IMG/VR virus record: IMGVR_UViG_3300010354_000182
Span: 1 to 42,871 of that record
Reading direction: 5' to 3' (one strand)
DNA: 42,871 nucleotides
Source of the DNA: a virus
In this document: positions 1 to 42,871 of the stretch, in pieces
Numbering within the stretch: position 1 is the first letter of the stretch
Layout of the letters: every line of letters starts with the position of its first letter
The notes under the pieces: generated by a model
Database searches by the model: none
Told to the model about the DNA's origin: nothing
Seen by the model: the letters and a program-made list of their open reading frames with translations, nothing else
Program-made: the position numbers and the translations under genes

Positions 1-1343
1 ACACCGTCAAAGGCTAACACACTATCGAAACCCGTGCCATTCCAGAATGCGAAATCCATCTTACTTGGAATGTAACCATCAACGGGTGTATTTTCTACAT
101 TGACTCTCAGGGTACACATAAGAGCAGGAGCACCAACACCGTCTGCACCTAGCCAGGCCAGTGCATTTACCACATCACCGGTTTGAAGTGCGGTAGGTGA
201 ATTTAGAGTGCCTCTAGATCTAATAAATGATACAAGTGTTCCATCTGAACTTTCTTTTGCACCATTAATAGTAAACAGATCGTAACTGTCGTTTAGATCT
301 CCGTCTGTATTAATTCGTATACCTGCCTTGACACCAAACCCGTCGGTGCCTTGAAGCACAATCGTTTTCCCTGTGTAGTTAGTAACAGCAGCAGTTTCTG
401 AGTTGATAGTACCTACAATCTTTGATCCTGTACCGTCGATCAACATAGAAGAATCTTGACCAAATACTGAACCTTTTAGATCACCAGTGACATATCCATT
501 AACTGTTCCTGTTAACGGACCAAGGAATCCACCAGCGGCTGTTACAGTTTTTGTATTGTGATTTATAATGATACTCGCATCAGATGCTAACACATTACCA
601 GTTACGTTACCGGTTAGGTTTCCAGTTACGTTACCTTGAACAGGTCCTGTAAATAGACTTGATGTTACGCCGCCCTGTGCATTAATTGATCTAGAAAAAG
701 CATTAAGAATAAGACTACTGTCATCACCAATAATATTGATATTATAGTTCATACCGGCGATAACACCGCTACCGCCGCCGCCTCCAATTGGATTTCCGCC
801 CACTAAGGATCCTGCCGGTAAATCTACTACTGATCCTGCAGCAGTGATTACAGCATTACCTAAATGAATACTAGACCCGCTTAGGTATATATCTTTGAAC
901 CTGTAAGTAGATGAACCAATATCATAGGTAGCATTATCGTCGGGTATGATATCTCCCTGAACTGTACCGTCAAGATTGATACTACCATCAATCGAATTAA
1001 AAATTAATGTACTATTTTCTGCTAAAACATTGCCCTGAAAACCATCGGCTCTGATAGTTCCTGCATAATTTGATAAATCGGGCTCAACAATGGCATCCAT
1101 TACTTTAGTTACATTGTTGTAATTAAAAGTAATACCCGAATGTACGCCTGATTGAAAAATACTTGCTGAAAGATCTTTTATATCAGCCGGTGTTAAATTA
1201 CTTAAAGGAACACCGCCCAATGAAGTTCCGTTACCAATATATAACGAGCCTGTATCAGTGGTATATAGCAGTTCTCCAGAAGCGAGTGGTTCTGTCATTG
1301 CTAAACGCTGAGAATTTGTACCTCTGCGGATCTGTAACGGCAT
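1..1343 (-). CDS. Phage tail fibre / receptor-binding protein, C-terminus outside window
   Basis: The reading frame is open from the ATG at 1343 to the left edge, so at least 447 residues are present and the 3' end is missing. The first 45 residues (MPLQIRRGTNSQRL, then GELLYTTDTGSLYIGNGTSLGGV) match the tail-domain signature of phage fibres and the N-terminus of major tropism determinants. After that come low-complexity beta repeats rich in G, S, N and T (for example GNVTGNLTGNVTGNV near residue 230), typical of trimeric fibre shafts. An SD sequence (AGGAG) lies 10 bases upstream and a late-type box GATAAATA at 1374-1381. It probably sits in the distal tail and contacts the host surface; the receptor is unknown. 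Confidence 0.85.
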   Translation of the reverse strand, partial: MPLQIRRGTNSQRLAMTEPLASGELLYTTDTGSLYIGNGTSLGGVPLSNLTPADIKDLSASIFQSGVHSGITFNYNNVTKVMDAIVEPDLSNYAGTIRADGFQGNVLAENSTLIFNSIDGSINLDGTVQGDIIPDDNATYDIGSSTYRFKDIYLSGSSIHLGNAVITAAGSVVDLPAGSLVGGNPIGGGGGSGVIAGMNYNINIIGDDSSLILNAFSRSINAQGGVTSSLFTGPVQGNVTGNLTGNVTGNVLASDASIIINHNTKTVTAAGGFLGPLTGTVNGYVTGDLKGSVFGQDSSMLIDGTGSKIVGTINSETAAVTNYTGKTIVLQGTDGFGVKAGIRINTDGDLNDSYDLFTINGAKESSDGTLVSFIRSRGTLNSPTALQTGDVVNALAWLGADGVGAPALMCTLRVNVENTPVDGYIPSKMDFAFWNGTGFDSVLAFDG

Positions 1344-1373
1344 AATTAAATAACTCCTAACCTTATTGTGTAT

Positions 1374-1381
1374 TATTTATC
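1374..1381 (-). promoter_or_regulatory. Late-type promoter box (GATAAATA)
   Basis: GATAAATA on the minus strand, followed by a 30-base leader with an SD sequence ahead of the tail-fibre ATG. It resembles the T4 late box TATAAATA. Similar TAAATA-core boxes stand ahead of other virion-like and late-looking genes in the window. Confidence 0.55.
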
Positions 1382-1426
1382 TTTGCGCCTAACCTAAGCA
1401 TCCTTTGGAAAACAGCGCATTTTATC

Positions 1427-2002
1427 CTAGAAATATTCTAGGTCAGCCGCTAAAACGAATCGCCATTTATCGCTTTGCACTATTCCGGGTCTGTGCCATT
1501 GATCGCTAGGATAAATTAACCACGTAAAATCGCTGGGCCTAACAAAGTATTTACCGTCTTTTTCGGGCCCGTTTGGAGCCATTTCCGTACCGGCATAATC
1601 TCTATCTTTTACATCGTCTGGAATATGCAGATAGAAAATTCCGCTTAGACGCTTAGATTCGGGAGTTTTGGGGTGCCAATGATGATGCCATAGATTTTCT
1701 CGATCTTCGGAAGTAGAAAGATTAGTCATAAAACTCCATGCCATAACTTCAGAAATTTTAACTTCTCGTCCTAGATACATAAAACAGGAAAAAATAAAAC
1801 TCATCCTGTACTTTAGCCAAACAGGTTCGGGGCGTTTAAAAATGTTTTCTTTGGTTTGAAATTTGGGGGAGTTTGTGAAGTAATTGCCGCTGTCTATGAT
1901 ACTCTTCACTGTATCTATCGCTGTTTGATTATCTTGTTCTGTTATAACAGAACTAAAATCAAACTTTCTAAACAGGGTATTTTGATCGATAACTGTATGC
2001 AT
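1427..2002 (-). CDS. 2-oxoglutarate/Fe(II)-dependent oxygenase-like protein
   Basis: 191 residues counted from the ATG at 2002. A longer frame upstream would run through the tRNA-Gly gene, so this start is preferred; AGGA lies 6 bases upstream. The C-terminal half has the pattern of 2OG-Fe(II) oxygenases: a His-rich motif (HHHWHP), then LIYPSDQWHRPG and a C-terminal WRFVLAADLEY, which would supply the distal iron His and the 2OG-binding Arg. Such oxygenases are common in T4-like aquatic phages, usually next to structural genes, and may hydroxylate protein or nucleic acid; the substrate is unknown. The left neighbour is the tail-fibre gene. Confidence 0.65.
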   Translation of the reverse strand: MHTVIDQNTLFRKFDFSSVITEQDNQTAIDTVKSIIDSGNYFTNSPKFQTKENIFKRPEPVWLKYRMSFIFSCFMYLGREVKISEVMAWSFMTNLSTSEDRENLWHHHWHPKTPESKRLSGIFYLHIPDDVKDRDYAGTEMAPNGPEKDGKYFVRPSDFTWLIYPSDQWHRPGIVQSDKWRFVLAADLEYF

Positions 2003-2011
2003 AAGGAATCC

Positions 2012-2087
2012 TGGAGCGGGAGGCGAGAGTCGAACTCGTCTATTTCTGCTTGGAAGGCAGACGTGTAACCACAAACACTTCACCCGC
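2012..2087 (-). tRNA. tRNA-Gly (UCC)
   Basis: Cloverleaf on the minus strand with anticodon loop CTTCCAA, T-loop TTCGACT and encoded CCA. The acceptor stem has one U-U mismatch (GCGGGTG with CTCCCGC). It lies just upstream of the oxygenase gene. Confidence 0.92.
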
Positions 2088-2105
2088 TTTGAATTATTTA
2101 CGCTT

Positions 2106-2180
2106 TGGCCTCGCTACCAGGAATCGAACCTGGATCTAAACCTTAGGAGTGTTTTGTTCTATCCGTTGAACTACAGCGAG
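2106..2180 (-). tRNA. tRNA-Arg (CCU)
   Basis: Acceptor CTCGCTG/TAGCGAG, anticodon loop CTCCTAA, T-arm CCAGG-TTCGATT-CCTGG, discriminator G, encoded CCA. It would read the AGG codon. Confidence 0.92.
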
Positions 2181-2185
2181 GTGAA

Positions 2186-2426
2186 TATTGATAGTGATAC
2201 TAGAGTTTTGGTTGAGGTTACAACACCCCAGGCCGCCCAGGCATTACAGCGCCTGCTCCTGTAGTCCAGCCTAACATGGAATCCGTTACTCCTCAATCTG
2301 ATCACGCTGTAAAACGCTCTGGATCATATTAGAGACAACAATGCATCTATGATGCACCAACTTTGTAGTTCCACCTACTCAGTATCGCCTTGCGGTTGTT
2401 GATCGGACCTTGTACTACTATCAATA
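2186..2426 (-). ncRNA. Structured RNA of unknown family between tRNA-fMet and tRNA-Arg
   Basis: The 248 bases between the two tRNAs hold no convincing gene. They are enclosed by a perfect 10-base inverted repeat (TATTGATAGT at 2186-2195 and its complement at 2417-2426), so the transcript would fold as one closed domain. Inside are smaller palindromes such as TGCATCATAGATGCA near 2342. Very short frames with SD-like sequences exist (13 and 19 codons) but look accidental. I do not recognise a known RNA family; processing together with the flanking tRNAs is likely. Confidence 0.5.
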
Positions 2427-2428
2427 AC

Positions 2429-2503
2429 TGGTTGCGGGGGCTGGAATCGAACCAGCGATCTTCAGGTTATGAGCCTGACGAGTTACCTCTTCTCTACCCC
2501 GCG
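2429..2503 (-). tRNA. Initiator tRNA-fMet (CAU)
   Basis: Anticodon loop CTCATAA. The acceptor stem begins C1 opposite A72 (CGCGGGG with CCCCGCA), the unpaired first position that marks bacterial initiator tRNAs, and both arms closely follow the E. coli initiator. The anticodon stem has AGG/CCT rather than the full three G-C pairs. CCA is encoded. Confidence 0.92.
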
Positions 2504-2720
2504 ATTGTTCAGTGTCTAGCCACGGTTCCCTGTTCCGCCCTAGACTGAGTTGTCTGCCCTGTCGATCAGTATTTGCATTTTTGTCGTCAGTTCTGCTTCT
2601 GCCGCCACGGTGTCTCAAGTCGCTCTATACGGAGCCTTGGGGTCGATTACCGTTTGCACCCTGACATTTTGGTGAAGTCAATTACCCCCTTTAATAACGA
2701 GGAAGGGACCCCGGGGTCTG
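2504..2720 (-). ncRNA. Non-coding spacer with RNA-like folds before tRNA-fMet
   Basis: No gene is convincing here. On the leftward transcript the spacer starts with a 12-base palindrome, GACCCCGGGGTC (2707-2718), just after the stop codon of the coiled-coil gene. It ends with a hairpin at 2510-2547 (arms CAGT-CTAG and CTAG-ACTG with a 2-base bulge), 7 bases from the tRNA-fMet 5' end. It may be a tRNA precursor leader or a separate RNA; the family is unknown. Confidence 0.35.
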
Positions 2721-3293
2721 TTACAGCAAGCCTTCTTCTTGGAGGACCTGGACAACATCATCGCTGAGCGGAATCTCAGTTTTAATGTTCAACTCTAAAA
2801 TTTCATCCTGAAGTTTCTGCTTCTGTTTCTTAAGGCTCAATACCTCAGACTTAGCCTGATCAATTTGACCTTGGCTAACCACTGTGGTAGTTACTGTGTC
2901 ACCGTAGCCAAACACTCGGCTACGTGCTTCGTCTTTAAGGCTCTTAACTTTTTCAAGTTTGCCTTTGATCACTTCTAACGAAGTCAGCGGCTTGAGGCTG
3001 GCGATTTCTTCCAACTGTCCGATTCTCTTATCGATGAATGCTGCTTTGGCAAGATTCGTATCGATACCACTCTGTGCATTCGCCGCACCGACTAAGGCAC
3101 GGATGTTATACAAAGCCATTGTGAGTTTCTGGCGACGTGTATCGTTAGCCATCAACTGATCATTGGCTTTTTGAATCTCATTCTCAACGTTTTGAAACTC
3201 GTTGAGTTCGATGGAAGTTTCCATCTTGATATTACGAACAGCCTCATTAATGCTATTCTGTACTGCATTTGCCTTGCGAAGTGTGATATTCAT
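2721..3293 (-). CDS. Coiled-coil protein of unknown function
   Basis: 190 residues, almost entirely predicted helix and coiled coil (heptad-like stretches around residues 25-70 and 125-175, rich in E, K, Q and L). No signal peptide, membrane segment or catalytic motif is visible. The chosen ATG at 3293 overlaps the rpoZ stop as ATGA with AAGGA upstream; an in-frame ATG at 3299 is possible. Coupling to rpoZ suggests co-expression and perhaps a role near the polymerase or translation machinery, but that is only context. Confidence 0.75.
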
Positions 3294-3520
3294 TCCCATT
3301 TTCCTTTTTCTTTCTTTTTCAGTTTACTAATATATTCGTCTTTAGTATATTTGCCTTCTTCGATTTCTCTAAGAGCAGTTACAGCATAAGATGCATCTGT
3401 TCCCGAAACACGCTGAGGGGATCCGTTCTTTAATTCTCTGGCTCTTTGACTAGCAACTATAACTAGGTCAAATCTACTGCCTATCATCTCTACTGCTTTT
3501 TCTGCTGAAATTCTTGCCAT
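3290..3520 (-). CDS. rpoZ: RNA polymerase omega subunit (phage-encoded)
   Basis: 76 residues, close to the 80-90 of bacterial omega. The N-terminus [10 protein letters not shown], then [18 protein letters not shown] and later [12 protein letters not shown] match the omega fold step by step. In E. coli the first residues (MARVT) form part of a ppGpp site at the omega/beta-prime interface, and MAR is kept here. Omega helps assemble RNA polymerase, so a phage copy could replace the host subunit and alter polymerase stability or ppGpp response (inference). The gene follows a leader of about 285 bases with its own promoter and is coupled to the next gene by ATGA. Confidence 0.93.
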
Positions 3521-3811
3521 TGTACACCCTTAATTATAATGACGGATCGATGAAAGGTCAAGTAATAGACCGGACAATTGACAAGACCTATTGTTCGATG
3601 TCGTCGGTCTGGACAACGTGCAATATACAGGCGACAGAGGCCTGAATATTTCCGATCAGCAAATGACAGGTATATGGATATCGGGTCACTCAAGCACGGA
3701 GACTTTTCGAGAGTCTTTGCCAGATTAAGTCTGTACGGCATAAAGCCATACAAGCGTCTATCCTCATCTACCTTTCACTTCACCGGTTGTGTATTGCTAC
3801 ACAACAAAACT
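3521..3811 (-). ncRNA. Long structured 5' leader of rpoZ
   Basis: Between the promoter at 3812-3840 and the rpoZ ATG there are about 285 bases with no credible gene. Several hairpins can be drawn on the leftward transcript: GTTGTGT/ACACAAC near 3786-3805, GTATGGC/GCCGTAC near 3733-3751, AGACT/AGTCT near 3699-3715 and CAGGC/GCCTG near 3628-3644, plus a possible multi-branch domain closed by GACCG/CGGTC nearer the gene. It may be a regulatory leader or a separate RNA; I recognise no riboswitch class. Confidence 0.4.
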
Positions 3812-3840
3812 ATTATATATCCTATGTGTTGTTAATTCAA
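3812..3840 (-). promoter_or_regulatory. Sigma70-type promoter for the rpoZ leader
   Basis: Minus strand TTGAAT, 17 bases, TATAAT (-35 at 3835-3840, -10 at 3812-3817). The -35 lies in the loop of a nested hairpin: arms ATATCC/GGATAT and TGTGTTG/CAACACA, together spanning 3817-3854. Confidence 0.7.
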
Positions 3841-3855
3841 CACAATTTGGATATG

Positions 3856-4020
3856 TTATTCAGATTCTTTTTTACCTTTTGATGGTTTAAAAGAAACTTT
3901 TGATGCAAGTTCGGCCTGAACAATAGTTCTCCTCATTTCTCCTCTTTTATGAGGATCAACAATCGTAGCCAAAATTCTTTTTGAGGTCTTAGTCATTTTA
4001 TATGATGATGTAGGTTTCAT
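3856..4020 (-). CDS. Small basic protein of unknown function
   Basis: 54 residues, rich in Lys and Arg, with a central TKTSKRILATIVDPHKRGE segment and a polar tail ending KKESE. No membrane segment or known motif. The SD sequence is weak (GGATATCT before the ATG at 4020); an internal ATG at residue 9 is an alternative. It resembles small conserved proteins of T4-like aquatic phages (from memory). It lies downstream of tRNA-Leu and upstream of the rpoZ promoter. Charge suggests nucleic-acid or ribosome contact, but nothing proves it. Confidence 0.65.
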   Translation of the reverse strand: MKPTSSYKMTKTSKRILATIVDPHKRGEMRRTIVQAELASKVSFKPSKGKKESE

Positions 4021-4036
4021 AGATATCCAATTATTG

Positions 4037-4117
4037 TGGTGCCCAGAGAGAGACTCGAACTCTCACCCGAAGACTGGCTTCTAAGACCAGCGTGTCTACC
4101 AATTCCACCATCTGGGC
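4037..4117 (-). tRNA. tRNA-Leu (UAG)
   Basis: Acceptor GCCCAGA/TCTGGGC, anticodon loop CTTAGAA, discriminator A, encoded CCA, short variable arm. A promoter lies directly upstream (4126-4154). Confidence 0.92.
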
Positions 4118-4125
4118 AAAGTGTT

Positions 4126-4154
4126 ATTATGTATTCTTTATTTGCTGTTGTCAA
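4126..4154 (-). promoter_or_regulatory. Sigma70-type promoter upstream of tRNA-Leu
   Basis: Minus strand TTGACA (4149-4154), 17 bases, CATAAT (4126-4131). Transcription would start a few bases before the tRNA-Leu(UAG) 5' end, giving part of the island its own internal promoter. Confidence 0.7.
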
Positions 4155-4162
4155 GTATATTC

Positions 4163-4234
4163 TGGCGCCTCTGGAGAGATTCGAACTCCCATAACCTGGT
4201 TTAGAAGACCTGGCACCGCTCCATCGGCAGAGGC
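4163..4234 (-). tRNA. tRNA-Arg (UCU)
   Basis: Acceptor GCCTCTG/CAGAGGC, anticodon loop CTTCTAA, discriminator G, encoded CCA. One A-A mismatch in the anticodon stem. 72 bases. It would read AGA/AGG. Confidence 0.88.
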
Positions 4235-4239
4235 ATATA

Positions 4240-4316
4240 TGGTGCGGAAGGTGGGATTTGAACCCACAAAACTCAGATTTTAAGTCTGATACGTATACCA
4301 ATTCCGTCACAACCGC
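4240..4316 (-). tRNA. tRNA-Leu (UAA), unusual
   Basis: Anticodon loop CTTAAAA, Leu-like D-arm (GGAATTGGTA), intact T-arm GTGGG-TTCAAAT-CCCAC, encoded CCA. Two points are odd: the acceptor stem GCGGTTG/CTTCCGC has two adjacent U-U mismatches, and the variable region is only about 5 bases, where leucine tRNAs normally carry a long arm. Confidence 0.8.
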
Positions 4317-4319
4317 ATT

Positions 4320-4395
4320 TGGTGCCAACTCCCGGGATCGAACCAGGTTCCACCGCTCTTCAGGCGGCCGCAATGACCACATTTGCTAAGTTGGC
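4320..4395 (-). tRNA. tRNA-Phe (GAA)
   Basis: Acceptor GCCAACT/AGTTGGC, anticodon loop CTGAAGA, T-loop TTCGATC, encoded CCA. The base after the anticodon is G rather than the usual A. Confidence 0.88.
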
Positions 4396-4400
4396 ATGTT

Positions 4401-4475
4401 TGGGGTGTCCGACGAGTATCGATCTCGTACTTCCAGTTTCACAGACTAGTGTGCAGGCCACTACACTACGGACAC
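4401..4475 (-). tRNA. tRNA-His (GUG)
   Basis: Acceptor GTGTCCG/CGGACAC with discriminator C73 and a G at the -1 position (complement of 4476), the pair that identifies bacterial tRNA-His. Anticodon loop CTGTGAA; CCA encoded. Confidence 0.92.
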
Positions 4476-4482
4476 CGTTGTT

Positions 4483-4557
4483 TGGCACCACTGCCACGAG
4501 TCGAACGTGAAATTAAACCTTCGCAAAGTTTCGTGATGTCCCTTTCACTACAGTGGT
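4483..4557 (-). tRNA. tRNA-Arg (GCG), overlaps a gene
   Basis: Acceptor ACCACTG/CAGTGGT, anticodon loop TTGCGAA, T-arm TCACG-TTCGACT-CGTGG, discriminator G, encoded CCA. Bacteria normally use anticodon ACG (inosine) for CGC, so GCG is unusual. The 5' 45 bases overlap the last 14 codons and stop of the small gene at 4513-4716, same strand. Confidence 0.85.
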
Positions 4558-4716
4558 ATCTTTTTCTAGTGCATCTTTGCGCATCAAAAATTGTCGATCA
4601 CTTTTAGGACGATGTACTACGAGATATTCTATTCCTTCGATGATTTCAATCTTATTCATATCGTCACAGATAACAAGTTCGTTATTAAAACGATTTTTAA
4701 AAACCATTGGTTTCAT
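4513..4716 (-). CDS. Small conserved phage protein of unknown function
   Basis: 67 residues from the ATG at 4716, which has a clear SD (AAGGAGATTAATATG); the frame is open further upstream but that part overlaps the phosphatase gene. The sequence has alternating charged and hydrophobic stretches (NELVICDDMNKIEIIEGIEYLVVHRP), suggesting a small beta-rich fold. No signal, membrane segment or known motif. Its last 14 codons lie inside tRNA-Arg(GCG), so translation and tRNA processing of one transcript would conflict. Confidence 0.72.
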   Translation of the reverse strand: MKPMVFKNRFNNELVICDDMNKIEIIEGIEYLVVHRPKSDRQFLMRKDALEKDTTVVKGTSRNFAKV

Positions 4717-4717
4717 A

Positions 4718-5305
4718 TTAATCTCCTTCACGCAATCTACGCTCACGACGTTCAGCCGCCAGTGTAAAGACCTTTTCGTTGTCATTGTTGTAGTCAACAG
4801 CCTTAGGCGGAACTATAATGCCCGTTTCAGTAGTATAGCCGTTGATCGTGTGCGGTTCATTTTCATCATAGGTCCAACCTAGGCATTTCATCATCTTATG
4901 CTTGACTAAGAGGTTAGGGCTGCGAAAAGCCTCTGCATCGCGGAAGCCTAGCATCACACCAACCTCTGCCACAGCACCTGAACGGCATACACCAGCGTGG
5001 CAATGAACTACTACATTCATATGTTGTTCCATTGCGTGTTGTAGAAGTCGAACAAGTTCAGCAGCCTGTTCGTCTTTAATCATGCCCCAACTCATATCAA
5101 TAGGAGTACCATGGCCATCGTTGCTCATGCCATCACTTTCCACATCGAGAAACTTAAACTGATGTGTTTCACGGAACTGGTAGGAAGGTGTAGGAAACTC
5201 CATATCCGGATCCACAATTTGGATCAGCATGGAATTAATACCTGCATCGATGTGAAAGCCTTTTTTGATATCGCTCAGCGATACATTTTGAATCCACGGT
5301 TCCAT
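4718..5305 (-). CDS. Dual-specificity / tyrosine phosphatase-like protein
   Basis: 195 residues. The Cys-x5-Arg phosphatase loop is complete: HCHAGVCRSG at residues 101-110, nucleophile Cys102 and phosphate-binding Arg108. An upstream Asp-containing segment (residues 54-70) may supply the general acid. The family removes phosphate from proteins or RNA 5' ends; here the target is unknown. Start chosen for its SD (AAGGAGATTGCC before ATG). It sits among tRNA genes, directly upstream of the 67-residue gene and downstream of infA, 10 bases away, so it is probably co-transcribed with them. Confidence 0.85.
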   Translation of the reverse strand: MEPWIQNVSLSDIKKGFHIDAGINSMLIQIVDPDMEFPTPSYQFRETHQFKFLDVESDGMSNDGHGTPIDMSWGMIKDEQAAELVRLLQHAMEQHMNVVVHCHAGVCRSGAVAEVGVMLGFRDAEAFRSPNLLVKHKMMKCLGWTYDENEPHTINGYTTETGIIVPPKAVDYNNDNEKVFTLAAERRERRLREGD

Positions 5306-5315
5306 GGCAATCTCC

Positions 5316-5534
5316 TTATAATCTATAAGTCACTCTTCCTTTGGTAAGGTCGTAAGGACTAACTTCTACTTTTACACGATCGCCAAGAATAATTTTAATC
5401 TTGTGCTGTTTGAGTTTGCCGCCAGTATAACAAAGTATAGAGTTTGGCATCTTGTCGATTTTAACTCTATACATACTACCGGGTAGAACTTCATCAATAA
5501 TACCGCTTAATTCAATTAAATCACTCTTTGGCAT
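5316..5534 (-). CDS. infA: Translation initiation factor IF-1
   Basis: 72 residues, the normal IF-1 length. The single OB-fold barrel is recognisable: IELSGIIDEVLPGSMYRVKI, then KLKQHKIKIILGDRVKVEVSPYDLTKGRVTYR, matching bacterial IF-1 (MxGKMRxxxIRILxGDxVxVExSPYDLTKGRIxxR). IF-1 binds the 30S A site and guides initiator tRNA selection. Together with the phage initiator tRNA and bS21 it points to reprogramming of initiation (inference). RBS is moderate (AAAGAGAATTT before ATG). Confidence 0.95.
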   Translation of the reverse strand: MPKSDLIELSGIIDEVLPGSMYRVKIDKMPNSILCYTGGKLKQHKIKIILGDRVKVEVSPYDLTKGRVTYRL

Positions 5535-5574
5535 AAATTCTCTTTGTCATTTATTTTTTACCTCTCTATTATTA

Positions 5575-5649
5575 TGGCCGGGCTTGCAGGAATCGAACCC
5601 ACACCGCTTGTTTCGAAGACAAGCATGATATCCATTTCACCAAAGCCCG
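5575..5649 (-). tRNA. tRNA-Arg (UCG)
   Basis: Acceptor CGGGCTT/AAGCCCG, anticodon stem CTTGT/ACAAG with loop CTTCGAA, discriminator G, encoded CCA. Confidence 0.92.
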
Positions 5650-5653
5650 AATC

Positions 5654-5727
5654 TGGTGCTCCTAACAAGAATCGAACTTGTATCGCATCCTTACCAAGGA
5701 TGTGTTCTTCCATTTAACTATAGGAGC
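5654..5727 (-). tRNA. tRNA-Thr (GGU)
   Basis: Acceptor GCTCCTA/TAGGAGC, anticodon stem CATCC/GGATG with loop TTGGTAA, discriminator A, encoded CCA. Confidence 0.92.
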
Positions 5728-5728
5728 A

Positions 5729-5803
5729 TGGCTGGGGATGATGGATTCGAACCACCGAATACCGGAATCAAAATCCGGGGCCTTACCACTTGGCGAATCC
5801 CCA
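5729..5803 (-). tRNA. tRNA-Gln (UUG)
   Basis: Acceptor TGGGGAT/ATCCCCA, anticodon stem CCGGA/TCCGG with loop TTTTGAT, discriminator G, encoded CCA. Confidence 0.92.
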
Positions 5804-5808
5804 AGTTA

Positions 5809-5883
5809 TGGTGGTAATGGAAAGAGTCGAACTTTCACAGCGCACCGTATGAAGGTGTTGCACTACCATTATGCTACATTACC
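5809..5883 (-). tRNA. tRNA with CAU anticodon (elongator Met, or Ile2)
   Basis: Acceptor GGTAATG/CATTACC, anticodon loop TTCATAC, T-arm GAAAG-TTCGACT-CTTTC, encoded CCA. It lacks the initiator C1-A72 mismatch, so it is elongator Met or a lysidine-type Ile tRNA reading AUA; sequence alone does not decide. Confidence 0.88.
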
Positions 5884-5889
5884 ATATAG

Positions 5890-5948
5890 AAACACACTAG
5901 ACGAGGCGACCTCGTGCGCACAAGTTCCTGCTTATCTCTAATGTGTTT
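5890..5948 (-). ncRNA. Small hairpin-closed RNA between tRNAs
   Basis: A 59-base element between tRNA(CAU) and tRNA-Lys: outer arms AAACACA/TGTGTTT (5890-5896, 5942-5948) and a tight inner hairpin ACGAGG-CGA-CCTCGT (5901-5915). It is not a tRNA. Possible processing spacer or small RNA. Confidence 0.4.
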
Positions 5949-5953
5949 TTATA

Positions 5954-6027
5954 TGGTAGGGGCACAGAGAATCGAACTCTGATTAACGGGTTAAAAGCCC
6001 GCTACTTTACCATTAAGTTATACCCCC
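5954..6027 (-). tRNA. tRNA-Lys (UUU)
   Basis: Acceptor GGGGGTA with TGCCCCT (two G-U pairs), anticodon loop CTTTTAA, T-arm CAGAG-TTCGATT-CTCTG, encoded CCA. Confidence 0.92.
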
Positions 6028-6083
6028 GTATGGTCCGTATTAAGTTGATTTATTGTGCCAACCTAGACCATACGGGTTCTAGG
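6025..6083 (-). promoter_or_regulatory. Competing hairpins at the tRNA-Lys 5' end
   Basis: An 11-base inverted repeat (6025-6035 with 6066-6076, CCCGTATGGTC and its complement) includes the first three bases of tRNA-Lys. An alternative hairpin CCTAGA/TCTAGG (6062-6067 with 6078-6083) uses bases of the same arm, so the two exclude each other. The first would sequester the tRNA 5' end. Confidence 0.4.
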
Positions 6084-6088
6084 CGACA

Positions 6089-6109
6089 CTAACGTTTACC
6101 ACGTTTCAT
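6089..6109 (-). CDS. Possible six-codon leader peptide (MKRGKR)
   Basis: ATG-AAA-CGT-GGT-AAA-CGT-TAG placed 8 bases after a strong SD (AAGGAG) and 22 bases after a consensus promoter. It lies directly upstream of the competing hairpins and tRNA-Lys(UUU), which reads its AAA codons. It may be a translated leader or chance; nothing in it suggests a functional product. Confidence 0.35.
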   Translation of the reverse strand: MKRGKR

Positions 6110-6130
6110 GTCTATCTCCTTAGTTTATAT

Positions 6131-6159
6131 ATTGTATATTCACTTTAATGTTTTGTCAA
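6131..6159 (-). promoter_or_regulatory. Sigma70-type promoter upstream of tRNA-Lys
   Basis: Minus strand TTGACA (6154-6159), 17 bases, TACAAT (6131-6136): a perfect -35 and spacing. It would drive the short leader, tRNA-Lys and the genes leftward. Confidence 0.8.
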
Positions 6160-6189
6160 TCCAAATTATTCCTATGATAACCAAAATAA

Positions 6190-6207
6190 TTACGACCACG
6201 GCCCCAT
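6190..6207 (-). other. Five-codon frame with strong SD (MGPWS)
   Basis: ATG at 6207 follows AAGGAGAAAACAAA, a good SD, but the frame ends after five codons. In another frame a GTG at 6199 opens a 19-codon hydrophobic peptide (starting VVVIILVIIGIIW). Possible remnant, micro-peptide or frameshifted small membrane gene. Confidence 0.2.
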
Positions 6208-6219
6208 TTTGTTTTCTCC

Positions 6220-6396
6220 TTATCCTCTAAAGGTACAACTGGCAGATATTCTGTAGTTGTCTATGTTAATTCTCTTTTCAAATTGTTCTTTTGCTTTTAA
6301 ACAACTTTCATGATCTCCAAACTTAGCGTGTATACTACCGTTAGTAGTGTTTGCTCCTGGTATAGTGCTCCACATCATTATTATCAATAACCACAT
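6220..6396 (-). CDS. Small exported protein of unknown function
   Basis: 58 residues from the ATG at 6396, chosen for its SD (AAGGAGATTATA). Residues 1-15 (MWLLIIMMWSTIPGA) look like a signal peptide or N-terminal anchor. The rest is polar with two Cys (about residues 33 and 54) that could form a disulfide in the periplasm. No family recognised. It stands between tRNA-Ile and the tRNA-Lys promoter, so it is transcribed with the island. Confidence 0.7.
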   Translation of the reverse strand: MWLLIIMMWSTIPGANTTNGSIHAKFGDHESCLKAKEQFEKRINIDNYRISASCTFRG

Positions 6397-6408
6397 TATA
6401 ATCTCCTT

Positions 6409-6482
6409 TGGTGCCCAGACCAAGAATTGAACTTGAAATAATCGCTTATCAAGCGACCGTTATACCATTTAACTATCCGGGC
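6409..6482 (-). tRNA. tRNA-Ile (GAU)
   Basis: Acceptor GCCCGGA/TCTGGGC, anticodon loop TTGATAA, T-arm CAAG-TTCAATT-CTTG, discriminator A, encoded CCA. Confidence 0.92.
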
Positions 6483-6487
6483 GTATT

Positions 6488-6579
6488 TGGCGGAAGCGGT
6501 GAGATTCGAACTCACGAACGGGATAAACCGTTGCTAGTTTTCAAGACTAGTGCAATCAGCCGGACTCTGCCACACTTCC
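6488..6579 (-). tRNA. tRNA-Ser (UGA)
   Basis: Acceptor GGAAGTG/CGCTTCC, anticodon stem CTAGT/ACTAG with loop CTTGAAA, long variable arm (AACGG/CCGTT), encoded CCA. 92 bases, normal class II serine tRNA. Confidence 0.93.
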
Positions 6580-6586
6580 ATGATAC

Positions 6587-6667
6587 TGGTGCCCCTAATC
6601 GGATTCGAACCGATAGTTATGACACTCCTTTTGAGAGAGCCGCCTTTACCAATTTGGCCATAGGGGC
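6587..6667 (-). tRNA. tRNA-Leu (CAA)
   Basis: Acceptor GCCCCTA/TAGGGGC, Leu-like D-arm, anticodon loop CTCAAAA, T-arm ATCGG-TTCGAAT-CCGAT, encoded CCA. The variable region is short for leucine. Confidence 0.88.
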
Positions 6668-6671
6668 AATC

Positions 6672-6749
6672 TGGAGCACAGGGCCGGATTCGAACCGGCG
6701 GCTTTACGGTTTTGCAGACCGTTGCATTGGGCCTCTCTGCCACCTGTGC
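6672..6749 (-). tRNA. tRNA-Cys (GCA)
   Basis: Acceptor GCACAGG/CCTGTGC, anticodon stem CGGT/ACCG with loop CTGCAAA, discriminator U73 (a Cys identity base), encoded CCA. Confidence 0.93.
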
Positions 6750-6752
6750 TTA

Positions 6753-7358
6753 TTACATTGTAGGACCGTTACCGTTACGGAAACCGACCTCTCCACCTTC
6801 TTCTTTGATTCGCTTAATCACATCTTCAAACAAGATTGGAGCAAAGTCCGGTGTTTGCTCTACGCAGACGCAATGATAACGATTATCAATAACATCGCTA
6901 TATAACACTTCACCAGTCCTAGCATCAACACCACGAGCCTTTGTTACACGATTTGCATGTAAGTGACCGTGAATGTTAACACCGAAGCGACCCAACGATG
7001 CTTCGTGAACAGGAATATGGCTTAAGATCATTCCGTTCATAACGTGATATGCACGTAATTCACGAAAGTACTCGCCGTACTCTGTGTCACGAAAGATATC
7101 GTGGTTACCTCTAATTAAAACTTTGTCACCATTCAAGCGACCCAATGTCTTTAATGCTTTACGATTAATGACAACATCGCCTAAGTGGTAGACTTTGTCT
7201 GTAGGCTTGACTCTTTCGTTCCAAGCCTTGACCATGGCTTCATCCATTTCGTCTGGATCTGTCCACGGACGTAATTTTGTAACACCATCACTTCTAGTGA
7301 AACGGCATACACCGGCGTGGCCGAAGTGCGTATCACTTACTAAAAACACGCTAGGCAT
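6753..7358 (-). CDS. Calcineurin-like metallophosphoesterase
   Basis: 201 residues with the full metal-binding set: DTH at 9-11, GD at 60-61, GNHD at 84-87, a histidine near SHIPVH (113-118) and GHLH at 131-134. These bind two metals and hydrolyse phosphoesters; the family includes small bacterial phosphodiesterases and phage phosphatases, so the substrate cannot be told. A good SD (GGAGGGCACT) precedes the ATG. It lies 3 bases past tRNA-Cys within the tRNA island, so an RNA-related role is possible but unproven. A second, unrelated-looking phosphoesterase is at 18683. Confidence 0.88.
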   Translation of the reverse strand: MPSVFLVSDTHFGHAGVCRFTRSDGVTKLRPWTDPDEMDEAMVKAWNERVKPTDKVYHLGDVVINRKALKTLGRLNGDKVLIRGNHDIFRDTEYGEYFRELRAYHVMNGMILSHIPVHEASLGRFGVNIHGHLHANRVTKARGVDARTGEVLYSDVIDNRYHCVCVEQTPDFAPILFEDVIKRIKEEGGEVGFRNGNGPTM

Positions 7359-7380
7359 AGTGCCCTCCTTTCTTTGTTAA

Positions 7381-7472
7381 TGGTACCCCGGGCCGGAGTC
7401 GAACCGACATTGGCCAATTATCTGTTGCACACGGGATATAAATCCGCTGTTTTACCATTAAACTACCGGGGC
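7381..7472 (-). tRNA. tRNA with UAU anticodon (probably Ile), long variable region
   Basis: Acceptor GCCCCGG/CCGGGGT, D-arm GTTT..AAAC, anticodon loop TTTATAT, T-arm GTCGG-TTCGACT-CCGGC, encoded CCA. Anticodon UAU would read AUA, rare in bacteria. The variable region is about 22 bases and contains TTGGCCAA, unlike any isoleucine tRNA; the anticodon stem has one A-C pair. Confidence 0.72.
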
Positions 7473-7479
7473 AAAGAAC

Positions 7480-7555
<76 letters not shown>

Positions 7556-7556
7556 A

Positions 7557-7994
7557 TTATTTCTCTACTGAATACTCGTAGTTTACTGTAGTTTCGTTTT
7601 CACGTAAAACAGCAGCACCGTTTCTGAGATGAAATTTCTTAGCCATCTCAGTCTTAGGGCTTAGAGTAACGAACCGCTCTACAGTAGGATATAACTTACG
7701 TATCTGTTCTACTGTTTCGAACAACAATTCAGATGCCGCGCCGGGTGCATAACTCCATATAGTATAGAATATAGCGGTTGTAGGACTATCAGCGTCTTTA
7801 GAAAGATCTTCTACCTTTTCAGGTACAAAATCATGTAAACTAACACAAACCATTGCTTTGGGTTTTTCATCAACCAAGGCACTCACAAATTTATTCTTTG
7901 ATACACGAAAATCGACGGGTATCTCTGGTCGCACCGGATCGTCTTTGATATATTCAAGAAGAGGATCGGTGATGTTTGTGATAAAATTCAGCAT
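7557..7994 (-). CDS. GNAT-like acetyltransferase-type protein
   Basis: 145 residues. The C-terminal half looks like the GNAT fold: a central strand with ATAIFYTIWSYAPGAASELL, then RFVTLSPKTEMAKKFHLRNGA (about 105-127), which resembles the segment before the last GNAT helix, followed by a NYEYS strand. No clear acetyl-CoA Q/RxxGxG/A loop is visible, so activity is uncertain. The SD is weak. The stop codon is one base from tRNA-Gly(GCC), so it is part of the tRNA island transcript. Confidence 0.6.
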   Translation of the reverse strand: MLNFITNITDPLLEYIKDDPVRPEIPVDFRVSKNKFVSALVDEKPKAMVCVSLHDFVPEKVEDLSKDADSPTTAIFYTIWSYAPGAASELLFETVEQIRKLYPTVERFVTLSPKTEMAKKFHLRNGAAVLRENETTVNYEYSVEK

Positions 7995-8051
7995 TTTATT
8001 TTTCTCTGTGTTATATGCGTACTTATCTCTTTACGCAAAAAATTGTAAATC

Positions 8052-8127
8052 TGGTACTCGGTACGGGAATCGAACCCGTCTTTCCACCTTGAAAGGGTAG
8101 CGTCCTAGACCGATAGACGAACCGAGC
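8052..8127 (-). tRNA. tRNA-Glu (UUC)
   Basis: Acceptor GCTCGGT/ACCGAGT, anticodon loop CTTTCAA, T-arm ACGGG-TTCGATT-CCCGT, discriminator A, encoded CCA. Confidence 0.92.
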
Positions 8128-8137
8128 AATTACGAAT

Positions 8138-8213
8138 TGGCATACCCTGAGAGATTCGAACTCCCACTAGCAGTTTTGGAGACTGTCGTGCTGCCGTTAA
8201 ACACTAAGGGTAC
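8138..8213 (-). tRNA. tRNA-Trp (CCA)
   Basis: Acceptor GTACCCT/AGGGTAT, anticodon stem CAGT/ACTG with loop CTCCAAA, discriminator G (Trp identity), encoded CCA. Confidence 0.92.
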
Positions 8214-8216
8214 ATT

Positions 8217-8260
8217 ATAAAAAACTTCGACGATACAGTTATACCGCAGAGGTCGAAGCC
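8217..8260 (-). terminator. Possible intrinsic terminator or processing hairpin
   Basis: Leftward transcript: CTTCGAC, 20-base loop, GTCGAAG (8252-8258 with 8225-8231), then six T. The large loop makes it a weak terminator; it lies between tRNA-Val and tRNA-Trp. Confidence 0.4.
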
Positions 8261-8268
8261 GTGTTGTT

Positions 8269-8343
8269 TGGTGCCTCGTGCTGGAGTCGAACCAACTGCA
8301 TTCGCCTTGTAAGGGCGACGTTCTACCGGTGAACTAACGAGGC
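8269..8343 (-). tRNA. tRNA-Val (UAC)
   Basis: Acceptor GCCTCGT/ACGAGGC, anticodon stem TCGCC/GGCGA with loop CTTACAA, encoded CCA. Confidence 0.93.
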
Positions 8344-8348
8344 TAATT

Positions 8349-8426
8349 TGGTCGGAGTAGTAGGATTCGAACCTACGACCCTCTGCTCCCAAAGCAGATG
8401 CGCTAGCCAGGCTGCGCTATACTCCG
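8349..8426 (-). tRNA. tRNA-Pro (UGG)
   Basis: Acceptor CGGAGTA/TACTCCG, anticodon stem TCTGC/GCAGA with loop TTTGGGA, discriminator A, encoded CCA. Confidence 0.93.
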
Positions 8427-8434
8427 ATAATACT

Positions 8435-8508
8435 TGGTGGAGGATAACAGAATCGAACTGTTAATCACGGCTTGCAAAGCCGTTGTTATCCCATTTAACT
8501 AATCCCCC
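8435..8508 (-). tRNA. tRNA-Ala (UGC)
   Basis: Acceptor GGGGGAT/ATCCTCC, with the G3-U70 pair that identifies alanine tRNAs, anticodon stem ACGGC/GCCGT, loop TTTGCAA, encoded CCA. Confidence 0.93.
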
Positions 8509-8512
8509 AAAC

Positions 8513-8589
8513 TGGCTCCCCGACGTGGGCTCGAACCACGGACATTCTGATTAACAGTCAGACGCATCTACCAACTGTGCTATCGGGGA
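8513..8589 (-). tRNA. tRNA-Asn (GUU)
   Basis: Acceptor TCCCCGA/TCGGGGA, anticodon stem CTGA/TCAG with loop CTGTTAA, discriminator G, encoded CCA. Confidence 0.93.
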
Positions 8590-8595
8590 ATAAAA

Positions 8596-8671
8596 TGGTG
8601 CCGGTTGTCGGATTCGAACTGACGACCTATCGCTTACAAGGCGATTGCAACTACCACTGTGCTAAACCGGC
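8596..8671 (-). tRNA. tRNA-Thr (UGU)
   Basis: Acceptor GCCGGTT/AACCGGC, anticodon stem ATCGC/GCGAT with loop CTTGTAA, encoded CCA. Confidence 0.93.
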
Positions 8672-8695
8672 ATAAAACTATATATCACTTACTTC

Positions 8696-8783
8696 TGGCG
8701 GAGAGTATAGGATTCGAACCTATGCGCCCATTTCTGGACGACGGTTTAGCAAACCGCTGCCTTAACCACTCGGCCAACTCTCC
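8696..8783 (-). tRNA. tRNA-Ser (GCU)
   Basis: Acceptor GGAGAGT/ACTCTCC, anticodon stem GCGGT/ACCGT with loop TTGCTAA, long variable arm (GTCC..GGGC), discriminator G, encoded CCA. Confidence 0.93.
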
Positions 8784-8788
8784 GTAAC

Positions 8789-8864
8789 TGGCGCCTCGTA
8801 GGGGAGTCGAACCCCTGTGTTCCGCTAGACAGGCGGACATAATAGACCGTTATATGAACGAGGC
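8789..8864 (-). tRNA. tRNA-Asp (GUC)
   Basis: Acceptor GCCTCGT/ACGAGGC, anticodon stem TCCGC/GCGGA with loop CTGTCTA, discriminator G, encoded CCA. Confidence 0.93.
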
Positions 8865-8869
8865 AAATT

Positions 8870-8958
8870 TGGTGGACCGTAAAGGAATCGAACCTAATCG
8901 CCAGCCACCCAACATATTAAGGCAACGGATTTACAGTCCGCCGTTGGGAATACGATCC
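8870..8958 (-). tRNA. tRNA-Tyr (GUA), atypical D-arm
   Basis: Acceptor GGATCGT/ACGGTCC, anticodon stem GCGGA/TCCGT with loop CTGTAAA, long 3' region, encoded CCA. Only 10 bases (ATTCCCAACG) separate acceptor and anticodon stems, too few for a normal D-arm; CCCAAC there could instead pair with GTTGGG in the variable region. The T-stem is weak. It may be divergent or non-functional. Confidence 0.75.
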
Positions 8959-8964
8959 AAAATT

Positions 8965-9191
8965 TGTAACACTCTCCGCTATGCTTTTAGACCGCGTCAG
9001 AAGCGGAATGAAGAGTGTGTATTAAAGCAGACTACTCATCGGCCTAGGCCATTTGACTGTTCGGCAATCTGCTTTAATACGAACGGTTTTTACACATCTG
9101 CGTTATCGCCACAGACTTATCATCCCCGTTGCCGCCCTCATTAATAGTGCCTGTTTAGAGTGTAGCACAGGGTCGCGTTCCCTATTAACAC
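8965..9191 (-). ncRNA. Highly structured RNA of unknown family upstream of the tRNA array
   Basis: About 227 bases without a convincing gene, between a promoter (9198-9226) and tRNA-Tyr. Three strong folds: TTAATAG/CTATTAA (9141-9147, 9182-9188) enclosing CCTGT/ACAGG; a perfect 13-base inverted repeat (9019-9031, 9068-9080) around the palindrome GGCCTAGGCC; and CACTCT-CCGCT paired with AGCGG..AGAGTG (8970-8980, 9002-9017). The predicted transcription start lies 3 bases outside the first stem. I match it to no known family (not tmRNA or RNase P by eye). Confidence 0.6.
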
Positions 9192-9197
9192 TTTGCT

Positions 9198-9226
9198 AGT
9201 TTAATATGTTAGAGGACTTTTGTCAA
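9198..9226 (-). promoter_or_regulatory. Sigma70-type promoter for the structured RNA and tRNA array
   Basis: Minus strand TTGACA (9221-9226), 17 bases, TAAACT (9198-9203). The -35 and spacing are perfect, the -10 weaker. It overlaps the 3' end of the 59-residue gene. Confidence 0.6.
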
Positions 9227-9380
9227 GCGCCTCTTTGTACTGTCTAGCCCTTTCGAACTTATCGTTAATCAGTTTACGAAATTTTTCTTCATCTAGAGTG
9301 TGTGTATCTAACAAATTTTCATAAGCCTGTTTAACGATCTGCTCGTTTAATCTTGTGTAATCAATTTCTTTGTATTCCAT
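9201..9380 (-). CDS. Small helical protein of unknown function
   Basis: 59 residues from the ATG at 9380 (SD AAGGA). Almost entirely charged helix (EYKEIDYTRLNEQIVKQAY, then DEEKFRKLINDKFERARQY), ending SPLTY. No motif or membrane segment. Its transcript begins upstream of an attenuator-like leader (9405-9479), so its expression is probably controlled there. Function unknown. Confidence 0.7.
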   Translation of the reverse strand: MEYKEIDYTRLNEQIVKQAYENLLDTHTLDEEKFRKLINDKFERARQYKEALDKSPLTY

Positions 9381-9397
9381 TTTTTCCTTTATAATAA

Positions 9398-9430
9398 ACA
9401 AAAACCCCAGGGTTTTTAGTCCTGGGGTCC
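9398..9430 (-). terminator. Intrinsic terminator in a leader (attenuator candidate)
   Basis: Leftward transcript: CCCCAGG (9427-9421), 9-base loop, CCTGGGG (9411-9405), then TTTTTG. The first arm overlaps GGACCCC (9430-9424), which can instead pair with GGGGTCC (9479-9473) upstream, a mutually exclusive antiterminator. Confidence 0.75.
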
Positions 9431-9454
9431 TTTGAAGTTCTTGTGTGTACTTTG

Positions 9455-9595
9455 TTACACTACAGTCCTCCGGGACCCCAATTCTGGTGTACGATCATTA
9501 CCTAGACTAATCTCTACGCATGACCAATAAGAGGGCATAAAGCCTCCCAATTGGGCTATGGATTTAAATTGTCTATGTAACGATGTTGTGTTCAT
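9455..9595 (-). CDS. 46-codon leader frame upstream of the attenuator
   Basis: ATG at 9595 begins 6 bases after a TATAAT box, so the transcript would be leaderless or nearly so, with no SD. The frame runs 46 codons (MNTTSLHRQFKSIAQLGGF...) and stops at 9455, inside the loop of the antiterminator stem, so a translating ribosome would cover the upstream arm. No homology recognised. It could be a regulatory leader peptide or chance within an untranslated leader. Confidence 0.4.
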   Translation of the reverse strand: MNTTSLHRQFKSIAQLGGFMPSYWSCVEISLGNDRTPELGSRRTVV

Positions 9596-9601
9596 GTTTA
9601 T

Positions 9602-9630
9602 ATTATATCTTCTTTGTTCTAGTTTGTCAA
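9602..9630 (-). promoter_or_regulatory. Consensus sigma70 promoter (downstream of a tandem pair)
   Basis: Minus strand TTGACA (9625-9630), 17 bases, TATAAT (9602-9607): a perfect consensus. It drives the attenuator leader, the 59-residue gene and probably the RNA island. Confidence 0.85.
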
Positions 9631-9667
9631 CCTCTTTTTTTCAAAAGCAAATCAACAACATAGTCAT

Positions 9668-9696
9668 ATTGTATTGTCTTTTTATTTAGTCGTCAA
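9668..9696 (-). promoter_or_regulatory. Sigma70-type promoter (upstream of a tandem pair)
   Basis: Minus strand TTGACG (9691-9696), 17 bases, TACAAT (9668-9673), 66 bases upstream of the consensus promoter. An ATG follows 6 bases after the -10 but opens only six codons. The spacer contains a late-like CTAAATAA. Confidence 0.65.
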
Positions 9697-9698
9697 GT

Positions 9699-9728
9699 AA
9701 AAAATACCCAGATAATGTGGCATTTTTA
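9699..9728 (-). terminator. Intrinsic terminator after the ClpP gene cluster
   Basis: Leftward transcript: AAAAATGCC, 10-base loop, GGTATTTTT with trailing T, a 9-base stem directly after the stop codon of the 81-residue gene and before the tandem promoters. A and T runs on both sides could make it work in both directions. Confidence 0.6.
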
Positions 9729-9736
9729 CTACAACG

Positions 9737-9982
9737 CTAACTGCCCGTTTCTGCTTGTATCAGTAAGTGCTTACCAATTTCGAATAATCCAATTCCGCCG
9801 GGGAGGTCAAGACAGCAAACATGAATTTGGCAAGATCCTTCGTCATCTATCGATGATGCAACAAATTCTTTGATCTTGCCTTCTTTGACCATACCCTTCA
9901 TAGTCTCTAATATTTCTAAAAGATCTTCTTTTCGTTTTTCTTCTCTTTCTGCTTTTGGATCAAAACTAAAAACATTACTCAT
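9737..9982 (-). CDS. Small conserved phage protein of unknown function
   Basis: 81 residues: an N-terminal charged helix (residues 8-37, EREEKRKEDLLEILETMK), then a compact strand-rich part (KEFVASSIDDEGSCQIHVC, GGIGLFEIGKHLL). Resembles small proteins in T4-like cyanophages and pelagiphages (from memory). Last gene before the intrinsic terminator, 7 bases downstream of clpP, so co-transcribed with the protease. A link to ClpP is only positional. Confidence 0.75.
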   Translation of the reverse strand: MSNVFSFDPKAEREEKRKEDLLEILETMKGMVKEGKIKEFVASSIDDEGSCQIHVCCLDLPGGIGLFEIGKHLLIQAETGS

Positions 9983-9989
9983 AAAAACC

Positions 9990-10583
9990 CTATTCCAAAA
10001 TATTATCTGCGATTCCCAGTTCTACTACTTCTTCTGCTGTAAGATATACATCAGATGCTGGTAACAATTTTTTCTTTATCACACTTGGAGATAAATTAGT
10101 GGCTTCCTTCAAAATAAGTACCATTTTATTATTAAGAGATTCGTTTTCTTTCATCTCGGCTTTGATATCGTGATACTTGGCTTCTACTCCTGTAGAAAAT
10201 TGGTGGCACATAAAACTGGTATTCTTTGCAGCGTACCTCTCATTTTTTGTTCCGCAGGCAAAGACTAAAAAAGCGGCGCTCATTACCGCACCTATACCTA
10301 TAGTTCTAATAGGATGACGACTGCTTTTTATCATATCAATTAAAGCAAAAGCAGTATATAAATCTCCACCTGTTGAATTAATATAAAGTGTTAGTACCTT
10401 TTCTTTGGCGGTATCTAGATTTTCGTAGATGATCCAGCGTATGCAATCATTAACGGTATCTTCATCAATTTCGCCAGCAAGATAAAAAGTATGATTTTCT
10501 AGAAGTTTTATGCTGACGCGATCGTCAGCGTTAAAATCATCAAATTTTTTCACAGTGGACTCCCTAGACGTATTACTTATCAT
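9990..10583 (-). CDS. clpP: ClpP-type serine protease subunit
   Basis: 197 residues, normal for mature ClpP. The catalytic triad is in place: Ser102 (GAVMSAAF), His127 (MCHQFS) and Asp178 (SDVYLTAEE). The oxyanion and handle regions (YINSTGGDLYTAFALIDMI, AEMKENESLNNKM) also match. ClpP forms a 14-mer chamber that degrades substrates unfolded by ClpA or ClpX; no such ATPase is in the window, so host unfoldases are probably used. A phage ClpS adaptor lies at 33765. The start overlaps the upstream stop by 4 bases (ATGA). Confidence 0.92.
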   Translation of the reverse strand: MISNTSRESTVKKFDDFNADDRVSIKLLENHTFYLAGEIDEDTVNDCIRWIIYENLDTAKEKVLTLYINSTGGDLYTAFALIDMIKSSRHPIRTIGIGAVMSAAFLVFACGTKNERYAAKNTSFMCHQFSTGVEAKYHDIKAEMKENESLNNKMVLILKEATNLSPSVIKKKLLPASDVYLTAEEVVELGIADNILE

Positions 10584-11128
10584 TTAAAATTGTAATGCGT
10601 TCTAGATTCAAATTCCTCCGGATTTTTTTGAAAGTGATTAATGGCTTCTTTTAAGGCTTCTTCTACGAACTCGTTAAAAGTCATATCGCGTTCGTGAGCC
10701 ATTTTCATATACTTTAATAATTCGTCATCGGAAAACTCTACGGGTACCTTAATACGAGTATCGTAGTCTTCTCCTGCTAAGATCGCCGATGCTTTTTCTA
10801 AAAAATCGTCATCGACATCCAAATCAACAAATTTTACAAAATCCCAAGCAGTATCATCTATTTCACGCTCTTTCACTTCATTATCGTGAAATTCTTTATA
10901 ATCTGGATTAATTAATCTATAGGCTCGATTATTGGCATAATCGCAAACATATGATTCGTAGACTTCTTGAGTTTTAGTATCAAAAACGATACTCACGGTA
11001 TGGCCATTATGATCACCATTCCAACTATCTAGGGTATATGCATAAGGTCCGTAGCATTGCCACCCGTAGTCACTACCTTCAGTGATTCGATAATCAACAG
11101 TCTCCATAAAATCTTTTAGACTAATCAT
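10580..11128 (-). CDS. Acidic phage protein with a C-terminal ribbon-helix-helix-like region
   Basis: 182 residues. Residues 10-90 are aromatic- and Asp-rich without a known motif. Residues 126-165 (KVPVEFSDDELLKYMKMAH, then MTFNEFVEEALKEAI) look like a ribbon-helix-helix unit: one strand and two helices, as in small repressors and antitoxins. SD TAAGGAG precedes the ATG, and a sigma70 promoter lies at 11151-11179. First gene of the clpP operon; similar proteins occur in T4-like phages (from memory), function unknown. Confidence 0.72.
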   Translation of the reverse strand: MISLKDFMETVDYRITEGSDYGWQCYGPYAYTLDSWNGDHNGHTVSIVFDTKTQEVYESYVCDYANNRAYRLINPDYKEFHDNEVKEREIDDTAWDFVKFVDLDVDDDFLEKASAILAGEDYDTRIKVPVEFSDDELLKYMKMAHERDMTFNEFVEEALKEAINHFQKNPEEFESRTHYNFK

Positions 11129-11150
11129 TTATTGCTCCTTAGAAAGCACT

Positions 11151-11179
11151 ATTTTAACATAGATATCGAACGTGGTCAA
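11151..11179 (-). promoter_or_regulatory. Sigma70-type promoter for the clpP operon
   Basis: Minus strand TTGACC (11174-11179), 17 bases, TAAAAT (11151-11156), 22 bases before the ATG of the 182-residue gene. The -35 overlaps the end of the upstream gene. Confidence 0.7.
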
Positions 11180-11574
11180 CCTGTTTCGGTTCTTGCCTTA
11201 CTATAATCAAACCAACCTAGTACGATACTAGGATCGGCCACATCCAAGAAATCTTTAAAATGATCTGCCATAATCCTTTTAAGATACGGATAAACTGGGC
11301 TTTCTGCCACTTTTAGATCCCATGCTCTGGTATTGAATGCACCGGCATAGTAAAGTTTTCTGTAATTAGATTCCATGGCTGTTTTCATTTCTGGAGTCGG
11401 ATAAATGCCTGCAAACTCCATAGCCATACATAGGGCCATAGTATGAGGCATTACTATACCGTTCCAATAAACGATATAATCGTCGTGGTGTTCTAGATAC
11501 AGAACAACTGGTTTCGCATCTAGCAGACTCCAGGTCTGTTCAGAACGCATTTTGGTATGTGTCGTTGATGTCAT
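11176..11574 (-). CDS. Phage protein of unknown function
   Basis: 132 residues from the ATG at 11574, chosen because GGAAAT precedes it; the ATG at 11589 has no SD. The protein is rich in Tyr, Trp and His (VLYLEHHDDYIVYWNGIVM), with a helical centre and no signal peptide or clear membrane span. It overlaps the end of the nucleotidyltransferase gene by 35 bases in a different frame, so the two are coupled. No family recognised. Confidence 0.68.
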   Translation of the reverse strand: MTSTTHTKMRSEQTWSLLDAKPVVLYLEHHDDYIVYWNGIVMPHTMALCMAMEFAGIYPTPEMKTAMESNYRKLYYAGAFNTRAWDLKVAESPVYPYLKRIMADHFKDFLDVADPSIVLGWFDYSKARTETG

Positions 11575-12238
11575 ATTTCCACTTTCCATTAGGATTAAAT
11601 CTCACGGCATCTAGTAGTCCTTCGACAGGTCTATATCCATACGTCCAGTATTTCACTAAACGCTTTGCAGCGTCTGGCTGAAGAGGCATACGCATACGTA
11701 AATTTTTTTCTCTGATATCCTTAGCGGTAGTTGATCCTAATAACCATTCCTGACCCCCTGTGCCTATCTGGCACACTGATATATCAAAATTATCAATTAC
11801 CTCATTCAGACTACTGAAATATCTACGGGTTATAATTTGAATTGTCCAACGATTTTTCCAACTTTCATGAGATTGATATTCAAGTGTCACAGCGTTCTCG
11901 CTTTCAAATTTTACTGAATATCTACCGTAACTTTTAATTTCAGCGATAAGATCAGCAGCCTGTTTTGCATTCGCACAAAATACATCAATATCACTTTCGC
12001 CCACAGGTTGACCTTGATACCAGCGAAGACACGCACCGCCGGCTATCCAAGGACCGTTCTGTATGTCTGGCCAAATTATCGTTAACGGTTCACTATCGTT
12101 TTCATGAACTGTAGGGAAAGAAATAACCTTTACTGGTTGATGATGATTTTTATGCAAAGGTTCTCTAAGAGAATCAAAATCTCCTCTTGCAAATATTTCT
12201 TTTAAAATTGTGTTGAGCGATTCGCTAGTAGAATTCAT
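11540..12238 (-). CDS. Nucleotidyltransferase-superfamily protein
   Basis: 232 residues. The polymerase-beta-type signature is clear: GG at 67-68 (AGGACLRWYQG) followed by ESDIDVF at 81-87, with the two Asp expected to bind metal; a third carboxylate is likely in the strand near residue 120. The C-terminal part (EKNLRMRMPLQPDAAKRLVKY) resembles the linker of poly(A)/CCA polymerases. The family adds nucleotides to RNA, proteins or antibiotics. All phage tRNA genes here encode CCA, so CCA repair rather than primary addition would be its tRNA role, if any. Coupled by ATGA to the 39-residue gene. Confidence 0.75.
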   Translation of the reverse strand: MNSTSESLNTILKEIFARGDFDSLREPLHKNHHQPVKVISFPTVHENDSEPLTIIWPDIQNGPWIAGGACLRWYQGQPVGESDIDVFCANAKQAADLIAEIKSYGRYSVKFESENAVTLEYQSHESWKNRWTIQIITRRYFSSLNEVIDNFDISVCQIGTGGQEWLLGSTTAKDIREKNLRMRMPLQPDAAKRLVKYWTYGYRPVEGLLDAVRFNPNGKWKYDINDTYQNAF

Positions 12239-12354
12239 TTATCTTCCTTCTTTTTCTCTATAGGTGGCGGAAAGTAAGGTTCAATTACGTAATGGTTTGC
12301 ACCCCACCATCCAAACGCTGATAAAAATCCCCAAAGCACTATTTCTAAAACCAT
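12235..12354 (-). CDS. Small single-span membrane protein
   Basis: 39 residues: an N-terminal membrane span (MVLEIVLWGFLSAFGWWGA), then a short polar tail with PPP and a lysine cluster. SD GGAGG precedes the ATG, and the stop overlaps the next ATG as ATGA. Similar tiny genes occur in T4-like aquatic phages (from memory). Function unknown. Confidence 0.78.
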   Translation of the reverse strand: MVLEIVLWGFLSAFGWWGANHYVIEPYFPPPIEKKKEDK

Positions 12355-12368
12355 TATAACCTCCAAAA

Positions 12369-12740
12369 TTAGAAGAGACTATCTACTACCTGTGCAGCAA
12401 TTAAAATATATGTTAGATAGTGTAACATCTGATCCACGCCGATCCAAACCCAAAATTGTTTATCGGCAGGCGTATAACCATATTTTTCTCCGACCTTCAT
12501 TTTAGCCCAATCGATATGATAATGTAAAACGAAATCTACAAAAGCCCAATAGACCGCTGCCCACGGGGCGAATACAATTAATATAGCCAGTGTAAAAAAT
12601 CCGTGAACGGCCGCATGTACGATCCCGCCTACTTTTCCGTAGGACCCCTTTTCGGCTATCATCCAATCAGTTTGGATAACAAAGTCTGCTACAAAATGCT
12701 TTATAGTCAGCATCAAAACGATAGCCAATCCTAGATCCAT
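12369..12740 (-). CDS. DUF3307-like membrane protein
   Basis: 123 residues with about four membrane spans (residues 2-20, 40-60, 62-75, 105-120) and the conserved pattern of DUF3307: KHFVADFVIQTDWM near the N-terminus, HAAVHGFFTL and DFVLHYHIDWAK in the middle. His and Asp residues in the spans could bind metal. Function of the family is unknown. Between two small genes of the clpP-upstream cluster; SD AAAGGAT. Confidence 0.8.
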   Translation of the reverse strand: MDLGLAIVLMLTIKHFVADFVIQTDWMIAEKGSYGKVGGIVHAAVHGFFTLAILIVFAPWAAVYWAFVDFVLHYHIDWAKMKVGEKYGYTPADKQFWVWIGVDQMLHYLTYILIAAQVVDSLF

Positions 12741-12742
12741 TT

Positions 12743-13027
12743 TTAAATCCTTTTTAGATATAAGAAAAAATTCTTACGTTCCCTAGGTTCCCACCAGACG
12801 CCTTCTTTACCACATTCATTGTTATAAGATGTGTTATGCAATCTAACCAAACTACATCTTTTGTAATGTGCTTCTACTTTCTTGGGTCCTGTTACAGGAT
12901 CGTGTTCTATAGATTCTGGTACATAGGCCTTTTTACAAAGCCATTCATAACCACTACCCCAATAGGGTATACTGCTGAATCTTCGAAAACTATGTTTACA
13001 TTCTTTGCATAAAACGTTATCGCTCAT
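12743..13027 (-). CDS. Small Cys-rich protein, probable zinc binder
   Basis: 94 residues with CKECKH at 7-12, Cys at about 31, 57 and 71, typical of a small zinc site, and an aromatic-rich tail. No catalytic motif. It overlaps the next gene upstream by 11 bases and ends 2 bases before the DUF3307 start, so it belongs to the same operon. Function unknown. Confidence 0.72.
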   Translation of the reverse strand: MSDNVLCKECKHSFRRFSSIPYWGSGYEWLCKKAYVPESIEHDPVTGPKKVEAHYKRCSLVRLHNTSYNNECGKEGVWWEPRERKNFFLYLKRI

Positions 13028-13487
13028 TTTCTTTTACCAATTTACAAGTTAATTCAAAATGTTCGTATGCCTTACGTACACTGGGATGCGACATCAATTT
13101 TTCTGTTTCTAGAGCCAATGCTTTGATTCCTTCTTCAGTCACTTCTCTAGCACTAGGCCATTCTAATTGTCTGGCGCTGTCACCAAATTCTTTAACAAGG
13201 TTATCCCAGGCTGCTTTTTGGCCGGGCGTTAGTTTACGTTCACGATCACTTCGTTGCATACGCAGTTCACCGGCTTTAACCAAAGCCTTGGAAATTTCAT
13301 CTTCAACCACACGACCTGCTGCCAACATAGGAGCATAGGCTGGATCAACATTGTATCTGGTTGATTGCCCGCCTGGATAGGATACAACAAGATGACTGCC
13401 CTTGGGGAAAGCATCCATCAATGTTTGATCGTACTCAGACACCGGTACATATCTGCGTCCGACCTTTTTATAGAACACGGTCTTCAT
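13017..13487 (-). CDS. Conserved phage protein of unknown function
   Basis: 156 residues from the ATG at 13487 (MKTVFYKKVGRRYVPVSEYD), preceded by GGGAAGTAT; a longer frame upstream lies inside the neighbouring gene. An N-terminal beta part with SYPGGQSTRYNVDP is followed by a long helical C-terminus (residues 60-155). The N-terminus is familiar from T4-like cyanophage genomes (from memory), without known function. It overlaps the upstream gene by 20 bases. Confidence 0.75.
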   Translation of the reverse strand: MKTVFYKKVGRRYVPVSEYDQTLMDAFPKGSHLVVSYPGGQSTRYNVDPAYAPMLAAGRVVEDEISKALVKAGELRMQRSDRERKLTPGQKAAWDNLVKEFGDSARQLEWPSAREVTEEGIKALALETEKLMSHPSVRKAYEHFELTCKLVKENER

Positions 13488-13761
13488 ATACTTCCCAATC
13501 ATTCGTATCGTAATTCCAGTGTCTGTTATCGCTGATGCCAATTCTTGCTGTGTAACCAAATAATCCGATTTCTAAACTAGGCCCTGCATGATCCCTACCC
13601 CGCCATCTTAGATCGACTTGAAACTCGAAGAGGTTCCATGCATAACGATAAAATCCTAGTTCAAAGGTTTTATTCTTTGTTAATACAAAATCTTTTTGCC
13701 AATAATCCTTAAAAGATTCGTGTTGAAAAGGATTAGCGACAGTAAAATTAAACTGTATCAC
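13468..13761 (-). CDS. Conserved small phage protein, beta-rich
   Basis: 97 residues, rich in aromatic and alternating hydrophobic residues (FELGFYRYAWNLFEFQVDL, then GPSLEIGLFGYTARIGI), suggesting a small beta barrel. Unknown function. The start overlaps the upstream stop by 4 bases (ATGA). Confidence 0.75.
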   Translation of the reverse strand: MIQFNFTVANPFQHESFKDYWQKDFVLTKNKTFELGFYRYAWNLFEFQVDLRWRGRDHAGPSLEIGLFGYTARIGISDNRHWNYDTNDWEVYEDRVL

Positions 13762-14159
13762 TTGAATACTTCCATGGCTTCGTTGTCAACATTTTCGACC
13801 ATATGGATCATGAAACGATACTTTTCCCATGCAGTCTTAACGGATTCGTTATTGCTAAGACTCGTAGGAAAGATATCAACCCAGATGGAATCTTCTGGTT
13901 GCTTGTGACGATGCAGACCCTGTCTACGTGGCTGTATGATCTTATTGTTTAGCCAAAGGTGTAGTGCTACCTCCTTGCACCGTTCGTAATCGAGACCAGC
14001 AAGATATGTGGGTTCGTGCGTATATTGATAAATGACATTCTCAAGATGTTGTTCATCTTGCATAGACGTAGCGGTAATAAGAAACGCTACATCTTCGATG
14101 TCAACTTCACCGTTGACAATATCGCGAACGCAACGACCAAGACTAAAACCAATTTTCAT
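13758..14159 (-). CDS. Phage protein of unknown function
   Basis: 133 residues, mostly helical: an N-terminal GFSLGRCVRDIVNGEVDIEDV segment, a middle HLWLNNKIIQPRR basic patch and a C-terminal helix. No signal peptide, membrane span or catalytic motif. Start overlaps the upstream stop (ATGA). It looks like a member of the small conserved genes of T4-like aquatic phages; function not known. Confidence 0.75.
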   Translation of the reverse strand: MKIGFSLGRCVRDIVNGEVDIEDVAFLITATSMQDEQHLENVIYQYTHEPTYLAGLDYERCKEVALHLWLNNKIIQPRRQGLHRHKQPEDSIWVDIFPTSLSNNESVKTAWEKYRFMIHMVENVDNEAMEVFK

Positions 14160-14428
14160 TTTACTATTCCTGTTTGTGGTAGATTAGGTTGCCTATTGTA
14201 TTGACTCTCGATACTCCAATGTGGTTCCGGTGACGGATACTTTACATCGTTTTCTACGTTAAGTCCAAACGCACGACGGATATTCTTTTTGTCTGCCTGA
14301 CTGCCGCAGATCTGCGCACATTCTTCTGCAACTAGTTCTGCTAACATTTCCATACGATGCTGGCAGTCTTCTGTGATATATTTGTGAAGACCGTGATCTA
14401 ACATAATTTGTTTAAGACGTTCGTTCAT
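14156..14428 (-). CDS. Small phage protein of unknown function
   Basis: 90 residues. The N-terminal two thirds is helical (ERLKQIMLDHGLHKYIT, RMEMLAELVAEECAQIC); the C-terminus (EPHWSIESQYNRQPNLPQT) is proline-rich and probably unstructured. Cys at about 38 and 41. Overlaps its neighbours by 4 and 17 bases, so it is translationally coupled. No family named. Confidence 0.72.
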   Translation of the reverse strand: MNERLKQIMLDHGLHKYITEDCQHRMEMLAELVAEECAQICGSQADKKNIRRAFGLNVENDVKYPSPEPHWSIESQYNRQPNLPQTGIVK

Positions 14429-14732
14429 AACGCAATCTCCATATTAGTAGATCTAATTTTAGTACGGTGTTCCTCCAAACCCAGTCACGCAAAGTCTTAC
14501 GCTCTGCTAGTTTACGGTCCAAGTATTCCACAAAATCAGTGTAAAACTTGGTTGCAAAGTTGGGATTTCTTTCTAAATCCTTTACTGTTTTATTTCGCAA
14601 GGCTGTCATTCGCTCAGTTAACATTTCAGTATAATACCGTTCCTGGTCAAATGTTGGATGTGTGATCCCTCCGGCTTGAATATAGGTACGATACCTTAGC
14701 AGTTCTCCGTCACGCTTTTTAGAATCAGTCAT
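14412..14732 (-). CDS. Small helical phage protein of unknown function
   Basis: 106 residues, strongly basic and helical (RERMTAL-type helices, DFVEYLDRKLAERKTLRD), ending in an Arg-rich tail (LLIWRLRYERTS). Charge suggests RNA or DNA contact, but no motif is present. Start overlaps the upstream stop (ATGA). Confidence 0.72.
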   Translation of the reverse strand: MTDSKKRDGELLRYRTYIQAGGITHPTFDQERYYTEMLTERMTALRNKTVKDLERNPNFATKFYTDFVEYLDRKLAERKTLRDWVWRNTVLKLDLLIWRLRYERTS

Positions 14733-15184
14733 TCTTTATCTTCTTCTTTAGTGTGAGCATCACAGGCAGTATAGATCCAGCCACGACCGCGGGTCTTGCC
14801 AGGAGCACCACATTTTTCGCAGGTAACTGCTGACATAGATTCGGCCATACGGATCATACCATAGATAGTATCATCGCCACCGCTGGTATAAAAACGCAGT
14901 GTACCAAACTTTTCTTTGACCTGAACGGCTACAACCTGTTGGACATGAGGAGTTCTAGGCATACCAGATTCTCCCTCGATACCTTTCTTTACCTCAAGAT
15001 CACGTTGACGCTCACGCCAATCAATGTGGTGTTGGATATTGGCACAGAGTTGGTTGATAATATTAAACCAACCATCTCCGCACTCAAACCCCCAACACAT
15101 CAATGTTTCACGCATGTTTCCGTGCCTATCCTTGAAGATTTTAGGATACTTAGCACACAGTTGTTCGTCTAGTTCTTGTTTCAT
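14729..15184 (-). CDS. Conserved phage protein with a C-terminal zinc motif
   Basis: 151 residues. The N-terminal part (MCWGFECGDGWFNIINQLC) is a conserved motif of a protein widespread in phages, the middle contains VKEKFGTLRFYTSGGDD, and the C-terminus has CEKCGAPGKTRGRGWIYTACDAH, a likely zinc site. No function is established. Start overlaps the upstream stop (ATGA). Confidence 0.78.
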   Translation of the reverse strand: MKQELDEQLCAKYPKIFKDRHGNMRETLMCWGFECGDGWFNIINQLCANIQHHIDWRERQRDLEVKKGIEGESGMPRTPHVQQVVAVQVKEKFGTLRFYTSGGDDTIYGMIRMAESMSAVTCEKCGAPGKTRGRGWIYTACDAHTKEEDKE

Positions 15185-15639
15185 TTTTTTCTCAATTCGT
15201 GATGTAGATGCTTACTAAGATATCTAATCATTCCGTAAAGTTCTTTGCTGTTTTCAGGACATAATTTGGCTCGCCAGTCTGAATTGAAAGATAAATTTTT
15301 CTTTTGTAATACTCTAGTCTTAAATGCTGTCCCAGGTTTTGTAATAGTAATAGGATAATCTTTTGATGTTTCCCAATACATTTTATTACTTTTAGTTGCC
15401 TTACCAAACTTGCAAACATAGCCGTCTGGTGTAGTTACAGTCCAAGAACCTTTTTCATTTTTTACCCAAGAATACCCTTCGATGGTATTTTGAATTTCAA
15501 GTTTATCTTCGGCTTCTTTTTTAATTGCAATTAGTCTATTACTAATTTGTTGCATGTCTCGGGGAGTTAGGCCCATTAATTGTGCCTGTACAAGAATACG
15601 TTCTTGTTTGTCTGTTAATTGTAGTCTACCTCTAGGCAT
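15181..15639 (-). CDS. Phage protein of unknown function, possible helix-turn-helix N-terminus
   Basis: 152 residues. Residues 8-45 (LTDKQERILVQAQLMGLTPRD, then MQQISNRLIAIKKE) could form a small helix-turn-helix; the middle (YSWVKNEKGSWTVTTPDGY) is beta-like and the C-terminus helical and basic. Overlaps the upstream gene by 8 bases. The DNA-binding suggestion is weak. Confidence 0.68.
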   Translation of the reverse strand: MPRGRLQLTDKQERILVQAQLMGLTPRDMQQISNRLIAIKKEAEDKLEIQNTIEGYSWVKNEKGSWTVTTPDGYVCKFGKATKSNKMYWETSKDYPITITKPGTAFKTRVLQKKNLSFNSDWRAKLCPENSKELYGMIRYLSKHLHHELRKK

Positions 15640-15997
15640 TTTCCACCTCTACTTGTTCTTTACCTGCTTCTTTGATTTTGCGAAGCAGTTGTTGATTACG
15701 ATAGTCCTGTTCTTTACGTTCTACAGCCTTTTCAAAATTGCGACCAATCAACATACGATGATACTCTCGACACTTTTGAAAACCACCAAGCCATACTTCC
15801 ATTTCTTCCAGGGTGCCTACAAACAGTTCGGCATCTCGACTATAAATTGGATAAGCATCATCTTTGGGAAACAGGGCAACTATATCGCCAAACTCTTGAC
15901 GGTAATTTCCATGTTTTGAATTTCCCATACGGAGGCCCAATATAGACACTTCTTCCTCTAAACGTCTAAGACGAAGGATAGTTTGGTAACCAGACAT
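15632..15997 (-). CDS. Phage protein of unknown function
   Basis: 121 residues. An N-terminal coiled-coil start (LRLRRLEEEVSILGLRMG), a middle with FGDIVALFPKDDAYPIYSR and a highly charged C-terminal helix (EKAVERKEQDYRNQQLLRK). No signal or membrane span. A sigma70 promoter stands 33 bases upstream (16030-16058), so this gene begins a transcription unit running left through the small genes. Function unknown. Confidence 0.75.
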   Translation of the reverse strand: MSGYQTILRLRRLEEEVSILGLRMGNSKHGNYRQEFGDIVALFPKDDAYPIYSRDAELFVGTLEEMEVWLGGFQKCREYHRMLIGRNFEKAVERKEQDYRNQQLLRKIKEAGKEQVEVENA

Positions 15998-16029
15998 GTA
16001 TCGCTCTCTCTACTTGTTGATGATATATT

Positions 16030-16058
16030 ATTGTAACATCTTCTGAGAAAAAAGTCAA
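16030..16058 (-). promoter_or_regulatory. Sigma70-type promoter
   Basis: Minus strand TTGACT (16053-16058), 17 bases, TACAAT (16030-16035). It overlaps the stop of the 72-residue gene and drives the unit starting at 15997. Confidence 0.75.
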
Positions 16059-16273
16059 CGATATTTTAATTCAAACCAAACTGCGTCTTTGGGATCTTTA
16101 AATGAGTAAGATGCAACAAAATCGTTGGTCAAAGATACATCCGAGACATCTTGAACATGGTACCCAATAAAACTTTGACATTGGATTTTTGCCCATTCGG
16201 CTGCGGATTTAAAATATGATTCGGCCTCCTCATAGGCAATTCCGGAATCATTTAGATATACTACTTTTGTCAT
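16055..16273 (-). CDS. Small paralogous protein, F-x-L-K-Y ending
   Basis: 72 residues. N-terminus TKVVYLNDSGIAYEEAESYF, then AEWAKIQCQ, and a C-terminus YSFKDPKDAVWFELKYR. The last 17 residues follow the pattern F-x-F-x3-x-D-x3-F-x-L-(K/R)-aromatic shared by its neighbours. No signal or catalytic residues. Its ATG lies within the end of the upstream small membrane gene. Function unknown. Confidence 0.78.
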   Translation of the reverse strand: MTKVVYLNDSGIAYEEAESYFKSAAEWAKIQCQSFIGYHVQDVSDVSLTNDFVASYSFKDPKDAVWFELKYR

Positions 16274-16388
16274 TTTGAAAATATTTTACCGCTTCAACAA
16301 ATCCGCCGTAGGCTAAACCCGCCATAACAATAGCCAATGGCGGTACTACAAATACTATGTAGAGCCAGATTAGAATTTTGGCTATCAT
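16248..16388 (-). CDS. Small membrane protein between two paralogues
   Basis: 46 residues: one or two hydrophobic segments (AKILIWLYIVFVVPPLAIV, then MAGLAYGGFVEAV) and a polar tail ending SSISK. SD AGGTGGGG precedes the ATG, which overlaps the upstream stop (ATGA). Unrelated to the flanking LKW-type proteins. Possibly a membrane partner; nothing supports a function. Confidence 0.7.
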   Translation of the reverse strand: MIAKILIWLYIVFVVPPLAIVMAGLAYGGFVEAVKYFQNDKSSISK

Positions 16389-16642
16389 CCCCACCTTAAT
16401 AAAAACATAGTAATTTCTTTTTTATTTTTAAACTTGAAAGTATCGAAACTTGTTCGAACACCACAATTATGTTCTTGACACCATTTTTGGATAGGGTCTA
16501 TATCAGATTCGTTTAACCCAACAGAAAAAGCAAGATCACCGTCAAATGGTTGAATATGTACTCGACCGGCGAGGGTGTTTCTTCTGGCAGTTTCAATCCA
16601 ATATATAGTTTTTGGCATAGGAATATATGCGTAGCCCCCCAT
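16385..16642 (-). CDS. LKW-family small protein (R-W-G end)
   Basis: 85 residues. A beta-like N-terminal half (PKTIYWIETARRNTLAGRV) leads to the family core IQKWCQEHNCG and the ending FKFKNKKEITMFLLRWG. W-C and the terminal F-x-L-(K/R)-W pattern place it with the neighbours. Its ATG directly follows the upstream TAA (TAAATG). Confidence 0.8.
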   Translation of the reverse strand: MGGYAYIPMPKTIYWIETARRNTLAGRVHIQPFDGDLAFSVGLNESDIDPIQKWCQEHNCGVRTSFDTFKFKNKKEITMFLLRWG

Positions 16643-16906
16643 TTAAGACCACCTCATTGCAAACATACTAGCATCCTGCTCATTTTGGAAATACCACGCT
16701 CGGCATTTTGATTCCCTTATATCTCGAAATTTGTTTTGGCAATGTTCGAGACACCATGTAAGTTTTCCGGAATAGTTATCATCTTCTTCAAGACGAACAA
16801 CATAATATGCCTCTAATATTTTCATTAACTGATCATCTTCCAGCAATATAGTTCCTACCTTCTTATGAGCCATATTGATATAATTTTTATAATGATCGTT
16901 GTTCAT
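16643..16906 (-). CDS. LKW-family small protein (R-W-S end)
   Basis: 87 residues. Helical N-terminal half (HYKNYINMAHKKVGTILL, KILEAYYVV), then LTWCLEHCQNKF and the ending RAWYFQNEQDASMFAMRWS. Same W-C core and terminal pattern as neighbours, with Ala for the usual Leu before M-R-W. Overlaps the upstream stop (ATGA). Confidence 0.8.
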   Translation of the reverse strand: MNNDHYKNYINMAHKKVGTILLEDDQLMKILEAYYVVRLEEDDNYSGKLTWCLEHCQNKFRDIRESKCRAWYFQNEQDASMFAMRWS

Positions 16907-17187
16907 TTACCGTATTTCAAAAGATATTCTGTTAATGTAGAGCCCATAAATTTTGCACGTATGATGTACTTATATCCCATCGAAGCAAAATCAGTGATAT
17001 GATGATAAACCGGAACTTCGCAGGCATTCGTCATGACCCATTGCCCTTTTTCACTTTGAGTCCACTCATATAAGGGTTGAGCAGCATATAGATCTGGATC
17101 TTCTACGTCGCCCATGGTGAATTCGTGAACAGTGACTTCACGTATTTCTTCTACTCTATCTCCTACGATTTTATACTTTATTTCCAT
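16903..17187 (-). CDS. Small phage protein, divergent LKW-type or related fold
   Basis: 94 residues. The middle WTQSEKGQWVMTNACEVPVY is a motif found in several T4-like aquatic phages (from memory), followed by FASMGYKYIIRAKF and an ending LTEYLLKYGK, which partly resembles the family's F-x-L-K-W. It may be a distant member. Overlaps the upstream gene by 10 bases. Confidence 0.75.
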   Translation of the reverse strand: MEIKYKIVGDRVEEIREVTVHEFTMGDVEDPDLYAAQPLYEWTQSEKGQWVMTNACEVPVYHHITDFASMGYKYIIRAKFMGSTLTEYLLKYGK

Positions 17188-17435
17188 TTTAGTGTAAAGT
17201 TAACAGCATCACCTTCGTTTTCAAAAACAAATGAAGATCCACGACTTTCCCAATGGCCTTTGGCATTTTCTTGTAACCACATTTTAATATCAATGGCATG
17301 TTTATTATTATTAAATCTTGTTAGAGAAATCTTCCTCCATCCTAACTGTACCAACATGTCAGAAAGAATGTGAAAATCCATTTCACTCTGCATTTGTGTA
17401 GATAGTTCTTTGGCGATTTCTTCTTTTAGATTCAT
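17178..17435 (-). CDS. LKW-family small protein (L-K-W-K end)
   Basis: 85 residues. A helical start (NLKEEIAKELSTQMQSEMD), then IKMWLQENAKGHWESRG and the ending SFVFENEGDAVNFTLKWK. The family Cys after W is Leu here. Overlaps the upstream stop (ATGA). Confidence 0.8.
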   Translation of the reverse strand: MNLKEEIAKELSTQMQSEMDFHILSDMLVQLGWRKISLTRFNNNKHAIDIKMWLQENAKGHWESRGSSFVFENEGDAVNFTLKWK

Positions 17436-17824
17436 AATCTGCTCACTAGATCCTTTTCAAAGATACCCCAACCTAGCCTACTCTTAGGTGTGTTCTTACG
17501 TGCCTGTACACAAAGGTAACCGTCCTCGTCAATGCTCACTTCCCAGTTGAAATATCTTTCGTCATAGAGGTAATCTTTAAGATAATATAACATCATAGCA
17601 GGAACATTGTTGTTCCATTCTGTTGCTATTAAAGGAGTATATTCTCTTCCTTTAAGGATTTCTACTAACTTGAGTTTTTCAAGAGTTTCTGCATTTAATG
17701 GCGAGAACGTTACACGATCGTAAAGTGCAACACCGTCATAGTGTAGACCCGTTGCTTGATCGTATATTTTTTTGTAATCATATTCTCGAATGATTACTTT
17801 TCTTTTTAATGTTCTTAGCGCCAT
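17432..17824 (-). CDS. Phage protein of unknown function within the LKW cluster
   Basis: 130 residues, basic N-terminus (ALRTLKRKVIIREYDYKKI), Tyr-rich centre and an ending RLGWGIFEKDLVSRL; it lacks the family ending. Start overlaps the upstream stop by about 10 bases. Function unknown. Confidence 0.75.
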   Translation of the reverse strand: MALRTLKRKVIIREYDYKKIYDQATGLHYDGVALYDRVTFSPLNAETLEKLKLVEILKGREYTPLIATEWNNNVPAMMLYYLKDYLYDERYFNWEVSIDEDGYLCVQARKNTPKSRLGWGIFEKDLVSRL

Positions 17825-18147
17825 TTTAATACAAATATCATTCTGTCACGGTCATCACGAAACCAAAACTTGCGGTTGTTCATATACCAACGCTGTGCAG
17901 GTTCCGGTGCTTCTTTTTCGCCCCAAATGTGCTCTCCAGAATTGCCAAAGGTCTCATAACACCACGCTTCCATTTCGCGCCAATTGCCGCCTACGGGTTC
18001 TGCTGTGTAGTAACGACTACCATAGACAGTACCTTCGGCCAACACAATGTTTTGTAAAGGACTGTAAACAATATCATCCCACAGCCTTTTAAGAGCCTGT
18101 GCAGAAAAGTTGCTCTTGCCCGTATTACGACCTGTAATCTGTATCAT
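17815..18147 (-). CDS. LKW-family small protein (L-K-W-R end)
   Basis: 110 residues, the longest of the family. N-terminal half RNTGKSNFSAQALKRLWDD and VYGSRYYTAEPVGG, then MEAWCYETFGN and the ending KFWFRDDRDRMIFVLKWR. W-C core and terminal pattern are well kept. SD AAGGA is close to the ATG. Confidence 0.8.
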   Translation of the reverse strand: MIQITGRNTGKSNFSAQALKRLWDDIVYSPLQNIVLAEGTVYGSRYYTAEPVGGNWREMEAWCYETFGNSGEHIWGEKEAPEPAQRWYMNNRKFWFRDDRDRMIFVLKWR

Positions 18148-18153
18148 TCCTTG

Positions 18154-18369
18154 TTACATCCACTTAAGACAAAACAAAAGATAGTCGCGTTCTTCTTTGA
18201 ACCAGAAATGGGTGTTGCCAAACATAGAGTCAACACGCCAGCGAGATTCTCCTAGAACTAAAGACTGATTCCAACCCCCAGTGCCAAGATTTTTTCTACA
18301 CCATTGTATCATGTCTTCTTGTTCATGATAACGATCCTTACCAAAAGATACTTTGGTAATTAACTCCAT
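18154..18369 (-). CDS. LKW-family small protein (L-K-W-M end)
   Basis: 71 residues from the ATG at 18369 (AGGAC upstream); an in-frame ATG at 18393 would lengthen it but lacks an SD. Core MIQWCRKNLGTGG and ending HFWFKEERDYLLFCLKWM follow the family pattern. Overlaps the upstream gene by 10 bases. Confidence 0.78.
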   Translation of the reverse strand: MELITKVSFGKDRYHEQEDMIQWCRKNLGTGGWNQSLVLGESRWRVDSMFGNTHFWFKEERDYLLFCLKWM

Positions 18370-18686
18370 GTCCTGTGTTTCTCTGCCACCCATTCTGCAC
18401 CGTCGTATTCAGAAACCATCCATTCAACATCCCCGGGAATCTCTACGATTTTTAGATTAGCATGAGTACCATTGGCACCCATGCCCAATTCCCGAACCAC
18501 TTTAACAAGATAGGGATCGTCACGAGCAACATCGCGATCGTAGAAACCCACTTCTTGAATACCTGCAAGACGGCAGTATTCGGTCTGGGCACGTTTACTC
18601 AAACCGAAACCTCCATAGCAGTCGTTAATTACAACATAACGAACTCCTGTCTTTAAATCGTCTAAAAACTTTTGTTTATCTGTCAT
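18360..18686 (-). CDS. Conserved phage protein of unknown function
   Basis: 108 residues from the ATG at 18686 (overlaps the upstream stop by 4 bases). VINDCYGGFGLSKRA near the N-terminus, YDRDVARDDPYLVKVVREL in the middle and EWMVSEYDGAEWVAEKHRTW at the end are a conserved set seen across T4-like aquatic phages (from memory). No catalytic function known. Confidence 0.78.
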   Translation of the reverse strand: MTDKQKFLDDLKTGVRYVVINDCYGGFGLSKRAQTEYCRLAGIQEVGFYDRDVARDDPYLVKVVRELGMGANGTHANLKIVEIPGDVEWMVSEYDGAEWVAEKHRTWS

Positions 18687-19477
18687 ATTTCTACTACCTT
18701 CATTGGATCCCAACCTGTATTTTCATAACCATCATATCCACGTGGATTACAGACCACACGAGTTTCGCCTATCATATAATCAAACGGATGATGAGTATGC
18801 CCATGAGTCCACAATTTGATCTGCGGATTATCCAACATGATTTCTGAGAGATCGCTATGGTATGCACCATTCATATGATAGTCACTTTTGTACATTTCAT
18901 GGCAACTCTGATAAGAAGGAGAGTGATGTCCTACAACAACCATCTTCTTATCTTTGTTTTGCTCAGCAATCAACTTAAAATAATCTCGAGTCATCCTGTG
19001 ACGCTCGACAGTATCTGCAGGCTTAAGGGGAATGTATCCCATCTTGTCGTTTCGGATAGCACGATAATCATTCATCATATCTCGTACAACATGTAAAGTT
19101 AACGGATCAAACTTATTCATGTCGGTCCATAGCGTACCGCCAACAAATAACACATCGTCGATCTGTTTACAGTCACGCTCTAAAAGATAGACATTATCAT
19201 GTACACCGCAAGCCATACGCATGTCTTCAACGCTGTCAAAGAATTTACCGCTGTCATAGAATTCGTGATTTCCCATTACGTAAACTACGTGAGGGAATTG
19301 AAAACTACAACGCTTTAAAAAGTCGCGAAAACGAATACCATACTCGCTCTCAGGCTTGTGAACTTTTGAAGCGACCATAATATCGCCAGACAAGATTAGA
19401 ACATCTGCATTATTTTCATTTTTGATGAAAATGTCTGCAAATTCTAAATGAAGATCGGATACAATTTGGATACGCAT
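18683..19477 (-). CDS. Calcineurin-like metallophosphoesterase
   Basis: 264 residues with all five motif blocks: SDLHLEF (D8, H10), SGD (32), GNHE at 69-72, VVGHHSPS near 190 and HGHTHH near 224. Two-metal phosphoesterase; the substrate may be nucleotide, nucleic acid or phosphoprotein. First gene of the leftward unit: consensus promoter at 19508-19536 and a 30-base leader with AGGGCG. It probably heads the LKW cluster operon, with stop and start overlapping the next gene (ATGA). Confidence 0.9.
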   Translation of the reverse strand: MRIQIVSDLHLEFADIFIKNENNADVLILSGDIMVASKVHKPESEYGIRFRDFLKRCSFQFPHVVYVMGNHEFYDSGKFFDSVEDMRMACGVHDNVYLLERDCKQIDDVLFVGGTLWTDMNKFDPLTLHVVRDMMNDYRAIRNDKMGYIPLKPADTVERHRMTRDYFKLIAEQNKDKKMVVVGHHSPSYQSCHEMYKSDYHMNGAYHSDLSEIMLDNPQIKLWTHGHTHHPFDYMIGETRVVCNPRGYDGYENTGWDPMKVVEI

Positions 19478-19507
19478 TTTTCGCCCTAAAAGGTATTAAG
19501 TGTGTAT

Positions 19508-19536
19508 ATTATACAGCCAAGTTTGATTTTTGTCAA
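19508..19536 (-). promoter_or_regulatory. Consensus sigma70 promoter (leftward)
   Basis: Minus strand TTGACA (19531-19536), 17 bases, TATAAT (19508-19513). It faces away from the rightward genes, leaving a divergent promoter region of about 95 bases. Confidence 0.85.
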
Positions 19537-19541
19537 CTAGA

Positions 19542-19549
19542 GTTAAATA
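19542..19549 (+). promoter_or_regulatory. Late-type promoter box (GTTAAATA)
   Basis: GTTAAATA on the plus strand, 28 bases before the ATG of the first rightward gene, with GGGAG as SD between. Weaker match than the other late boxes. Confidence 0.4.
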
Positions 19550-19576
19550 CACGTATATAACCCTGGGAGCGAAACG

Positions 19577-19858
19577 ATGGGAGATTTCTTCAAATTAGTC
19601 GCAGAATTGGGCTTTCCAATTGCGGCTGCAATGGGAGCAGGATACTTTGTATTCCTAACGCTCAAATTTATTTTGGCTGGTGTTACATCTAGTGTTAATG
19701 GTATTAAGGGTATCATTGGTGCATTAGACAATCGAGTCAAAACAATGAATCACGATGTGATTCGTATAGACACAGTGGTATCGAATGCATTAGGTCTAAG
19801 ACCCGATGTAGATCGTATCGCTCGCGCAGACGGAAAAAATGACGCAAGGAGAGATTAA
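19577..19858 (+). CDS. Small membrane protein, holin-like, paralogue of 20694
   Basis: 93 residues. One strong membrane span (residues 10-33, LGFPIAAAMGAGYFVFLTL), then a helical and charged tail (NRVKTMNHDVIRIDTVV). Shape and the FPIAAAxGxGY motif resemble small phage holin-like or BhlA-type proteins. It shares this plan with the gene at 20694. Holin activity is inferred from form only. SD GGGAG. Confidence 0.72.
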   Translation: MGDFFKLVAELGFPIAAAMGAGYFVFLTLKFILAGVTSSVNGIKGIIGALDNRVKTMNHDVIRIDTVVSNALGLRPDVDRIARADGKNDARRD

Positions 19859-19999
19859 ATGGCTAAATCAAAAGGTTCTACATCGACATCGCATACATCT
19901 GTTCACAAAAGATCTAAACAAGGCGGGAAAGTAAAAACTAGTTCGATGAATAAAACACAAAGACGTAATTTTAAAAAGTATAGAGGACAGGGCAAATAA
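19859..19999 (+). CDS. Small basic protein
   Basis: 46 residues, Lys/Arg/Ser/Thr-rich (KSKGSTSTSHTSVHKRSKQ, then NKTQRRNFKKYRGQGK), probably disordered and able to bind nucleic acid. Starts right after the upstream stop (TAAATG) and its stop overlaps the next ATG (TAATG). Similar tiny basic genes occur in T4-like aquatic phages (from memory). Confidence 0.75.
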   Translation: MAKSKGSTSTSHTSVHKRSKQGGKVKTSSMNKTQRRNFKKYRGQGK

Positions 20000-20193
20000 T
20001 GTTATATGTTGATTATACCTGGGATTGTAATCCTAATGGTATCATTCTTGATGAAGAATTTAATTCAGACAAACTTGGTTGGAAAGGCGGTGATTATTTT
20101 CAACTTATCAATGTAAACGGTCGTCAAATACTGCGTAAGATAACAGACCTTGAGAAGTTTATTATAGACGGAGCGAATAAAAATGAACAGTAA
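19999..20193 (+). CDS. Small phage protein of unknown function
   Basis: 64 residues, acidic and beta-like: YVDYTWDCNPNGIILDEEF, then LGWKGGDYFQLINVNGRQIL. No motif of known function; similar proteins occur in aquatic T4-like phages (from memory). Start overlaps the upstream stop; its end overlaps the next gene by 11 bases. Confidence 0.75.
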   Translation: MLYVDYTWDCNPNGIILDEEFNSDKLGWKGGDYFQLINVNGRQILRKITDLEKFIIDGANKNEQ

Positions 20194-20386
20194 GTATGAT
20201 GCATGGTGGGACAGCCTTAGTCCACAGATGAAAGAATATCTTAAAAATCAGCCCATATGGCATGACAAAGATTTGTACAGATTCGCTGCGGTCGCAGGAA
20301 TCGTAGGATTTATTATAGGATTTATATTTGGATATGAAGCGGCTTGGAGACCGGTAGTTACAGTTTTTAAACCGTTGGTTGGTTGA
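20183..20386 (+). CDS. Small membrane protein
   Basis: 67 residues: polar N-terminus with aromatic clusters (DAWWDSLSPQMKEYLKNQP), then a Gly-rich membrane span (AAVAGIVGFIIGFIFGYEAA) and a short tail. Start overlaps the preceding gene. Unknown function. Confidence 0.75.
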   Translation: MNSKYDAWWDSLSPQMKEYLKNQPIWHDKDLYRFAAVAGIVGFIIGFIFGYEAAWRPVVTVFKPLVG

Positions 20387-20387
20387 T

Positions 20388-20525
20388 ATGTTTGAGGCAT
20401 TTATCGTTTTTTATCTTCTTGAATGTCTTGTTCTGATCACTGCTTATGTTTTATATTTTAAACAATCTAAACCGATTCAGAAAAAAATTCACGATCCGTG
20501 GGGATTTTGGAACAATATAAAATGA
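20388..20525 (+). CDS. Small membrane protein
   Basis: 45 residues: N-terminal span FIVFYLLECLVLITAYVLY, then a basic tail (KQSKPIQKKIHDPWGFW). Starts 1 base after the upstream stop; its stop overlaps the next ATG (ATGA). Unknown function. Confidence 0.7.
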   Translation: MFEAFIVFYLLECLVLITAYVLYFKQSKPIQKKIHDPWGFWNNIK

Positions 20526-20692
20526 TAGAACCAGAATTTATTGCCTACATGATTGCTTTGATTTCGTTGGCTGTATCTATATACGCTTTGTATGAAATGC
20601 GTGAAGCCAAAGAATACGGCAAGCAATGGATCGCATTAACTAAACAACTTAAAGAAAAATTAGAAGAAACAGAAAAAAGTAAAAGGAGATAA
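20522..20692 (+). CDS. Small membrane protein with charged tail
   Basis: 56 residues from the ATG at 20522: span EFIAYMIALISLAVSIYAL, then a long basic coiled-coil tail (KQWIALTKQLKEKLEET). ATGA-coupled to the preceding gene. Unknown function. Confidence 0.72.
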   Translation: MIEPEFIAYMIALISLAVSIYALYEMREAKEYGKQWIALTKQLKEKLEETEKSKRR

Positions 20693-20693
20693 A

Positions 20694-21035
20694 ATGGATC
20701 CTGTAGAATTAGTAAACAAATATGGTTTCCCTATCGTTGCAGCCGGAGGTATGGGATACCTAATTTTTTATGTATGGAAGTGGGCTACGACAGAAATTAA
20801 ACCTGTACTTAGTGAAGCAAATACAACACTGATAGCATTGATTGATCGTATTCGTATGTTAGACAATGATTTAATTCGATTACAACAGAAGGTTAATACC
20901 ACTCTACATCTAAGAGGTAAGATCATTGAAAGCGAGCGTGTACTAGAGCAGGTCAAAGTCGATAATGAGGCTAACAAGAAATTTGACGAGGCCGCCCATA
21001 TGGACGAAAAAGATCAATCTAGCAAAAAATCTTAA
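20694..21035 (+). CDS. Small membrane protein, holin-like, paralogue of 19577
   Basis: 113 residues. Span at 10-28 (YGFPIVAAGGMGYLIFYVW) like that of the gene at 19577, then a coiled-coil cytoplasmic-type tail (ALIDRIRMLDNDLIRLQQK). SD AAAGGAG. Converges with the D,D-peptidase gene, overlapping it by 4 bases. Small phage lysis-type membrane protein by form; not proven. Confidence 0.74.
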   Translation: MDPVELVNKYGFPIVAAGGMGYLIFYVWKWATTEIKPVLSEANTTLIALIDRIRMLDNDLIRLQQKVNTTLHLRGKIIESERVLEQVKVDNEANKKFDEAAHMDEKDQSSKKS

Positions 21036-21742
21036 TATCTAGAGGCTAATGCATACGCCTCTGGAATTCTAGTCTTTGTGTTCTTAGAATTTAAAAGTAC
21101 AACTATCCTTTTACCCATATCAGTATCAAGCATCATAACAATACAACCCCCAGCCGCACGAATATAGCCAGTTTTACTAACAATAAATTCTCGAGTGGCT
21201 GTTAAAGGATTCGTATTTCGAAATACTAAAAATTTTTTCTTGTGTTTGATTTTTACCTGAGGCATTTTGCTGGAATCGACTATTTCATTGTATAACTCTG
21301 CGGTCCTTACCAGTTTGACTAGATCATAGGCAGTGCTGTAGTTCATTACGCCTAGTCCCGTAGGATCGACAAATTTTGTGTCTATCATACCTAAATACTG
21401 AGCCTTGCGATTCATTGCTTGAATACAACCTTCTCTTCCTGTGGGATAATGTTTGCATAAAGTTTCAGATGCTCGATTATCTGAATGCACAATGGCTAAT
21501 TGTATTAATTCTCTTCGAGTATAAGGTCTAATATATTCGTCTAAATCTTGATGTGCATCAAGAACAACTATAGCCGTCATAAGTTTAGTTATACTGGCAA
21601 TACTTCTTTGTTGATGCATGTTTTCGCTGTGAATAATATCACCATCACCATCGGCTACTAACCATGCGGTGGCGGTAATATCTTTAGCATAAACTAAAAA
21701 AGGTAAGGTCAGCAATACACTTAATACTAGTTTTCTAATCAT
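21032..21742 (-). CDS. D-alanyl-D-alanine carboxypeptidase/endopeptidase, S11 family
   Basis: 236 residues with an N-terminal signal peptide (LVLSVLLTLPFLVYA) and the three penicillin-binding motifs: SITK at 50-53 (nucleophile Ser50), SDN at 87-89 and KTG at 190-192. The size and shape fit PBP7/8-type D,D-peptidases that cut peptidoglycan cross-links or terminal D-Ala in the periplasm. It could aid wall remodelling, entry or lysis. Coupled by ATGA to the 55-residue gene and through it to the cyclase. Confidence 0.9.
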   Translation of the reverse strand: MIRKLVLSVLLTLPFLVYAKDITATAWLVADGDGDIIHSENMHQQRSIASITKLMTAIVVLDAHQDLDEYIRPYTRRELIQLAIVHSDNRASETLCKHYPTGREGCIQAMNRKAQYLGMIDTKFVDPTGLGVMNYSTAYDLVKLVRTAELYNEIVDSSKMPQVKIKHKKKFLVFRNTNPLTATREFIVSKTGYIRAAGGCIVMMLDTDMGKRIVVLLNSKNTKTRIPEAYALASRY

Positions 21743-21906
21743 GGCTTACAAATATTATGATGTTTTATTCCGTTCAAACTAAAACACTGTAAAAATTCCT
21801 GCATCTCGTCGCTGGTGCTGATCAATTTTGCTGGCATCATAAACTTGTATTGTAGCATGAGCCAAACAGAATAGTCAATCCACCAATCTAAGGGCGTGTA
21901 TATCAT
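21739..21906 (-). CDS. Small protein linking the cyclase and D,D-peptidase genes
   Basis: 55 residues: aromatic N-terminal segment (YTPLDWWIDYSVWLMLQYK) and a C-terminal part with CFSLNGIKHHNICKP. Overlaps both neighbours by ATGA, so all three are translated in step. No family recognised. Confidence 0.72.
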   Translation of the reverse strand: MIYTPLDWWIDYSVWLMLQYKFMMPAKLISTSDEMQEFLQCFSLNGIKHHNICKP

Positions 21907-23948
21907 TTTTCGTGAGCGATGAATTCGCCATTCCAGTTAGGTCCTAGGTCTTGTTGTTTCATAAACTCGCAACGTTCGATCCATATTTTATAGTATTTGT
22001 CCATTTGACCTCCGAATAAGCCTTTCATCTTAGCACACATCGCTGCGGCCTCATCAAACTTTTTCTGTTTGTATAAGGCATGCATCTTGTCATGCTGTTC
22101 TCGATCTTTTGAATAATCTTCGCCACGTGTGCGTATCACTGTATAGATTAAATCTGCTACTGTTTTGCCCTTAGGTTGTAGATTGTCTAATAGCAAATAG
22201 AAGAAATCATCTTTAGTTCTGTTATATGTTTCAGCGCCGATGATAGCCAATACACCATAGGCCTTACAACGTGCTTCTAGTCGTGCGGCTGTTGAAACCA
22301 TATCACCTAGGATATCGTAACTGTGTCTATCTGTGCTACCCATCTCACCAATGAAGCCTATGCCTGTGTTACAGCCCCAACCCATTGCGGCAGGAGGTAA
22401 GCCCTGTGCTTCCATTTCTTTAGTATAGGCATCAACAGCATCTAACATTTCAAGGCCAACCTTAACGATTGTACGTGCATGATTAGGATCGTCTATAGGA
22501 GCACCGTGAATGTGCATACTTGCATCACCCACATACTTGATGACCATGCCACGATTGTCCATGATAGGCTTTGATATAGCATCCATGTAGCCATTCATGT
22601 ATTTGCCTAAGCCAGCAACATCGTCACCATAGTGTTCACCGATAGGAGTAAACCCACGTAGGTCACTAAACATAACACTCACATCTTTACGTACACCACG
22701 CTTGATCAAGTCTGGATCTTTTTGTAGCATCTCCACTACTTCTTTAGAACAGTATCCAGCGAATTGTTTCTTTATGGCCTGCTTCTGTAAGAATTCTGAA
22801 ACGAACTTGACACCGTAGGCATGCAAAGCGACCAAGAGTAGGCCAACTCCAGGGGCAGTAGCGTCAAATAACCATAGATAGAGATCGAACATAAGCCAAC
22901 TACTAACAGCGCCGCCACCAATGATAATAATCGTCGTTGCCAAACCTGCATATACATACCTCGTTAAAAATATTAACAATATACCTGCCAACGCCAGTGC
23001 GAGTATTTCTACACCGTCAGCATAGTCTGGACGTTGTATTGTAACGTTGTTAAACATTGTGCCTAACAAGGCTGCTTGAACTTCGTGCGGCCAGACCGAT
23101 CCTATGGCTGTAGGCACTGGATTGCCTAAACCTGCTGCCGCTACACCTACAATAACTACAGCACCTCCAAAATCTTTAGGCAGTTCTGTCATAGAGATTG
23201 ATTTAGATTTCTGACTCCAATCGATCCACACTCTGCCCAACGGGTCAGTTGAGATAGGACCAAATTTAGGAATACGCATTTTTTCTACACCGTTCTCATT
23301 CAATTTAATTTGAACAGTAGAATCTTGAGCGGCTGTTCTAAGAGCCTCCATTGCAATACTAGGATATACTTTACCGTCGACTGCTATAACCAAAGGAATG
23401 CGTCTATTAACCCCGTCAATCTCGGGAAGTGTGCTGACTATGCCAACTCCTGCAGCACGACTTTCTAACTGTGGTATGTTTGCAATAATACCCGGATACT
23501 GCACTATTCTATCTTGAAAATCTGATCCAATTACTGCTGTTCCTGGATGTTTTGGCTGGTTCTTATTACGATCGGAAGGCATATTAGGTAATATCACAGG
23601 GAACCTAGAAAGTGTATCTGCCAAGGCTTTATCTCCTCCCTGCCGATCTTTCTCAGTCATAAGGACATTGAACACAACTAAACCTGCATTACGTAGATAA
23701 AGATTTTCAATAAGAGCAGAGTAAATTTCTCTATTAAAAGGCCATTGACCGTATTTGTCTAGAGCGTTCTCATCTATATTGATCGTAACAATATTATTTT
23801 CAGTGGGAACTTTGTTGATTATGAGTGTGTCAAAATAGCGTAATCTTACGCTTTCGACAAATGAGGGATCCGCTATTCTTACGCCCACTATTAACGCTAA
23901 GGTCAATAACGCAGTCCAAGGGCTTAATAGATATTTTTTGAACATCAT
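21903..23948 (-). CDS. CHASE2-domain class III adenylate-cyclase-like membrane protein
   Basis: 681 residues: N-terminal span (10-28), periplasmic CHASE2 sensor (about 30-305), a cluster of spans (312-380), then a class III cyclase domain (422-600) and a helical tail. Metal-binding Asp are D429 (VMFSDLRGF) and D475 (KYVGDASM); K471 and D545 (YDILGD) are the adenine-specifying pair; R556 is present. The transition-state Asn is Ser552 (DMVSTAARLE), so turnover may be altered. It would make cAMP in response to a periplasmic cue. First gene of a coupled three-gene unit. Confidence 0.87.
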   Translation of the reverse strand: MMFKKYLLSPWTALLTLALIVGVRIADPSFVESVRLRYFDTLIINKVPTENNIVTINIDENALDKYGQWPFNREIYSALIENLYLRNAGLVVFNVLMTEKDRQGGDKALADTLSRFPVILPNMPSDRNKNQPKHPGTAVIGSDFQDRIVQYPGIIANIPQLESRAAGVGIVSTLPEIDGVNRRIPLVIAVDGKVYPSIAMEALRTAAQDSTVQIKLNENGVEKMRIPKFGPISTDPLGRVWIDWSQKSKSISMTELPKDFGGAVVIVGVAAAGLGNPVPTAIGSVWPHEVQAALLGTMFNNVTIQRPDYADGVEILALALAGILLIFLTRYVYAGLATTIIIIGGGAVSSWLMFDLYLWLFDATAPGVGLLLVALHAYGVKFVSEFLQKQAIKKQFAGYCSKEVVEMLQKDPDLIKRGVRKDVSVMFSDLRGFTPIGEHYGDDVAGLGKYMNGYMDAISKPIMDNRGMVIKYVGDASMHIHGAPIDDPNHARTIVKVGLEMLDAVDAYTKEMEAQGLPPAAMGWGCNTGIGFIGEMGSTDRHSYDILGDMVSTAARLEARCKAYGVLAIIGAETYNRTKDDFFYLLLDNLQPKGKTVADLIYTVIRTRGEDYSKDREQHDKMHALYKQKKFDEAAAMCAKMKGLFGGQMDKYYKIWIERCEFMKQQDLGPNWNGEFIAHEK

Positions 23949-23956
23949 ATATTTAA

Positions 23957-23964
23957 CTTAAATA
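23957..23964 (+). promoter_or_regulatory. Possible late-type promoter box (CTTAAATA)
   Basis: CTTAAATA on the plus strand, 25 bases before the GTG of the SpeD-like gene. Moderate match to the late box. Confidence 0.35.
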
Positions 23965-23989
23965 AAGTCCTTACACAGGAGACAATAAC

Positions 23990-24343
23990 GTGTTTTGGGG
24001 TTATCATTTAATGCTTGATTGTAGTGGTTGTAATGAAAATATTGCTGATAAAGATCAAATTTATAGGTTTACCAAAGATTTGGTCGATCGCATAGATATG
24101 ACAGCACACGGTGAACCTGTTATCGAACACCTTTTGCCTGGAGATCCTAAGCAAGGATATAGCATGATGCAGTTAATAACCACCTCTAATATCTGTGCTC
24201 ATTTTATGGAATTAGACGGCACAGCATATTTTGACATTTTCAGTTGCAAACCTTTTAATATTGATGTAGCGCAAGAAGTTGTGAAAGAATATTTCAATCC
24301 CGAGAAAATGCGTGTAAACTTTATTACGAGACATGCAGATTGA
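23990..24343 (+). CDS. speD: S-adenosylmethionine decarboxylase-like protein (SpeD family)
   Basis: 117 residues from a GTG start with AGGAG upstream. It keeps the SpeD catalytic spacing: Ser66 (future pyruvoyl group), His71 (processing) and Cys86, equal to S63, H68 and C83 of the bacterial enzyme. The usual ESHxxxH is TSNICAH here, so His64 is Asn, and the rest of the pocket is divergent. SpeD makes decarboxylated SAM for spermidine; some SpeD relatives instead decarboxylate ornithine or arginine, so the substrate is uncertain. The next gene starts 11 bases before its end. Confidence 0.78.
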   Translation: MFWGYHLMLDCSGCNENIADKDQIYRFTKDLVDRIDMTAHGEPVIEHLLPGDPKQGYSMMQLITTSNICAHFMELDGTAYFDIFSCKPFNIDVAQEVVKEYFNPEKMRVNFITRHAD

Positions 24344-25070
24344 TTTCATAAAAACTCCATATAAAACTTGGCCCAGTATGAATCGTTATACTGGGCCTAT
24401 TTTTAATTCAAGCCCTAGCGAAAAATACCTAACAGAAAAAAAATACGAATTTTCTAGGTGGGGCGGCGACCTTTTTGCTAGAGCCAGAGAATCATTTGAA
24501 AAACCATTAATTGTAATGGCACAGAAGTTTTGTGGTTTAGAACAGAATGGAAAACTTCTAGATTTGGGTTTTAGTTTGGAAGAAGATATTGCCATTATGC
24601 ATAACGGTAATTTAAGTGCAATATTTTTCTGTTTTCCTAGCAGTTGGATTCCTAGAGAAAGAATAGGAAAATCACTTACAGAGATTCATCAACCGGTCGC
24701 AGATAACGATAGATTATTAACCGCTAGTAAACGAATTACAGATGTGATGGCAGACTTGAATACTGGTAGTTTAAGAAGATTTGTATGGACTATCACACCG
24801 AGTAACAGATTGAGTAATCATCCAGGTTATGAAAGGCCACAATTTAAATCTATAGATGATTTATTTTTTAGAGTAGAAACTCAAACTACTGCTCCTTTAG
24901 GTGATAACACCAGTTTATTTTTTGTAAAAGTAGATGTGGTACCTTTGTTAGAAGTTTGGCATCAAAAAGATATCATATTAGAGAGTTTGAATTCCATGTC
25001 AAATAATATCTTAACTTACAAAAATCTTCATCACATAAAAGAGTTACTAAATAGAGTGGGGAGTAACTAG
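24333..25070 (+). CDS. DUF3445 haem-dependent oxidative N-demethylase-like protein
   Basis: 245 residues matching the DUF3445 pattern: SLEEDIAIMHNGNL near 80, FFCFPSSWIPRERIGKSLTE, then IHQPV near 117, DDLFFRVETQT near 178 and NNILTYKNL near 230. Family members include the alpha subunit of a haem-dependent oxidative N-demethylase acting on dimethylamine. It is shorter than many family members, so activity is uncertain; beta and gamma subunits are absent. The 3' end, including its stop, forms part of the manganese riboswitch. Overlaps speD by 11 bases. Confidence 0.75.
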   Translation: MQIDFIKTPYKTWPSMNRYTGPIFNSSPSEKYLTEKKYEFSRWGGDLFARARESFEKPLIVMAQKFCGLEQNGKLLDLGFSLEEDIAIMHNGNLSAIFFCFPSSWIPRERIGKSLTEIHQPVADNDRLLTASKRITDVMADLNTGSLRRFVWTITPSNRLSNHPGYERPQFKSIDDLFFRVETQTTAPLGDNTSLFFVKVDVVPLLEVWHQKDIILESLNSMSNNILTYKNLHHIKELLNRVGSN

Positions 25071-25144
25071 CCTGCAAGGGCTCTATATATCGTCAGCACG
25101 GCGAAAGCCCGGTATATAGACAAAGAGGTGAGACCATAACTTTT
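25039..25144 (+). promoter_or_regulatory. yybP-ykoY manganese riboswitch upstream of terC
   Basis: Shows both signature loops: GGGGAGTAAC (25058-25067) and GGTGAGACC (25127-25135), plus the internal CGTCAGCACG. P1 pairs AAGAGTTA (25039-25046) with TAACTTTT (25137-25144). The SD (AAAGGA, 25145-25150) begins right after P1, so translation control is likely; no terminator follows. Binding of Mn2+ by this class is established. Confidence 0.93.
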
Positions 25145-25155
25145 AAAGGAAAGAT

Positions 25156-25860
25156 ATGGAACTGTTTACACTCCAAGCCCTTTGGGCATTTCTCGCTATC
25201 ATATTGATAGACATTGTATTAGCAGGAGATAACGCACTGGTTATCGGAATGGCTGCTAATCGATTACCGCCTGATTTACGTAAGAAAGCAATCTTTTGGG
25301 GAACGTTTGGTGCTATCGCTATTCGTTTTATAAGTGTTGCCGCTTTAACTTATCTATTAATGATACCAGGGTTACGAGCCATCGGTGCCGCAGCACTAGT
25401 ATGGATCGGTTGGAAGTTGGTGTTTGATCACGGAGAACACAACATAGAAGCCAAAGATACTTTTTGGGGAGCCATTGGAACTATAGTGGTAGCAGATGCT
25501 GTCATGGGAATTGACAACGCACTAGGCATAGCCGCTGCCGCTAACGGAAGTTTTGTGCTGATTATTGCAGGTTTGTTAATATCTGTACCTATCATATTAT
25601 TTGGCGCAACAATGGTCAGCAAACTTCTACAACGATGGCCAGATACAGTATTCTTGGGATCGTTCGTGTTGTTTGCTGTAGCATTTCTCATGTTACTGAA
25701 AGAGCCCTTGATGACAGAATATTGGGCTCAACTGGATACATGGGCAATAAAAATATTACCGTGGGCCGCTGCACTAGTGATTACCGCTGTGCAATACAAT
25801 CAGGCTAGATTACACCTACACAAGAAATATTTGTTTAAGTCTTCTCGAACAGAAAATTAG
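25156..25860 (+). CDS. TerC-family integral membrane protein
   Basis: 234 residues with about seven membrane spans. The TerC motifs are clear: DIVLAGDNALVIGMA (residues 19-33) and DAVMGIDNALGIAAA (near 114), whose Asp and Asn residues are thought to bind metal. Members (YjbE/YkoY type) are linked to manganese export and metalation of secreted enzymes and are often under a yybP-ykoY riboswitch, as here. SD AAAGGA. The 3' end overlaps, on the other strand, the small exported-protein gene by 26 bases. Confidence 0.9.
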   Translation: MELFTLQALWAFLAIILIDIVLAGDNALVIGMAANRLPPDLRKKAIFWGTFGAIAIRFISVAALTYLLMIPGLRAIGAAALVWIGWKLVFDHGEHNIEAKDTFWGAIGTIVVADAVMGIDNALGIAAAANGSFVLIIAGLLISVPIILFGATMVSKLLQRWPDTVFLGSFVLFAVAFLMLLKEPLMTEYWAQLDTWAIKILPWAAALVITAVQYNQARLHLHKKYLFKSSRTEN

Positions 25861-26131
25861 AATCATCACCAACACCGATAATACAGGCAACTGTCGAAGT
25901 CATTTGCAAAAGAGTCCAATGACCAGTTTTAGAATTAACAAACAGACTAAATCTCGTATCGTCTACAGGATTCTTTGCAGTCCATAAAGGTTTTTCGTTA
26001 TAGTTTTCTGTAAGTGATTTAATTAAAGTCTGCGTATTATCACATAATACCGGCTTACGACTTTCAAACGCTTGGGCGTTGGCTATTGGGCTAGTTAAGC
26101 ATAATAGGAACGCCATTGCAAATAAGCGCAT
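25835..26131 (-). CDS. Small exported protein downstream of the curli operon
   Basis: 98 residues from the ATG at 26131 (AAGGAG upstream). N-terminal signal peptide (MRLFAMAFLLCLTSPIANA), then VLCDNTQTLIKSLTENY and KTGHWTLLQMTSTVACIIG with two Cys that may form a disulfide. A late-type box (26151-26158) overlaps the stop of the adhesin gene, so it may have its own promoter. Possibly a periplasmic partner of the curli system; unproven. Confidence 0.75.
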   Translation of the reverse strand: MRLFAMAFLLCLTSPIANAQAFESRKPVLCDNTQTLIKSLTENYNEKPLWTAKNPVDDTRFSLFVNSKTGHWTLLQMTSTVACIIGVGDDSNFLFEKT

Positions 26132-26150
26132 GGCATACTCCTTAAACAAG

Positions 26151-26158
26151 TATTTATT
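26151..26158 (-). promoter_or_regulatory. Late-type promoter box (AATAAATA)
   Basis: AATAAATA on the minus strand, overlapping the stop codon of the adhesin gene, 19 bases before the ATG of the small exported protein. Confidence 0.5.
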
Positions 26159-28127
26159 GACCCTGTGTGACTGTAATGGCTGCGCAACTAACCTGAGCGC
26201 AGTTATGGGTTATAGAATAAAATTGCTGTGTACTGCCGCTCTGTGTGGTTGTGATAGATGTTGATCCGCCGCTAAGATTAATATTAGCCATATGCGCCGC
26301 AGAACCTTGCTGTAAGACATTGACAGTTTTGTTTCCGCCACTCAAATTAATTTCAGTATAATGGTTACCATTGTCTTTTTGTTGTACCGTTAAAGAATTT
26401 GAAGCATTATTTACTGTAGCCATAATACCTTTGGTACCGCCTGTGCTCTGCTGTGTTAAATTAACAGTATTAGAACTACCCAAGACATCTAATTCAATAT
26501 AGTTAGTGGCTGATATACTAGTGCTAGTTTGAGTAGTATTAGTTGTATTGTTACTTCCACTAACATAGATTTCACTGTAGTTATGTCTTGTTCCACTTTG
26601 TACCACCGTGGCTGAGTTGTTGTTGCCTATCTGTGTGATGCTGACTACCGAGTCTTGATAAGGTCTGGCACCAAAAGCAGAGACTCTGTTGGTAAATTGT
26701 GCATTGGCGTTGAATGGGGCGGCAGTCCCCCCACAACAATAACTGCTAGGGTTGGCTACGCTACCAGATCCACTGTCAGTGGAAGTAGTCGCATCATTAT
26801 AGTCGTAATAGAAAGTAATCTCTGCTATCTGCATACTGTCACAATTTAATCCACAGCCATCGCCTGCCTTGGTTGTAGGAAAGAATATGTAATAATAGAT
26901 ATATGAAGTTGAGTTAGTCACAGAAATCATAGCACTGGTATCATATCTATTATTACTCAAAGTTAAATTTCCGTCTTGTATCAGCGTCCATGTAGTACCG
27001 TTATTGGATCCGTACAGTTTATAACTAGTAGGATCTCTACCCGGAAAATCATTGGCTGTAGTTAGAGTAAATCCAGTAACCACTCTACCTGCATTTAATT
27101 TCACAGTAACTCCAGCATTATATTTGTCAAAATTTAAATACTTGGTATAGGGATTGTTGTCAAACGCATTAGCAGCACCTTCACCTGGGGGACTGTTGTT
27201 ACTGGTTGGATAATGATTAGTAATGTAAACACCGTTGCTAACACCTTGATTATAAATTGCAGTAGGGACTGGTGATGAAGGTGCTGGACCTGGAGTGATC
27301 GTACCCGATGCGGCTTGTGTGGCATTGTCGCTGGTCAGTGTTCCTGAGTAACCTCCTGCTGCACCGCTGGTAGTTCCACCGTTGGCATCATAGCCACCAC
27401 CCCACATATTAGCAGTAACTCCGGACTGCTGCGTAACACAGGTGCTGTTGCCGCTAGTCACTCCGCAAGCAGCCCAAGTACCATAACTTGGAGTCCAACC
27501 CTGTGCCTGCACACCATTGGGTGCCACACCAAACTCTGAGTTGTAAACAATATTCGTAGTAGCGGTACCAACGGTCACAGTTGGGGTGCGCCATTGTGCT
27601 CCGTAATTACCTGCCCACCATGCTCCATCAGTGCCTTTCATTTCAATTTTGATGTAGGCAGTTTGACTAAGGTCGCCCGTGTATGTAACATTGGCCTGTG
27701 TGAAAGGGTGTAGGTTATCGCCTGGAGCACTAGACCAACCAGGATTGGCTGCTGAACCGTAGTTCATAAGAATGTAAGTTTGACTGGTTGTCTGTCCTAT
27801 TAATTGCCCAGAACTATTGTAACGATAGATAGTGATGCTGGCAGAGTCAGTCTGTGTAGAATAAGCCAACGGATTACCATTTAAATCGTGTGTGGGACGG
27901 CCGCCTCCATTTTTAACATCGACCTTAAAGTTGATTGTGGTTTCTGATCGTTGTGTAGAATTAAGATTTATAATCTGCGTTATTGTTGTGTTAGCAGTAT
28001 AACTCATAGCGATGGTATTATAGGCTGAACTGCTGTCCCAAGCCCATGTTTTAGGACTGAGCAATATCAAGCATACAAGAATAATGAAGATGTCACGATA
28101 AAGTCGCCAGTCTTTCATCTGTTCCAT
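26154..28127 (-). CDS. Large secreted adhesin with curlin-type C-terminal repeats
   Basis: 657 residues. A signal peptide or anchor (DIFIILVCLILLSPKTWAW, residues 10-30) is followed by a beta-rich N-terminal region (30-205), a segment with VQAQGWTPSYGTW (about 210), a discoidin-like F5/8 type C region (about 315-465, AFDNNPYTKYLNF, YKLYGSNNGTTWTLI) and a C-terminal run of curlin-like S/G-x-N-x5-Q repeats (about 510-640). It is likely exported through CsgG and anchored or assembled by curlin repeats; the discoidin part may bind surface glycans (inference). Stop abuts the next gene's late box. Confidence 0.78.
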   Translation of the reverse strand: MEQMKDWRLYRDIFIILVCLILLSPKTWAWDSSSAYNTIAMSYTANTTITQIINLNSTQRSETTINFKVDVKNGGGRPTHDLNGNPLAYSTQTDSASITIYRYNSSGQLIGQTTSQTYILMNYGSAANPGWSSAPGDNLHPFTQANVTYTGDLSQTAYIKIEMKGTDGAWWAGNYGAQWRTPTVTVGTATTNIVYNSEFGVAPNGVQAQGWTPSYGTWAACGVTSGNSTCVTQQSGVTANMWGGGYDANGGTTSGAAGGYSGTLTSDNATQAASGTITPGPAPSSPVPTAIYNQGVSNGVYITNHYPTSNNSPPGEGAANAFDNNPYTKYLNFDKYNAGVTVKLNAGRVVTGFTLTTANDFPGRDPTSYKLYGSNNGTTWTLIQDGNLTLSNNRYDTSAMISVTNSTSYIYYYIFFPTTKAGDGCGLNCDSMQIAEITFYYDYNDATTSTDSGSGSVANPSSYCCGGTAAPFNANAQFTNRVSAFGARPYQDSVVSITQIGNNNSATVVQSGTRHNYSEIYVSGSNNTTNTTQTSTSISATNYIELDVLGSSNTVNLTQQSTGGTKGIMATVNNASNSLTVQQKDNGNHYTEINLSGGNKTVNVLQQGSAAHMANINLSGGSTSITTTQSGSTQQFYSITHNCAQVSCAAITVTQGQ

Positions 28128-29200
28128 ATCCTCACGGTTACTTTGTTAGATCCATCGCCTACTGTTTTAGTCTCAATATCGTTAGAATTAATAGAAATAC
28201 TATAGGTAGTGTTGTCCATCTTTTCACCACTTCTAATTACTATTGTATTGCCTCGATCGTCGTCTTTTCTATAATACCAATTTAGACCTTTTTCGTTGCC
28301 GCAGTCATTAAAAGGCCAACAGGGATTAGATCTAGGGTCGCCTAATGCTCCGTTGGCTCCTGCGTTCAAACCTATTAATCTTGTTTCTTCATGAGCCTGT
28401 GCAAGTCTAGAAGCCGCATTTTTATCACTACTTTCTCTAGAGGTTTTCTTTTCATCATCATTAGTTCTGCTTTTATCCTTGTCTCGATCTTTTTTATCAT
28501 CTCTTTCTGTTTCAGATTTAAGAATAGATTCAGGTTTTTTCAAGTTGCTGTCATTGCTTACAACTGTAGGATCAACCTTTACAGGTGGGAGTGGGGGTTG
28601 TTGTGCATCAGTAACATAAGTAGCGGTGTAGGCTTCTCTCAGCGATACACTTCCTCCAAGAGTTTCAACTTCAATTGCCCCCACAGTGCAATTTCCGGAT
28701 ATTTGTGTATGAGTTACTAATCTAGATTCATCATCGCAACTAGGAAGTAAAACTACAAGACTTCTTCCTACTTCATCTACGGTCATGGCAAAATCGGTTC
28801 CTCTTACGGCAATAGATGCTGTAGGAGTTTTGATGTTAACATTTTGTGGATTATTTTTTGCTACCTGACCGCTGGCATACCTAACTGTACCTAGAGCAAC
28901 TTTCATTCCTAGTTTTCCTGCGTCTTTGATATTTGGATCAAAGACAAAATCATCTATAACTAATCTTGAGTTTTCTGTGATTTTTACTTTGGTATTATCT
29001 ATAAATGTAATGCCTGTGCTAGTTTTTGAACCAACTATAACAGTATCCATCGATTCAACGATGCTTTTATCTTGTGCTTTGATTGATTGATTTTTTCTTT
29101 TTATTTCAATGGCTGTGCCCTGGAGTTCAGTCAAATTTCCTATGTTTGCTTGAACTCCAGTGCAAAATAACATGCTGACAAACAGCCATAACGTTTTCAT
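28115..29200 (-). CDS. FecR-domain exported protein in the curli operon
   Basis: 361 residues. Signal peptide (KTLWLFVSMLFCTGVQA), then a FecR-like domain (about 25-190: GTAIEIKRKNQS, SKTSTGITFIDNTKVKI, TPTASIAVRGTDFAM), a long Lys/Asp/Ser-rich linker (about 215-270) and a C-terminal domain. FecR domains are common in periplasmic regulators and in exported phage and bacterial filament proteins. Here it could bind curlin subunits or act as a chaperone (inference). Overlaps the adhesin gene by 13 bases and touches the curlin gene. Confidence 0.78.
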   Translation of the reverse strand: MKTLWLFVSMLFCTGVQANIGNLTELQGTAIEIKRKNQSIKAQDKSIVESMDTVIVGSKTSTGITFIDNTKVKITENSRLVIDDFVFDPNIKDAGKLGMKVALGTVRYASGQVAKNNPQNVNIKTPTASIAVRGTDFAMTVDEVGRSLVVLLPSCDDESRLVTHTQISGNCTVGAIEVETLGGSVSLREAYTATYVTDAQQPPLPPVKVDPTVVSNDSNLKKPESILKSETERDDKKDRDKDKSRTNDDEKKTSRESSDKNAASRLAQAHEETRLIGLNAGANGALGDPRSNPCWPFNDCGNEKGLNWYYRKDDDRGNTIVIRSGEKMDNTTYSISINSNDIETKTVGDGSNKVTVRIWNR

Positions 29201-29883
29201 TAATTACCTGTAGAAACGTTTACATTGTTACTGTTGCCATTGGTTGTAATATTCACTGTTGTATTAACAGTTCCGGACTGAGTCACAGTATGTGTGTTAG
29301 AAGTTCCTGTCACACTGGCTACTAATGTATGTCCGCTACCCGCACTGGCACCACTCATAGTTGAAGTAAATGTGTTAGAGTCTCCTAATATTGTAATCGT
29401 ACTAGAACTATTATTAGTTGTAATAGTTTGTGTTACAGTATTGCTGTCACCGGTAATATTCAAAAGATTACTAATATTTGATCCTTTAATAGTACTGGTA
29501 ACAATATTAAGATCACCTGTAATATTCATAGTACTAGTGACATTAGTACAACCTGTCGTTCCGTCACCGCAAACAAAAGTAATCTGATTTGTATCACCGA
29601 CAACAGTCTTGCTGATAGTATTGCTACTACCTACTACTGTATAATCAATAATATTTCCGTCGCCAGTTTGTGATGCAGTTAGAGTATTTGTAGAACCTGT
29701 GATTTTACTTTGTTGATTTAATCCGCTGTTTCCTACTCTATTATTAGCACCTACTTGTGTTATCGTAACCGTGTTGGTTGATCCGACTTGTTCAATGTAA
29801 ACACCATTGTTTGCATAGGCGCCTGAACCCCAGAACACGGCCGCCATTACAAAGGCGAAACCACTTCTAGAATTTTTTAACAT
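29200..29883 (-). CDS. Secreted curlin-repeat protein (CsgA/CsgB-like)
   Basis: 227 residues with a signal peptide (SGFAFVMAAVFWGSGAYA) and about nine repeats of the form G-x-S/D-N-x-(V/I/L)-x-x-(T/S/Q), such as GSTNTVTITQVGANN, GSSNTISKTVVGDTN and GTSNTHTVTQSGTVN. CsgA/CsgB amyloid subunits carry S-x5-Q-x-G-x-x-N-x5-Q repeats; some Q are replaced by T here. It probably forms a beta-solenoid fibre subunit exported by CsgG. SD AAGGAG before the ATG. Confidence 0.82.
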   Translation of the reverse strand: MLKNSRSGFAFVMAAVFWGSGAYANNGVYIEQVGSTNTVTITQVGANNRVGNSGLNQQSKITGSTNTLTASQTGDGNIIDYTVVGSSNTISKTVVGDTNQITFVCGDGTTGCTNVTSTMNITGDLNIVTSTIKGSNISNLLNITGDSNTVTQTITTNNSSSTITILGDSNTFTSTMSGASAGSGHTLVASVTGTSNTHTVTQSGTVNTTVNITTNGNSNNVNVSTGN

Positions 29884-29977
29884 TTTTCGCTCCTTGGTAT
29901 TTTATTATACCTTATTATTTTATTTTTTACTAATCTAAGCCTTACTTTTTGTCTGTGTATCTATAACCTTTATTTTC

Positions 29978-30904
29978 TCACTTTGTTCCAACTGCATTTT
30001 GTCTCTCAACGGACTGCTGTTGTGGGGTTTCTGTTTTTGGGGTTTCCGAAGGTGCGGAGTTCGTTTGAACCAACTCATTTTTCTTCTCCTCATTTTTTAC
30101 AGCGACCGGTTCAGCCTTAAAGGCCCAGTGTCCTTTTCTAACACCATCATTGATCATCTCGATAACAGCAGCATGAATGGCTAGTTGTACTGCCTTGTTC
30201 ATTGATTCATTAGTTGCTGATCCTGTTTCTAGTTCTAAAGCCTGTGTTCCTGCATCGTAAAATCTAAGAACTCCAAGTTTATCCATGAAACTAATAACTT
30301 TTTTACTAGTATTAACAACTACTAAGACTTCTCCGGTAGCCACAGAAACTGCTCTTAAACTAACAGTTACTTCGTCTTGTTGATACTGTGTTGTACCACC
30401 AATACCTAATAATCTAGCGCCACTACCTCCGCTCATTGTATTAGAATCGTAACCAATAATACCACCTTCTACAAGTATTCCAGCGAACAACATGGGAGGT
30501 AAAGGCTGTGCTTTATCCCCTTGATAAAGTTCCCTCATCTGACGAATTAATTGACGTTCTTTTACAAGATTATCTAATCCGCCTCTTTCTAAAACTTTGA
30601 ACCATTTGCCGCTTCCAACATCTTGTAAACTTTTAACAAGATAAGCATCTGCACCTTGTGTGACAGCAGAACTAAGGCTGGCAATGATCTGACTAGATTT
30701 TCTTTGTCCGGTCATATCCCTAAAATTATAAACTGCTACAGTGATAGCGCCTGTAGAAGGTTCTGGAAGTTTTACTTCATTCTTGAGTTTAGGTGCAATA
30801 ACTACAGGATCTTCAAAACTTCTTACAGCATTTCCTATTGTTCCGCAACCTGCTAATAAAATAGCCAGTGCTATAGGTGTTATTTTTGTTATGGTCCTAG
30901 CCAT
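29978..30904 (-). CDS. csgG: CsgG curli-type secretion channel (lipoprotein)
   Basis: 308 residues. Lipoprotein signal with LLAGC (Cys20), then the CsgG core: ITVAVYNFRDMTGQRK, WFKVLERGGLDNLVKERQ, FAGILVEGGIIGYDSNT, RLLGIGGTTQYQQDEVTV and SLRAVSVATGEVLVVVN. CsgG forms a nine-fold outer-membrane pore that exports curli subunits. A Glu/Gln/Pro-rich tail of about 45 residues is extra. Start overlaps the csgF stop by 16 bases, as for coupled genes. Phage CsgG genes are known from aquatic T4-like phages (memory, unverified). Confidence 0.93.
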   Translation of the reverse strand: MARTITKITPIALAILLAGCGTIGNAVRSFEDPVVIAPKLKNEVKLPEPSTGAITVAVYNFRDMTGQRKSSQIIASLSSAVTQGADAYLVKSLQDVGSGKWFKVLERGGLDNLVKERQLIRQMRELYQGDKAQPLPPMLFAGILVEGGIIGYDSNTMSGGSGARLLGIGGTTQYQQDEVTVSLRAVSVATGEVLVVVNTSKKVISFMDKLGVLRFYDAGTQALELETGSATNESMNKAVQLAIHAAVIEMINDGVRKGHWAFKAEPVAVKNEEKKNELVQTNSAPSETPKTETPQQQSVERQNAVGTK

Positions 30905-31347
30905 CCGAAGTCTCCTATTGGTACGGTCATCGTAGTAACATTACCGTTAGCATCTCTAATGGTTATTTCAATCATATTACCTGCTTTGGTGTACGTGATT
31001 GTTCCGCCATTGAATGCAAATGTTCCGGTGGCTTGAGTTCCTTGGCCCTCAAATAATTTTTCAGTTATCTGTCTTGCTAATTCATTGTATACACGACTTT
31101 CTAAATTAGCAACAAACTTTGCCATTGTTGTATTTTTAGCATCGTTTTCTGCTTTCAATTCATCGGCTTTTTTCTCTGCGGCAATTGCAAGTTTTCGACT
31201 TAGTTCTTGACTGTAGATAGTTAAGGCATGACTTGAAAACCCAATGCCTGAAAAGGAAGGACTGTTGAATTGATGCACCATTTCTGCGGCGAACGATGGG
31301 GCTGATATGGCCGCAACGATGCCTAATAATGCAATTTGTTTTCTCAT
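30889..31347 (-). CDS. csgF: CsgF curli assembly factor
   Basis: 152 residues: signal peptide (QIALLGIVAAISAPSFA), then the CsgF N-terminal motif EMVHQFNSPSFSGIGFSSHA, a helical middle and a C-terminal beta part (GTFAFNGGTITYTKAGNMIEI, then DANGNVTTMTVPIGDF). CsgF plugs into CsgG and nucleates curli fibres at the cell surface. A late-type box lies 29 bases before its ATG. Confidence 0.9.
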   Translation of the reverse strand: MRKQIALLGIVAAISAPSFAAEMVHQFNSPSFSGIGFSSHALTIYSQELSRKLAIAAEKKADELKAENDAKNTTMAKFVANLESRVYNELARQITEKLFEGQGTQATGTFAFNGGTITYTKAGNMIEITIRDANGNVTTMTVPIGDFGWLGP

Positions 31348-31375
31348 TGTAATTCGCTCCCGGTTATCGGTATAC

Positions 31376-31383
31376 TTATTTAA
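31376..31383 (-). promoter_or_regulatory. Late-type promoter box (TTAAATAA) in a hairpin
   Basis: TTAAATAA on the minus strand, inside the palindrome ATACTTATTTAAGTAT (31372-31387), itself flanked by CCCGG/CCGGG arms. It stands ahead of csgF, suggesting late expression of the curli operon. Confidence 0.5.
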
Positions 31384-31425
31384 GTATCCGGGAAGAGAAA
31401 TTAAACTGCTTGATAATTGTGCGGA

Positions 31426-32547
31426 TTAAGGTGTTTTGACTTGCATACCGTTTTGAGCACCAGGTTCAAAACCGTATTTCATTACACCAATTTTTTGAAC
31501 AAATTGGTCGGCGGTTTCTATATAAGTGATAGTCATTTTAGCACTATTTACAAATAGAACACCTTGGAATTTATCGGCAGTTTTATAATAATCGAAAGCC
31601 AATGCTTTCATAGGAGCATGAATAGCACTGAAATTTAAAACACCGCTTTGGTCGAAAGGACTAACTGATTCAAGTTGGTCTTTGCTCACGCCTAAGAATA
31701 AAGACTTTATTGTTTTTGTCCACAAAGATTTTACAAAATTTACTACTGAAGCAGCATCAGCACCACCTTGTATAGCCAATGGTCCGAATTCTGTCCAGAA
31801 GTTTTGTTTAGCACCCACTCCTACACTGAATGTTTTTCCTGCAAGAGGTGTTTGAGGATTTTTCTTTTCTTGTTCTGTTACGAACTTAGTTACTTCTTCA
31901 ATTACTTCTTGTCTAACTTGGTCTGTACTTCCGTAACCCTTTCTTCCTTTAATACGTGCCATGTTATCTTTGACTTCGTATCCGTTGCCTCTTATTGTCA
32001 AATCACCGTGTCCAGTTTTGCTAAGTGTTATCTCAGGACTTAAGATAGCAAGAAAGAATTCGCCTTTCCCCCTATTAGTTTTAGTATTTCCGCTTTTAAA
32101 TGATCCTGCGATATTCATAAGTTCGCCGGCTATATTTTCGTAAATTCCGGGAAATTGTGTTTTTACTAAATCTGTAATGTTTTTAGTTTCGCCGGACGTT
32201 AGTAATGCATCAACATCGATGATACCCGTTGTTACAATTTCTTTAGCGAAAGCCATTTTATCTTCAAATGGCGCTTTTGCATCAATGATGGCTTTAGATA
32301 GGGTTGTTTGAACTTGTTTAAGATCGATATCTTTAGAAAATATTTCATCGAATCCGCCGCCTAGATCCATTTTCCTAATATAACTGTAGATTTGATTTAA
32401 TTCATCTATATCAAATATGTTCTGTACTTGATTCGTAATAGTAGATTGCACCTGCGAAACTTTAGGGTCGGCAGGAGCCTTGACTTTAGCACCACGGAAA
32501 AATCCCGGCTTCTCTTCTAATTCAGTTAAAAATTCAAATGATCTCAT
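31426..32547 (-). CDS. Phage protein of unknown function, probable virion or late protein
   Basis: 373 residues from the ATG at 32547, 5 bases after a late box, so the transcript is nearly leaderless. The N-terminus (MRSFEFLTELEEKPGFFRG) resembles late, often virion-associated proteins of T4-like aquatic phages (from memory). The middle (KTGHGDLTIRGNGYEVKDN, RKGYGSTDQVRQEVIEEV) is soluble and mixed. No catalytic motif assigned. Head of the operon that continues into csgF. Confidence 0.65.
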   Translation of the reverse strand: MRSFEFLTELEEKPGFFRGAKVKAPADPKVSQVQSTITNQVQNIFDIDELNQIYSYIRKMDLGGGFDEIFSKDIDLKQVQTTLSKAIIDAKAPFEDKMAFAKEIVTTGIIDVDALLTSGETKNITDLVKTQFPGIYENIAGELMNIAGSFKSGNTKTNRGKGEFFLAILSPEITLSKTGHGDLTIRGNGYEVKDNMARIKGRKGYGSTDQVRQEVIEEVTKFVTEQEKKNPQTPLAGKTFSVGVGAKQNFWTEFGPLAIQGGADAASVVNFVKSLWTKTIKSLFLGVSKDQLESVSPFDQSGVLNFSAIHAPMKALAFDYYKTADKFQGVLFVNSAKMTITYIETADQFVQKIGVMKYGFEPGAQNGMQVKTP

Positions 32548-32552
32548 ACAAA

Positions 32553-32560
32553 TATTTATC
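32553..32560 (-). promoter_or_regulatory. Late-type promoter box (GATAAATA)
   Basis: GATAAATA on the minus strand, 5 bases before the ATG at 32547. It would give a leaderless or near-leaderless transcript. Confidence 0.6.
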
Positions 32561-33236
32561 GTATTTCGGGGAACAGACAATCCTGTATAAAAATCCGCAC
32601 ATCTTCCTCATTAAGCCCTAGACTAGTCATTACACGTGGTGTATGGGGATTTTGCTTCTGATTTTGTGCGTAGAAATTCTGCTCAAACGTAGCATCTGCT
32701 ATCATATTATTGGTTTCACCTACTGTTTCTAAGTAATGGTTAACAAGTATGTGCGCTAAACTAGCAATCTGAGAAAGTTCGCTCTCATCACTAACATTAC
32801 CAGCGGCGATCATGCTAGGGCTGAAAATACGTTGAGCCCATTCTGGTAGATCGCGTCTTTTAATCCACTCATATCTGCTGACTTCTTCTGTAAAGTATTC
32901 GATCATGGAATGACTACGGTTTGTAGTAGGACTGTAGTCAATAAAACAGCCGGTAATTTTATTCTTACCGGCTATAACATCAAATCCAAAAATGGGTGCA
33001 GGGTTATGTATGTGCGGGAAGATGCAACAATGCATCATCCAAAGCCCTTTGGTTTGTCTGGCATCCACGACATCAACATGAGCGCGGCGGTACCTATCAG
33101 ATTGCCATACACGATTAACCCAGCCAGGCTGATTAAATCGTTCCATTCCTGATTCATTAACTTCAACTCCTGTTTTATCGAAACTCGTTTCCAATAGTTT
33201 CTGGATAGTGATCAGTGTTTCCCAAACTTGGCTCAT
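32556..33236 (-). CDS. Ferredoxin-dependent bilin reductase (HY2 family)
   Basis: 226 residues. GMERFNQPGWVNRVWQSDRY, WMMHCCIFPHIHNPA, PIFGFDVIAGKNKITG and FIDYSPT follow the HY2-family fold; Asp86 (FGFD) matches the catalytic Asp of PcyA/PebS-type enzymes. They reduce biliverdin, made by haem oxygenase, to bilin pigments using ferredoxin. A phage member with a neighbouring haem oxygenase resembles the PcyX/PebS cassettes of aquatic phages; which bilin forms cannot be told. Overlaps the haem oxygenase gene by 62 bases. Confidence 0.87.
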   Translation of the reverse strand: MSQVWETLITIQKLLETSFDKTGVEVNESGMERFNQPGWVNRVWQSDRYRRAHVDVVDARQTKGLWMMHCCIFPHIHNPAPIFGFDVIAGKNKITGCFIDYSPTTNRSHSMIEYFTEEVSRYEWIKRRDLPEWAQRIFSPSMIAAGNVSDESELSQIASLAHILVNHYLETVGETNNMIADATFEQNFYAQNQKQNPHTPRVMTSLGLNEEDVRIFIQDCLFPEIR

Positions 33237-33768
33237 CGTTTAATTCTCTCATAATTTTAATAGCCCATTCAAATGCTACACGGGCTTCGGGTCCGAGATC
33301 ATCTGTGAGTTCTGCTCGTATAGATTCTTTTAGTTCTTGTGGGTTTTTAAATTGATAAAATCTACCCTTGCCAGGAACTTTCTTTGCAATCATTTGTCCG
33401 CCGTAGAGATCGCCCATGTGGCGACAATACAGATGTGCTTTGATAAGATGTTTGCGTTCAGGATTATTGAGCAGTTCTAAAAGATAATTGTGATAATTTA
33501 CAGTACTAGGGAGCCATTTGTAGTTGTGATTTTTTCCTGCTAATTCAATAAAATCTTGGTAGATATACCAAGAACGTTCAATATCAGGTAAATTTTTAAA
33601 ATTGCCCTGAAGTTGATTTCCCATCTCTATAGGAGGATAAATCAACACCATCTGATAAAGATAGTTTGCATAGTCTTCTTTAGATATCGATCCACTTAGC
33701 AGTTTTCCCGCAAATTGTGTACGTTCTGCATCTGTATGTAAATCTTTTGTTATTTCTCTTAAACTCAT
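33175..33768 (-). CDS. Haem oxygenase
   Basis: 197 residues, near the usual 200-240. Haem-ligand His11 (DLHTDAE) and the distal helix CRHMGDLYGGQMIAKK (near 130) match haem oxygenase. It opens haem to biliverdin, iron and CO, supplying the bilin reductase encoded just downstream. Starts with ATGA overlap after clpS. Confidence 0.9.
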   Translation of the reverse strand: MSLREITKDLHTDAERTQFAGKLLSGSISKEDYANYLYQMVLIYPPIEMGNQLQGNFKNLPDIERSWYIYQDFIELAGKNHNYKWLPSTVNYHNYLLELLNNPERKHLIKAHLYCRHMGDLYGGQMIAKKVPGKGRFYQFKNPQELKESIRAELTDDLGPEARVAFEWAIKIMRELNDEPSLGNTDHYPETIGNEFR

Positions 33769-34064
33769 TCTTCTTCGACCTGTATTTTTAAAGGAAATCC
33801 ATTTGATCTAGATAAATGGGTAGCCTCAAGACCTAGGTGTTCAGCAATTTCAAATGGATATACTCCTACGATCGCTGAACCCGTATTATGTATCTCGAGT
33901 GTAAGGTCTTTGGCCTTTAATTCCGAATGCTTAAAAATTTTAGTAAGAAGTTCGATCACAAATTCCATAGGAGTCTGATCATCGTTTAAGAAAATCACTT
34001 TCCAAAATTTTGGAGGTGTTAGTGCTACTACAACTTTTTCTTCAATTTTGGCTTCTGCGGTCAT
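33765..34064 (-). CDS. clpS: ClpS adaptor protein
   Basis: 99 residues. WKVIFLNDDQTPMEFVIEL (21-39) and the C-terminal PLKIQVEEE match ClpS, with the NDD and TPMEFV residues that form the N-degron pocket. ClpS delivers N-degron proteins to ClpA. With phage ClpP in the genome it suggests redirected proteolysis, though no phage ClpA is seen. An intrinsic terminator lies just upstream. Confidence 0.92.
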   Translation of the reverse strand: MTAEAKIEEKVVVALTPPKFWKVIFLNDDQTPMEFVIELLTKIFKHSELKAKDLTLEIHNTGSAIVGVYPFEIAEHLGLEATHLSRSNGFPLKIQVEEE

Positions 34065-34078
34065 ACATGCTCCGTTTC

Positions 34079-34102
34079 AAAAAGGGGGAGAATTACTCCC
34101 CC
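34079..34102 (-). terminator. Intrinsic terminator after hsp20
   Basis: Leftward transcript: GGGGGAG, loop TAATT, CTCCCCC (34102-34084), then TTTTT. A textbook hairpin between hsp20 and clpS; downstream genes must be read by readthrough or another promoter. Confidence 0.85.
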
Positions 34103-34108
34103 ATAATA

Positions 34109-34546
34109 TTACTTAACCTCTACGATATCAATAACTTTAGGTTTGGCCGATTCTGGAACGTTTCTAACTAACTTCACAGTTAGCATACCATTCTTAGTTT
34201 CGGCGCCTACAACCTCAATGTACTCTGCAAGCGGAAACTCTTTAGAAAAATCTCTAGTTGCCAAACCTCTATGTAGATAAACCATTTCTGCGCTTTCATT
34301 GGCTGATGTGCTTTCGCCTTTGATGTACAGAATATTATCTTCTACTGTTACTGCAATTTCTTCTTTAGTAAAGCCGGTAACTGCCAATTGAATTTCATAT
34401 TGGTTATCACCTGTTTTTAAGATATTGTGCGGTGGGTAATTGTTAGAAACACTATTTGCGAAACGGCGCTCTAGTGTGTCAAACATTGTATCGAAACCGA
34501 TAAGTGCTCTATTGATAGCATCAAGTCTTGCTAATTGATTGTTCAT
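34109..34546 (-). CDS. Small heat-shock protein Hsp20 (IbpA-type)
   Basis: 145 residues. N-terminal region (QLARLDAINRALIGFDTMF), then an alpha-crystallin domain (about 40-130): NQYEIQLAVTGFTKEEIAV, ILYIKGES, YLHRGLATRDFSKEFPLAE, and the ending NGMLTVKLVRNVPE. Hsp20 proteins hold unfolding proteins for DnaK. SD AAGGAG. Next to dnaK, so a phage chaperone set. Confidence 0.92.
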   Translation of the reverse strand: MNNQLARLDAINRALIGFDTMFDTLERRFANSVSNNYPPHNILKTGDNQYEIQLAVTGFTKEEIAVTVEDNILYIKGESTSANESAEMVYLHRGLATRDFSKEFPLAEYIEVVGAETKNGMLTVKLVRNVPESAKPKVIDIVEVK

Positions 34547-34590
34547 AATAATCTCCTTAATAAGTAAGATGAATGGGCCCTGTGCCCGTA

Positions 34591-34755
34591 TTACTGACCC
34601 TCACCCGAGTGATCAATAATTTCTTCGTCAGCAGATTTTTTTTCTTCTGCTGACTGATTCTTTTTGTTGAATATAGTATCCCAATTAGTATCGAACGTTT
34701 TTTGATCTACACTAAATGGGCGCGGCTTTGAACCTTTTCCTGCTTCGGCGGCCAT
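34591..34755 (-). CDS. Small conserved phage protein
   Basis: 54 residues: an N-terminal AAEAGKGSKPRPFSVDQKTFD motif familiar from T4-like aquatic phages (from memory), then an acidic, Ser-rich tail (NQSAEEKKSADEEIIDHSG), probably disordered. Starts directly after the dnaK stop. Function unknown. Confidence 0.72.
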   Translation of the reverse strand: MAAEAGKGSKPRPFSVDQKTFDTNWDTIFNKKNQSAEEKKSADEEIIDHSGEGQ

Positions 34756-36651
34756 TTACTTGTCCTTGGACTCCGTGAAGGTTGCTTCAACAACTTCTTC
34801 GTCTGTTTTGGAAGTATTTTCTTGTTTGACCTGTTCAGCGGCCTGCTTGGCTTCAAGCAAAGACTTCATTGCAGGGTAAACTTTATTCACTTCTTCTTTG
34901 ATCTTTTCAGCATCATCAGTTTTGATTGCTTCTTCTACAGCCGCTACAACTTTTTCAAGTTCTTCTTTTTCTTCAGGTTTAATTTTATCGCCGTGCTCAG
35001 CAATATCTTTCTTGACCTGATGTACCATACTCTCTGCAGAATTTTTAGACTCAATTAATTCACGAGCCTTTTTATCTGCTTCGGCATTGGCTTCAGCATC
35101 TTTGACCATGCGTTCAATTTCTTCCTTGCTCAGACCACTATCACTCTTAATCGTGATTTTGTTTTCTTTACCTGTGCTTTTGTCTTTAGCACTAATGTTC
35201 ATAATGCCATTTGCATCAATGTCAAAAGTTACTTCAATCTGAGGCATGCCACGTGGTGCTGGGTTAATTCCTTCCAGGTTAAATTCACCTAAAAGTTTAT
35301 TGTGTTGAACAAGTTCACGTTCACCCTGGAAAACCTTGATTGTTACGGCAGGTTGATTGTCTTCTGCTGTTGAAAAAGTTTGTTGGCCTTTAGTAGGAAT
35401 GGTTGTGTTCTTTTGAATAATCTTAGCCATTACTCCACCAAGTGTTTCGATACCCAGTGATAACGGTGTAACGTCAAGTAGAAGAACATCCTTTCGATCA
35501 CCCCCCAATACAGCACCCTGAATGGCAGCGCCGGCAGCGACCGCTTCGTCTGGATTAACATCTTTACGTGGAGCCTTACCGAATAATTGTTCAACGGCTT
35601 CTTGTACTTTAGGCATACGTGTTTGTCCACCAACAAGAATAACTTCGTCGATATCTGCGGCTGTAACACCAGCATCTTTCATTGCGGTTTTACATGGCTC
35701 AATAGAGCGAGTAATAAGATCGGCAACCAGACTTTCCAACTTGGAACGAGTGATTTTAACTACTAGATGCTTCGGTCCGCTTGCATCTGCTGTAATGTAA
35801 GGAAGATTAACTTCTGTTTGTGCAGAATTAGATAATTCAATCTTGGCTTTTTCTGCTGCGTCCTTAAGGCGCTGGAGTGCCAAAACATCTTTGGTAAGGT
35901 CTACACCTTGTTCTTTCTTAAACTCTTCAACCAAGAAATCCATAATACGTTGATCAAAGTCTTCACCGCCGAGAAATGTGTCGCCATTAGTAGACAAAAC
36001 TTCAATTTGCTTGTCGCCGTCGATGTTAGCGATTTCGATAATAGAGATATCAAATGTACCACCTCCTAGGTCATAAACTGCGACCTTTCTATCTTTTGTA
36101 TCTTTTTTATCAACACCGTACGCCAATGCTGCTGCGGTCGGCTCGTTGATAATACGTAATACTTCTAGACCGGCAATTTGTCCTGCATCTTTAGTAGCCT
36201 GACGCTGTTGATCATTAAAGTAAGCAGGTACAGTGATAACGGCCTTTGTGACTGTTTCGCCTAGATAGTCTTCTGCTGTCTTTTTCATTTTGCGAAGGAC
36301 TTCTGCAGAAATTTGTGGAGGTGCTAATTCTTTGTCTTGTGCTCGAACCCAAGCATCTCCGTTTTTGCTTTCCATAATTTCATATGGCATTAGATCAATA
36401 TCTTTTTGTACAGCCTGTTCTTTGAACTTTCGTCCGATTAGACGTTTGGCTGCATAAATTGTGTTCTTTGGATTAGTAACTGCTTGACGTTTGGCTGATG
36501 CGCCAACTAAAATTTCTTCTGCGGTGTAAGCAACAATACTGGGAGTAGTGCGGGCACCTTCAGAGTTTTCAATAATTTTAGAAATTCCGTTCTCGACGAT
36601 AGCCACACATGAGTTAGTGGTGCCGAGGTCAATACCGATGATCTTAGACAT
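34756..36651 (-). CDS. dnaK: DnaK chaperone (Hsp70), full length
   Basis: 631 residues, close to E. coli DnaK (638). ATPase domain: [13 protein letters not shown] (4-16), [45 protein letters not shown]. Linker [19 protein letters not shown], then the peptide-binding domain and a helical lid ending in an acidic tail. No dnaJ or grpE is in the window, so host cofactors may serve. SD AAGGAG; a late-type box upstream overlaps the guaC stop. Phage-encoded full-length DnaK is unusual. Confidence 0.96.
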
Positions 36652-36726
36652 AATTCTATCTCCTTATAAAGTAAGATCTTTGAGCCCTATGCTCTGTAAA
36701 CTGCCCTATAGTACAATTTACAATTT

Positions 36727-36734
36727 TATTTATC
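36727..36734 (-). promoter_or_regulatory. Late-type promoter box (GATAAATA) for dnaK
   Basis: GATAAATA on the minus strand, overlapping the stop codon of guaC, about 75 bases before the dnaK ATG. Confidence 0.5.
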
Positions 36735-37749
36735 TCAGAAATACATCGTTTATTTGTCTATTGACACGAATAAACGTAGTACATTTTGAAAGTTGTTTTA
36801 GAGTGGGTGCTCCTACGTATGTACATGTACTTCTTAAACCACCCAATAGGTCTAAAACTGTATTTTTTACGCTGCCCTTATATGGTATTGTTACTGTTCG
36901 TCCTTCGCTAGAGCGGTATTCTGCTACGCCGCCGTGATGCTTATTCATGGCAGTATCTGAACTCATACCGTAAAAAGTAACTTTGCCATCTTTGACTTCT
37001 CCACCGCCCTCGTCGTGTCCGGCCAGCATACCGCCTAACATGACAAAATCTGCGCCTGCACCGAATGCTTTGGCTACATCTCCAGGACAAGTACAACCGC
37101 CGTCAGCAATAATGTGTCCACCAAGGCCATGAGCGGCATCAGCGCACTCCACGATCGCGGATAACTGCGGGTACCCAACACCAGTCTGAACACGAGTAGT
37201 ACAAACACTACCAGGCCCAATACCAACTTTGACGATGTCTGCACCACGTAAAATTAACTCCTGTGTCATGTCTGCGGTAACAACATTACCTGCAATAATT
37301 GTATGTGATGGAAAGTGTTTTCGAACTTCTGATATAAAATCGCCAAAATGTTCACTATATCCGTTAGCCACATCGATACAGATAAAATGTATTTCGGAAT
37401 AATTTTTGAGTACAGAAACTAATCTATTCAAATCGTTATCGCTTGTACCGCTGCTGACGGCAAAATAATTTCCACCGATATCTTGTACTGTAGTTTCAAA
37501 ATAGTCTGTACTGATATTTTTTATAAGACATGTGAACATCCTATGTTGATACAAGGCATGGGCCATTTCGAGTGTACCTACGCCATCCATATTGGATGCC
37601 ATAATCGGCACACCAGTCCATGTTGTTTTGCTATGCTTGAATTTGTAAGTACGTTTTAGATCTACTTCTTTACGACTTGCTAGAGTACTGCGCTTAGGAC
37701 GAATAAGTACATCTTTAAAATCAAGTTTAATATCGTCTTCGATTCTCAT
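36730..37749 (-). CDS. guaC: GMP reductase-type enzyme
   Basis: 339 residues of the IMPDH/GMPR barrel. Catalytic Cys183 and Thr184 in [55 protein letters not shown] and the short length (no CBS domains) fit GMP reductase better than IMP dehydrogenase. It would convert GMP to IMP with NADPH, recycling host purines for phage DNA. Overlaps the exonuclease gene (ATGA). Confidence 0.9.
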
Positions 37750-38327
37750 TTTTCATTAGCCAATGGTCTAAACATTACGCCGTCGATCGCACTTGCTGAT
37801 CTTAATTTTTTAAATACATTCTGCACACCTACTGCTTGATTCCACGCATCTTCTAATGCATGATGTTTTAGAACCGGTGGACGATGAGGATTTATGCCTA
37901 TGTCGAACAGTGTTCGAGTGTCACGAACTTCCCAAAAACTCCAAGGAATAGCCTTGCCCATTTTTCGAAATAGGTTTTCGCAGATGATAACATCAAAACC
38001 TGCTCCATGACTCCATACACGTTTGGCTCCCCAGCAGAATTTGTAAAGTTGATTCATAGCATCAACGATGTCGATTCTGTTCGTAGGATCAAACGCTTCG
38101 TCTTGAGCAGCCTTGCTTTGTCCTGCCCACCAATCTAAAGTAGCCTGACTGACGGTGCAACCTAGACGATCGCAACTATCAAGATCGACTTTGACATAAA
38201 ATTTATCGCAGGATGGTTCATTGACATCGTCGCCAAACGGATCAAATTTTACTGCTCCGATGGTTAAGATAGTGGCTGTGGGGAGAACATCAAGTGTCTC
38301 CAAATCAATCATGATATCTGTATTCAT
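37746..38327 (-). CDS. DnaQ-like 3'-5' exonuclease
   Basis: 193 residues. DEDD-type motifs: DLE at 8-10, D112 (GAGFDVI) and H155/D160 ([10 protein letters not shown]). Resembles phage exonucleases and 3'-5' exoribonucleases of the RNase T/DexA type. The ATG stands 6 bases after a TATAAT box, so the transcript is leaderless or nearly so. Confidence 0.88.
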
Positions 38328-38333
38328 AAAGAT

Positions 38334-38362
38334 ATTATACTATCTTCTCTGAAAAGAATCAA
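38334..38362 (-). promoter_or_regulatory. Sigma70-type promoter for the exonuclease/guaC unit
   Basis: Minus strand TTGATT (38357-38362), 17 bases, TATAAT (38334-38339), 6 bases before the exonuclease ATG. Confidence 0.75.
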
Positions 38363-38595
38363 TACATTTTTGGAGGAAGTTGTTGGTCTTTTAATTTCTT
38401 TAACCAACGAGCCCTGGCTGCTGAAGCCTTTCTTTTTCTCACGCTGGTTGGTTTTTCGTAGAATTCATGTTTACGCAGGTCGTCTAATTTTCCGCTTTCT
38501 TCTACTTTTTTCTTAAAGCGGCGTAGCATTTTATCAAAATGTTCGCCTTCTTTTGCAAATACTGCGATACCAATTTTAAACAGATTTTTATTCAT
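38359..38595 (-). CDS. rpsU: Ribosomal protein bS21 (phage-encoded)
   Basis: 78 residues, near the usual 65-75. KMLRRFKKKVEESGKLDDLRKHEFYEKPT, split as KMLRRFKKKVEESGKL and RKHEFYEKPT, and the basic RKRKASAARARWLKKL tail match bS21. bS21 sits on the 30S platform near the anti-SD and affects initiation, so a phage copy can reprogramme mRNA choice; phage bS21 genes are known from environmental phages. Confidence 0.92.
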   Translation of the reverse strand: MNKNLFKIGIAVFAKEGEHFDKMLRRFKKKVEESGKLDDLRKHEFYEKPTSVRKRKASAARARWLKKLKDQQLPPKMY

Positions 38596-38619
38596 AGGTT
38601 AATCAACATAATTAGAAAG

Positions 38620-39039
38620 TTATTTAATAAGATTGTTTAGGGTGTAAGATTTTTTATTGTTTATTTTATCTAGTAAATCTAATATATCGTTAGTGTTATA
38701 TATTACATTATTATTTGCTAAATGTAAATCTCTTAATGTTCCAAAATAATAACTCATAGGTTGTGCTGCTACCCAACCAATAATAACATCTTGGCCAGGA
38801 TCGGATGGGCCTTGAGCATTGAAAAACAATAGATCACATTTCGAAATTTTATCTAGTAACCATTCTACTGAATCACCCATTTTCCAAACATAATTTATAA
38901 TAGTATGCGTGGTCTCTGATTTAAGTAGGGCTTCGGAAACTGATGCGCTCTGATCTTCTGTAAGACAGACATGCATTATACGTATACCTTGCAATAAACT
39001 GTCATCGGGAGGTGTTACTATGAGAATTTTATCTGTCAT
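38620..39039 (-). CDS. Conserved phage protein of unknown function
   Basis: 139 residues: an N-terminal strand and loop (KILIVTPPDDSLLQGIRIMHV) and later DLLFFNAQGPSDPGQDVIIG, MSYYFGTLRDLHLANNN. It resembles a protein kept in T4-like cyanophages and pelagiphages (from memory), perhaps a Rossmann-like fold. Start overlaps the upstream stop (ATGA). Confidence 0.75.
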   Translation of the reverse strand: MTDKILIVTPPDDSLLQGIRIMHVCLTEDQSASVSEALLKSETTHTIINYVWKMGDSVEWLLDKISKCDLLFFNAQGPSDPGQDVIIGWVAAQPMSYYFGTLRDLHLANNNVIYNTNDILDLLDKINNKKSYTLNNLIK

Positions 39040-40499
39040 TTTTTACTCTCTTGAATCTTATTCCAGAGAGTCTTATCAGTTTGTTCTGAATTTTGCTGAT
39101 ATTTTAGTTCTTGTTCTCTTGCCCATTTCATTGCTTCTAATGCGGCTTCGTCTTTAGAAATTTCCATGTTGTCTGGTTTGGCTTCTAGATAATCTTCCCA
39201 CGGAAGTTTTTTAATGATGCCGTGCTCAAACAACTTTCGTTGACGTTTTAAACTATCATTAGGATGGTCATGTTTCCAATCGCGTTTGGCTAGTTTAATT
39301 TCTTCCGTGTCGTTCGGATCATCCTCTTCGTCGTCGTGTTCGTCGTCGGCTAAAGGATCGGTATTAACAACTTCTAAATTGGGTTTATGTGCTACGATTC
39401 CGTCATCTTTTGCCGCTTCAGGTTCATTCTTTTCCCAGGTTTTACCTTCGGGGTATAGGTCTTTGTCGTCGGCTAAAAACTTAAAATCTTCGTCTTTCTT
39501 GATTTCGGCGACACTGGCTAATGCTGCTTCAACATCAACTTCTTTTTCGATTTCTGCTAATTTTGCATTGGCTTCGTCTGCTAAATCAAGTTCTTCGTTT
39601 TTTTTAATAACAGGAAACGGCCAAGGACTGGTGACAACTTCCGGTTCGGGTTCTGGGGGAATAATGGGACCTTTAGTTCCTTCGGAGAAATCGTATTCGT
39701 CACGCATTTCATCCTTATCTTCTTCTCGGAACCATTGGAAACTATATTGACTGGCCAACAATAAAATAACAGCCAGTGGGTCAAATACAAAAACAATTAC
39801 TATAATAACCCAACGAACTGCTGCTTCGAGAAGATTTTGATCAGGGTTATCGCCATAAATCAATGCGGCAATATATTTGATTGGTCCTACTTCTGCTTCT
39901 ACTTTACGAAGTTCTTTGGCAATAGGGGCACGTTCTTCATTAAGTTTAGCGATACGAGCCTGCGCTTCTGAGATATCTTTTTGCAGTCGTCCTCTTTCGG
40001 TTTGTTGTTGACGTCTAATTTGTACTGCTCGTTCTGCCCCTCGTTCTGAATCTGATCTGGCCATAACCTGATCAACAGCTTCGTCCATTTGTTTAAGAGC
40101 ACGTCTGGATGCATCGATGTTCTCCCTTTCAGTTTTAATCTTTTCGTCGATCAATGAAACCTGTGCAGCAACATCTCCAGTTGGCACGGCTTGATCTAAA
40201 TGGGCTTTCGATAGGTAACCAAATATACCCATTGATGTAATCAACATCAATGCAGTAATAGCAATTATCAAATATGATTTTATAGCGGCTGGTGCTTTCT
40301 GCCAATTCCATTTCAGCCAAACTGTAGCCACTAGTTTACTAACCTCTAATGCCACTCCCATGATCATAATAGGAATGGCAGCAGCGGCGAATATAGAAAC
40401 TAGACCAGCAACACTATAGAAAACAGCCACAGCAGAAATAACTAGGCCGCTTAATAGAGTTAACCAGGCAATGAGTTTATCTGAAAATGTATATTTCAT
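39036..40499 (-). CDS. Large phage membrane protein with coiled coil and acidic tail
   Basis: 487 residues from the ATG at 40499, a few bases after a late box (AATAAATA, 40507-40514). Four spans near 10-100 and 225-250; a coiled-coil stretch between (about 110-210, RRALKQMDEAVDQVMAR, ARIAKLNEERAPIAKELRK); a C-terminal Asp/Glu-rich cytoplasmic-type tail with EEDDPND. Similar membrane proteins occur in T4-like aquatic phages (from memory). Possibly a virion- or membrane-associated structural protein. Confidence 0.72.
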   Translation of the reverse strand: MKYTFSDKLIAWLTLLSGLVISAVAVFYSVAGLVSIFAAAAIPIMIMGVALEVSKLVATVWLKWNWQKAPAAIKSYLIIAITALMLITSMGIFGYLSKAHLDQAVPTGDVAAQVSLIDEKIKTERENIDASRRALKQMDEAVDQVMARSDSERGAERAVQIRRQQQTERGRLQKDISEAQARIAKLNEERAPIAKELRKVEAEVGPIKYIAALIYGDNPDQNLLEAAVRWVIIVIVFVFDPLAVILLLASQYSFQWFREEDKDEMRDEYDFSEGTKGPIIPPEPEPEVVTSPWPFPVIKKNEELDLADEANAKLAEIEKEVDVEAALASVAEIKKDEDFKFLADDKDLYPEGKTWEKNEPEAAKDDGIVAHKPNLEVVNTDPLADDEHDDEEDDPNDTEEIKLAKRDWKHDHPNDSLKRQRKLFEHGIIKKLPWEDYLEAKPDNMEISKDEAALEAMKWAREQELKYQQNSEQTDKTLWNKIQESKK

Positions 40500-40506
40500 G
40501 AACAAA

Positions 40507-40514
40507 TATTTATT
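40507..40514 (-). promoter_or_regulatory. Late-type promoter box (AATAAATA)
   Basis: AATAAATA on the minus strand, overlapping the stop of the surface-antigen-like gene, 7 bases before the ATG at 40499. Near-leaderless. Confidence 0.55.
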
Positions 40515-40944
40515 CTATGGCCCAACGCCATTTTCCGGAACTATTATGATAACATGCTGTTGCTGCAATTGTTCTTTCAGTATTATACGCAATAACCTGT
40601 GTATGTAGTCTACGGCAATAACCGCTACCGGTAGGCCAGGTCATAACGACTTTAGACATACCAGACGCATTACCCTGATACCAAGTCACCGCCTGGCCAT
40701 TTTCTGTATAAAGCAATGAATGAGTGATAGCCTCGGCATGTTTGGCTTTTTGATTATCATCTAATCTTTTAAACCAACCGAGGCTAATGTCAATAAGGTC
40801 TTTTACAATAAGACCGGTTGCCTGATAGTGGAAAAATTGAGGATTGTAAATATCTTCGGCGATAACAGGACTAGATGCCAGAAGTATTGATAATTTCCCA
40901 ACTACCATCAGGTTTTTGACAACTAATGCCTTTTCTCTGAACAT
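40510..40944 (-). CDS. Exported surface-antigen-like protein
   Basis: 144 residues from the ATG at 40944; another ATG at 40908 gives a cleaner signal peptide (VVGKLSILLASSPVIA) and may be the true start. The C-terminus (AVTWYQGNASGMSKVVMTW, GSGYCRRLHTQVIAYNTER, ACYHNSSGKWRW) resembles the outer-membrane 17 kDa-antigen-like domain with paired Cys. It overlaps the upstream lipoprotein gene by 74 bases in another frame. Probably periplasmic or outer-membrane located. Confidence 0.68.
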   Translation of the reverse strand: MFREKALVVKNLMVVGKLSILLASSPVIAEDIYNPQFFHYQATGLIVKDLIDISLGWFKRLDDNQKAKHAEAITHSLLYTENGQAVTWYQGNASGMSKVVMTWPTGSGYCRRLHTQVIAYNTERTIAATACYHNSSGKWRWAIE

Positions 40945-41227
40945 TGGTATTTCCAATCGTCATCCAATATAAAAATTCGCCGCAATTACGAGCCATGCCT
41001 AATCGCGACTCTGTCAATCTCTTGATTTGATCATCTGTACATTCTACCTGAGTAATACTGTCAACCTTCTCTCCATTTTGCAAAGTGATTGTCTGAGAGG
41101 TATGACAATATTGTGGCTTCTGTGCCTGTACCTTAGGTGCAGAAGAACATCCCGAAAGAAGAATGATAATACATAAAATTACTATCAATCCCCACAGGAA
41201 GTTCTTCGCTGTGTAAGGGTGCATCAT
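40871..41227 (-). CDS. Small lipoprotein
   Basis: 118 residues. Lipoprotein signal with LLSGC (Cys27), then VQAQKPQYCHTSQTITLQN, VDSITQVECTDDQIKRLTES and SCQKPDGSWEIINTSGI, with several Cys suited to disulfides. No named family. Its start overlaps the preceding stop (ATGA) and its end overlaps the surface-antigen-like gene. Confidence 0.72.
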   Translation of the reverse strand: MMHPYTAKNFLWGLIVILCIIILLSGCSSAPKVQAQKPQYCHTSQTITLQNGEKVDSITQVECTDDQIKRLTESRLGMARNCGEFLYWMTIGNTNVQRKGISCQKPDGSWEIINTSGI

Positions 41228-41709
41228 TGCCGTGCCGCTTTCTGCTCTTTGGCCTCAGCAATTAATTGATCAAAAACAGGCTTAGGCATCTTCAATCGAA
41301 CGAAAGTGTAATGACGTCCGTTCATTGTAAAATGACCTACTTCGCGCTGAAGGTGTTCACGAATAGTTGTATCTCGGACTACGTAAGAAATCTTTGTGTA
41401 AGTTGATTTCTTTTCGTCTTTGAACTCAATTTTCGTTTCAGAATTAACTTCGCTGTTAATACGTTTGGCAAAGTTATTCATAGCAATGGCATACATCTGT
41501 TCTTCTGCTGCCTGTGCATGGATTGATTCACCGGCACCGCAGGCGTATGCCATTTCTTTACTCCACCAAAACCAACCTTCTGTACCTGCTTGAGCACAGG
41601 ATTGATACCAACTCGGTTGAGCATAAGTTTTACGTTCTTCAACATCCTTCATTGTGGAACAGCCTGAAATAGCCGCAGCCAAAATGCCTGTTACAATTGC
41701 CTTTTTCAT
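41224..41709 (-). CDS. LPP20-type lipoprotein
   Basis: 161 residues from the ATG at 41709 (a longer frame exists upstream, but it lacks an SD). Lipoprotein signal with ISGC (Cys17), then QPSWYQSCAQAGTEGWFWW and helical AQAAEEQMYAIAMNNFAKRI, a pattern of LPP20-type outer-membrane lipoproteins, which often carry PxWY near the N-terminus. A sigma70 promoter lies at 41744-41772. Confidence 0.75.
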   Translation of the reverse strand: MKKAIVTGILAAAISGCSTMKDVEERKTYAQPSWYQSCAQAGTEGWFWWSKEMAYACGAGESIHAQAAEEQMYAIAMNNFAKRINSEVNSETKIEFKDEKKSTYTKISYVVRDTTIREHLQREVGHFTMNGRHYTFVRLKMPKPVFDQLIAEAKEQKAARQ

Positions 41710-41743
41710 ACAATGCCTTTCTGTGTGGGTTACGACAATTATT

Positions 41744-41772
41744 ATTGTAACACCGCAGTCAACCGAAGTCAA
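41744..41772 (-). promoter_or_regulatory. Sigma70-type promoter for the lipoprotein genes
   Basis: Minus strand TTGACT (41767-41772), 17 bases, TACAAT (41744-41749), 34 bases before the ATG at 41709. Confidence 0.7.
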
Positions 41773-41789
41773 CTACGGTGATTACCAAT

Positions 41790-42122
41790 TTATTTGAAGA
41801 AGATCAGGGCCATCATTACTGCTTGAATAATGAAGCCAAATCCGATTGTGACGACATTAAGCATGTCTTTTTGAACAGCGGCCTTTACAAATAAAAGTCC
41901 TAGGCCTCCCCAAACCAATAATACCAAATCAACAGCAGGCAGTCGATCGGTGAGTCCGCTCATAACTGCCATCATACTAGGTAAAGTAGAGGCATGCAAC
42001 ACTAAAACTGCTAGCCAACCAAAAGTTTCAGATGAGATCTTACTGACTTTTTCGGTAGCCCAATTTTTAAAGTCAGCCATATTTTCAAAATGGGGCAACA
42101 AGTTAAATTTCGTGTTAAACAT
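41790..42122 (-). CDS. Small membrane protein of unknown function
   Basis: 110 residues with about three spans (ETFGWLAVLVLHASTL, LVLLVWGGLGLLFVKAA, VVTIGFGFIIQAVMMALIF). N-terminal polar segment (LPHFENMADFKNWATEKV). Similar proteins occur in T4-like aquatic phages (from memory), possibly holin-like. Overlaps the SleB-like gene by 8 bases, which supports a lysis link. Confidence 0.72.
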   Translation of the reverse strand: MFNTKFNLLPHFENMADFKNWATEKVSKISSETFGWLAVLVLHASTLPSMMAVMSGLTDRLPAVDLVLLVWGGLGLLFVKAAVQKDMLNVVTIGFGFIIQAVMMALIFFK

Positions 42123-42672
42123 TTTTGTCCTTCTTTCCTTTGTAGAAAATGTGATTACCGATTGAACCTATCTTTTCGAGAGGCCAGCGAGGATTAACAT
42201 AGTTAGCATGATAATATAATGCTTCTTTGAGAACACTCAATTGAAACCCTTCTAAAAGAACCTTCTTTGCTACTTCATAACTTTCTTTATATGCGGCAGG
42301 ATTGACTGGGCGTGTTTTGGCTGCAGAATCGCAATGCCATGAGAACTGACATACGACTTTGTCCATAACAACATTTTTTTGGAAGATGACGCCGCAGACA
42401 TCTTTACCAAATCTTCCATCCTTGACACGATTCATTGTCACTTGTGCAACAGCGACCTTGCCTTCAAAATTTTCATAACCCGCTTCTCTATAAATGTTCA
42501 TAGCCAAACAGTCTAACTGCTGTTCACGAGTTTTGATTGTAATAACATCTTGGCTGTAATAACCATTTACTTGTCTAAGGTTATCAAACTTTTTTGTAAC
42601 CAAAGACTGTACTACCATTGCCACGGCCATTAGGCCCAATAGACAAATAATAAAACGAATTGACTTTTCCAT
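42115..42672 (-). CDS. SleB-like cell-wall hydrolase
   Basis: 185 residues: N-terminal anchor or signal (IRFIICLLGLMAVAMVVQSL), then the hydrolase_2/SleB motif CLAMNIYREAGYENFEGKVA, AVAQVTMNRVKDGRFGKD, and Cys pairs (VVCQFSWHC). SleB-type enzymes are lytic transglycosylases or amidases cutting peptidoglycan. Likely a lysis or wall-opening enzyme. SD AGGAGG. Confidence 0.87.
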   Translation of the reverse strand: MEKSIRFIICLLGLMAVAMVVQSLVTKKFDNLRQVNGYYSQDVITIKTREQQLDCLAMNIYREAGYENFEGKVAVAQVTMNRVKDGRFGKDVCGVIFQKNVVMDKVVCQFSWHCDSAAKTRPVNPAAYKESYEVAKKVLLEGFQLSVLKEALYYHANYVNPRWPLEKIGSIGNHIFYKGKKDKNV

Positions 42673-42689
42673 TTAAGTCCTCCTTTCAC

Positions 42690-42871
42690 TTGGTGTCATA
42701 AAAAAACATGACATTACATTAAGGGAGTTAACTTCACGAGGCTCATAGAAAGAACCCTGGGTTCGTGTAGTCGTCTCCATCAGCCACCGAATGCTCATAA
42801 CATTCAGTACCTTTGGCGAGCATGGCTTCCCGAATCTCACGGGTTTCTCATAGGCCAAGACTCGCGGGTTG
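42690..42871 (-). other. Leader or gene end at the right edge, no clear gene
   Basis: About 180 bases before the SleB-like gene. A frame open to the window edge ends at 42673 but looks non-coding in composition and runs through the SD. Hairpins GAATG/CATTC (42800-42816) and GTCAT/ATGAC (42683-42705) can be drawn. Could be a structured leader or the 3' end of an unseen gene. Confidence 0.25.

Follow-up and report, generated by a model that had tools for sequence, protein, structure and literature searches.

A phage-borne riboswitch of the yybP-ykoY (Mn2+) class very probably regulates, at the level of translation, a phage TerC gene that is expressed late. The evidence comes from a window of 42,871 nucleotides of viral DNA (IMG/VR record IMGVR_UViG_3300010354_000182, the whole stretch that was analysed) and from related viral and bacterial loci. 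Judged by comparison of these sequences, the leader has an aptamer with its structure, a promoter motif and an alternative pairing that would hide the start codon.

The TerC locus and its aptamer

The TerC-family membrane protein (234 amino acids) is encoded at 25156-25860 on the plus strand, as are all the features of the leader described below. It matches Pfam PF03741 (TerC, 137 bits) and phrog_7180 (membrane protein, 144 bits) and shares 70-90% identity with TerC proteins from other viral contigs. Its Shine-Dalgarno sequence, AAAGGA, lies at 25145-25150. The upstream ORF, 24333-25070, is HODM_asu-like (PF11927), and its final codons and stop lie inside the aptamer, with the TAG (25068-25070) falling within P1.2/P2. 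The complete aptamer occupies 25058-25135. Both L1 strands of the yybP-ykoY class are present, GGGGAGTAAC at 25058-25067 and GGTGAGACC at 25127-25135.

A preliminary description, made from the sequence alone, had placed the conserved loops of the class upstream of a TerC gene, and had the riboswitch start inside the upstream gene and include its stop codon. These features were all found as described. The interval was begun at 25039, however, which is about 19 nt too early, and the P1 stem that was said to end at the Shine-Dalgarno sequence was not upheld. Its strands, about 25039-25046 and 25137-25144, are complementary in the window alone; across the alignment they pair in 47.8% of cases, compared with 47.7% in shuffled sequences, so a long P1 is not part of the conserved structure. 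Its 5' strand adjoins the promoter box considered below. Neither this box nor the start-codon hairpin had been noted in that description.

The aptamer helices are P1.1 (25058-25059/25134-25135), P1.2 (25066-25068/25127-25129), P2 (25070-25072/25079-25081), P3 (25082-25092/25110-25120) and P4 (25100-25102/25107-25109), with loop L3 at 25093-25099. All five helices, including the GG:CC of P1.1, were recovered by RNAalifold from 53 leaders with no structure supplied. Well above what chance would give, 96.6% of the helix cells are paired in 52 distinct phage aptamers; shuffled sequences gave 83.9% and slid controls 29-43%. Compensatory changes occur in 19 of the 27 helix pairs (186 cells, against 44.5 in shuffles); for example, GGGGAGUA-A-C goes with GG-U-GAGACC in 39 sequences and GGGGAGUA-G-C with GG-C-(A/G)AGACC in 13. 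Covariation was found in P1.2, P2, P3 and P4, as expected of the four-way junction (P1, P2, P3/P4) of the class. P1.1 has no covariation of its own because it is conserved to only two pairs, which are invariant except for one G-U.

Crystal structures of the class show Mn2+ in contact with an adenosine that does not vary, A41 (within UCA41AUUC) in the L. lactis RNA and A48 in that from X. oryzae (PMC6754395). The L3 adenosine at 25095 aligns with these and is invariant in the 53 aligned phage aptamers. These carry the L1 strands GGGGAGUARC and AGACC together with the L3 of the class.

Covariance models built from phage sequences were used to look for more distant members. The first model, R1, was trained on phage aptamers only, and its score of 82.6 bits for the window, a training sequence, is partly by construction. 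In a search of 593 kb, R1 placed no false match at E<=1. Outside the phage elements it gave 31.6 bits to a Lactococcus-type element, 21.7 bits to the Alx leader of contig L103, 21.0 bits to E. coli mntP (E 0.0045) and a weak 17.1 bits to alx (E 0.075), each at its GGGGAGTA. Eighty bacterial TerC loci, fetched by protein, yielded 48 elements at E<=1, all upstream and on the gene strand. The second model, R2, was made from 11 Alx-class phage leaders only, with the window left out; it gave the window 76.4 bits and also found the bacterial members. Models that had seen phage sequences only can thus recognise E. coli mntP, alx and the Lactococcus-type element at their aptamers, and the phage element precedes a metal-transport gene that belongs to the known regulon (TerC/MntP).

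Covariation, the two models and the bacterial loci strongly support the assignment of 25058-25135 to the yybP-ykoY (Mn2+) class, and they likewise strongly support the earlier proposal that such an element controls the phage TerC gene. By analogy with the characterised members, the ligand is predicted to be Mn2+.

The check named in the preliminary description was a match to Rfam RF00080. None was found by cmscan, at both thresholds, in the window or in the whole record. The current model (release 15; 177 positions, cut-off 45 bits) gives only 38.7 bits to the Lactococcus-type yybP relative, 18-23 bits in four of 32 related phage contigs, and 22.6 bits to one phage relative with an obvious aptamer. 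The miss in the window is uninformative, since the Lactococcus-type relative also falls below the cut-off, which is a setting of the database and not a feature of the biology. As it stands, RF00080 misses the Lactococcus-type member and every phage member tested.

A late promoter motif at the aptamer start

T4 late promoters consist of a TATA box of 8 bp that lies roughly a helical turn before the start of transcription; the first two bases of the box are at -13/-12 (PMC2988020). In the window a putative T4-like late promoter box, ACTAAATA, was recognised by motif and spacing at 25046-25053, within the last part of the upstream ORF. In every member of the comparison set (61 distinct leaders from viral contigs) the end of a (T)AAATA box precedes GGGGAG by 4-8 nt, and in 38 of them by 5 nt. 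Ahead of the predicted genes of G008, a contig of 357 kb, no 7-mer is more enriched than ATAAATA, which occurs there 57 times against 3.2 expected and 83 times in the contig altogether. Over the whole window, TAAATA is rarer than chance (22 against 55).

G008, G009 and G023 each encode a gp55-like late sigma factor and a gp23 capsid protein of T4 type, and these same contigs carry the riboswitch and TerC. The window, a 43-kb fragment, contains no gp55 or gp23, and has a head maturation protease and 29 tRNA genes. A phage origin, assumed in the preliminary description, is borne out by the large relatives: their genome-wide late-promoter motif, gp55 and gp23 mark the wider group as T4-like phage. 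The locus shares the hallmarks of a T4-type late gene, namely a box resembling TATAAATA some 10 bp ahead of the predicted start and a gp55 homologue in the relatives. Given the T4 promoter spacing, transcription of most leaders would start at one of the first two Gs of the aptamer. For the window the start would be at about 25058-25059, so that the mRNA would begin with the aptamer.

The box could instead be part of a stem, or of the stop codon of the upstream gene, and in many loci its TAA does double as the upstream stop. This reading is improbable, as the box is the top motif upstream of genes throughout G008 and persists where the riboswitch is lost; in L034 and L037, TATAAATA is kept although most of the aptamer has gone. 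The adjoining 5' flank also pairs with the 3' side at the chance level given above, and TAAATA was for the same reasons rejected as the 5' strand of P1.

The window holds several other genes. The tRNA genes cover most amino acids and lie within 1-9000 on the minus strand, with a TAAATA (2095-2100) just upstream of tRNA-Gly. On the plus strand an S-adenosylmethionine decarboxylase gene (speD, 23990-24343) has its own TAAATA box at 23959. On the minus strand are a CHASE2 and adenylate/guanylate cyclase protein (21903-23948), with a related gene in Methylophilales phage Melnitz, an F5/8 type C domain protein with weak curlin repeats (26154-28127), an Hsp20 protein (34109-34546) and a DnaK-like chaperone (34756-36651) which is 66% identical to phage-record proteins annotated as DnaK.

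The expression platform and the proposed switch

The putative expression platform, identified from folds and from pair changes across leaders, spans 25134-25159. In it, CCAUA (25134-25138) pairs with UAUGG (25155-25159) and CUUUU with GAAAG. The resulting anti-start hairpin buries the start codon and part of the Shine-Dalgarno sequence, and it is mutually exclusive with P1.1. When the window RNA was folded from the predicted start, the AUG paired with CAU at 25135-25137 with a probability of about 1.0. The mean probability that the start codon is unpaired was 0.03 over 57 leaders and 0.42 over 86 other genes of G008, a comparison in which the relatedness of the leaders inflates the p-value. 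The helix shows compensation above that in shuffles, CCAUAA:UUAUGG being replaced by CCAUUUU:AAAAUGG (AU to UA), and it offers few informative pairs because one arm holds the start codon. In L039, L083, L115 and L125 the hairpin is absent, with three pairs only.

The CC of GAGACC can be used by either P1.1 or the anti-start hairpin, which provides a simple switch mechanism. In E. coli mntP, Mn turns on translation initiation (PMC9603457), and P1.1 is stabilised by Mn2+ (PMC6754395); by analogy the phage switch is expected to be ON with Mn2+. A T4-type late promoter would start the mRNA within about 1 nt of 25058, leaving no 5' leader ahead of the aptamer. Without Mn2+, pairing of 25134-25138 with 25155-25159 would block initiation (OFF). 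Binding of Mn2+ would dock L1 with L3, and the GG of P1.1 would then capture CC25134-25135; the AU pairs left behind are weak and the start codon would open (ON). TerC would then be made at high Mn2+, late in infection, and would most likely export Mn2+ from the cytoplasm.

The ON state is not proven by folding energies. With the aptamer enforced, and no energy allowed for Mn2+, most of the AUG pairing persists, now with a partner in the coding sequence (unpaired probabilities of 0.66 for A, 0.17 for U and 0.04 for G), and the free fold is favoured by about 12 kcal/mol over the aptamer with the rest of the RNA.

The aptamer might act mainly at transcription (Rho/termination) or through upstream read-through, with the start-codon hairpin secondary. 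Members of the class often do act at transcription (PMC6754395), and Rho is reported to act together with the mntP riboswitch (PMC11647493). The upstream genes are co-directional and speD has a box of its own, so longer transcripts are conceivable. We nevertheless regard this as unlikely, since no terminator-like hairpin with a T-run was seen by eye between the aptamer and the ATG, the leaders of the main group are only about 100 nt long, and the conserved alternative pairing falls on the start codon itself.

A different signal could be sensed by the same fold (Cd2+, pH, or Mg2+ plus Mn2+ as an alkalinity sensor), and the E. coli alx and mntP riboswitches do respond to alkaline pH as well (PMC9603457). 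The invariance of L1, L3 and the discriminator adenosine, and the identity of the gene, TerC as in the Mn-regulated bacterial cases, make such a change quite unlikely. That the leader is a recent bacterial acquisition riding along with TerC, its function lost, is very unlikely indeed: compensatory change within the phages is strong, the phage promoter is coupled to the aptamer at fixed spacing in all 61 leaders, and the element is present with two TerC branches. The joint occurrence of riboswitch and TerC in the nearest cellular relatives, and the degraded copies in three contigs (L034, L035 and L037), are what could be said for it.

Relatives, origin and biological meaning

Searching viral contigs by protein, with no regard to the leader, yielded 67 TerC loci. 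The element lies immediately upstream in 54 of these, a count which is descriptive because most of the 54 are training sequences of the model. The remaining 13 comprise two that are cut off upstream (L006 and L045), three with a 3' remnant only (L034, L035 and L037) and eight distant loci without the element. A DNA pattern scan found further loci, including a second class in which the element precedes a longer, Alx-like TerC (Pfam TerC, 179 bits, in L070); the element thus occurs with two TerC branches in phages. Pattern matches in L077, L088, L099, L102, L126, L134 and L137 had no GAGACC strand or no TerC and were set aside as coincidental. When the leader was compared with annotated phages by BLASTN, only weak partial matches to Staphylococcus phages (E about 1) were obtained.

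Several of the relatives depart from the main pattern. In the three loci with a remnant, at about 40-80 nt upstream of TerC, the gene and the TATAAATA box are intact and the 5' half of the riboswitch is gone; judged by sequence, these are natural variants in which TerC should be unregulated. A subgroup with longer leaders (L025, L026-L030, L046, L047 and L052) has a start-codon-like hairpin, CCATAATAT..ATATTATGG, on a short ORF, and a second hairpin, ACTCTTTTAAGGAGT, over the Shine-Dalgarno sequence. The short ORF has about 19-20 codons in L025 and L046 and its end adjoins the TerC ATG; it may encode a leader peptide with coupled translation. A clear aptamer (57.5 bits) at 7866-7946 on the minus strand of L089, a 356-kb contig, has no TAAATA box and the gene downstream was not identified as TerC. 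It possibly belongs to another phage group or to a bacterial contig.

With the RF00080 class, and with E. coli mntP and alx, the phage element shares the L1 strands GGGGAGUARC and [GA]AGACC, an L3 with UCA, and helices P1.1, P1.2, P2, P3 and P4. The gene family is TerC, as for alx, and control is predicted to be translational, as for mntP. The phage form differs from the class in residing in a phage genome, with a late promoter in place of a host promoter and the predicted transcript start at the aptamer. Its P1.1 has two pairs, the start codon itself is in the alternative helix, and there is no match to the Rfam model.

The nearest cellular TerC proteins are those of Polynucleobacter, at 62-67% identity, the next being about 37-52% identical. 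All eight Polynucleobacter loci (L172-L178 and L193) have the riboswitch, at 53-60 bits with R1. Their leaders have a TATAGAAT-like host box instead of the phage TAAATA and an additional strand, GGTYCTTGG, able to pair with the AAGACC side, and unlike the phage leaders they have no CCAUAA start-codon hairpin. In the TerC tree, phage and Polynucleobacter sequences form one fully supported group (100/100), and a single origin of the phage sequences is weakly supported (84/53). The simplest history suggested by these sequences is capture of a riboswitch-TerC unit from a Polynucleobacter-like host, followed by replacement of the promoter. We favour, with some reserve, a fuller account in which T4-like phages (some above 200 kb) of freshwater Burkholderiales such as Polynucleobacter took the host unit, swapped in a late promoter, cut the switch down to a contest for the CC between a 2-bp P1.1 and the start codon, and use it, with two TerC branches, to make a late gene depend on the metal status of a host that is dying.

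TerC-family proteins are also encoded by the isolated Pseudomonas and Acinetobacter phages VCM, REC1, Pyxpy02 and vB_AciJM_313. These are 35-40% identical, form a separate branch of the tree and lie within ter operons with TerD/TelA/vWA genes. No riboswitch was found with R1 (E<=1) before the TerC of five isolated phages.

The TerC proteins of B. subtilis export Mn2+ and supply metal to exported enzymes; Alx and MeeY are controlled by riboswitches of the yybP-ykoY class (PMC12096827). Membership in the class would imply that the phage TerC is adjusted to Mn2+ during infection. Late in infection the phage protein could serve in Mn detoxification or in metalation of exported enzymes, two roles that were proposed in the preliminary description and agree with the bacterial work; by analogy, and with moderate confidence, we favour Mn2+ export.

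Riboswitches in phages are not new as such, because cyanophages are known to have glutamine-class riboswitch motifs. When pelagimyophages were surveyed with a riboswitch scanner, no riboswitch of any kind turned up (PMC7029224). No description of a phage manganese riboswitch was met with in searches confined to open-licence papers, which gives a limited indication of novelty. What is new here, as read from the sequences, is the combination of a T4-like late promoter at the aptamer start with a platform that would hide the start codon, within a known riboswitch class. Since the current Rfam model overlooks dozens of clear yybP-ykoY members, phage riboswitches may be under-counted. The very short leaders, of about 100 nt, present a whole switch that is open to dissection. 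If the switch is functional, these phages would go beyond merely carrying a metal transporter and would match the amount made to the host's metal status late in infection.
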